From IMG/VR virus record IMGVR_UViG_3300024520_000328, positions 1 through 31,657 of that record: 31,657 nt of DNA; one strand, written 5' to 3'. Position numbers and translations under genes: made by a program. Positions 1 to 31,657 of this stretch are shown here, piece by piece. The first letter of the stretch is position 1. Each line of letters opens with the position of its first letter. This stretch comes from a virus. The notes below the pieces were generated by a model, which had not been told where the DNA came from, did not search any database, and saw only the letters and a list, made by a program, of their open reading frames with translations.

Positions 1-361
1 CTTCAACCAGGTCTTCGGGCTGGATGGGATTCTGCCTGGTGAAGTCCTTGGGTTCGGACGGGGTGAAGTTGTCGATCACGCCACCAGTGATCCCGTCCGT
101 TTCCTCATTGAACCCTTGACCTTGAAGAGATCTGAGGGTGGGGAATGCCATGTCGGTGATGTTGGCACGTTGTCCCCCAGCTATTGCATTGGACATCTCT
201 CCGAACACCTGGATCATGTTGGCGCGTCTCATGGCTTTGGGGTCATTGAGGTCTAGAGAGCCGCCACCGGATAGAGCTTCTGTGGGGGAGCGGAGGGTGG
301 CGCGTGACCGGCCTGACCGCGGGGTCGGCTGGCTGCTGATCTCGTTGGGGCGATTGGTCAT
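1..361 (-). CDS. Partial virion-region protein, N-terminal 120 residues
   Basis: The minus-strand reading frame opens with ATG at 361 (MTNRPNEISSQPTPRSG...) and stays open to the left edge, so the C-terminus lies outside the window. The start overlaps the stop of the upstream 576-residue gene in an ATGA arrangement, which supports translational coupling in the same late operon. The first 30 residues are rich in Pro, Ser, Arg and Thr and look disordered. A short helical stretch (RRANMIQVFGEMSNAIAGG) follows. I do not recognise the family. By position it is a virion or virion-assembly gene downstream of the portal and the large internal proteins. Confidence 0.75.
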   Translation of the reverse strand, partial: MTNRPNEISSQPTPRSGRSRATLRSPTEALSGGGSLDLNDPKAMRRANMIQVFGEMSNAIAGGQRANITDMAFPTLRSLQGQGFNEETDGITGGVIDNFTPSEPKDFTRQNPIQPEDLVE

Positions 362-2088
362 GAGAATGGGTTGTTTCTGATCATAGACATGAAGCCGAGA
401 AAGCCTTGTGACGCTTGGGTTTGTGCGGCCTGGTTGAAGTCTCTGCGCTGGTTGAGCTGAACTTCAGGTTCGAATTGTGTGCGGAACCGGTTGAGGAAGG
501 CAGCGCGAGGATCGACGGCAGTGCCTGAAGCGGGGGTGGCCCCAACAAGAAGGTTGTCGCCCCCTTCACCAGCTTGTCTACGCCGATCAGATGCAGCTTG
601 GCGGGTAGCAAGAAGATGGTCGGTAACAGCCTGGACCCGTTCGTTTTCTGGGATGTGGGAGAACGCACCTGATCCAATCAAGCTGGCTACATCTTCAGAG
701 TCCACCCCTGCTAGCTCTGCCTGTTCCTGGAGTTGGGTGAGTGTGTCAGCGCGTGACTGAGCTTCCCTGAACCTTGCTGATTCCTCTGTGTTGAACTGAG
801 CGGTGGCTTGTGTGTTGAGGAACGACATGTACTCGCCCAGTTCTTCGGCTGAGGGTTTGCGGCCAAGGATCTGTTGGAAGGTGTTGAATACGTCATTGGC
901 GAGAGTGTCGGGAGAGGGGGCTAGGAAGGATCGGGGAGTGAAGATGTCCTGAGGGGAGACAGGGTTGCTGATTCCTTTGGCGGCAGCGACCCTAGGGCCG
1001 TTGGTTTCGATTGACCGGACAAGTCCATCCTGCCAAGTAAGACCATTGCCGTCTGAATACTCCATCAACTGAGCCATAGCTTGCCGGGTGATCAGGTCAG
1101 GGGTGCCTACGCGGAAGGCATCAGAAGCGAGATAGCCACCCTCCACCATCTGTGCTTGGACACCAGCGATAGCTTCCATCGACATGTGAGAGAAGACTCT
1201 GACATGATCCCCAAAGCGTTGATCGTATCGGTGGGGGACTTCAATCAGGGTGTCGTCGTTGATGTTAGGACCGAAGAACCCGTCAGGGAGGCCGGTTTCA
1301 CCCAGATCCCCCATCCGTTTGGTGATGGAAAAGTTGCTGGGGAGGGAGCCATAAGGGAGGGTGTTGACTTCTTGATCTTCGGAGAGATCTCCATCAAAGG
1401 GTTGGATGCCAAACAAGTCTGAGCCAAGATCACCAGATGTTTGCTCTTCCAAGCCCTGGTTGCGTTGGTTCTGTCGTTCGATTTGTTCGGTAGTGAGGTT
1501 GGGGACCTCGGTGGCTGCAGACTGGATCTCGAAACCTAGAGGCTGGCCTATACCGGTTAGGGCTGTGCGGATGATGTCTGTAGCTATGGTGACTGAATCC
1601 GCCAGAGCCTCTTCTGTCAACACCGCTGCCTGACCGTCCTGATCAGAGAAGGCATTGTCAGGGGTCATTGAAGGAACGATGTATTGGGAGATTGCCTGTG
1701 CGGGGGAGGCTATGAACTGACCGCCAGATCCAAGAGCAGCGATTTCAGGATCGGACACACCTTGGGTGACGAGAGCCAATTCCTGATTGAGAGTAGGCAC
1801 TACATTTGTGATGAAGCTTTGGATGAGTTCAGTTTGAGAATCACCTTGAAGGAGATCATTGCTGGTGATGAGCCGACGCACTCGATCTAGGGTTCTGTTT
1901 GCCGTTTCTCTGCTACTACCAAAGGCTTGACTGAGAGCTGATGCGTCGGTGGCGCGGGGGAAGCTTGGGTTCTGTTCCTGCTCGAAATTCAGACTGTTGA
2001 TGCTTCGTTGGAGAGAATCAAGACGTGAGAGAAGAAGCTGCCGAAGGCGCTCCCTCACTACTTCTACGCTGGGCACAAATTGAGCCAT
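358..2088 (-). CDS. Predicted virion-associated protein, 576 aa, function unknown
   Basis: This long reading frame starts with ATG at 2088, sharing one base with the stop of the upstream 1775-residue gene; AGGTAAC upstream is a weak ribosome-binding site. No signal peptide or membrane segment is seen. The N-terminal 120 residues look helical and coiled-coil-like. Residues around 400-430 contain a FQQILGRKPSAEELGEYMSF stretch, similar to the 'LGRxPs..EL..Y' pattern of DUF4214-like repeats and of some phage internal proteins. The C-terminal third is Gln/Ala-rich and helical. Its place after terminase, portal and a giant protein makes a structural or internal virion role likely. The exact function is not recognisable. 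Confidence 0.8.
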   Translation of the reverse strand: MAQFVPSVEVVRERLRQLLLSRLDSLQRSINSLNFEQEQNPSFPRATDASALSQAFGSSRETANRTLDRVRRLITSNDLLQGDSQTELIQSFITNVVPTLNQELALVTQGVSDPEIAALGSGGQFIASPAQAISQYIVPSMTPDNAFSDQDGQAAVLTEEALADSVTIATDIIRTALTGIGQPLGFEIQSAATEVPNLTTEQIERQNQRNQGLEEQTSGDLGSDLFGIQPFDGDLSEDQEVNTLPYGSLPSNFSITKRMGDLGETGLPDGFFGPNINDDTLIEVPHRYDQRFGDHVRVFSHMSMEAIAGVQAQMVEGGYLASDAFRVGTPDLITRQAMAQLMEYSDGNGLTWQDGLVRSIETNGPRVAAAKGISNPVSPQDIFTPRSFLAPSPDTLANDVFNTFQQILGRKPSAEELGEYMSFLNTQATAQFNTEESARFREAQSRADTLTQLQEQAELAGVDSEDVASLIGSGAFSHIPENERVQAVTDHLLATRQAASDRRRQAGEGGDNLLVGATPASGTAVDPRAAFLNRFRTQFEPEVQLNQRRDFNQAAQTQASQGFLGFMSMIRNNPFS

Positions 2089-5000
2089 CAGTTACCTACT
2101 GACAGAGTGTTAGGCGGCGTGAATGTGGGTTGATCAGACCGTGAGAACGATGCCTGTCTGAGATCCCTAGAGACAGTTTTGCCAGATGGGAACAAGAGCA
2201 GGCGGCGCGCATCTTCAGTTTGGAGAAGTCCCTGGATGCGGATTTCACGATCCAACTCGCTCTCATCTTCCACTAGTTCCCGTTTGAAGACCTGATCCCA
2301 AACGGCTCTGAAGTCAGGGTAGAGGGTGATGAGCCGTTCGGCCACGTTTCTGAGGTGAGCGCGGGTAGGAGCGGCGCGGTCAGCGCGAGAGAATGTACCT
2401 TCGCGGTTGGCGGTGAGGCCCGCACCTTGGAGAGCTTCAATCATCCTGTCTCGCTGTTGGAGATACAAAGAGATGCCCTTGACAGCTTCAGGGGAAGTGT
2501 CCAAGTTGGAGAATTGGGGATCATCCAACATCTGATAGAAGTTCTGGATTTGGACAGAAGGGGCTACTTGTTCAGGGACACCGGGGATACCTGCGAAGGG
2601 ATCGAACGGGGTGTAGCCGTTGTAGGTGTTCTGGAGGTAGATGTTCACATCACGGAGGTATCTGCGGACTGCCTTGTTGGTGTCATGCCCCTCAAACTTC
2701 CGAGCCACGTTGTTGTAGATGTTGCGGGCAAGAGTTTGGTTTCGCATCATCATCCACTGTTCAGGGGATAGACCCACACGCGCACCGTCGTCTATGGCTC
2801 GCTGGATGGAGCCTGGATCGAAAGTGTCAGGAGTGTCGGGGTTGATGAAGTAGGCAACGTTGGGGAACTTGTCAAAAAAGAGGGCGTTTTGGCGTCGGAA
2901 CTCAGACCCTTCAGCGGTGCCTGTAGTTGTGATGATGCGAGCTGTTTTGGGGGTAGACAAGAGGAAGGGATCGAACCCGTACTGCTTGACAAACCAGTCA
3001 AAGGCAAGGGCGGAATCGTTGTCGAACACCTTCTCTCGCTTCTCTCTGAATTCAGAAGCAAGGGTTTGGGTGTCCCACCAAAAGTAGTTGCCTCGTTCAT
3101 CTTGGCCTGACGCGAGAAGGTGGCGGGGGGTTGGAGATGTGGGAGCAGCAAAGGAGCCGATAGCTCTCACCCAAGCAAGACGTGTGGCTATGTCGCTGGC
3201 GCGAGAAAGAAGCTGGTCGTATCGGTTGCGCGGGAGGTCGATACCCCCACCCTCTTCGCGAAGAAGCTGGCCCATGATCTGCATGGTGGATTGAGAGTGG
3301 GAGCGAGCTAGTTCGGTATCAAACCCTGCTGCGGTGAGGGTTCGCTTCATCCAGGAGGGAAGAGCAAACTCGGCCACATCACCAAAGGACTCCAGGGGCT
3401 TTTCACCAAATGGGGTGACGATTTCCCTGAGCCATTCCACGTTGGGTTGGTTTTTGGCGAAGGCATTTACGGCTACCTGGATAGCTGGCCCAAACCCAGG
3501 GATGATGGAGCCAGAGACGATGTTGAGACCTTGGACGTTGCCGACAAGCTGGGTTTGGGCAAGTTCAGAACCGAACTCTTCCCCGGTTTCTTTGTCCTTG
3601 CCGCCAAACATCCAGTTGGTGAGCAGACCCTGACCGGGGTAGACAAACACTTCCCTGCCGTTCTCATCCTGAGTGAAGAACCCTGACTCACGGCTCCCTT
3701 CCACCATCTGCTGAAGGCGGCGAGCAGGGAGGCCAAAGTTCTCCTTGTTGAGCCTGGCCCAAGTTCCCATGATCTCAATCCACGCTTCACCGAACGGGAA
3801 GATGTTGCGGGTGAGTTCAGCAATGTTGGAGCGACGAGTCAGGTCGTAGAGGAGCTTGCGGGTTTCATCTAGGGCTTTGGCCTTGGCCAGCATGTCCATG
3901 TCTTCAATGCTGGTGATGGCTGCCTTGCCTTTGTAAGAAGACCTGACGTGGGTCATCAGTCGTTTGAGAGCTTCGTCGCTGGATGAAGAATCAACCCCAG
4001 TGACCTTGTTTCCCCATGCTTTGATCCGGTCTAGCCACTCAATGCCGATGTTGTTGTCTGTCATCCACTTAGCCATTTTCTGGACCGTGGCATCGTCACC
4101 AAATGTGGCGAGTTGAGCCATTTCCTCGGCGTAGAACTGGCGGAAGGCGGGAGAGCGAGAGAGGTTGTCGGTGCGACGACCCATGAAGACCTTGAACAGA
4201 TCTTCCACCACTCCATCAGCGGCGTCACTGCCTCCAGCTCGACCAATCAACCGACCGAATGGGCGAGAATTACCTTCTACTGCTCCTGGACCAATCCCAG
4301 CAGCAGCTTTCTCAGTGAGTACGTCTAGGAGTTTTTGATACCCAGGGGAGATAGCCGACTCCCACTGGTCAAAATCGGTGATACCTGCTGCGGCTCCGAT
4401 AGTTTCGTCACCTGTGAGAAGACCACGCAGAGTGGTGTCGCCCATGGTCATCTGTTGGAAGTTCCATCCTTCAGGGACACCAGGAGTGCCAGGAACGGCT
4501 GCCTGACCGGGGACCGCGATGGTTTGACCACGGAACGAAGGGGAGAGGTTTTGGATGTCGGAGAAGAACGCTTCAGTGCGAGTGCCGTCATCAAGTTCAA
4601 CCCTGAACACTGTTTCTTTTCTGCGAGTACGGGGGTTGCGTCGACCGTGGGAAGCAACTCCTTGAACTGTTCCCCGGCGTTGCACTCCTTCAAACTCCAG
4701 ATCAAGGACAGTGCCCACAGCGAGATCGTCTGCACCGGCTGGCCGTGTGCCTGCTGGTGTGGCTGTCCGACCAGAGATTTCATCAACACTCTCTCGCCAA
4801 GCAAGGTCACCGCCTAGTGATTTCTCCAGCTTGGCCACGGTGTTATCCACATACCAGTCAACGAAGTCAGGTTCTTGTGAAGCTTTGCGCAAGCCACGAT
4901 TGCCGCCAACTAGCCGACGCACATGAGCTTGACCTTCAGGGGTTGATTTCATCCAGGTTTTGATTTGGCCGCGAGATTGACCGGACAGGTATTGGCGGGA

Positions 5001-7415
5001 GAGGGGGTCGCGGTTGAGGATGAGGAGTTCACGCGCCCACGCATTGACATACCCATCCTCTCCGCGTTTGATGACATTGTGGAAGTCAGGGGAAGTGGTT
5101 CCAGTACGGCTCCCTCTGAACAACGCACCCTTCTGAGACATAGACCTTTGGTGGCGGAAAGACTCATCGAAGAAGTTGCCAGCGATGTCGCGTCGGCCCT
5201 TACCGAATTTGGTGGCGAATTCATCTAGGCCATCAGCTCCAACCGCTCGGCTGATCAACCCTTTTTCATCAGATCGGCCTATCCGCCAGGCAATGTAAGA
5301 GAGGGGATGGTTGAACATGGAGTCGAGGCCAGTGACCCCCATTCGCACTTGCTCTTCCCCAACCACGCGGACTGTCCAGGCAGCGCGGAGAAGGACTAGG
5401 GACTTCCACCCACCCATCAGCCCATCCATCATGTTGGCGATAGCGCCTTGCTCTACCGCTGATTTGCGAAGAGCGGGGATGCCAGGAATAGCTTTAGCCA
5501 TTTCGTTGATTCCATCAAACATCTTGAAAGCGGGAGAGACCAGGCGGCGAACTTCGTTGGGGTCGGGAAGGGTGACGGTGCGGGAAGCGAACGCAGCTTC
5601 AAGAGGCATCTGCACGATGTCTTCAGTGGTGCCAGCAATGTCGATGGTGTTGCGGCCTAGGTGCTGGATGGGGTCGCCGGAGTGATCTACCAGAAGCTTG
5701 GCGCGGGTTTGTTCCCTAGCCCAAGCAGGAATCATCTTGTCGAGAACCTTGGATGGGCGGTCAAACTCCCCACCCATGACATTGACCCATTCTTGGAGGG
5801 CGTCAGCGGTTACATCTTCTAGCCCGATCAGGTCCCCGTCTTCGAGCTTGGCGAATCGGGACAGGATCTCATTGCGTTTGGCTGTTGGGACATTGGAGTT
5901 GAAGAGGAACGTTTGCATGTCGGTGAAACCAGTGTCGAGATCTTCAGGGTCGAGATCTACACCATGCTGGTTTTTGAACGCGCGCCTACCCCAGTATGGG
6001 TTGCGCTTCATCTTCCAACGTTTGCGGGCGATGTCGCCGGGGAGGTGCTTGGCTCCAATCCACGATGAGGGATTGGGGCCAAGACCTGGGAGGGGGTTGC
6101 GGCGGGTGCCGATGTTGCGACCGAGACCAGCAGGGGTCGGGCCGGTTTGACCGAGAAGAGTGCCAGTGCCTGCACCGGGGACATGGATGCTGGGGATGGC
6201 CCCTGGGCGGGTGCCGGTGAGAAGCAGATGGGACACTTCCGCGTCAGTGCCAGCTTCTAGGAGTTCCTGGAGATAACGGCGGTCGTTGATGCCTAGGCGA
6301 GAGGCAAGGAAGTCAATGTCTTCGGTTTCATCGCGGACAGCACGAACCAGGCGCTGACCTCGTTGTGTGCGTAGGAGATCTTCGCCGGTTTTGGGGAGGA
6401 CACCAGAACGGTAGAGGCCGCGAGCGACTAGGCCATCGGGACCAAGGACAGGACCAGTACGGAGTGCGCCACGCCCTTGAAACCGACCGATCTTGCCAAT
6501 GTCGGATGCGCCTTGGACTGTGCCTAGACCCTGAGAGACAGTCTTGGTGAACTTCATGGCTTTGGATATGGGGTCGAAGGCGACCTGGGAGCCTAGATCC
6601 ACCCCACCTGAGACAATGGAGAACGGGCGGGTGCCTGGTTCAAGGTTGAGTACTTGGCCAGCGAACACGCGGCCAGGAGAGATAGGGACACCGTTGAGTT
6701 TTAGCTGCTCAGATTCTTGTAGAAACTCTTGGGTGATTGGGCGACCAAGGTTTTTGGAAGAGAGGGCTAGGGCGTCATCGGGGGAGAAGCCTTGACCGGT
6801 GAAGAGTTCAAATTGGCGGGACCCTTCAGCCTGTTCGGAGCTGGGGAAGAAGCCAGAGCCGAGGTTGACCCGATTACCTTGGCGGGCTTCGTTGAGAGCG
6901 CGAAGTCCTATTGACTCTCCAGCTAGTTGTTCCCTGATCTGGAAGAAATTGAGGTTTTCTGCCCCTTCCGCGTCATAGATATCCGCTGCGGCAGCGCGGA
7001 AGTTACGGGCGACAGCCTCTTCCCAGACAGCATCAAAGGCAGTGAAGGCGAGCCGGGTGCCACCCTTGATGGCTGAATATGCCCGGTCAAGGATGCTTTG
7101 GTCATGGAGGGCTTCACGCTGGGCGAGAGCTTCAAGGTTGGGATCTGAAGCAGGGACTTGCGCCAACACCAATGCTTCAGCCAGCTCCATAGAGATGTTG
7201 GGGTATGCCTGGTGGATCAGTTCAAGGTTCTGTGCGTCTAACTCGCTGAACTGGCGAGACAAGGCTTCAGCACGTCGGAGCCGCTGATCATATTCATCTG
7301 ACAGGCTCTCTTGGGCGCGGATGTCAGAGATGAAGAACCCTGAGCCGAGAGGGGCATCGGAGAGGGGAGCATCAGAGAGGGGAGCATCTTCAAGAGGTCC
7401 AAATGGAACACCCAT
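2088..7415 (-). CDS. Very large virion protein (1775 aa), candidate internal/ejection protein
   Basis: I start this gene at ATG 7415, which has AGGAG five bases upstream inside the end of the preceding gene; the frame is open slightly further upstream, from 7439. Just after the start there is a short in-frame repeat (three copies of a roughly five-residue APLSD/APLED unit). The remainder is mostly soluble, mixed helical sequence without signal peptide or clear enzyme motif. Residues about 895-956 form a compact, strand-rich basic segment (EFEGVQRRGTVQGV ... FRVELDDGTRTEAFF) that resembles an SH3- or Tudor-like barrel set between flexible Pro/Gly linkers. Size and position after the portal suggest an internal, ejection or tail-associated virion protein; a tape-measure role cannot be excluded. 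I see no lysozyme or peptidase motif. Confidence 0.7.
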   Translation of the reverse strand: MGVPFGPLEDAPLSDAPLSDAPLGSGFFISDIRAQESLSDEYDQRLRRAEALSRQFSELDAQNLELIHQAYPNISMELAEALVLAQVPASDPNLEALAQREALHDQSILDRAYSAIKGGTRLAFTAFDAVWEEAVARNFRAAAADIYDAEGAENLNFFQIREQLAGESIGLRALNEARQGNRVNLGSGFFPSSEQAEGSRQFELFTGQGFSPDDALALSSKNLGRPITQEFLQESEQLKLNGVPISPGRVFAGQVLNLEPGTRPFSIVSGGVDLGSQVAFDPISKAMKFTKTVSQGLGTVQGASDIGKIGRFQGRGALRTGPVLGPDGLVARGLYRSGVLPKTGEDLLRTQRGQRLVRAVRDETEDIDFLASRLGINDRRYLQELLEAGTDAEVSHLLLTGTRPGAIPSIHVPGAGTGTLLGQTGPTPAGLGRNIGTRRNPLPGLGPNPSSWIGAKHLPGDIARKRWKMKRNPYWGRRAFKNQHGVDLDPEDLDTGFTDMQTFLFNSNVPTAKRNEILSRFAKLEDGDLIGLEDVTADALQEWVNVMGGEFDRPSKVLDKMIPAWAREQTRAKLLVDHSGDPIQHLGRNTIDIAGTTEDIVQMPLEAAFASRTVTLPDPNEVRRLVSPAFKMFDGINEMAKAIPGIPALRKSAVEQGAIANMMDGLMGGWKSLVLLRAAWTVRVVGEEQVRMGVTGLDSMFNHPLSYIAWRIGRSDEKGLISRAVGADGLDEFATKFGKGRRDIAGNFFDESFRHQRSMSQKGALFRGSRTGTTSPDFHNVIKRGEDGYVNAWARELLILNRDPLSRQYLSGQSRGQIKTWMKSTPEGQAHVRRLVGGNRGLRKASQEPDFVDWYVDNTVAKLEKSLGGDLAWRESVDEISGRTATPAGTRPAGADDLAVGTVLDLEFEGVQRRGTVQGVASHGRRNPRTRRKETVFRVELDDGTRTEAFFSDIQNLSPSFRGQTIAVPGQAAVPGTPGVPEGWNFQQMTMGDTTLRGLLTGDETIGAAAGITDFDQWESAISPGYQKLLDVLTEKAAAGIGPGAVEGNSRPFGRLIGRAGGSDAADGVVEDLFKVFMGRRTDNLSRSPAFRQFYAEEMAQLATFGDDATVQKMAKWMTDNNIGIEWLDRIKAWGNKVTGVDSSSSDEALKRLMTHVRSSYKGKAAITSIEDMDMLAKAKALDETRKLLYDLTRRSNIAELTRNIFPFGEAWIEIMGTWARLNKENFGLPARRLQQMVEGSRESGFFTQDENGREVFVYPGQGLLTNWMFGGKDKETGEEFGSELAQTQLVGNVQGLNIVSGSIIPGFGPAIQVAVNAFAKNQPNVEWLREIVTPFGEKPLESFGDVAEFALPSWMKRTLTAAGFDTELARSHSQSTMQIMGQLLREEGGGIDLPRNRYDQLLSRASDIATRLAWVRAIGSFAAPTSPTPRHLLASGQDERGNYFWWDTQTLASEFREKREKVFDNDSALAFDWFVKQYGFDPFLLSTPKTARIITTTGTAEGSEFRRQNALFFDKFPNVAYFINPDTPDTFDPGSIQRAIDDGARVGLSPEQWMMMRNQTLARNIYNNVARKFEGHDTNKAVRRYLRDVNIYLQNTYNGYTPFDPFAGIPGVPEQVAPSVQIQNFYQMLDDPQFSNLDTSPEAVKGISLYLQQRDRMIEALQGAGLTANREGTFSRADRAAPTRAHLRNVAERLITLYPDFRAVWDQVFKRELVEDESELDREIRIQGLLQTEDARRLLLFPSGKTVSRDLRQASFSRSDQPTFTPPNTLSVGN

Positions 7416-7416
7416 T

Positions 7417-7827
7417 TCACTCCTGACTAAGGAGAGCAACTAGGCGAGCGGAAGGTTTGACGCGGATGAGGGCGCGGAGTAGTTCGTTGGGGTCGGTGGG
7501 GAGCATGCCCTGGCCGTTATCGCCAGGACCGAACGGGATACCTGCCTGAATGGGTTCGTTGGGGTTGCGGGTAGGACCGAACACATCCTGTGAGAGCAAG
7601 GGGTCAGGGACGCCTGGAGGACGACCCCCACCCCCGCCCCCACCTGGTCCAGCAGAGAGGGGAGCTGCCTGCTGGAGGTCGGTGAGTTGGCCACGCTGAC
7701 CGTGAGACTGGGCGGGGAAGTTGCGGACGGGTTGACCGGGGCCACCGTCTGTGCGCGCGGAGAGTTTGCCAGGACCGGCGACTGGTGCTGGGTTATTGGG
7801 TGGGCGGGGCTTGCGGGATCTAGCCAT
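7417..7827 (-). CDS. Gly/Pro-rich low-complexity virion-region protein, 136 aa
   Basis: ATG at 7827 follows the portal stop directly, and the stop at 7417 falls inside the ribosome-binding region of the next gene. The protein is basic at its N-terminus (MARSRKPRPPNNPAP), then dominated by Pro, Gly and Gln, with a run of seven glycines around residue 65. Only the last 35 residues (NELLRALIRVKPSARLVALL) look able to form a helix. Small disordered proteins of this kind often sit between portal and scaffold or capsid genes in phages, but I do not recognise a family. The tight packing implies co-translation with the portal. Confidence 0.75.
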   Translation of the reverse strand: MARSRKPRPPNNPAPVAGPGKLSARTDGGPGQPVRNFPAQSHGQRGQLTDLQQAAPLSAGPGGGGGGGRPPGVPDPLLSQDVFGPTRNPNEPIQAGIPFGPGDNGQGMLPTDPNELLRALIRVKPSARLVALLSQE

Positions 7828-9675
7828 TTAGAGTTGTCCGACCGTTTGGACGCCCCCGCCTAGCCCGCCACCTTGACGGAGCTGGGACAGGACAGTGGTT
7901 ACGTCAGGAGGTGGGCCTTGGACCTGGGCGGGATCTCCACCACCGGGGCCACCCAAACCACCTTGGGCCTGCAAGAAAGCTTCCTCTTCAGGGGATAGCT
8001 CAGGCTCATCAGGGGTGAGGTACTTTTTGAGTACAGATTCAAAATCCTTGCCTTGGTTGTTAATGACTTCAGCGAGCAATGCCCTAGCTGTCGGATCTTG
8101 GTTTTGGGCATCTACTAGCAATGCCTCAAACATCGCGTCTTCGGCCTTCTTCCGCCTGATGCGTTCTCGGATCAAGGTCAGGTTCTCCAACCCGTCCAAG
8201 TTCTCCTGCATGGTTTCAACATCTATCACTTCACCCTGCATGAGTTGTAGCCCAGTGACGATCTTTTGGGGTTCATCCCAGCCAGCCATAACGCCATAGA
8301 TCCGGCGAGTGTTGTGATTGCCATTGATGTCGCGGGTGGGGATGTAGGACTCATTGAAGGGAGCGCCCTTGATGTGCCCAGACAGCGGCTTTTCCTGGTT
8401 CTTGTACAGGGTTTCATCCCACTCCAGCAGCTTGTCATCAACGCGCTGAATGCCCTTGCCGATGGCGAGCTGATATTCGGAGATTTCGAGGGAGGGGTTG
8501 AAGTCGAGCCGTTCAATTCCTCGGCCTGTTGCTGCAGTGTTGGCGGGGTTGGCTCCGTCATCTTGGACAGGGTATGAAGCGCCGATTCTCAAGTGGCGTT
8601 CAATCCGGTCGATCTGCTGGAACATCTGGAAGGGGATCTGACCAATGGGCTTGTCAACGTTGGTGCCTGGGGTGAGGAAGTTGATGGAGTTGCGACCCTT
8701 GGAGTATTGGCCTGACTCCATCTCACCCATCACGTTGGTTTCTGTAAACACCGCATCTTCAAGGGCAATCACAGACAGGACGTTGAGTTTGGCCATCATT
8801 GCCATCAAGCCCACGATCTGGTCGTACTGCCCAATGAGCTGGTCAAACACGAACCGCTTGATGAGGACGAAGCGGGGGCCAGAACGAAGAGGGTTGGGGA
8901 CGAAATCGACAACTAGTTGCTTTTCAGGGAGGACAACCCAGGTGCCGTCGCGGTCGAAGTATTCGGCTACTTGGAGGCCATTGCCGGACTGGTTGGACCA
9001 GGATTTGGTGGTGGTATTGGCAAGAAGGAGGCCACCGGATGCAGAGTCAACAGCACTGCGCGCACCCTCCATGATTGCGGCTGAATGCTTGGGGTAGAGG
9101 CGGGCGAGCGTGCGGTGGGGGACCTGGGTGATCACAGCCATGTCTTCGGGTTGGCTGTTCACTCCCCATGTACCTGGATACACGTTGAAGGGGTCGCGTA
9201 GTTCCGCGGATGGGTAGGGGAAGCCATTGGCGTCCATGCGTTCACGAATGACAAAAGCGGCATATCCATACCCAGGGACCCACCTGCCCAGTTGAGGCAT
9301 CTGTTCGTCGCGGTTGTCACCAAGGTCGTAGGCGGTGACTATGCGCTCTCGCTTCTCCGCTGATTTCCTAGCCCGCTCAGAGTCTTTGTGACCAGACGGC
9401 ATGATGCGGAGATCCGGCATCCGCCCAATCTTCTGACCAAGCCTGCGAAGGCCTGAGTCCATCAAGTTGATAGCAGGAACCATGTCGGAGGTGAGCTTGA
9501 TTCTCTCCCCCAACAACGCCTTCAATCCAGCCTCTCCACCGTTCATCAAATTCTTGGTGCGGAGGCGAGCTTTGAGAGTGGCGGAATTGATCTGGATGAG
9601 GAACTGGACGCGTTCGAGTATGTCCTGGGGGTTGCGTGAATCAGGGATAGGGAGTGCGCCTGCTGGGGCTACCAC
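7828..9675 (-). CDS. Portal protein (predicted), 615 aa
   Basis: This gene follows the large terminase directly. Its GTG start at 9675 overlaps the terminase stop (GTGGTAG), with GAGG a few bases upstream. Length, position and composition fit a phage portal: a helical N-terminus, a central mixed region with many aromatic residues (e.g. DPFNVYPGTWGVN, VPHRTLARLYP), a long stem-like helical part (residues about 280-330), and a C-terminal helical region ending in a Gly/Gln/Pro-rich tail. Portals form the dodecameric ring at the capsid vertex through which DNA enters and leaves. No catalytic motif is expected and none is seen. The call rests on gene order and general character, not on a diagnostic motif. 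Confidence 0.75.
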   Translation of the reverse strand: MVAPAGALPIPDSRNPQDILERVQFLIQINSATLKARLRTKNLMNGGEAGLKALLGERIKLTSDMVPAINLMDSGLRRLGQKIGRMPDLRIMPSGHKDSERARKSAEKRERIVTAYDLGDNRDEQMPQLGRWVPGYGYAAFVIRERMDANGFPYPSAELRDPFNVYPGTWGVNSQPEDMAVITQVPHRTLARLYPKHSAAIMEGARSAVDSASGGLLLANTTTKSWSNQSGNGLQVAEYFDRDGTWVVLPEKQLVVDFVPNPLRSGPRFVLIKRFVFDQLIGQYDQIVGLMAMMAKLNVLSVIALEDAVFTETNVMGEMESGQYSKGRNSINFLTPGTNVDKPIGQIPFQMFQQIDRIERHLRIGASYPVQDDGANPANTAATGRGIERLDFNPSLEISEYQLAIGKGIQRVDDKLLEWDETLYKNQEKPLSGHIKGAPFNESYIPTRDINGNHNTRRIYGVMAGWDEPQKIVTGLQLMQGEVIDVETMQENLDGLENLTLIRERIRRKKAEDAMFEALLVDAQNQDPTARALLAEVINNQGKDFESVLKKYLTPDEPELSPEEEAFLQAQGGLGGPGGGDPAQVQGPPPDVTTVLSQLRQGGGLGGGVQTVGQL

Positions 9676-11729
9676 GGTGCCTCATTCCAGTTGGTCCGGT
9701 CCCATCCAGAGAACGACTGCTCATACTGTACCTGCATATTGGCAGATTGCTCCTTGATTTTGCGCCTGAACACTTTGAGGGGGAACCACGCGGCCATGAC
9801 CAGATCGGATGGCATCTTGCGTCGTTTGCCTGTGGGGGTCACGTCAGAGGCGAAGTTGATGAGCTGGCGCTTGAAGACATCGGTCTTCTGCTGAGCGGAA
9901 GTGTCAGCATAGGGGAGGTTGATCTGGGAGTTTTCAAACAACGGAGCCATGGTAGTGATGCCAAAGGTGTCGTCCCATTTGGACTGAGCGGTGGTTTGAT
10001 GTTCTTCTAGATAGATCCCGTTGGAAGCTGCGTACTTTTTGACGCGAGGGTCCTTCTTGATTCCCCCATGGAACAGGTTGCGTTCGATCACCCAATGCTT
10101 GACGTTGTAGCGGTTATACCAGTCCTGCATTTGTTCAAGCGCGACCTCAATGCCTCCACCCTTTTGGTTCTCACTGTCAATCTTGTAGAGGAGTTCGTTC
10201 TTGAAATCGAAACCCCAGAGGAAGGCAGCTTGATAGCCAGTAGCTGCAGGGTCTAGGCCCGCGCAAAGGTAGAGGGAGTGGAATTGGGGGGCTTCACCGA
10301 GTTTTCTAGTCAGGTCTTGGCACTGCTCAATGGCGGGTTTCTTGAAGATCTCCATGCCTGCAGCGACGGCTTTGTTGAGGTAGACCATTTCGTATATGTG
10401 TTTGCCGCCAGTTGTGAGCGCGTTGGTTAGCCTTGACATCAACCAGCGGTAGGTCCGCATTTCAGGGAAGAGCATGCAAGCCACATGGATGTCGAAGACT
10501 TCTGGATCGAGTTCACAGGAGGAGTCGTGAGCCTCTTCAACTATCTTCTCCCAGCCGGGGTTATCGAGCAGGTGAGCGTAGAGGTCGTCAACGTGCTGCC
10601 GAGAACCGATGACAACAATGGCGGTGTGTTCTTCCTTACGGCTACCGACCGTCGTGGTCATCCAATTTCGTGTGTTTTGTCTGGACCCAGGCTGAATAGT
10701 GGACCCGTGATCCTCAATGTCATCACACACGATCAGGTCAACGTCTCGGCTGAGAATCTTGCCCCCGCGTCCTACTGCCACCATTGTTGGACTCTTTACC
10801 CCAGTGACGGTCCTGGATGCGACTGTGAACCGGGTGGATGACCAAGCCTTACCACTGCGAGATTCGGGCTTGAAGGTGCGGCCAGGGCCGAGGAAGTCAT
10901 GTACGAGGTCTTCGTTTTCATCAAGATGGTCCCTGCACGCTGATACCGCATCTTGGGCTATGTCTTCGTTGCCCCCCACCCACATGATTCGGATGTTGGG
11001 GACATGGACGATGAGCCAGACAGCGAAATGGATCATCAAGTCGGTTTTGCCATGTCTAGGTGGAGAGAGGATCTGGAGTTCACCACCGTGTTTGAGTGCT
11101 TGAAGGATTGCGGTGATCCAACTGACGTGGAAGGCAGAGGTGAAGTAGGGGTGGCCTTGGCCGGTACGGAAATACTTGTCCCTGAACTCAATGAACTGTT
11201 CAACCAACTCATCCACGTCTTTGTCTTCGAGGAAGTAGGTAAGGCCCATTGAGGACTGGGGACCTGACCATCCGCGGCGGAGCTGTTGGTCGGCCATGTC
11301 CGCTTCCCAAGTGGAGTGATAGCGGGAAATGGTGGCGTCAGTGAGGCCCATGATTTTGGCCACGTCGGTTCGTTTCAGCTCTTTGGATTTGATCTTCTCG
11401 CCAAACCCACGGCGAAGGAATTCAACATACCGGGGACCCTTGCGGCGGAGAACCCGTTCAGAGGGGACGACACCGTTGCGTTGATTCCGCATTTTCTGGC
11501 GGCGTTGGTGGAGAGCGGTGCAGTACTTGGTTTTGGGGGGAAGGACTGGATCTTCGCATCCATCCATGAGGCAGGTTGGGTAGATGCCTTTAGGTCCGTA
11601 CTTCCGCATCTCGCTGGCGATGGTGGCACAGCGAGGGGAGCAGTAAGACTTGGGTCGGCCAATGCCTGACCATTCGAACTTGTTAGTGCAGTCCGGTCCC
11701 TGACAAATGCGGATTTTGGGTGCGGGCAT
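9669..11729 (-). CDS. terL: Large terminase with N-terminal zinc fingers and HTH, 686 aa
   Basis: This is the DNA-packaging motor. Walker A is SPPRHGKT at residues about 222-229 and Walker B is DLIVCDD near residue 330, followed by a coupling-type segment (VVIGSRQHVDDLY). The C-terminal RNase H-like nuclease contributes acidic positions in AGLDPAATG (near 490), VIERN and SDLVMAAW. Unusually, the first 75 residues hold two zinc-finger-like clusters (C9/C14/C30/C34 and C53/C58/C70/H74), followed by a helix-turn-helix (TDVAKIMGLTDATISRYHS, around 120-140). No separate small terminase gene is seen nearby, so these may do its DNA-recognition job. The ATG lies two bases after the fibre stop. It has no Shine-Dalgarno, but TACCGT lies six bases upstream. 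Confidence 0.93.
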   Translation of the reverse strand: MPAPKIRICQGPDCTNKFEWSGIGRPKSYCSPRCATIASEMRKYGPKGIYPTCLMDGCEDPVLPPKTKYCTALHQRRQKMRNQRNGVVPSERVLRRKGPRYVEFLRRGFGEKIKSKELKRTDVAKIMGLTDATISRYHSTWEADMADQQLRRGWSGPQSSMGLTYFLEDKDVDELVEQFIEFRDKYFRTGQGHPYFTSAFHVSWITAILQALKHGGELQILSPPRHGKTDLMIHFAVWLIVHVPNIRIMWVGGNEDIAQDAVSACRDHLDENEDLVHDFLGPGRTFKPESRSGKAWSSTRFTVASRTVTGVKSPTMVAVGRGGKILSRDVDLIVCDDIEDHGSTIQPGSRQNTRNWMTTTVGSRKEEHTAIVVIGSRQHVDDLYAHLLDNPGWEKIVEEAHDSSCELDPEVFDIHVACMLFPEMRTYRWLMSRLTNALTTGGKHIYEMVYLNKAVAAGMEIFKKPAIEQCQDLTRKLGEAPQFHSLYLCAGLDPAATGYQAAFLWGFDFKNELLYKIDSENQKGGGIEVALEQMQDWYNRYNVKHWVIERNLFHGGIKKDPRVKKYAASNGIYLEEHQTTAQSKWDDTFGITTMAPLFENSQINLPYADTSAQQKTDVFKRQLINFASDVTPTGKRRKMPSDLVMAAWFPLKVFRRKIKEQSANMQVQYEQSFSGWDRTNWNEAPW

Positions 11730-11731
11730 GA

Positions 11732-14700
11732 TCAGACGGTAGTAGAGGAATAGTTGGCTGTGGTGATTGGGGCGGTGGATGAGGCATTGGCGGTGGTGAT
11801 GTCAGCTTTGGATTTGGTGTTGGCGTGAGTGGTGGTGGTGTATGAGGTGCGGTTGGCGTGAGTGATGATGGCGGTGAAAGGAGGGGTGGTTGGGGCAAGG
11901 CCGAAGACACCCGCGGTGGGGGTGGGGATAGTGGTGGTGGTAGCGATAGTTGCCGGGGTCAGAGTCGGCTTGACTGTGAGGGTTGGAGTCGGCGCGGTAG
12001 TTGTAGTGACGATGACTGCCGGGTTGACGAACGTGTTGAGGTTGATGACCAGCGTCGGGGTGGGGACCGTTGCCACTGGGGGACTGATGGTAGCGGGGAG
12101 GACGGTTGGAGCTTGGGTGAGGGTTGGGGTCGGGACGGCGGCGATTGCAGCGACGGTGACTGGAAGGATGGTCGGTGCAATAGTGATGGTGGGAGTTGGG
12201 ACGGCCGCGACTGGTGGTGCGATGACCGCTGGAGTTGTGGTGGCCGGGATGGACGGGGTTGGGGTCGGGACGGTGACAGTGGTAGTGATGACTGGCGGGT
12301 TGGGATGGATATGGGGGCGTGGGATGAGAGTGGTAGCGGTGATGGTGGCTGGGACAACAGTGGCACCTGCACCGACTTGAAGGCCAGGGGTGGGAACGGC
12401 GGCTATCACTTCGATTGTTACGGGCAGGACGGTTGGGGCTATCGACAGGGTTGGGGTCGGAACTGTTGCTACCGGGGGCGCGATTGTGGCCGGGGTGATG
12501 GTCGGCTTGTTGATGAAGGTAGGTGTGGGGACGGTTGCAACTGGCGGTGCAATGGTCGCGGGGAGGACGGTGGGGGCTGTGGAGATAGTTGGAGTTGGGA
12601 CCGTGACAGTTGGAGGTGCGATGGTTGCAGGGGTAGCTGTGGGCGCGATAGTCAGAGTCGGGGTAGGAACAGTTGCAGTTGGCGGGCTGATAGTTGCCGG
12701 AAGGATCGTGGGGGCAACGGTGATAGTTGGGGTAGGGAGAGTTGCAACTGGGGGCGCGATGACTGCGGGCAGGACCACCACTGCACCGATGTCGATGGTG
12801 GGTGTTGGGATGGTTGTGGTGGTGAGGATGGTTTGGGGGAGGCGGGGGATAAACGGGGTAGGGACAGCAGCGGTTGTGGTGATGACCGCGGGGGTGACTA
12901 CAACAACGCCGACCGCCGTGATGGTTGGTGTGTAGAGAGTGGTGCCGGAGGTTGGCAGGGTGATTGCCGGGTCGCCGTTTTCCTGCCACACGAACGAGGC
13001 AACTGAGTCTGTGCGGGGGAAGGTTGGTGGACCAGAACGGAAGTCGGCGGCGTAGACCCTGGTGCCTGTTCCCCGCCATCCATCACGCCAGAACTCGGCG
13101 TAGTAAATGTCGCCGGTGATGAGTTCAGCACCTTCGTTGGCACCGATTTCGTATGGCTCAGATGCCGGGTCATTGAGGGTTACGACAGCACCGAAGGGAG
13201 TCGGGTTGAAATCGTTGTTCCAGGTGATGTCGGCGGGGTCTAGGGAAGGGGATTCTGTGGAAGAGTCGATGAACCAGTCATCGGAGGAAGCACCGTCGTC
13301 GGCATCGAAGCGGAGACGCAGCCAGCGACCCACCCCATCGGTGTAGCCGGTAACTCCAGTGCCGATGTTGCGGATGATGCCGCCATCGTTGAACGTGACC
13401 TGGAAGTTGTTGCCAGAGAGGATGCGCCAGCGGAAGGAACGGTTGGCGTTGGTGGAGCCGTACCGAGCCATCAACGTCATGTTGGCGATTGGGGTCCAAT
13501 CAGGGTTGTCAATGTAGATGACAGCTTCGAAGTCACCGGTGCCAGAGCTGGGACCAGCAGATGAGTTGAGATAGTCGCCGGTTCCGTCAAGGGCAACGAA
13601 CCCGTCTTTGGAGCCGAGGGTGATGACTGCTGGGGTGACTACGACGGTCTCGCCAGCGTTGGGTGTGGGGATGGTGACAACTGGGAGAGCTATGACTGCC
13701 GGGGTGACGGTGACAGAGCTGTCTACGTTGATTGTGGGTGTGGGGACCGTGGCGACCGGTGGGGAGATTGTTGCCGGAATGATTGTGGGTTTGTTGGTGA
13801 AAGTTGGGGTAGGGACTGTGGCAGCTGGAGGGGAGATCACAGCGGGGGTGACTGTGGGCGCGACGTGAACAGTTGGAGTAGGGACCGTGGCAATTGGCGG
13901 GGAAATGGTTGCCGGGATAATGGTCGCCGGGATAGAAACGATTGGGGTGGGGATCGTTACGACTGGCAGTGGGATGACCGCGGGAGTGACGATGGTCTCA
14001 GCAGTGACCGAGATGGTGGGGGTTGGGAGAGTGGCTACCGGTGGGGAGATGGTCGCGGGTAGACGAGGGATGAACGGCTGGGGGACCGTAATGGAAGTTC
14101 CGATGGGGGTGTCGCCCTGGGGGGTAACAGTGACCACTGCTGGGGCAGCGATAGAAATGGTAAGCGCTGCCCAGGAATCAGAAACGGTTGAGGTGAAGGT
14201 ACCGGGGTTCTCAGCGGTCTGACCAGTTTGGGCATCTTCGGTCGCCATACAAACTGAGGAGTGGCCAACACCAGAACCGGAGCCGGATGTGCCGATGTCT
14301 ACCCGTTCGGTGTAGTTGGTGGGGACTCCCGTGAAGCGGTTGTCGCCCTTACCTTCCTGACCAGCAACAGCTACGAAGTCGTAGGTGACGCTGGAAGTGA
14401 GACCAGTCAGGTTCGGCGGGTCTGGAGTGGAGGAAGCACCACCGGATGTGTTGGTGGCGAGGACTGGGGTGCCGGATGTGGCGGCTCCAGAATGGGCAGT
14501 GATACCTGCCGTGACACGACCCGATCCTGTCCACGATGCCTGGTAGTTGCCCGACTCGGAAGAAGCCCGCTTCCAAGCAGCGCGCAGGGAGCCACCGGCA
14601 TAATCAACGGCTCCACCTGTGATCTCAACGAAGTCAGTTGGCCAAGTGATTGCCGAGGTGAGGGCACCCCGGTCCACCGACATGATGAGGATGTCGTCGT

Positions 14701-14776
14701 CAGCTATCCCAGCCGGTGCGGTAACGGTAACCGACGTGGTGTTCGCAGAGGCTTCGTTGGCGGACCGGAAGGCCAT
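11732..14776 (-). CDS. Tail-fibre-like protein with 23-residue Pro/Thr/Val repeats and LamG-like domain, 1014 aa
   Basis: The modular layout is visible by eye. Residues 1-220 form a Ser/Thr/Gly-rich beta domain typical of phage appendage proteins. Residues about 230-390 hold a block of near-identical 23-residue repeats built on PATISPPVATVPTPT. Residues 390-615 look like a LamG/concanavalin fold (GDYLNSSAGPSSGTGDFEAV ... WRILSGNNFQVTF ... DIYYAEFWRDG), plausibly glycan-binding. A second, longer block of the same repeats runs to about 957. The last 55 residues carry short THAN/TTAN repeats that could form a beta-helix tip. It probably forms an extended fibre or cell-surface adhesin of the virion. 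There is no Shine-Dalgarno before the ATG, but TATGCT lies seven bases upstream. Confidence 0.8.
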   Translation of the reverse strand: MAFRSANEASANTTSVTVTAPAGIADDDILIMSVDRGALTSAITWPTDFVEITGGAVDYAGGSLRAAWKRASSESGNYQASWTGSGRVTAGITAHSGAATSGTPVLATNTSGGASSTPDPPNLTGLTSSVTYDFVAVAGQEGKGDNRFTGVPTNYTERVDIGTSGSGSGVGHSSVCMATEDAQTGQTAENPGTFTSTVSDSWAALTISIAAPAVVTVTPQGDTPIGTSITVPQPFIPRLPATISPPVATLPTPTISVTAETIVTPAVIPLPVVTIPTPIVSIPATIIPATISPPIATVPTPTVHVAPTVTPAVISPPAATVPTPTFTNKPTIIPATISPPVATVPTPTINVDSSVTVTPAVIALPVVTIPTPNAGETVVVTPAVITLGSKDGFVALDGTGDYLNSSAGPSSGTGDFEAVIYIDNPDWTPIANMTLMARYGSTNANRSFRWRILSGNNFQVTFNDGGIIRNIGTGVTGYTDGVGRWLRLRFDADDGASSDDWFIDSSTESPSLDPADITWNNDFNPTPFGAVVTLNDPASEPYEIGANEGAELITGDIYYAEFWRDGWRGTGTRVYAADFRSGPPTFPRTDSVASFVWQENGDPAITLPTSGTTLYTPTITAVGVVVVTPAVITTTAAVPTPFIPRLPQTILTTTTIPTPTIDIGAVVVLPAVIAPPVATLPTPTITVAPTILPATISPPTATVPTPTLTIAPTATPATIAPPTVTVPTPTISTAPTVLPATIAPPVATVPTPTFINKPTITPATIAPPVATVPTPTLSIAPTVLPVTIEVIAAVPTPGLQVGAGATVVPATITATTLIPRPHIHPNPPVITTTVTVPTPTPSIPATTTPAVIAPPVAAVPTPTITIAPTILPVTVAAIAAVPTPTLTQAPTVLPATISPPVATVPTPTLVINLNTFVNPAVIVTTTTAPTPTLTVKPTLTPATIATTTTIPTPTAGVFGLAPTTPPFTAIITHANRTSYTTTTHANTKSKADITTANASSTAPITTANYSSTTV
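11905..12897 (-). repeat. Coding tandem repeats, second block of fibre gene (about 69-bp period)
   Basis: Roughly a dozen or more degenerate copies of a unit encoding about 23 residues with the core PATIAPPVATVPTPT. The period is a multiple of three and the DNA is biased (mostly G and T on the plus strand), so other frames on both strands are open for hundreds of codons; those are artefacts. Some copies are shortened or diverged (IAAVPTP, TTTTIPTP). Confidence 0.85.
13612..14085 (-). repeat. Coding tandem repeats, first block of fibre gene
   Basis: About seven copies of the same 23-residue Pro/Thr/Val unit as in the second block (for example PATISPPIATVPTPT), separated from that block by the LamG-like domain. 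Segments such as FTNKPTIIPATISPPVATV and FINKPTITPATIAPPVATV occur one in each block, which indicates duplication or exchange between them. Confidence 0.8.
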
Positions 14777-14783
14777 AGGTCAC

Positions 14784-14789
14784 AGCATA
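14784..14789 (-). promoter_or_regulatory. Candidate -10 box for a leaderless fibre transcript
   Basis: TATGCT read on the minus strand ends seven bases before the ATG of the fibre gene, which has no Shine-Dalgarno. This spacing would start transcription at or next to the start codon. No convincing -35 is visible. Confidence 0.4.
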
Positions 14790-14792
14790 AGC

Positions 14793-14821
14793 GAAGGTCC
14801 CCCGGTTGACGAGGGACCTTC
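14793..14821 (-). terminator. Perfect 9-bp hairpin between the 149-aa gene and the fibre gene
   Basis: GAAGGTCCC (14793-14801) pairs perfectly with GGGACCTTC (14813-14821) across an 11-base loop. It lies in the roughly 100-base gap between two minus-strand genes. There is no T-run after it, so it would be a terminator or attenuator of the upstream transcript rather than a classical intrinsic terminator. The box TATGCT at 14784-14789 follows it directly in the direction of transcription. Confidence 0.55.
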
Positions 14822-14879
14822 ACTCTGATGCGTGAGTGGTCAGAGAGAGGATCAACTGACCGATGGTGTGGTGACTATA

Positions 14880-15329
14880 TCACGGGGTGTAGTCGAGCGT
14901 GAAGACTCCGGTTCCTGAATGTTGGATGGTGAAGTCAGCGGCCGTGGCGTCTGCGGCGGTCACGAAATCCTGCAAGCAGACAAGCTGGTCGGTGGCTCCG
15001 GTCCCAACGTTGGTGTAGAACACCCCAGCCATGGCGTTGGCTGAGTTGATCGTGATGTTGGAGAACACGGTATTGGCCATATCGAAGGTGAGGGTGCCGG
15101 TGGCGAGAGTTACCTCAGTGCCGGTGACAGTTACCCCACCTGCTGAATAGTTGGTGCCGGTGATTTCAGCGAGAATGTCGGCGCGGAAGTCATGGGTGTC
15201 GAAGTTGGGAACCTCGGCATCGTGGACCATCAGTTCCTTGTGGGTTTCCGCTTCGATGGACTGACCGAGCGTGTCGATCATCATCTTTTCGAGAGTGAGG
15301 CCGTACAGCCCCGCTGCAGTGACTGCCAT
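14880..15329 (-). CDS. Small virion-type protein, 149 aa
   Basis: ATG at 15329 has a strong ribosome-binding site, TAGGAGG, seven bases upstream. The protein begins with a helix (AAGLYGLTLEKMMIDTLGQS). It continues with about 110 residues of Thr/Val/Gly-rich beta sequence (GGVTVTGTEVTLATGTLTFD) and ends in LDYTP. There is no signal peptide or membrane segment. It resembles small beta-rich structural or decoration proteins found beside phage fibre genes, but I cannot name a family. It is separated from the fibre gene by a hairpin, so it may be expressed at a different level. Confidence 0.75.
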   Translation of the reverse strand: MAVTAAGLYGLTLEKMMIDTLGQSIEAETHKELMVHDAEVPNFDTHDFRADILAEITGTNYSAGGVTVTGTEVTLATGTLTFDMANTVFSNITINSANAMAGVFYTNVGTGATDQLVCLQDFVTAADATAADFTIQHSGTGVFTLDYTP

Positions 15330-15340
15330 GATTTGGCCTC

Positions 15341-15544
15341 CTATGTCTTGTGGATCTTGTATTCGGCGGCAGGTGGGAAAACGCCAACGGTGTCGCGGAG
15401 TTCCCTGGCTGTTTTGCGAGCTAGGCGAACTTCCATCCTCATCGCGTCGGTGACTGTTCCGTCAGCTTTGGCCTGGATGAAATCTTTCTCGATCTCATGC
15501 AGGGCCAGCATGACCTTATGGAATTCGACCATATTCGGATGCAA
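15341..15544 (-). CDS. Small helical protein, 67 aa
   Basis: The reading frame overlaps the upstream gene by 29 bases and ends just before the ribosome-binding site of the 149-residue gene. I prefer the TTG at 15544 because AGGA lies seven bases upstream of it; the ATG at 15532 has no visible site. The product is almost wholly helical and highly charged (EIEKDFIQAKADGTVTDAMR, then VRLARKTARELRD). Function is not recognised. It is possibly an assembly or chaperone-type partner of its neighbours. Confidence 0.6.
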   Translation of the reverse strand: MHPNMVEFHKVMLALHEIEKDFIQAKADGTVTDAMRMEVRLARKTARELRDTVGVFPPAAEYKIHKT

Positions 15545-15848
15545 TGTGGATTCCTGTCTTCTTGCGTTCGATGCCGGTGGGTCCTTGGCCTGGGACCAAT
15601 AGACCCTGGTCGATCATCTCCTGCCTTGTCTTCGGTCTGAATCTACCGGAAGAGAGGTCGAAGGTCCAGTGTATGGTCGTCGGTTGCTGGATGGCTGCGC
15701 GGCGACCGTCCCAATGGTCTTCCTGGGTGGTGGCCCCTTTGTCGGAGATTTCCCCGGTGTCGGCTATTCCCATCTGGGTGATGTTCTTCCGGTGCTTGTA
15801 GTTGGAGGGGAGGTAGAGCGTGAAGAACCGGCGCGCTGGATCATCCAT
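15516..15848 (-). CDS. Hypothetical protein, 110 aa, first gene of the left operon
   Basis: I choose ATG at 15848 (MDDPARRFFTLYLPSNYKHR). A TTG further upstream would run into the divergent gene. There is no Shine-Dalgarno; instead TACCCT lies seven bases upstream, as expected for a leaderless transcript. The protein is soluble, basic and contains many aromatic residues. The central part (DHWDGRRAAIQQPTTIHWTF) and the C-terminus (LVPGQGPTGIERKKTGIH) suggest a compact fold, but I do not recognise it. It is the first gene of the minus-strand virion block and so marks that operon's promoter. Confidence 0.65.
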   Translation of the reverse strand: MDDPARRFFTLYLPSNYKHRKNITQMGIADTGEISDKGATTQEDHWDGRRAAIQQPTTIHWTFDLSSGRFRPKTRQEMIDQGLLVPGQGPTGIERKKTGIHIASEYGRIP

Positions 15849-15855
15849 GTGAAGA

Positions 15856-15875
15856 AGGGTAGTAGCTGATAGAGT
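15856..15875. promoter_or_regulatory. Divergent -10 pair between the left operon and the BppU gene
   Basis: Only 33 bases separate two divergent ATGs (15848 minus, 15882 plus). TACCCT (minus strand, 15856-15861) lies seven bases from one start and TAGAGT (plus strand, 15870-15875) six bases from the other. Neither gene has a Shine-Dalgarno, so both may be leaderless. The -35 regions would lie inside the opposite gene and are not clear. Confidence 0.45.
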
Positions 15876-15881
15876 TTGGGG

Positions 15882-16253
15882 ATGGCTAATCAAACCCAGA
15901 AAATGAAGGTTGGGGATACAGGCCCAGCGTTTCAGGTAACTTTGAGAGACGGGGATGGGACGGCAGTGGATGTGTCGGGGTCAACGATCCTGTTCAAGAT
16001 GCGGTTTGTGCAGGGGCGGGCGTCAGGGGTGCAGGACACGCTGAAGGTGAATTCAGCGGCGACGTTGGTGGATGCGGCGAACGGAGTGGTGGAGTATCAG
16101 TGGGCGGCTGGGGACACTGATACACCAGGTAGGTATCTGGCTGAGTTTCAGGTCACGTTTGGTAGCGGGGTCATTCAAAGCTACCCGAACCCTGGGTTCA
16201 ACTGGGTAGAGGTTGACGGGGATTTGGATTACGTGGGGATTGATGGGGTCTGA
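15882..16253 (+). CDS. BppU-like baseplate upper protein N-terminal domain, 123 aa
   Basis: The ATG at 15882 starts MANQTQKMKVGDTGPAFQVT, followed by LRDGDGTAVDVSGSTILFKM. This matches the general pattern of the N-terminal immunoglobulin-like domain of phage baseplate upper proteins (BppU_N family), which attaches receptor-binding proteins or other appendages to the baseplate. Here the domain stands alone at about 120 residues and lacks the long C-terminal extension usual for BppU. The rest is beta-rich (GRYLAEFQVTFGSGVIQSYP). The start lacks a Shine-Dalgarno, and TAGAGT sits six bases upstream. The end overlaps the sulfotransferase gene by 11 bases, so the two are co-translated. Confidence 0.75.
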   Translation: MANQTQKMKVGDTGPAFQVTLRDGDGTAVDVSGSTILFKMRFVQGRASGVQDTLKVNSAATLVDAANGVVEYQWAAGDTDTPGRYLAEFQVTFGSGVIQSYPNPGFNWVEVDGDLDYVGIDGV

Positions 16254-16953
16254 CACGCGGCTGGGTTATGGGAAGGGGAGAGATGGATATACGGATCTCA
16301 CGCTCGCGCCAATCACCGCTCAGGTCGCTTCTGAAGGTCCTGGGTTTGTGGTTGCTGGGAGCGGTCGTAGTGGCTCGACTTACATCAGCCATGTCTTACA
16401 GAAGGTGGGGATCAGGTGCGGGCATGAGGAGTGGTTCACCCCCTTCATCCATCGGCGGGTGGTCGGCATCCACGGGGACAGCTCCTGGATGTGTGTACCA
16501 GTCCTGGACCACTACCACGGGAAGATCTTCGTACAGGCCCGACACCCATTCAGGGTGGTAGGGAGTCTGGCGAGTTATGACCATGGTGGGTTCATGCGGG
16601 GGGATCTGGAAGACTCGGTGTTCTGGCGGCTGAAGTGTGATGCGCTGCCGATATTGAAACTGCGCAAGGATGCCGTGTACAACTCGGTGCTGTGGTATCT
16701 GGCGGTGTATGAGCGGGCGCTGAGGTTTGCCGACATGTGGTGGCGGGTGGAGGACCTGACACCGGAGTTGCTGCAGTCGGTTACTGAGTCGATTGGTCGG
16801 CCCGCGTCATTGGAAGACTGTCAGTTGGCTATCAAGGGAACTGGGAAGCGGGTTCACGCGCACCATCAGGGGACGCGGGATATCAGTTGGGCGGATATCC
16901 CTGAACCGCTGCATGACCGGCTGGGTGCATTGATGGAGCAACTGGGCTACTAA
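16243..16953 (+). CDS. Sulfotransferase-family protein, 236 aa
   Basis: The P-loop-like 5'-phosphosulfate-binding motif is GSGRSGSTYIS at residues 39-49. The 3'-phosphate-binding motif is RHPFRVVGSL, with R100 and S108. These are the two signatures of PAPS-dependent sulfotransferases, which move a sulfuryl group to a sugar, lipid or tyrosine. The length is typical of short bacterial or viral members. The acceptor is unknown. I start at ATG 16243, which overlaps the BppU gene end by 11 bases; a TTG at 16213 is also in frame. The coupling to a baseplate-type gene suggests modification of virion or host-surface glycans, but that is inference. The stop overlaps the convergent gene by four bases. 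Confidence 0.85.
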   Translation: MGSDTRLGYGKGRDGYTDLTLAPITAQVASEGPGFVVAGSGRSGSTYISHVLQKVGIRCGHEEWFTPFIHRRVVGIHGDSSWMCVPVLDHYHGKIFVQARHPFRVVGSLASYDHGGFMRGDLEDSVFWRLKCDALPILKLRKDAVYNSVLWYLAVYERALRFADMWWRVEDLTPELLQSVTESIGRPASLEDCQLAIKGTGKRVHAHHQGTRDISWADIPEPLHDRLGALMEQLGY

Positions 16954-17249
16954 GCCGGGCACTGCTCATCATGCATCTCGGTCAGCTTGTCTTCTGCTGC
17001 CTTGTACTTGTCCATCTCTCGCAGAGTTTCAGGCATGTGCCAATCAACCGTTTCGACAACCCGGCCATCCTTCAACACGATCTGTGGATTGATCCCATAA
17101 TCGTGCGTGTATTCGGAGTAGCAACCGACCCATGGCTCGAATCGAATCGTCTCCACGTCATCAAACGTGTAGTTGTACGATTTGCCGTATCGGTCAGCGG
17201 CCCATTTAGCGACAAGCGTGTCAGCGTGGTTCATCAGTTGTCCATTCAA
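16950..17249 (-). CDS. Hypothetical protein, 94-99 aa
   Basis: This is the last gene of the minus-strand cassette, directly downstream of the vWA gene. The frame can start at TTG 17249, immediately after the vWA stop, or at ATG 17234. Neither has a clear ribosome-binding site, so translation is probably coupled. The product has a basic, aromatic N-terminal half (KWAADRYGKSYNYTFDDVET), a WVGCYSEYTHDYG stretch and an acidic helical C-terminus. Family not recognised. Its stop overlaps the stop of the convergent sulfotransferase gene by four bases. Confidence 0.6.
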   Translation of the reverse strand: MNGQLMNHADTLVAKWAADRYGKSYNYTFDDVETIRFEPWVGCYSEYTHDYGINPQIVLKDGRVVETVDWHMPETLREMDKYKAAEDKLTEMHDEQCPA

Positions 17250-17882
17250 TCAGCTGGGGGACACATCCCCGGACTCATCTACAACCGTGTGAGAAACCTG
17301 CTGGGCACCGGTTTCGCGGTAGGACGAAACGGCAGTTGTCATTGAATCAGCCACTGCCCTGGTCGATGCACCAGTTGATGCGAACGTGTAGGTGGACCCA
17401 GCCATGATGCCCAAGTCCACTGCCGTTGCATAGGCGTCTTGGTCAGCACCAAGGAACACGAACTGCCAGCCTTTGTCCTCCCGCTTCTTGATCAGCTTCT
17501 TGATGTCCTTGTTGGTGAACTCCTTGCTCGCGTTCTCATACCCATCAGTGATGATCACCACAACTGAGAGCTGACCCTTCTTCGGCTTGACGCGCGGGAG
17601 GACATAACCGATCGCATCGTGGAGGGGGGTCCTCCCGCGGGGGTCGAACGGGGCATCGGTCGAACCCAGCTTGGGAACGTTCCTGCCCTTCTTGCCTGAA
17701 TACACCAACTCATGCGGGTCTTGGCCGTCGAACTGGTACATGGTCCAGCGGGTTTTGCCGGGTGTCTTCCGCTGCGCCTTGATGAATTCGTTGAACCCAC
17801 CAATCATGTCGGCGCGGATATTGGTCATTGAACCTGACCGATCCAGGATGGTGGTTATCAGCGTTGGGCGGTTACTTGCCAT
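17250..17882 (-). CDS. von Willebrand factor A (vWA) domain protein, 210 aa
   Basis: The metal-ion-dependent adhesion site is complete: D14-R-S16-G-S18 near the start, T85 in RTPLHD, and D113 in VVVIITDGYEN. Strands and helices alternate as in the Rossmann-like vWA fold. The length covers one domain plus a short Ser/Thr-rich tail. There is no signal peptide or membrane anchor, so it acts inside the cell or is carried in the virion. vWA proteins bind partner proteins through a metal ion, and those in phages mostly have no assigned role. The ATG at 17882 overlaps the upstream RHH-like gene by 11 bases. The following small gene may be its partner. Confidence 0.85.
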   Translation of the reverse strand: MASNRPTLITTILDRSGSMTNIRADMIGGFNEFIKAQRKTPGKTRWTMYQFDGQDPHELVYSGKKGRNVPKLGSTDAPFDPRGRTPLHDAIGYVLPRVKPKKGQLSVVVIITDGYENASKEFTNKDIKKLIKKREDKGWQFVFLGADQDAYATAVDLGIMAGSTYTFASTGASTRAVADSMTTAVSSYRETGAQQVSHTVVDESGDVSPS

Positions 17883-18075
17883 ATTGTCTCATCACTTTCC
17901 TATGTCGTTCCATCTGTGTACGAAGCGCCTTCCCCACTTCCGGCTTCTGCAGCCATAGCTCCAGCGCGTCATTGACCACATCGTTGACAGACAGATCTAG
18001 GGCGGTGGCCGCGAGAGATACTGCCGTGTAGGTTGAGTCAGCGATGCGGTAGGTGGATGTGTGGCGTGGTGTCAT
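17872..18075 (-). CDS. Small ribbon-helix-helix-like protein, 67 aa
   Basis: One strand (TSTYRIADSTYTAV) is followed by two helices (SLAATALDLSVNDVVNDALE and ELWLQKPEVGKALRTQMERH), the general pattern of RHH or antitoxin-type DNA-binding proteins. Residues SVNDVVNDALELWL fit the second helix well. The ATG at 18075 lacks a Shine-Dalgarno but lies six bases after a good -10 box. It overlaps the vWA gene by 11 bases and may repress its own cassette. An alternative is a structural partner of the vWA protein. Confidence 0.6.
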   Translation of the reverse strand: MTPRHTSTYRIADSTYTAVSLAATALDLSVNDVVNDALELWLQKPEVGKALRTQMERHRKVMRQYGK

Positions 18076-18081
18076 GGTTAG

Positions 18082-18109
18082 ATGGTAGCATGGTAGAGAG
18101 AAGAGTCAA
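18082..18109 (-). promoter_or_regulatory. Promoter of the RHH-vWA cassette
   Basis: On the minus strand a -35 TTGACT (18104-18109) is followed after 16 bases by TACCAT (18082-18087), which ends six bases before the ATG of the RHH-like gene. A second copy of TACCAT lies eight bases upstream. This geometry predicts a leaderless mRNA. Confidence 0.6.
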
Positions 18110-18267
18110 GAGGGGATTTACCAGTATTTCGGTTGGGTCCCCTCCGGCCTAGGGACATGTGGCCCCCCCCAACTTGGGATGGGCGGGTTAGGACATCAGC
18201 GGATCACGCTCGCGGAGGGTCGCGGCGTCGTCGCGCTGAGTTATTTGGTTGTGGGCTAGCTCCCCGG

Positions 18268-18510
18268 CTAGAAGTTCTCTCCTCTCACTACTTCGATCGT
18301 GCGCCCTAGATCGTGGATCTTCTCAGTGGTCGTTGCGTTGATGGCATAGCCGTTATCCCGCGATGCCCATGACCTGTCAGTCGTGTAGCCCTCCTCTTCC
18401 AGGTCATCCGCGAGTTCATTGGCATAGCTCACGGCATCTGTGTACTCGGCAAACTCGGCAGGCTCGCTGTCTGGCATGTAACCGGGTGTGTTCTCGATGA
18501 CTAGGTACAT
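18268..18510 (-). CDS. Small acidic protein of unknown function, 80 aa
   Basis: I start at ATG 18510 (MYLVIENTPGYMPDSEPAEF), with AAAGGG upstream. The product is strongly acidic in the middle (ELADDLEEEGYTTDRSW) and resembles small 'ENTPGY' proteins I associate with actinobacterial phages; function unknown. It has a promoter of its own immediately upstream. Just past the stop, CTAGC-CGGGGA-GCTAG (18254-18269) forms a short 5-bp hairpin. The following 158 bases (18110-18267) up to the next promoter hold no gene I can support. No tRNA is visible there. Confidence 0.7.
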   Translation of the reverse strand: MYLVIENTPGYMPDSEPAEFAEYTDAVSYANELADDLEEEGYTTDRSWASRDNGYAINATTTEKIHDLGRTIEVVRGENF

Positions 18511-18538
18511 GGTTTGCCCTTTCGTGGCGTCTGTCACA

Positions 18539-18567
18539 AGTATCCCACACTCAGCTTCCCGCGTCAA
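18539..18567 (-). promoter_or_regulatory. Promoter of the 80-aa acidic protein gene
   Basis: On the minus strand TTGACG (18562-18567) and GATACT (18539-18544) are separated by 17 bases, close to the sigma-70 ideal. The predicted start is about 20-25 bases upstream of the ATG at 18510, leaving room for the AAAGGG ribosome-binding site. It faces away from the repeat-rich control region. Confidence 0.6.
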
Positions 18568-18581
18568 GCACTAATCCGCCC

Positions 18582-18720
18582 ATGACCCAAAACAGGTCAC
18601 CAATGACCCAAAATGGACCCGAACATACGTTTGTCTCACCACATGAGACAGTGACTCAAAATATGAGACGACTCGACCAAAGTAGTATCAGCCTTAACTA
18701 CATAGTATCAGCCTTAACTA
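18582..18720. repeat. Phased direct-repeat control region
   Basis: Within the 329-base gap at 18511-18839, three successive pairs of direct repeats have centres 20-21 bp apart. They are ATGACCCAAAA at 18582 and 18603, ATGAGAC at 18643 and 18663, and the 18-bp TAGTATCAGCCTTAACTA at 18683 and 18703. Spacing of about two helical turns puts each pair on one face of the DNA. The region lies where transcription diverges between the minus-strand cassette and the plus-strand early genes, so operators are the simplest reading; origin iterons are the alternative. Confidence 0.7.
18632..18650. promoter_or_regulatory. Palindromic operator-like site
   Basis: TGTCTCA-CCACA-TGAGACA is a perfect 7-bp inverted repeat with a 5-base centre. 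Its right arm is also the first copy of the ATGAGAC direct repeat. The symmetry and position fit a dimeric repressor site. Confidence 0.55.
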
Positions 18721-18782
18721 GTTTGCCTGTCACGGCTAATTCTCATAAACCCTCTAGACACACCACGCGCATTCTGTTAACG

Positions 18783-18811
18783 TTGCAGGTGTAAGGTCTG
18801 TTACGCATACG
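18783..18811 (+). promoter_or_regulatory. Weak candidate promoter for the early small-gene array
   Basis: TTGCAG (18783-18788) and CATACG (18806-18811) are 17 bases apart, upstream of the first plus-strand gene at 18840. The -10 is poor. TTGCCT at 18723 with TAAACC 17 bases further is an alternative. One of these should drive the array, given the repeats just upstream. Confidence 0.3.
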
Positions 18812-18839
18812 GGCCAGCAGGACGGGAAAGGGGACAAGC

Positions 18840-19163
18840 GTGCATACCGCCGAGAACCTGGGAGCAGGAAGAGATACCGCGAAGGGCCAGGGTGCGAACC
18901 TGCCTAGATACCGCGGGGAGAAGGAGAGCAGGGAGAACATCAATAGCACCAAGGCTATGGCCGCGGAAGTGTGGGGGCCGGAAGCTGGTGGGATTGATGA
19001 CGAATTGAATGGGTACGGCTTCGGCGCGTATCCAACGACCAACCAGCCGCCGCGAGTGAGCCGGACGATGGTGGTCGAGTGCGTGGAGTGTGGGCGGACG
19101 TTTGATCTGCTGAATGAGCCGAACGCTGATGAATGGGCGTTCGGTCATGACTGCGAGGTGTGA
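18840..19163 (+). CDS. Small zinc-binding protein, 107 aa
   Basis: This is the first gene of the plus-strand early array. It starts with GTG at 18840 after AAAGGGGAC. The N-terminal 70 residues are polar and probably disordered. The C-terminus holds a metal-binding module, VECVECGRTFDLLNEPNADE followed by WAFGHDCEV, with C-x2-C and H-x-C ligands. I associate this 'CxxCG..FDL...DEW..GHDCE' pattern with small actinobacteriophage proteins of unknown role. The stop is two bases before the next start. It probably acts in the cytoplasm as a DNA- or protein-binding factor. Confidence 0.75.
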   Translation: MHTAENLGAGRDTAKGQGANLPRYRGEKESRENINSTKAMAAEVWGPEAGGIDDELNGYGFGAYPTTNQPPRVSRTMVVECVECGRTFDLLNEPNADEWAFGHDCEV

Positions 19164-19165
19164 CG

Positions 19166-19288
19166 ATGACCAAGGGACACAAGGCGCATCTATGGCGTCA
19201 CTACATGGGTACTTGGATGATCTGCGTGCGGTGCGGAATCGTGCGGCTGGGATCGAGTCTACCAACAGAAGAAGAGAGGAAACGATGA
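19166..19288 (+). CDS. 40-residue microprotein with CxxC
   Basis: ATG 19166 follows the previous stop by two bases, and the stop TGA (19286-19288) overlaps the next ATG in an ATGA junction, which strongly supports a real gene. The product is MTKGHKAHLWRHYMGTWMIC followed by VRCGIVRLGSSLPTEEERKR: basic, aromatic, with a CVRC pair that could bind zinc with nearby histidines. Function unknown. Confidence 0.6.
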   Translation: MTKGHKAHLWRHYMGTWMICVRCGIVRLGSSLPTEEERKR

Positions 19289-19563
19289 CCGACACGACCA
19301 ACCGACCAGAACGCCCGAAGGTGTGGCATCCAACCGACCGCCCCAACTTCTACGTCGTGGAGTATGACGGCAAGCGCGTCGCGTTCAGTTACGAAACCAT
19401 CGTGGCGTTTGGTACTCCCTGGCGAGTGACGACCAACAACTGGGGACCAACCACTGGCAAACATCTCAATTGGCTGGACACTGGATGGACCGAGGCTAAG
19501 CGCGACCGACTGGCCGCGGATGACTTCAGCACCGCCCTAGATGAGTACTTGGCGACATCATGA
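19285..19563 (+). CDS. Hypothetical early protein, 92 aa
   Basis: ATG 19285 has AGAGAGGAA upstream. The frame is open further upstream, but that part overlaps two other genes. The protein starts MTDTTNRPERPKVWHPTDRP, continues with strand-like FYVVEYDGKRVAFSYETIVA and a WRVTTNNWGP motif, and ends with an acidic helix (AADDFSTALDEYL). It looks like a compact alpha/beta protein; no family recognised. The start region is repeated almost exactly at 20967-20991 before another gene. Confidence 0.7.
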   Translation: MTDTTNRPERPKVWHPTDRPNFYVVEYDGKRVAFSYETIVAFGTPWRVTTNNWGPTTGKHLNWLDTGWTEAKRDRLAADDFSTALDEYLATS

Positions 19564-19874
19564 CTGTGCATGACATCAACCGCGGATGCCCGCGGCATGG
19601 CCGACAACCGGCCGAGATAGTCGGCACCATTGGCGCAGACAATCACGGCATGATCTGCCGCGTGTGTAAGGCAAAGGAGAGAGCCGTGGACATAGCAACC
19701 GATGGCGCGTGCGGGCTGTCCTGGGACGACTCAATCAGTACCGCATGGACGCCAGCACCCGCGGCAAGGTGCCCATTCGAGTACTTCCACCAGTACGACG
19801 ACAACGACGAACCGATAGAGCTAGAGCCGGATGATGTGCCCGCGGGGTTCGCAGTGAAAGTGGTGGCCAGATGA
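19560..19874 (+). CDS. Cys-rich early protein, 104 aa
   Basis: The ATG at 19560 overlaps the previous stop. The N-terminal half contains CPRHG, ICRVCK and further Cys/His residues that could build a zinc site (C-x2-H ... C-x2-C). The C-terminal half is acidic (YDDNDEPIELEPDDVPAGFA). No family recognised. The stop overlaps the next gene by four bases. Confidence 0.7.
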   Translation: MTVHDINRGCPRHGRQPAEIVGTIGADNHGMICRVCKAKERAVDIATDGACGLSWDDSISTAWTPAPAARCPFEYFHQYDDNDEPIELEPDDVPAGFAVKVVAR

Positions 19875-19969
19875 CGACCTACGCGACATTGCGGCAGGGA
19901 CTGGTTCGCCGGTCGGTTGGCGTGCGGATACGGAGAGCGGCCAGGGATCTAGGGAGGAAGAGCAAATGA
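19871..19969 (+). CDS. 32-residue Arg-rich microprotein
   Basis: Both ends use ATGA junctions: ATG 19871 with the stop of the previous gene, and TGA 19967-19969 with the ATG of the next. The product is strongly cationic (MTTYATLRQGLVRRSVGVRI then RRAARDLGRKSK). Its last residues ARDLGRK recur at the end of the following protein because of a repeated gene-end/ribosome-binding cassette. Function unknown; nucleic-acid or membrane binding is possible. Confidence 0.55.
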   Translation: MTTYATLRQGLVRRSVGVRIRRAARDLGRKSK

Positions 19970-20184
19970 GACGACGATACCGCTACACCATAACGAAAGA
20001 CATGGTTAGGAGTCCCCGCAACCATCTACCCAAGTCGCTGTTCTTTTTCCAGTCGTTTGGCCGTCCGCAGCTTGTCGATGTTGGCAAGCGCGTCTATGAG
20101 GTTACGTCAGATTCTGGCTATCACTACCTACAGATGGAGAACGAAGAACAGAGCGCCGCGAGGGACCTAGGGAGGAAGAAGTGA
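19966..20184 (+). CDS. Hypothetical early protein, 72 aa
   Basis: ATG 19966 sits just after AGGGAGGAAGA, one of the best ribosome-binding sites here. The product starts MRRRYRYTITKDMVRSPRNH, has an aromatic LFFFQSFGRPQLVDVGKRVY core and a strand pair (YEVTSDSGYHYLQM), and ends in AARDLGRKK. It is basic and compact; family not recognised. Its last codons overlap the next GTG. Confidence 0.7.
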   Translation: MRRRYRYTITKDMVRSPRNHLPKSLFFFQSFGRPQLVDVGKRVYEVTSDSGYHYLQMENEEQSAARDLGRKK

Positions 20185-20408
20185 ACGCACACAGCTACAA
20201 GATCGCCAAAACTAGGGAATCAACCGCGGGAGCCGCGCTGGTTCTCCCCGGCTGCGAGTGTGGGTGGGAGGGGAAGAGCTACCGGGATGCCCTTCTGTAT
20301 TCCGCCGCGGGCAGTCTCCCAGGCGCGTATGCCAGGCATTTGGAGACTGTGTTGCAGGAAGTCATTGAGATCCTGGAAGGGGGAGCTAATGAAGCCCCGA
20401 CACATTGA
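20181..20408 (+). CDS. Hypothetical early protein with CECGW motif, 75 aa
   Basis: GTG 20181 overlaps the previous stop (GTGA) and follows AGGGAGGAAGA. The CECGWEGKSY motif recalls small zinc-ribbon fragments that recognise nucleic acid or protein, but only two cysteines are present. The second half is one helix (YARHLETVLQEVIEILEG). No family assigned. Confidence 0.65.
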   Translation: MNAHSYKIAKTRESTAGAALVLPGCECGWEGKSYRDALLYSAAGSLPGAYARHLETVLQEVIEILEGGANEAPTH

Positions 20409-20622
20409 CGGATTGGTAGGAACATTCCGCGGAAAGCTGGTGACCTACGACCCACAGCTAGACAGCTATCAGGTCACGTTCTCCATGGATGGCGAAACAG
20501 TGGCCCGGTATGGGCCTAACTCCCCAGACCGCGCCTATGACCTACCGCTAACCATCGACCGCGGCATCGCTGTAGACCTGGCGCTGCTGATCCTGAAAGA
20601 GGCTACCGATGCTGTGGCGTGA
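20389..20622 (+). CDS. Hypothetical early protein, 77 aa
   Basis: I start at ATG 20389 (MKPRHIDGLVGTFRGKLVTY) with GGGGGAG upstream; longer versions would overlap the preceding gene fully. The product is beta-rich in its first 50 residues (VTYDPQLDSYQVTFSMDGE) and ends in a helix (IAVDLALLILKEATDAVA). It overlaps its neighbours at both ends. Function unknown. Confidence 0.65.
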   Translation: MKPRHIDGLVGTFRGKLVTYDPQLDSYQVTFSMDGETVARYGPNSPDRAYDLPLTIDRGIAVDLALLILKEATDAVA

Positions 20623-20701
20623 TGTGGTAGCCCCCGCGCTTGTGTTCGCGGGTGTGTTGGTGATCGCGTATGCGGCGCTGTTGGTAGCCGCGGGAGTGTG
20701 A
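20609..20701 (+). CDS. 30-residue single-span membrane microprotein
   Basis: ATG 20609 has AAAGAGG upstream and overlaps the end of the preceding gene by 14 bases. The product, MLWRDVVAPALVFAGVLVIA followed by YAALLVAAGV, is one hydrophobic helix with a charged N-terminus, enough to cross the membrane once. Such tiny phage membrane proteins can affect host envelope functions or superinfection, but no role can be read from the sequence. Confidence 0.55.
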   Translation: MLWRDVVAPALVFAGVLVIAYAALLVAAGV

Positions 20702-20711
20702 AAGGAAAAGG

Positions 20712-20909
20712 ATGGGACAGGTAACAACCTGGCATAGAGACAATGCCATAGGAAAAAAGGTCGAGACTATCGGGCATAGCCCTTACGGGGAAACTGTCAC
20801 GATTGGTTTCGATGATGGTTCCCAGCTGGTGTTAAAGGCAGCTACAGCTACAGCGCATAACGACACTTGGGGAACCGTCTCGGTGTCATATGTGGGAAAG
20901 GGCCAATAG
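20712..20909 (+). CDS. Small beta-rich early protein, 65 aa
   Basis: ATG 20712 follows GAAAGGAAAAGG. The product is strand-rich (KKVETIGHSPYGETVTIGFD, then DGSQLVLKAATATAH and GTVSVSYVG). This suggests a small barrel, perhaps SH3- or OB-like, but no family is recognised. About 70 bases without an established gene follow it. Confidence 0.65.
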   Translation: MGQVTTWHRDNAIGKKVETIGHSPYGETVTIGFDDGSQLVLKAATATAHNDTWGTVSVSYVGKGQ

Positions 20910-20912
20910 CGC

Positions 20913-20984
20913 GTGCGAGTAGTTAGGTGGTGGACGGCGCTTAGGTGGGCGGTCCGCGTGATGTTGGAAGAGAGGAACCGATGA
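20913..20984 (+). CDS. Possible 23-residue Trp/Arg-rich microprotein
   Basis: A GTG-initiated frame, MRVVRWWTALRWAVRVMLEE then RNR, fills the gap before the next gene, and its TGA overlaps that gene's ATG, like the other junctions here. The product would be a cationic amphipathic helix. The ribosome-binding site (GAAAGGG) is rather far away, so it may be a chance frame. Confidence 0.3.
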   Translation: MRVVRWWTALRWAVRVMLEERNR

Positions 20985-21133
20985 CAGAAACCATACGCTG
21001 TCAACACACCATTGATGGGCCGATGTCAGGCCCGAAGGGCCGGAAGCGTCCCTGGTGGCGTCGGCAATGCAAGCGGCGAGTCAGCGGTGGCGCTCGCTAC
21101 TGCTGGCAGCACCAACCAAGGCATTCGTCATGA
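20981..21133 (+). CDS. Small basic Cys-containing protein, 50 aa
   Basis: I start at ATG 20981 after AGAGAGGAA, in a start region nearly identical to that of the gene at 19285. The product (MTETIRCQHTIDGPMSGPKG then RKRPWWRRQCKRRVSGGARY, CWQHQ) has C7/H9 and C36/C47/H50-type spacing with a highly basic middle, so zinc and nucleic-acid binding are plausible. No family named. Confidence 0.6.
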   Translation: MTETIRCQHTIDGPMSGPKGRKRPWWRRQCKRRVSGGARYCWQHQPRHSS

Positions 21134-21297
21134 TCAGATGGTGGCGGCGAGGCAGACGTTCAATGTGGCACGTTCGCGATACGCGTAGGCCAGGGCTGAC
21201 CAGGTGCGGCAGGCCAGTCCCGATCAGAAACGAGTCATGGGCTGGAGAGGAAGGAGGCGGCAGGTGCAAGGTGTGCAAGGTGGCGGTGAGGAAGTGA
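21130..21297 (+). CDS. Zinc-ribbon-like small protein, 55 aa
   Basis: ATG 21130 overlaps the previous stop. The pattern MWHVRDTRRPGLTRCGRPVP followed by GGGRCKVCKVAV fits a short actinobacteriophage zinc-ribbon type: His near the start, then 'T.CGRPV', then a C-x2-C pair. It may bind zinc and DNA; role unknown. The last bases overlap the next GTG. Confidence 0.65.
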   Translation: MIRWWRRGRRSMWHVRDTRRPGLTRCGRPVPIRNESWAGEEGGGRCKVCKVAVRK

Positions 21298-21596
21298 AGA
21301 AGGCCAAGAGGGGGCTAGCCCCCAGGATTAGCCAGACAGCACTGGACATGGTTGGAGGGGTCACTGTTGGACGCCAAGGCCGGGTCACTGAGATTGAGGT
21401 GACTGGCAAGGTGTTCTACTACCCCAATGACCCAGCTGGCGGGTTCCAAGAAGTCGTCCGCGTGGATGTCTACCTGATGAGGAGCCTGGGCGTGTGGGCG
21501 GCAGAAGCGATTGGGTGGGATGACGGGGTGGTGACTGATGTGGTGGCAGAGTCGGCAGATAGGGCAGTGATGGAACTGAGTTGGAGGTTGGAATGA
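21294..21596 (+). CDS. Hypothetical early protein, 100 aa
   Basis: The best start is GTG 21294, overlapping the previous stop, with GGTGAGGAA upstream. The first 20 residues are basic. The remainder alternates strands (GRVTEIEVTGKVFYYPND, FQEVVRVDVYLMRSL) and ends with a helix (AESADRAVMELSWRLE). It looks like a folded alpha/beta protein. Family not recognised. Confidence 0.65.
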   Translation: MKKAKRGLAPRISQTALDMVGGVTVGRQGRVTEIEVTGKVFYYPNDPAGGFQEVVRVDVYLMRSLGVWAAEAIGWDDGVVTDVVAESADRAVMELSWRLE

Positions 21597-21877
21597 CTAC
21601 ACAAGAAGAGTCAAGCGGTCGGGAAAACACGTTGGACCCAATTGAGACGATTGGAACTGGGTTGCAGGTGCAGCGTGTGGACTCCACGATCTCATGCGGG
21701 TTTCGTGTGGGGTGGTTCAGTGGGGAAACGGACGATGGTCACGAATACGAGTTGACTGTTGGGGCTGGTGTTGGATCCCAGTGGCTGACAATGAAGGTGG
21801 ATGGGAAGCGATACCGCGCGGATATGGCCGAGTGGTTTGAGGCATTTGTGAGGGAGGTTATTGATGACCCCGATTGA
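21593..21877 (+). CDS. Hypothetical early protein, 94 aa
   Basis: ATG 21593 overlaps the previous stop (ATGA). The N-terminal 30 residues are polar. The core is beta-rich (ISCGFRVGWFSGETDDGHEY, ELTVGAGVGSQWLTMKVDGK) and ends with an acidic helix (MAEWFEAFVREVIDDPD). No family recognised. It overlaps the next gene by 14 bases. Confidence 0.65.
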   Translation: MTTQEESSGRENTLDPIETIGTGLQVQRVDSTISCGFRVGWFSGETDDGHEYELTVGAGVGSQWLTMKVDGKRYRADMAEWFEAFVREVIDDPD

Positions 21878-22046
21878 AGTTCTCCAGATGATTAGAGCCG
21901 ATTGTGAGGCAGATGCCAAACGATGGGAAGGCCAGCTGATGAATGGCCACGCGGTTGCTCAGATCCATGGCGAACTGCTGGCAATGATTATGGCGCTGTC
22001 AAGTGTGATCGAGGAACATCTGACTGAGGAACTGGAGCAGGAATGA
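21864..22046 (+). CDS. Small helical early protein, 60 aa
   Basis: ATG 21864 has GAGGGAGG upstream, inside the end of the previous gene. The whole product is helical (MTPIEVLQMIRADCEADAKR, IHGELLAMIMALSSVIEEHL) and acidic, which suggests a dimerising helical bundle. It ends in EQE, like the next gene, because of a repeated junction sequence. Function unknown. Confidence 0.65.
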   Translation: MTPIEVLQMIRADCEADAKRWEGQLMNGHAVAQIHGELLAMIMALSSVIEEHLTEELEQE

Positions 22047-22375
22047 GATCCAATATCAACGGCACTCTCCATGTTGTCCGAATGCGCAAGCGCCGGTCAA
22101 GGGATTTCATAACCGACAGTCTGTTGGCAATTGCCGAAGATGGAGGTGCGATCAAACGCCGAGAGTATCCACCTGACTACTACATAACAACCGACCGTAT
22201 GCGATCAGAAATCGGCCACTTCATCTACAAGTTTCGCGGACAGCCCAAGGCGCTTGATAAGACAATGGGGGGGTATGCAGTGACGGTCCGCGCGACAGTA
22301 GAGGAATGGCCTAATGGTGGTGGAGCATGGTTGACAAGACCAGTGATTATTGAGGTGAGAGAGGAGCAGGAATGA
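22043..22375 (+). CDS. Hypothetical early protein, 110 aa
   Basis: ATG 22043 overlaps the previous stop, with GGAGCAGGA upstream. The product is basic at the N-terminus (VVRMRKRRSRDFITDSLLAI), with beta segments further on (MGGYAVTVRATVEEWPNGGG, AWLTRPVIIEVREEQE). It could be a nucleic-acid-binding protein, but no motif proves it. Confidence 0.65.
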   Translation: MRSNINGTLHVVRMRKRRSRDFITDSLLAIAEDGGAIKRREYPPDYYITTDRMRSEIGHFIYKFRGQPKALDKTMGGYAVTVRATVEEWPNGGGAWLTRPVIIEVREEQE

Positions 22376-22650
22376 AACTGAACAAACAGATGCGTGAGTC
22401 GGCGGTGGAGTTGACATTGAACCTGCCGCGGGTGGTCGTCAACGGGAAGAAGGTTGCCCACATACTGATCAACGGCGTGAACATCTATGAGCTGGGCAAC
22501 AAGTGGCATCGAGAGGTGAAGGACACGGCTTGCCATAACGCAGATGACAAGTACATCGGAGATGAAGATTACTGGGCGGTTCGTTGGGCCACTCCCGATG
22601 ACCCCACCTGTAAGAACTGCCTGACTCAACTGAGAGGACTGAGCGAATGA
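22372..22650 (+). CDS. Hypothetical early protein with C-terminal CxxC, 92 aa
   Basis: ATG 22372 overlaps the previous stop, with the same GGAGCAGGA site as its neighbour. Strands dominate the first half (VELTLNLPRVVVNGKKVAHI). A Cys/His set (KWHREVKDTACHNADD ... DDPTCKNCLTQL) in the second half could form a zinc site of His, Cys, His and C-x2-C. Family not recognised. Confidence 0.65.
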   Translation: MKLNKQMRESAVELTLNLPRVVVNGKKVAHILINGVNIYELGNKWHREVKDTACHNADDKYIGDEDYWAVRWATPDDPTCKNCLTQLRGLSE

Positions 22651-22847
22651 ACAAGCAGAACATGGAGCAGGCAGCTGACGCGCTGACCAAGGCTGTCGAG
22701 TACCTAGAAGACGCACAGAGGCAGCTGGCAGGGGACAACGGGGCAAAGTGGCAGACCAGATACAAGACGCTGGTCATTGCTACGTCCAAGGCCAAGTGGG
22801 TGGGCAAGCTGGTGGAGAAGGATCTGAAAGCACTGGAGGAAGGATGA
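22647..22847 (+). CDS. Small helical early protein, 66 aa
   Basis: ATG 22647 overlaps the previous stop. The product is a charged helical hairpin (MNKQNMEQAADALTKAVEYL, EDAQRQLAGDNGAKWQTRYK, KWVGKLVEKDLKALEEG). It directly precedes and overlaps the nucleotidyltransferase gene, so the two are co-translated and may interact. Confidence 0.65.
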   Translation: MNKQNMEQAADALTKAVEYLEDAQRQLAGDNGAKWQTRYKTLVIATSKAKWVGKLVEKDLKALEEG

Positions 22848-23629
22848 AAGAGAAGGGGCGCGTAAAGGATCTGCTAGCGCGGCGCGGTGTTGATCTCAAA
22901 ACCGAGGTAGTGCTTGGTGCTGAAGTCGGGTCCACCATCCACGGCATTGCTGTAGCCGATCAAGATGACCTAGACATGACCATCGTGCGCATAGAGAACT
23001 TCTATGAGCTGGTCAACGGACCAGCAAAACAACAGTCCATGATGATCCGCACCCAGCCTGACGGTCACCGATCGCGCATGGGCGACATCGACCTCAACGT
23101 GTACACGCTGCGAAAGTTTGCGGGGTTGGCTGCCAAAGGTAACCCGTCAATTCTCACCGCGCTGTTCTCACCTAACCCATGGCGGGGGAACTTCCAGTGG
23201 ATTGATTGGGATGAGCTGATCGCGTTCACCGCATCCCGGCGCGCCGGAGCAGCGTTTCTCGGCTACATGAAACAACAACAGGAACGATGGGCTGGAAAAC
23301 GAGGACAGAAGAATGTCAACCGGCCTGAGCTTGTAGACGCGTATGGGTTCGACACCAAATACGCCGGGCATGTGATTCGTCTTGGGCTTCAAGGCATCGA
23401 GTACATGCAATCCGGCAAGATCACGCTGCCGATGTCGAAGACGCCCGCGGAGGCTATCAAGAACCTTCGGACAGGCGGGATAGATGAGTCTGATGCATTG
23501 ATGTGGGCGGCTGAAGTTGAAGATGAGCTGAAGGCCGCGGTCGATTCATCCACCTTGCCGTCACACCCCAACCTGTATGGGGTCCATGGGTGGACAACGC
23601 GGGTTTACAAAGAGGCGTATTTGAAGTGA
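22844..23629 (+). CDS. RlaP-type nucleotidyltransferase, 261 aa
   Basis: The active site of the polymerase-beta superfamily is clear: G29-S30 in AEVGSTIHGIAV, then D42 and D44 in DDLDMTIV, and a third acidic site in GDIDLNVYTLRKFAGLAAKG. The segment NPSILTALFSP follows, as in RlaP proteins linked to RNA repair, and the length is typical. Such enzymes transfer a nucleotide to RNA, protein or a small molecule; the substrate here is unknown. ATG 22844 has GGAGGAAGG upstream and overlaps the previous stop. A promoter lies over the end of the gene, so it closes one transcript unit. Confidence 0.85.
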   Translation: MKEKGRVKDLLARRGVDLKTEVVLGAEVGSTIHGIAVADQDDLDMTIVRIENFYELVNGPAKQQSMMIRTQPDGHRSRMGDIDLNVYTLRKFAGLAAKGNPSILTALFSPNPWRGNFQWIDWDELIAFTASRRAGAAFLGYMKQQQERWAGKRGQKNVNRPELVDAYGFDTKYAGHVIRLGLQGIEYMQSGKITLPMSKTPAEAIKNLRTGGIDESDALMWAAEVEDELKAAVDSSTLPSHPNLYGVHGWTTRVYKEAYLK

Positions 23630-23649
23630 CAAGCAACATGTGGTACAAT
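23621..23649 (+). promoter_or_regulatory. Internal promoter after the nucleotidyltransferase gene
   Basis: TTGAAG (23621-23626) and TACAAT (23644-23649) are 17 bases apart, the best sigma-70-like match on the plus strand here. The predicted start near 23656 leaves a short leader that includes AAAGGACA before the GTG at 23669. Confidence 0.65.
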
Positions 23650-23668
23650 CCACACAGAAAGGACAGGT

Positions 23669-23857
23669 GTGAAGGTCAACTGCTACTGGTGTGGGCGCAC
23701 AATCGAACTGGCAACCGCCCATACCGTGGTGTATGGAGACGCCCCGACATTGGTGAGGGTATTGGTGTGTGAAGGAGGAAGGTGTGGAGAGGGAACTGCT
23801 GAGAGTGATGACGTTGATAGGGGAGAACCAAGCGAGGTTGGGCGGAGTGTTGATTGA
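23669..23857 (+). CDS. Zinc-ribbon-like protein, 62 aa
   Basis: GTG 23669 follows AAAGGACAG. The first 40 residues form a plausible four-cysteine ribbon: CYWCG, then a strand pair (AHTVVYGDAPTLVRVLVC), then C-x4-C (CEGGRC). The acidic tail (SDDVDRGEPSEVG) overlaps the next gene by about 74 bases. That is long for this region, so the true end could be affected by an error, but both frames look coding. Confidence 0.55.
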   Translation: MKVNCYWCGRTIELATAHTVVYGDAPTLVRVLVCEGGRCGEGTAESDDVDRGEPSEVGRSVD

Positions 23858-23987
23858 TGTGATGGAAGCTATTGATCAGGGCGAGAAAGTCCCTGCATCT
23901 GCTGATGAACTTATGGATCAGGCCACAAAGACCATGAAGAGGATCGTCAAGATGTTGACGGACATGGTGATTGGGGAGATCAAGTGA
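23784..23987 (+). CDS. Helical early protein, 67 aa
   Basis: I prefer GTG 23784 because AAGGAGG lies seven bases upstream; the frame is also open from GTG 23769. The product is helical throughout (MERELLRVMTLIGENQARLG, ATKTMKRIVKMLTDMVIGEI). It may be a small oligomer or adaptor. It overlaps the clamp-like gene by four bases. Confidence 0.6.
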   Translation: MERELLRVMTLIGENQARLGGVLIDVMEAIDQGEKVPASADELMDQATKTMKRIVKMLTDMVIGEIK

Positions 23988-24616
23988 ACCAGCTCATCAC
24001 CCTCTCCCACGACCAAGCCAGGCTTCTTCCGTGGATGTATCGCGCGGTGGGCAAAGACAACAAGCTCATTGACGCGGGCCACATTGTCATCAGGTGGGAT
24101 CAGTATGAAGGAGCTACCCGGTTGAGGTTGGTCGCCACTAACGGCTATGTGTTGGTGATTAGGGAGATCAAGGGGGTAGAGACTGATCCAATGGGGTCAG
24201 TCTCAGGCACCGTGTTTGTCGATGGCAAGTGGTGGTGGGACCACATGGGGGCAGCAGTCAAGAAGAAGAAGGTTGTGACGTTGGCCGTGACTGACAACAG
24301 CATCACGATTGGGTATGGAGACAGCCAGGCCCAGGCAATCAACATCAAAAAGAAGTTCCCACAGTGGCAGCGATACCTCCCCATGATGCAGGTGGTGGCT
24401 GCGTGGGATGGACCATTGCCTTACCTGAATGGAGAGTTTGTGAAGGTGATGATCGCCAGTACAGGGTTCAGCAAGAAAGAGCTGATGGCTAACCCGTTGC
24501 TGCTTGGAGCCACAAAGGGGATTGACCCGCACCTGGCCCCGTTGCTGATGCAGGTGAGAGATGGGAGCTGGAAGGGGTTGATTATGCCGGTGGATGTGGA
24601 AGGGAGCAAGAAATGA
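23984..24616 (+). CDS. Candidate DNA sliding clamp-like protein, 210 aa
   Basis: GTG 23984 overlaps the previous stop. Two features recall beta-clamp (DnaN) folds. The first is ATNGYVLVIREIKG around residue 51, similar in position and form to the clamp 'TDGhRLa' strand. The second is the end, DGSWKGLIMPVDV, similar to the 'MPMRL' C-terminus of DnaN. The protein alternates strands and short helices and is close in length to the two-domain T4 clamp (about 228 residues) rather than the 370-residue bacterial one. If right, it tethers a polymerase to DNA. No single motif is diagnostic, and it might instead be a generic phage protein. Confidence 0.45.
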   Translation: MNQLITLSHDQARLLPWMYRAVGKDNKLIDAGHIVIRWDQYEGATRLRLVATNGYVLVIREIKGVETDPMGSVSGTVFVDGKWWWDHMGAAVKKKKVVTLAVTDNSITIGYGDSQAQAINIKKKFPQWQRYLPMMQVVAAWDGPLPYLNGEFVKVMIASTGFSKKELMANPLLLGATKGIDPHLAPLLMQVRDGSWKGLIMPVDVEGSKK

Positions 24617-24903
24617 ACTGTCCATCAACCGCTCACCGCTGCACTTGCTCATTCAATACAGGCAACCACGATCTGCATGTGTGTGAATGCGAAGGGTCAT
24701 GGACAGGTGGGATCGACACACCGTATGAACCGGTTGGCCTACCTCGCGTGTATGTGGGGCCGGAAGAAGGGCGGGAGCAGAGTGAAGCTGCGATAGCGGA
24801 GATGGATGAGGCGTTGTCGGGAGTGATGCGTGGCAGCTTGGCTGAGTTTTTGTTGTCACCGGTGCTGCTGCGGCCGTGGTTGGCGAGAGAGGATACAAAG
24901 TAA
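24613..24903 (+). CDS. Cys-rich early protein, 96 aa
   Basis: ATG 24613 overlaps the previous stop (ATGA), with GGGAGCAAG upstream. The first 27 residues hold five cysteines and several histidines (MNCPSTAHRCTCSFNTGNHD then LHVCECEGSW), suggesting bound zinc. The second half is a helical segment (AIAEMDEALSGVMRGSLAEF). Family not recognised. The stop shares one base with the next start. Confidence 0.65.
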   Translation: MNCPSTAHRCTCSFNTGNHDLHVCECEGSWTGGIDTPYEPVGLPRVYVGPEEGREQSEAAIAEMDEALSGVMRGSLAEFLLSPVLLRPWLAREDTK

Positions 24904-25301
24904 TGGTGTGGCAAGACGAATCAGTGTGGAGGCTTGGTCTGATCGAAGAGACCAGTCTTGGGTTTGAAGACCACGGAATCTTGACCTACAACCTGCGCAT
25001 GGGGTATTACGAACCACCTGAAGAGATCAAGACCAAAGATGGACCACGGGTACAACCAGGACGTGCTGGGTCAGGCCAGGGAGCAGGCAACGTGTTTCTT
25101 GGTGGCGAACACACTGACCGGCATGTGCGTGGGATCTTGAAGGCTGTAGGGGTTAGTAAATGGGAGGATCTGAAAGGTCAATGGGTGTGGGCGTTACAAA
25201 CCCATACGAAGGTGATCGCCATTGTTGGTGTGAGGTATGGCAGCAAAGAACCGTTTGAGATCAGCCCAGAAACGACCGAGAAACAAGTCGGGAGTGAGTG
25301 A
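24903..25301 (+). CDS. Hypothetical protein, 132 aa
   Basis: ATG 24903 uses the last base of the previous stop (TAATG). The product is alpha/beta with aromatic-rich segments (MVWQDESVWRLGLIEETSLG; LTYNLRMGYYEPPEEIK), a Gly-rich loop (GRAGSGQGAGNVFLGGEHTD) and a core of KWEDLKGQWVWALQTHTKVI. No catalytic motif is clear. It ends the plus-strand early array; a hairpin spans its stop codon. Confidence 0.65.
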   Translation: MVWQDESVWRLGLIEETSLGFEDHGILTYNLRMGYYEPPEEIKTKDGPRVQPGRAGSGQGAGNVFLGGEHTDRHVRGILKAVGVSKWEDLKGQWVWALQTHTKVIAIVGVRYGSKEPFEISPETTEKQVGSE

Positions 25302-25321
25302 GGTAACCCCCATTCACTCCC
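25290..25321 (+). terminator. Hairpin at the end of the early array
   Basis: GGGAGTGA (25290-25297) pairs perfectly with TCACTCCC (25314-25321) across 16 bases, spanning the stop codon at 25299-25301. There is no T-run. It lies at the end of the tightly coupled array and before a separate HTH gene, so a terminator or attenuator is plausible. Confidence 0.45.
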
Positions 25322-25391
25322 AACCCGCTGGACAGGACGCCATCGAAGGACAAACGATGACAAGAAGGAGTGTAGACCGAAAGAAGGAGCT

Positions 25392-25649
25392 ATGGCTACA
25401 ACCAAGACCAAGAACCAATTGATCGGATCGTATGAGATCGGGGAGCTGCTGGAGATCTCCCATCACACCCTCCGCATGTGGAAGAAGCGGTATCCAAGCT
25501 TCCCACAGCCGGTTGGGTATGGGGAACGAGGGCCGCGCAGAGACAGCCCTGACTACAGCTACGACCAGTTGATGGCGTGGCTGGTGGTGAACCGGCCCAA
25601 ACTACTCATCGGCAGGGATTTGAATTTCCCCCCTGAGGTAGAGGAGTAG
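25392..25649 (+). CDS. Excisionase/MerR-like helix-turn-helix protein, 85 aa
   Basis: ATG 25392 follows GAAGGAG. Residues 10-40 (LIGSYEIGELLEISHHTLRM then WKKRYPSFPQPVG) match the small winged HTH of AlpA/excisionase and MerR-type proteins, with the recognition helix around HHTLRMWKKR and the typical 'FP.PVG' turn. It probably binds DNA as a regulator or a recombination/packaging accessory; no integrase is in the window. Its 3' end overlaps the convergent RHH-like gene by 48 bases. A 21-codon frame starting at 25357, with its own ribosome-binding site, runs into its first codons and might be a leader. Confidence 0.75.
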   Translation: MATTKTKNQLIGSYEIGELLEISHHTLRMWKKRYPSFPQPVGYGERGPRRDSPDYSYDQLMAWLVVNRPKLLIGRDLNFPPEVEE

Positions 25650-25895
25650 TGAATGCTTGACGATGCGCTTCAAGGTGAGTTGATCCTTTCTCGCTTTCTC
25701 TTTGACAGACTTGCGGAGCCAGGTAGGGAGCATCACCAACAATGCACTCTCCTTGGCGTCAGTAGTGATATCGCCCCCTCGCCGGGAAAGATCTTTCTGG
25801 GAGGGAGACAAACCAGCTTCCTGACGTTTCCGCCGATCATGCCATTCAACCGTGTCGCGCAAGATCTGGTCCCATTGTCCCGAATAATCCGACAT
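25602..25895 (-). CDS. Ribbon-helix-helix-like regulator, 97 aa, minus strand
   Basis: ATG 25895 has a strong AGGAGGAG site upstream and a good promoter further up, both on the minus strand, which marks this as the real gene and the plus-strand frame opposite as a shadow. The N-terminal half is polar. Residues about 52-90 (LLVMLPTWLRKSVKEKARKD then QLTLKRIVKHSLLLYLRGE) have the strand-helix-helix form of RHH repressors. It is the only minus-strand gene among the right-hand genes. It is convergent with the HTH gene and divergent from the helicase module, so a switch or repressor role is likely. Confidence 0.75.
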   Translation of the reverse strand: MSDYSGQWDQILRDTVEWHDRRKRQEAGLSPSQKDLSRRGGDITTDAKESALLVMLPTWLRKSVKEKARKDQLTLKRIVKHSLLLYLRGEIQIPADE

Positions 25896-25956
25896 ATATA
25901 CGCTCCTCCTAGACAGTACTTCTACACCACCCGGTTTTGGTATGGTGTTAGTTCAG

Positions 25957-25984
25957 CTTATAAGGGGAAGGGGGGGTCAGTCAA
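25957..25984 (-). promoter_or_regulatory. Promoter of the minus-strand RHH-like gene
   Basis: On the minus strand TTGACT (25979-25984) and TATAAG (25957-25962) are 16 bases apart. The transcript would have a leader of about 55 bases containing the AGGAGGAG site before ATG 25895. Confidence 0.6.
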
Positions 25985-26012
25985 TCTTTATCTAAGTAAT
26001 GCAAGAAAAGCT

Positions 26013-26042
26013 GTGACAGCAGCCTCAAAAACATGATACAGT
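26013..26042 (+). promoter_or_regulatory. Promoter of the helicase/recombination module
   Basis: GTGACA (26013-26018) and an extended -10 TGATACAGT (TACAGT at 26037-26042) are 18 bases apart. It lies back to back with the minus-strand promoter, with about 30 bases between the two -35 boxes, so one regulator could control both. The predicted start near 26049 sits just before GGAAAGG. Confidence 0.5.
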
Positions 26043-26058
26043 GGGGTACTTGGAAAGG

Positions 26059-26103
26059 ATGAATCAAAGTGCTAGGGTCGGTTCCCCCTCGGACAGGAGA
26101 TGA
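26059..26103 (+). CDS. Possible 14-codon leader peptide
   Basis: ATG 26059 follows GGAAAGG and encodes MNQSARVGSPSDRR. Its TGA overlaps the ATG of the next gene at 26100 (ATGA). It could be a coupled leader that sets translation of the module, or chance. Confidence 0.3.
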   Translation: MNQSARVGSPSDRR

Positions 26104-26615
26104 TGGTGGGTAGCTGGGACACCCATGATGGTGGGTACGACATTGAGAACTTCTACACGCGGGCTTCTGACAAGCATGGGCATGGGAGCCAGTTCAGGGT
26201 CAGACTGCCTACCGACGTGGCAGGGATGGTGGCCAGGATCATTGCCGACCCCACCCTTCCCCAGTTCCGAACAGCCGCTGACTTCCTCCGAGACGCTGCG
26301 TTTCACCGGTTGCAGTATCTGAACCGGAAGGTGTCGGAAGGGGCGTACAGCGAGGATCTGACGCTGGCGATAGTGAGGCACAACGCGACGAAGAGGAAGC
26401 AGGACTACGAAGCAGCACAGGAGCATGTGCAGGACATAGAAGACATGCTGAGCAAGTACCGGTTGACAGGACAATGGGGCGAGATGCACGACCTGATTGA
26501 GGAACAGATCGAAGCAGTGCATTTGCTGCCCCCTGATGCGAAGAAGAGGATGACGGAGCTGTTGGAGAGACATGGCTTCATGGGAGGACAGAACGATGGT
26601 GAGTTGGGAGACTGA
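26100..26615 (+). CDS. RHH-like/helical protein, 171 aa
   Basis: Start codons crowd together (ATG 26100, ATG 26103, GTG 26106) behind GGACAGGAG; spacing favours 26103 or 26106, coupling favours 26100. Residues about 30-75 (GSQFRVRLPTDVAGMVARII, then FRTAADFLRDAAFHRLQYLN) look like a ribbon-helix-helix: one strand, then two helices. The rest is a charged coiled-coil-like helix (NATKRKQDYEAAQEHVQDIE). This points to a DNA-binding dimer, possibly regulatory or replication-related. It is the first gene of the module and overlaps the helicase gene by 20 bases. Confidence 0.7.
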   Translation: MMVGSWDTHDGGYDIENFYTRASDKHGHGSQFRVRLPTDVAGMVARIIADPTLPQFRTAADFLRDAAFHRLQYLNRKVSEGAYSEDLTLAIVRHNATKRKQDYEAAQEHVQDIEDMLSKYRLTGQWGEMHDLIEEQIEAVHLLPPDAKKRMTELLERHGFMGGQNDGELGD

Positions 26616-28683
26616 GGACCGGCCAGACATCAGGGATCGTTTTCGCGAGACTTTGGTGAAGAGGGCCGAGAAGAGGACAGCGACCAAGACTGCCACTGGG
26701 TATGTCGTGGATGGGTCTGAGAAGTTGGGTGATTCCTACCCGTTCTATCGCGTGGGTGAAGGGATCAACGGCAAGCTGGTGTGTGATTGTCAAAGTCACG
26801 CGGGTGGGGAGTACCGGAAGGTTTGCTCTCATATTCTGCGCGTGCTGTTGAGCTTGAAGGGTGACAAGCCATGGGACGCTGAGGAAGGGGAGGAGGTGGG
26901 ACCTGTCCTGGTTGATGAAGGAATCGCACCCTCTGACATTGACCCCCCACATCCCACCCCTCCCCTCCCTGAGCGTGATCATGGCAGGGGACTTGGTGAG
27001 TATGACTGGGGATCGCATACGCTCCCTAGTTGGGTTGAGGGAATTCGGTCTCACCAAGTCCCCGCCGTGGATGAGGTTGTGAACGCGTTTGAGCAGGGTT
27101 ACAAGTTCGTGTTTTTGGATGCGCCTACTGGGAGTGGGAAGACCCTGATTGGGGAGCTGGTCAGGCGGAAGATGCAGGCGCACAAGACCGTCTACACCTG
27201 CACGACCAAGACTTTGCAGGATCAGATTGAGGAAGACTTTGACTATGGGGTGGTGCTGAAAGGGAGAGCCAACTACCCAACTGCGGACAACCCGGCTGCG
27301 TTCCCGTTGATTGCTTGTGACTTGTGTGATGAGGAGTTGGTGACGTACCCAGGGTGTGGGAAGTGTCAGGATTGGATGTACCCAGGGGTAGGGCATGGTG
27401 ATGAGATCCGCCACTGTGATCAATGTCATCCGTGGGCGGATTCTGGGTATCAGAAACAGCGGATGCGTGCCAGGCAAGCTGAGATGGTGATTGCCAACTC
27501 TGCATATCTGGTGAGAGAGATCCAAGGTAGAGGGTCGTTGCTGGCCCGCGCTGACCTGATGATCTTGGACGAAGCCGACATGGTTGAGTCTGAGCTGATG
27601 CGATCAATAGAAGTTGTGGTTGGGAAGCGGTTGCTGGAGAGGCTGGGTGTGGGGCTGCCGAAGAAAGTGACTGTATCGAGCAGTTGGGTGGAATGGATAG
27701 AGGATGAGGCACTGCCAGCGTTGAGACGGCATCTGTGGACGTTCCCACCTATGAAGAAATGCACGCCAAAGCAAAGGCGAGAGCGTAAGCGGATCGGGGA
27801 GATGGCCACGAAGCTGGAATGGTTGACCAAGCCCAGAGAAGGGGAAGAGAAGCCTCGGTTGCTGGAGAACTTTGTGTTGGATGGGTACAAGGCCGGGCAT
27901 GTGGTGTTCAAGCCCATCAAGGTGGATGAGTTCGCGGAAGATGCGTTGTTTCAGTATGGGACCACATGGTTGTTGATGTCTGCAACGTTTATTTCCCCAC
28001 AGCAGATGGCCAGTGATTTGGGGCTGGAGGATGGGAGCTGGACCGTGGTGACTGTCCCATCCACGTTTGACCCTGAACGACGGCCGATTTGGATTGAGCC
28101 GGTGGGGAAGATGACGCGCAAGGAAATAGACGCCAACTTCATGAAGGCTCGCGAGCGGATGCTGGAAATCATGGATCGCCATGATGAACGCATCCTGGTT
28201 CACACGGTTAGCTATGACCTCGCTGCCCGATTCATGAAGGCGTTGTCGTTCAAGCTGAACGGGTCATTGTCGAGAGGCAGGTTGATGACCTACACCAAGG
28301 CCAGAGAGCGAGACCAAGCACTATCAGATTTCCTCGCGTCAGACAACGGGGTGTTGTTTGCCCCGTCATTTGACCGAGGCATAGACCTTGTTGGTGACCA
28401 GTGCCGGGTGCAGGTGATTGCCAAAATCCCCTACCCGTATCTGGGTGATCAGCAAGTGAGTAAGAGGCTCTACGCCAAGGGTGGCCAAGGCTGGTACACG
28501 ATGCAGACGATCAGGACCATGGTCCAAATGTCAGGTAGGGCAATGCGCTCTGCCGACGATCACTGCGAAACGTACCTGTTGGATAGCCAGTTCTTGGAGT
28601 TGTGGAGAAAAGACAAGCGGCTCATTCCTGAGTGGTGGCAAGAAGCTATCGCGTGGGGTGGGTCACTATCACCGAGGAGGTGA
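26596..28683 (+). CDS. SWIM zinc finger plus DinG/XPD-like helicase, 695 aa
   Basis: I start at ATG 26596, eight bases after GGGAGGA. Residues 51-80 form a SWIM finger (C63-x-C65 ... C77-x-H79). After a Pro-rich linker comes the superfamily 2 helicase core: Walker A DAPTGSGKT (175-183), DEAD box ILDEAD (325-328), LLMSATF, and motif VI QMSGRAMR (644-651). Between motifs I and II sit three C-x2-C pairs (C241/244, C254/257, C274/277) where XPD and DinG carry a four-cysteine iron-sulfur cluster. This makes it a probable 5'-3' DNA helicase for replication or repair. The SWIM domain may give DNA or partner binding. It is followed closely by a gene with a matching N-terminus. Confidence 0.9.
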   Translation: MVSWETEDRPDIRDRFRETLVKRAEKRTATKTATGYVVDGSEKLGDSYPFYRVGEGINGKLVCDCQSHAGGEYRKVCSHILRVLLSLKGDKPWDAEEGEEVGPVLVDEGIAPSDIDPPHPTPPLPERDHGRGLGEYDWGSHTLPSWVEGIRSHQVPAVDEVVNAFEQGYKFVFLDAPTGSGKTLIGELVRRKMQAHKTVYTCTTKTLQDQIEEDFDYGVVLKGRANYPTADNPAAFPLIACDLCDEELVTYPGCGKCQDWMYPGVGHGDEIRHCDQCHPWADSGYQKQRMRARQAEMVIANSAYLVREIQGRGSLLARADLMILDEADMVESELMRSIEVVVGKRLLERLGVGLPKKVTVSSSWVEWIEDEALPALRRHLWTFPPMKKCTPKQRRERKRIGEMATKLEWLTKPREGEEKPRLLENFVLDGYKAGHVVFKPIKVDEFAEDALFQYGTTWLLMSATFISPQQMASDLGLEDGSWTVVTVPSTFDPERRPIWIEPVGKMTRKEIDANFMKARERMLEIMDRHDERILVHTVSYDLAARFMKALSFKLNGSLSRGRLMTYTKARERDQALSDFLASDNGVLFAPSFDRGIDLVGDQCRVQVIAKIPYPYLGDQQVSKRLYAKGGQGWYTMQTIRTMVQMSGRAMRSADDHCETYLLDSQFLELWRKDKRLIPEWWQEAIAWGGSLSPRR

Positions 28684-28688
28684 ACACG

Positions 28689-29348
28689 TTGGTCAGTTGG
28701 GAAACTGAGGAATCAAGTGGATTACTGGATGATGCGGACGTGACCATCAACCAGGCGTACTTTGGCACCGATGCTAGGTATCAAAGTGGGGAGCAGTTGT
28801 TGTTCGTCATTGAGGGGACATCTCCTCAGGCTGATGAAGATGAAGTGCGCCAGTTCTGGTCTATTGGAGGTGGCTGGGAGGCTATCGAAGGTGGGGCCAA
28901 GGTTGAAGGCAAGGAGAAGTTCAATACGTCAAGTGCGTATGCGAGGTTCTTCAATGCGGCACTGCAGATCCCGGGGGTGAGTGAGATCATCCAGGACCGG
29001 GGTACTCCTGATGAGGCTGCGATATGGGAGGGTTTGACCTTCCACATGGAACGCCAGGATGTGGAGTACGGCGGTCAGATTGGGACCAGGCAGATGCTGT
29101 TGCCGGTGAGCTTGGTTGAAGGGAAGAAGAAAGCTGTCCCGAAGAAACCTGCTGCGAAGAAAGCTGCATCTAACAGCGGTGGGGACAAGGCTCTCCGCGC
29201 GAAGCTGAAGAACCTGGCCAAGAAGTCAGATGACTTTGATGGGTTCTTGGATGCACTGCATGAGCAGTATCCAGAAGTTGCCGACAACACAGAACTGTAC
29301 GACGAAGCTCTGGATGAAGATCGCCTCTTTGTGGAGGCAAATGGTTGA
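28689..29348 (+). CDS. Helicase-linked protein with Lys/Ala/Pro linker, 219 aa
   Basis: I choose TTG 28689: its upstream GGAGG and first codons (M-V-S-W-E-T-E) match the helicase start almost base for base. A GTG at 28680, overlapping the helicase stop, is the alternative. Residues 1-145 look globular (FGTDARYQSGEQLLFVIEGT; SSAYARFFNAALQIPGV; WEGLTFHMERQDVEYGG). Then comes a KKKAVPKKPAAKKAAS linker and an acidic helical tail (FDGFLDALHEQYPEVADNTE). The build, a folded N-terminal part with basic linker and acidic tail, recalls single-strand DNA-binding or recombination cofactors, and the gene stands between helicase and exonuclease. No family is recognised, so that is inference. Confidence 0.7.
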   Translation: MVSWETEESSGLLDDADVTINQAYFGTDARYQSGEQLLFVIEGTSPQADEDEVRQFWSIGGGWEAIEGGAKVEGKEKFNTSSAYARFFNAALQIPGVSEIIQDRGTPDEAAIWEGLTFHMERQDVEYGGQIGTRQMLLPVSLVEGKKKAVPKKPAAKKAASNSGGDKALRAKLKNLAKKSDDFDGFLDALHEQYPEVADNTELYDEALDEDRLFVEANG

Positions 29349-29402
29349 TGGGATAGGGGGTGGGTGTTGTTAGTCGCTTTCTGGCACCTGCCCCCGCCCA
29401 TC
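29347..29402 (+). terminator. Long imperfect hairpin after the helicase-partner gene
   Basis: GATGGG (29347-29352) pairs with CCCATC (29397-29402), and inside it the GGGGGTGGGTG run pairs imperfectly with CACCTGCCCCC, leaving a loop of about 18 bases. It overlaps the stop codon and fills the gap before the membrane protein gene. No T-run, so terminator or transcript-processing element. Confidence 0.5.
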
Positions 29403-29419
29403 ACAGACAGGAGAAGGAC

Positions 29420-29812
29420 ATGGATGAGGTAAGTGACAGTTTGATTGATGAGATCTTCGCCAGGCTGGATCAGCTTGGTGAGGCCGGGATTCAGTTGTTG
29501 GAGATCACCGCGAGGAAGATCCGGTGGCAGGGGATTACAGGGGTAGGGATTGGTCTGTTCCTGGTGCTTGTGGCCAGTGTGGTTGCGTTTGTCGGGTGGA
29601 AGCTTTACAAGCGAGAGCTGCCTGAACACAAAGCCAGGGCCGCATACAACGCAGCCAGGGCCAAAGAGAGTGAAGAGTACGCGAGCATCTTCATGGGAGT
29701 TATCAGCGTGTTTCTTTCAATTGCTGGTGTCATCACTATCGCAGACAACCTACCCAAGGTATTCGCTCCAGACGGGTATGCGATCCGAGAGCTATTACAG
29801 GCCATATTCTAA
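29420..29812 (+). CDS. Two-helix membrane protein, 130 aa
   Basis: ATG 29420 follows GACAGGAGAAGG; the longer frame upstream lies in the hairpin region. An amphipathic N-terminal helix (DSLIDEIFARLDQLGEAGIQ) is followed by two hydrophobic spans: about 38-60 (GITGVGIGLFLVLVASVVAF) and about 89-108 (SIFMGVISVFLSIAGVITIA). A charged loop (KLYKRELPEHKARAAYNAAR) joins them. There is no signal peptide. Size and two spans would allow a class II holin, but no lysis gene is nearby. A membrane anchor for replication or an envelope-modifying protein is equally possible. Confidence 0.7.
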   Translation: MDEVSDSLIDEIFARLDQLGEAGIQLLEITARKIRWQGITGVGIGLFLVLVASVVAFVGWKLYKRELPEHKARAAYNAARAKESEEYASIFMGVISVFLSIAGVITIADNLPKVFAPDGYAIRELLQAIF

Positions 29813-29864
29813 GAGTAGTTGACTAACCACTCTCCGTAGTCGAAAAATCCTGAAGGGAAAACAC

Positions 29865-30797
29865 ATGTCAGATGCGCCTATTGCTCGGATGGAGGATGGT
29901 GTGCTGGTGGTGAGAGCTAGCGCGTTGGGGAACTGTGTAAGGGCTTTGTGGGCGGCAGCTACGGGGTATGCGAAGGTTGATAGTCCAGGGTGGTTGAACC
30001 AGATGGCTCAGGAGGGACATTTGCATGAGGAAGATGTGAGAAGGAGATTGATGGAGGACAGTGGGGGGACGATTGTCATCCGTGATCCTCAGGCAACGAT
30101 GCGGTGGGAAGTCGTACCGGGGAAGGCTGTGGTTGAGGGACATGTTGATGGGCTGATTGATACTGAGCCTGGTCCCACAGTGTTGGAAGTCAAGAGCATG
30201 AGTGACAACGTGTTCAAGGAGTTTGAGCTGAACCGGTTTGATTCCAAGCCTGGGTATGCCTGGCAGGTGAGTGCGTACATGCTGGGTAATGGAGCAACTG
30301 AGGCACTGTACGCGTACAAGAACCGGAACTCAGGGGAGCTACAAACCTTTCACATTGGCACACCCCCAATCAGTGAAGCCCAGATCAGGGGGAAGGTCGC
30401 CAAGGTGTGGTCGTGGATTGACCGAGGGGTGATGCCTGACTGTGAGGAGAACGTCAACAAGTTCTTCTGCCCCTTTCCTTATCTCCATGAGGAGTACGGC
30501 GCTGAGAAGGTTGATTTGTCAGGATCAGATGCGCTCGATGAGTTGGCCGAAGAGTACATGGAGGTGAGTGATGAGATCAAGGCACTGGAGGTTCGGAAGA
30601 AGGAGTTACGGGAGGGGTTGGTGGCCTTGGTTGGTGGTAACGCAAGAGGTCAGACGGATACGCACCGGATCAACGTCAGTGAGAAAGAGCGGGCGGGGCT
30701 GAACAAGGTGCTGATGGAGAAGGAGATGGGTGAGGAATGGATGAAGAAGTACAAGACCAAGACGAAGTACAACGAGCTGAGGGTGACCAGAAGGTGA
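29865..30797 (+). CDS. Cas4/RecB-like PD-(D/E)XK exonuclease, 310 aa
   Basis: ATG 29865 follows GAAGGG. The nuclease core is readable: an early cysteine C24 in SALGNCVRALW, GHLHEE (H54), D95 in EGHVDGLID, E108-V-K110 in VLEVKS, and Q134 in WQVSAYM. Two more cysteines (CEENVNKFFC, around 190-205) with C24 recall the metal-cluster cysteines of Cas4, though a fourth is not obvious. The C-terminus is a coiled coil (EVSDEIKALEVRKKELREGL) plus a basic tail. It probably resects DNA ends for recombination with the ATPase two genes downstream. Some inverted repeats lie in the 52-base gap before it. Confidence 0.85.
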   Translation: MSDAPIARMEDGVLVVRASALGNCVRALWAAATGYAKVDSPGWLNQMAQEGHLHEEDVRRRLMEDSGGTIVIRDPQATMRWEVVPGKAVVEGHVDGLIDTEPGPTVLEVKSMSDNVFKEFELNRFDSKPGYAWQVSAYMLGNGATEALYAYKNRNSGELQTFHIGTPPISEAQIRGKVAKVWSWIDRGVMPDCEENVNKFFCPFPYLHEEYGAEKVDLSGSDALDELAEEYMEVSDEIKALEVRKKELREGLVALVGGNARGQTDTHRINVSEKERAGLNKVLMEKEMGEEWMKKYKTKTKYNELRVTRR

Positions 30798-30985
30798 GTG
30801 ATGTGGTCTACCGGTGCCCGATTGTCAACCCTTGGGACTGGCATGATCGGTGTTCGCTGGCTGAGAACGACCCCCATGAGGATGGTCACAAAGGACAGTT
30901 GAAAGGAAGGACCATCTTCTACGACACTTCCGCGGTTGAAGTAGACATTGAGACGCCTGAACGGTGGGAGGTGTTCAGTGAGTGA
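30794..30985 (+). CDS. Small hypothetical protein, 63 aa
   Basis: GTG 30794 overlaps the exonuclease stop (GTGA). The product (VSDVVYRCPIVNPWDWHDRC then SLAENDPHEDGHKGQ) has Cys and His residues that could bind a metal, and a strand-rich C-terminus (GRTIFYDTSAVEVDIETPER). It overlaps the next gene by eight bases, so it is translated together with both recombination genes. Function unknown. Confidence 0.65.
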   Translation: MSDVVYRCPIVNPWDWHDRCSLAENDPHEDGHKGQLKGRTIFYDTSAVEVDIETPERWEVFSE

Positions 30986-31657
30986 CACTGGGTTCCGCGC
31001 CCCTAGTAACTCTGCCATGCACAGGGAGAGGCAACTGATCTTTGGCGGGCCTGGTAGTGGGAAGACACGCGCGGGGTTGTCCCTTGCCAAGCTGTCTCAG
31101 CAAACCGGGTCAACAGCCACCTTCCATGTCATTGACACTGACTTTGCCTGGGAGCGGATGCTTGGTGGGAAAGAGTTTGGGAACCTGAACAACATCACCT
31201 TGGAGACCGTGTTTGATTACGACGATCATGTACGGGCCTTGACCAAATTCCAGAAGCTGATTGTGCCTGGGGATTGGCTGATGTGCGACATGTTTGGGCC
31301 GGTGTGGGATCTGTGTCAGGGGCACTACATCGAGAAGGCATTCGGGGTGAGCAAAACTGATTTCTATCTAGCCAAGAAGAAAGCTGAAGAGAAGGGCAAC
31401 CCGTTTGATTCAGTGGACTGGCAGATCATCAAGAGCTACTACCAGGACTTCACCATGCCTTTGTTCCATCGCCATCAAGGTCATGTGTTGGTGACGGCGG
31501 GGGCTAAGGCGGTTAGGTCAACGGGTCAATGGAAAGACACCGCTGAGATTGTCAATACGTATGGACGGGTTGGGGTCAGGCCAGAGGGCGAGAAGAGGCT
31601 TGGTCATCTGGTGCATACGATCATGTTGTTGAAAGCGGGAAAGAGTGGGTGGACGAT
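30978..31657 (+). CDS. Sak4/RecA-like P-loop ATPase, partial at right edge
   Basis: The frame starts with GTG 30978 behind GGAGG and is still open at the window edge (226 codons seen). Walker A is LIFGGPGSGKT with K29. A strand-rich VIDTDFAWERML follows, then GDWLMCDMFGPVWD as a possible Walker B region, and QGHVLVTAGAKAV further on. This is the layout of Sak4 and related phage RecA-like (AAA_24-type) ATPases that support single-strand annealing or recombination, usually beside an exonuclease. The Cas4-like nuclease upstream fits that pairing. A different AAA_24 protein with another role cannot be excluded without the C-terminus. Confidence 0.8.
   Translation, partial: MSDTGFRAPSNSAMHRERQLIFGGPGSGKTRAGLSLAKLSQQTGSTATFHVIDTDFAWERMLGGKEFGNLNNITLETVFDYDDHVRALTKFQKLIVPGDWLMCDMFGPVWDLCQGHYIEKAFGVSKTDFYLAKKKAEEKGNPFDSVDWQIIKSYYQDFTMPLFHRHQGHVLVTAGAKAVRSTGQWKDTAEIVNTYGRVGVRPEGEKRLGHLVHTIMLLKAGKSGWT

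Follow-up and report, generated by a model that had tools for sequence, protein, structure and literature searches.

The closest described systems to the locus analyzed here are the PAPS-dependent sulfotransferases (Sulfotransfer_1/3, Stf0, the CurM domain, TPST and SULT), the N-terminal domain of BppU from the lactococcal TP901-1 baseplate (PF10651), and the phage-made glycosylation of virions described for mycobacteriophages Che8, Corndog and Myrna (Freeman et al. 2023, cited in PMC12363180). Sulfotransferases of phages are already known from annotation; what they do "remains unclear" according to a 2023 paper (PMC10580990), and no report of virion sulfation was found in the titles and abstract openings of the literature matches listed. 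The sulfotransferase (ST) encoded at this locus resembles the PAPS-dependent enzymes in predicted fold, 5'-phosphosulfate-binding (5'-PSB) loop and 3'-phosphate-binding (3'-PB) motif, but scores below the Pfam cut-off and has a G-H-E (GHE) motif common to its set, which was selected by a pattern that includes it. The protein encoded by the gene that it overlaps resembles the BppU N-terminal domain, a domain of about 100 aa, but stands alone, without the further parts of TP901-1 BppU. As in phage virion glycosylation, the ST family would comprise phage-encoded enzymes that modify surfaces, and the STs of some relatives adjoin capsid genes; unlike Che8, Corndog and Myrna, the phage studied here would add sulfate rather than sugar and has no PF00535 or PF13692 glycosyltransferase. 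The fold itself is ordinary, the neighbourhood less so.

The window (the whole stretch of DNA that was analyzed) is the 31,657-bp virus record IMGVR_UViG_3300024520_000328, of which 16,708 bp are 99.994% identical to part of IMGVR_UViG_3300024518_003403 (G001; 49,407 bp), and the wider context of the phage was taken from this longer contig. Comparisons were made with a distant relative of the whole phage, G045 (IMGVR_UViG_3300031772_000062, 45,174 bp), and with 79 other loci of the terminase large subunit (TerL; 45-51% identity), only 16 of which extend at least 5.3 kb upstream of TerL. The stand-alone BppU_N-like protein (123 aa; 15882..16253, + strand; ATG at 15882, stop at 16251-16253) and the ST (236 aa, of the GHE branch and PAPS-dependent type; 16243..16953, + strand; ATG at 16243, stop at 16951-16953) are encoded by ORFs that overlap by 11 bp. 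The ORFs taken as genes flanking the pair (14880-15848 and 16950-18567) lie on the - strand, as does TerL (9669..11729; phrog_38, 1.1e-55; 41% identity to G045), so that the overlap and the opposite orientation described in the first-pass annotation both hold. The pair points away from the virion genes, which places it outside their transcript. The ST stop (16953) overlaps the stop of the convergent ORF (16950), and the BppU-like start lies 33 bp from the likely ATG (15848) of a divergent gene. No terminator-like site was reported for either end of the pair; between 14800 and 18700, five promoter-like and three terminator-like matches were found, all weak (shuffle means 1.6 and 2.6). Beyond the ST, a VWA-domain protein (17250-18075, - strand; phrog_7371, 6.7e-60) adjoins an Arc-like repressor (phrog_6506), and relatives of this VWA protein are present in many actinophages.

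On the other side of the pair, reading away from it on the - strand, the divergent gene (15516..15848) encodes a 110-aa protein that matches G045 by phmmer (7.6e-10, 28% identity), where the homologous gene directly follows the ST. It is succeeded by a 67-aa ORF (15341..15544) for which no relatives were found in the 79 TerL loci or G045, and by a 149-aa phrog_644 protein (14880..15329; 9.4e-18), which is 50% identical to G045 718-1173 and 60-67% identical to proteins of three high-GC contigs (L176-L178). No ST or BppU profile match was found in L176-L178 in the stretches examined; a 268-aa protein of L177 (9976-10779), taken by eye for an Ig/BppU-type domain fused to a connector, gave no match to the BppU profile and was dropped. 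The next gene (11732..14776, - strand) encodes a repeat protein of 1014 aa, rich in Thr (19.5%) and Pro (13.6%) and with 15 Tyr, in which VPTPT/ATISPP-like units recur. It gave no PHROG match and, in Pfam, nothing below 0.14; by composition it is a candidate fibre or decoration protein and a candidate substrate. TerL is followed by a probable portal protein (7828..9675, - strand; 47% identity to G045), which has a homologue in 77 of the 79 TerL loci, no PHROG or Pfam match at E <= 0.01, and a name drawn from its length and its place beside TerL.

Members of the ST family were collected with a degenerate DNA pattern, used in two versions, that comprised the P-loop and the downstream G-H-E. The two versions matched 7 and 56 viral stretches, the window's phage being found by both, and the pattern matched 16 stretches in genomes. 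In an alignment of 53 members, which left out 6 of the 58 ST references, G39, G41, R42, G44, G60, H61, E62, R100 and P102 are invariant (53/53), an invariance that is partly due to selection since the pattern demanded the P-loop and GHE; R100 and P102 lie outside the pattern, as does S108, which is retained in 52 of 53. The window ST keeps all of these residues, in the 5'-phosphosulfate-binding loop GSGRSGST with the G-H-E motif (residues 39-62; 16357..16428, + strand; pattern match) and in the 3'-phosphate-binding motif RHPFRVVGS (R100, P102, S108; 16540..16566, + strand; family alignment), which bears out the earlier reading that both PAPS-binding motifs are intact. AF2 modelling with the 53-member alignment gave a pLDDT of 88 and a pTM of 0.86 (pLDDT 35 from the single sequence), and all 50 PDB matches listed by VIA-align for this model are sulfotransferases, many with PAP or PAPS bound, at Z 10.8-13.1 (13.1 to the CurM ST, the best, and 12.3 to TPST1). 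The listed entries include Teg12 and Teg14, which we take to be sulfotransferases. A family profile searched against the PDB found sulfotransferases at 1.9e-5 and 5e-5. Predicted fold and profile thus support the identification of the window protein as a sulfotransferase, as the first-pass annotation had it, and we infer that it would transfer sulfate from PAPS, presumed to come from the host. Glu62 of the GHE motif is presumably the catalytic base, by comparison with TPST and Stf0, the correspondence with the catalytic Glu of TPST being our assumption. A relation to TPST in particular was considered from this Glu (53/53) and from the fold (Z about 12), and was dropped because the Z values are tied with those of SULT and CurM.

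Departures from the family consensus were also noted: position 45 is Ser in the window ST but Thr in 52 of 53 members, position 156 is Tyr against Asn in 48 of 53, and the window ST sits on a long branch of the tree. These substitutions at near-invariant positions, together with the branch, would suit a sulfotransferase fold whose activity has been lost or changed. We regard this as improbable, since the window ST has kept S108 and every one of the nine invariant residues, the change from Thr to Ser at position 45 is conservative, and two assemblies carry the same gene sequence with its frame unbroken.

The family gave few matches in the standard searches. The window ST reached 12.7 bits against Pfam Sulphotransf (cut-off 22) and E 0.089 against Stf0; it had no PHROG match at E <= 0.01 (best 0.22) and no NCBIfam match at E <= 0.1, and it is not among the 34 of 53 members that match Sulfotransfer_3 at E <= 0.1. 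Foldseek returned nothing at E <= 0.001, the best PDB match being a SULT at 1.3e-3, and phmmer searches of the PDB with the ST or its P-loop segment found no sulfotransferase, so that only the family profile succeeded. By tblastn, the window ST found nothing credible in 50,697 phage records (best E 5) and only noise in plasmids; with four other members included, the five queries gave one match at E <= 0.01 in the phage records, Phage C48C1 (1e-5). As members are mostly below Pfam cut-offs, lack PHROG and NCBIfam names and are barely found by tblastn, the family is easily overlooked. The nearest sequences to the window ST by BLAST (28-34% identical) are L075 (from an Actinomycetota MAG), L026, L077 (from a WOR-3 MAG), L037, L067 and L079.

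The BppU-like protein scores 19.7 bits against PF10651 (cut-off 23.1; E 7.6e-4) and 5.8e-7 against phrog_1627, and six closer homologues are 32-44% identical to it: Roseobacter phage CRP-6 gp56, HRTV-25 gp8, HGTV-1 gp6, and proteins of Bacillus phage vB_BhaS-171 and of viral contigs L004 and L005, the L004 homologue (44%) exceeding the PF10651 cut-off. The homologue in vB_BhaS-171 forms the start of a lipase protein in the tail module, and those in L004 and L005 form the start of longer ORFs. CRP-6 gp56 (107 aa) stands alone beside an S78-type protease gene, with the capsid gene four genes further; the gene for HRTV-25 gp8 (112 aa) comes after that for a laminin-G protein and precedes the terminase by two genes; and the HGTV-1 gene lies between the terminase and portal genes. 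As all three stand-alone homologues in isolated phages are encoded amid TerL, portal, protease or capsid genes, the term "baseplate" is doubtful; the resemblance to BppU proposed in the first-pass annotation stands on the six homologues, below the PF10651 cut-off, and its baseplate assignment would fit these head and packaging modules poorly. The window gene also lacks baseplate surroundings: its product, of 123 aa only, has no part for anchoring a receptor-binding protein, it is flanked by the ST and 110-aa genes with no recognised Dit, Tal or RBP gene as neighbour, and the nearest recognised virion gene is TerL, some neighbours having no assigned function. Rings of BppU_N are likened to collar or neck structures in a passage of PMC10747895, and this likeness makes a neck or head anchor possible for the window protein. 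Two genes from the BppU-like gene of CRP-6, gp58 (L168:945-2714) is a PLOD-type glycosyltransferase with a GT25 match and a weak 2OG-Fe(II) oxygenase match.

Pairing of the two genes across relatives was assessed from both sides. None of the six loci with closer BppU homologues had an ST-profile match at E <= 10, and among the 48 ST loci searched, many of which are fragments, PF10651 matched in 3 and beside the ST in none: the G045 match exceeds the cut-off and is 5.3 kb away from its ST, and those of G015 (about 100 kb away) and G017 (about 22 kb away) are weak. Conservation of the pair, which the first-pass annotation had put forward for checking, thus appears in G045, where both genes are part of one cassette, and in neither of the two sets as an adjacent pair, and a tight coupling is not general in these sequences. 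By the refuting condition that the first-pass annotation had set, the six BppU loci with no ST of this family count in part against it, and the G045 cassette speaks against a full refutation. The lack of an adjacent BppU gene (0/48) would suit a passenger gene with an unrelated use (a small molecule, a lipid, a DNA base or other), whose insertion into a variable stretch before the terminase would have produced the overlap with the BppU-like gene as a side effect. Such an account is in line with the ten ORFs of the window between 11732 and 18567, none of which was found in the 79 TerL loci (16 of them with 5.3 kb or more upstream), where the ST profile found nothing either, and with a phage sulfotransferase-based nucleotide modification mentioned in PMC10829341 (from Iyer et al. 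2013). No DNA-modification enzymes were seen among the scanned proteins near the ST, and four genes accompany the ST in G045 (the 110-aa, phrog_644, repeat-protein and BppU-like genes), which random insertion would not lead one to expect; we consider a passenger gene unlikely.

G045 is related to the window phage well beyond this cassette: phmmer found homologues there (E <= 1e-3) for 14 of the 60 ORFs on the longer window contig, including TerL (2.5e-137), the probable portal (1.7e-171), capsid, tail and others. In G045 the ST, fused to a GT2-like domain, is followed in turn by the homologues of the 110-aa and phrog_644 proteins, by a repeat protein of 1468 aa and by a BppU-like gene that stands alone (24.3 bits against PF10651), all within about 6 kb; the ST frame spans the record ends and is 554 codons without a stop when joined. 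Compared with this cassette, the window has the ST and BppU-like genes inverted, no GT domain and a repeat protein of different sequence, and the two BppU-like proteins match each other weakly (4.2e-5, with G045 as the only record searched). In the tree the G045 ST groups with that of L037 (93/97) and not with the window ST, but a single clade of the window and G045 STs is not rejected (p-AU 0.31), so that common descent and repeated acquisition are both possible.

The genes beside the ST in other genomes were compared with random expectation. Of the 48 ST loci, 45 viral records other than the window's were used, leaving out L048, L051 (partial ST) and L056, which nearly duplicates L031, and one ST was counted per record (G030 and G045 have a second match). 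In 28 of the 45 the ST has a GT2, GT4 or Methyltransf_23 match no more than 2.5 kb away (random mean 11.3, maximum 19), and in 21 a GT2 or GT4 match (random mean 9.4, maximum 20), counts that include matches below the Pfam cut-off and GT domains inside ST fusions and in which short records inflate chance; among the 40 that are at least 12 kb long, the count was 24 against a random mean of 7.6 and maximum of 16. Random expectation was taken from 2000 uniform placements, which ignore the clustering of accessory genes. Near the ST (up to 2.5 kb), the Pfam tally covered 149 ORFs of 29 loci (30 of 179 neighbour ORFs, from 12 loci, were left out), and the best 25 of 82 families included Methyltransf_23 (7), Glycos_transf_2 (6), Glyco_trans_1_4 (6) and Phage_capsid (5). 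The far set, 81 ORFs lying beyond 3.5 kb from the ST and drawn from 20 of those 29 loci, included Phage_capsid (2), TET-associated glycosyltransferase (1) and Sulfotransfer_3 (1), with none of Methyltransf_23, Glycos_transf_2 and Glyco_trans_1_4 among the 25 of 26 families listed. Near and far tallies together point to an enrichment of sugar and methyl transfer near the ST, and to none of capsid genes.

In individual loci the ST is found among both kinds of genes. L061 has the order scaffold-MCP-ST-GT4-adaptor (MCP and GT4 confirmed by Pfam; scaffold and adaptor by eye) and L067 the order portal-protease-MCP-ST-(355 aa)-connector (MCP and connector confirmed by Pfam; portal and protease by eye); TerL lies 2 kb from the ST in L038, a GT4 gene is beside it in L052 and a DXD sugar transferase gene in L020. 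Fusions of phage STs to glycosyltransferases involve different GT types and both domain orders, with a clear ST-GT4 fusion in L008 (8191-10152) and weak GT2-like domains in L058 (11195-12460) and L030 (832-2154). A 1047-aa protein of a bacterial MAG (L070:3389-6529, - strand) combines a GHE ST, TPR repeats and a GT41 glycosyltransferase domain, which we take to be of the SPINDLY/OGT type. Two neighbours of the ST in L026 and the 355-aa protein of L067 (5883-6950) were taken for glycosyltransferases by eye and had no GT match in Pfam; the latter has a C-terminal Lsr2 DNA-binding domain (PF23359, 3.9e-11).

Glycosyltransferase and methyltransferase neighbours suit the tailoring of any glycan, and the ST might instead sulfate a glycan of the host-cell surface, changing a receptor so that other phages are excluded or release is aided, with the BppU-like neighbour incidental. 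The surroundings of L077, which is among the two closest bacterial relatives, resemble by eye a polysaccharide cluster (one of the six bacterial loci viewed), and a two-gene unit opposite to the virion genes is often seen with accessory genes. In L061 and L067, however, the ST directly follows the capsid gene, before a GT4 gene or a connector gene, respectively, and no genes for PAPS or sugar supply were seen among the scanned proteins, which are part of the window's ORFs. A host glycan as the target seems rather unlikely to us, somewhat less so than a passenger gene.

The explanation that we prefer, tentatively and with confidence somewhat short of even, is that the phage encodes a PAPS-dependent sulfotransferase whose target is a fibre or decoration on the surface of the phage itself. 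The enzyme would probably be translated together with the BppU_N-like protein, a putative stand-alone anchor, and would hold host PAPS with GSGRSGST and RHPFRVVGS and, with Glu62 of GHE as the base, pass sulfate to a hydroxyl. Its likeliest acceptor would be a surface fibre or decoration made from the neighbouring genes, namely those for the BppU-like anchor, the 110-aa protein, the phrog_644 protein and the 1014-aa repeat protein, of which the last, judged by its Thr/Pro-rich sequence, is the most attractive candidate for carrying an O-linked sugar. The 49-kb contig has no match to PF00535, PF13692 or PF13489 (GT2, GT4 and Methyltransf_23), hence no partner enzyme from those three families; since neither of the two glycosyltransferase families searched is represented, the sugar that is sulfated must be assumed to be added by an enzyme of the host or by one that went unrecognised, or else the sulfate would go straight onto a side chain. 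Of the targets named in the first-pass annotation (virion, host-surface glycan or small molecule), a glycan or protein-linked sugar is favoured by the company of the family, and the lack of these three families in the window contig counts against it.

Modification of the phage's own surface is favoured by the predicted fold and intact motifs, the gene row of G045, GT and methyltransferase neighbours beyond random placement, the GT-ST fusions, the placement of the ST after the capsid gene in L061 (followed by GT4) and L067 and near TerL in L038, and the polysaccharide-like surroundings of the L077 kin (by eye). It is also in keeping with the phage glycosyltransferases that, by the account in PMC12363180, glycosylate virions. 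Against it stand the missing GT or methyltransferase partner, the opposite orientation, Ser45 and Tyr156 with the long branch, the separate grouping of the window and G045 STs, the weak BppU match, the six BppU loci of six without an ST, the capsid genes that are not enriched near the ST, the glycosyltransferase and the sulfotransferase of the far set, and a placement statistic that ignores accessory clustering and counts matches below the Pfam cut-off.

More broadly, several phage lineages may sulfate their own particles, a GHE ST, alone or fused to a GT, acting on glycans of head fibres or decorations that BppU_N-like proteins anchor to the head or neck, so that the virions would be sulfated; this we hold to be doubtful. 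If it were so, sulfated surface glycans would alter particle charge, adsorption and recognition, and the neighbourhood statistics, the GT fusions and the two examples of an ST after the capsid gene make it a testable question whether some virions are sulfated. L037, the locus whose ST groups with that of G045, has an extra N-terminal part with no Pfam match that is similar by eye to that of L058, and it encodes two family sulfotransferases (3430-4122 and 5889-6518) with an epimerase-like gene, recognised by eye, in between.
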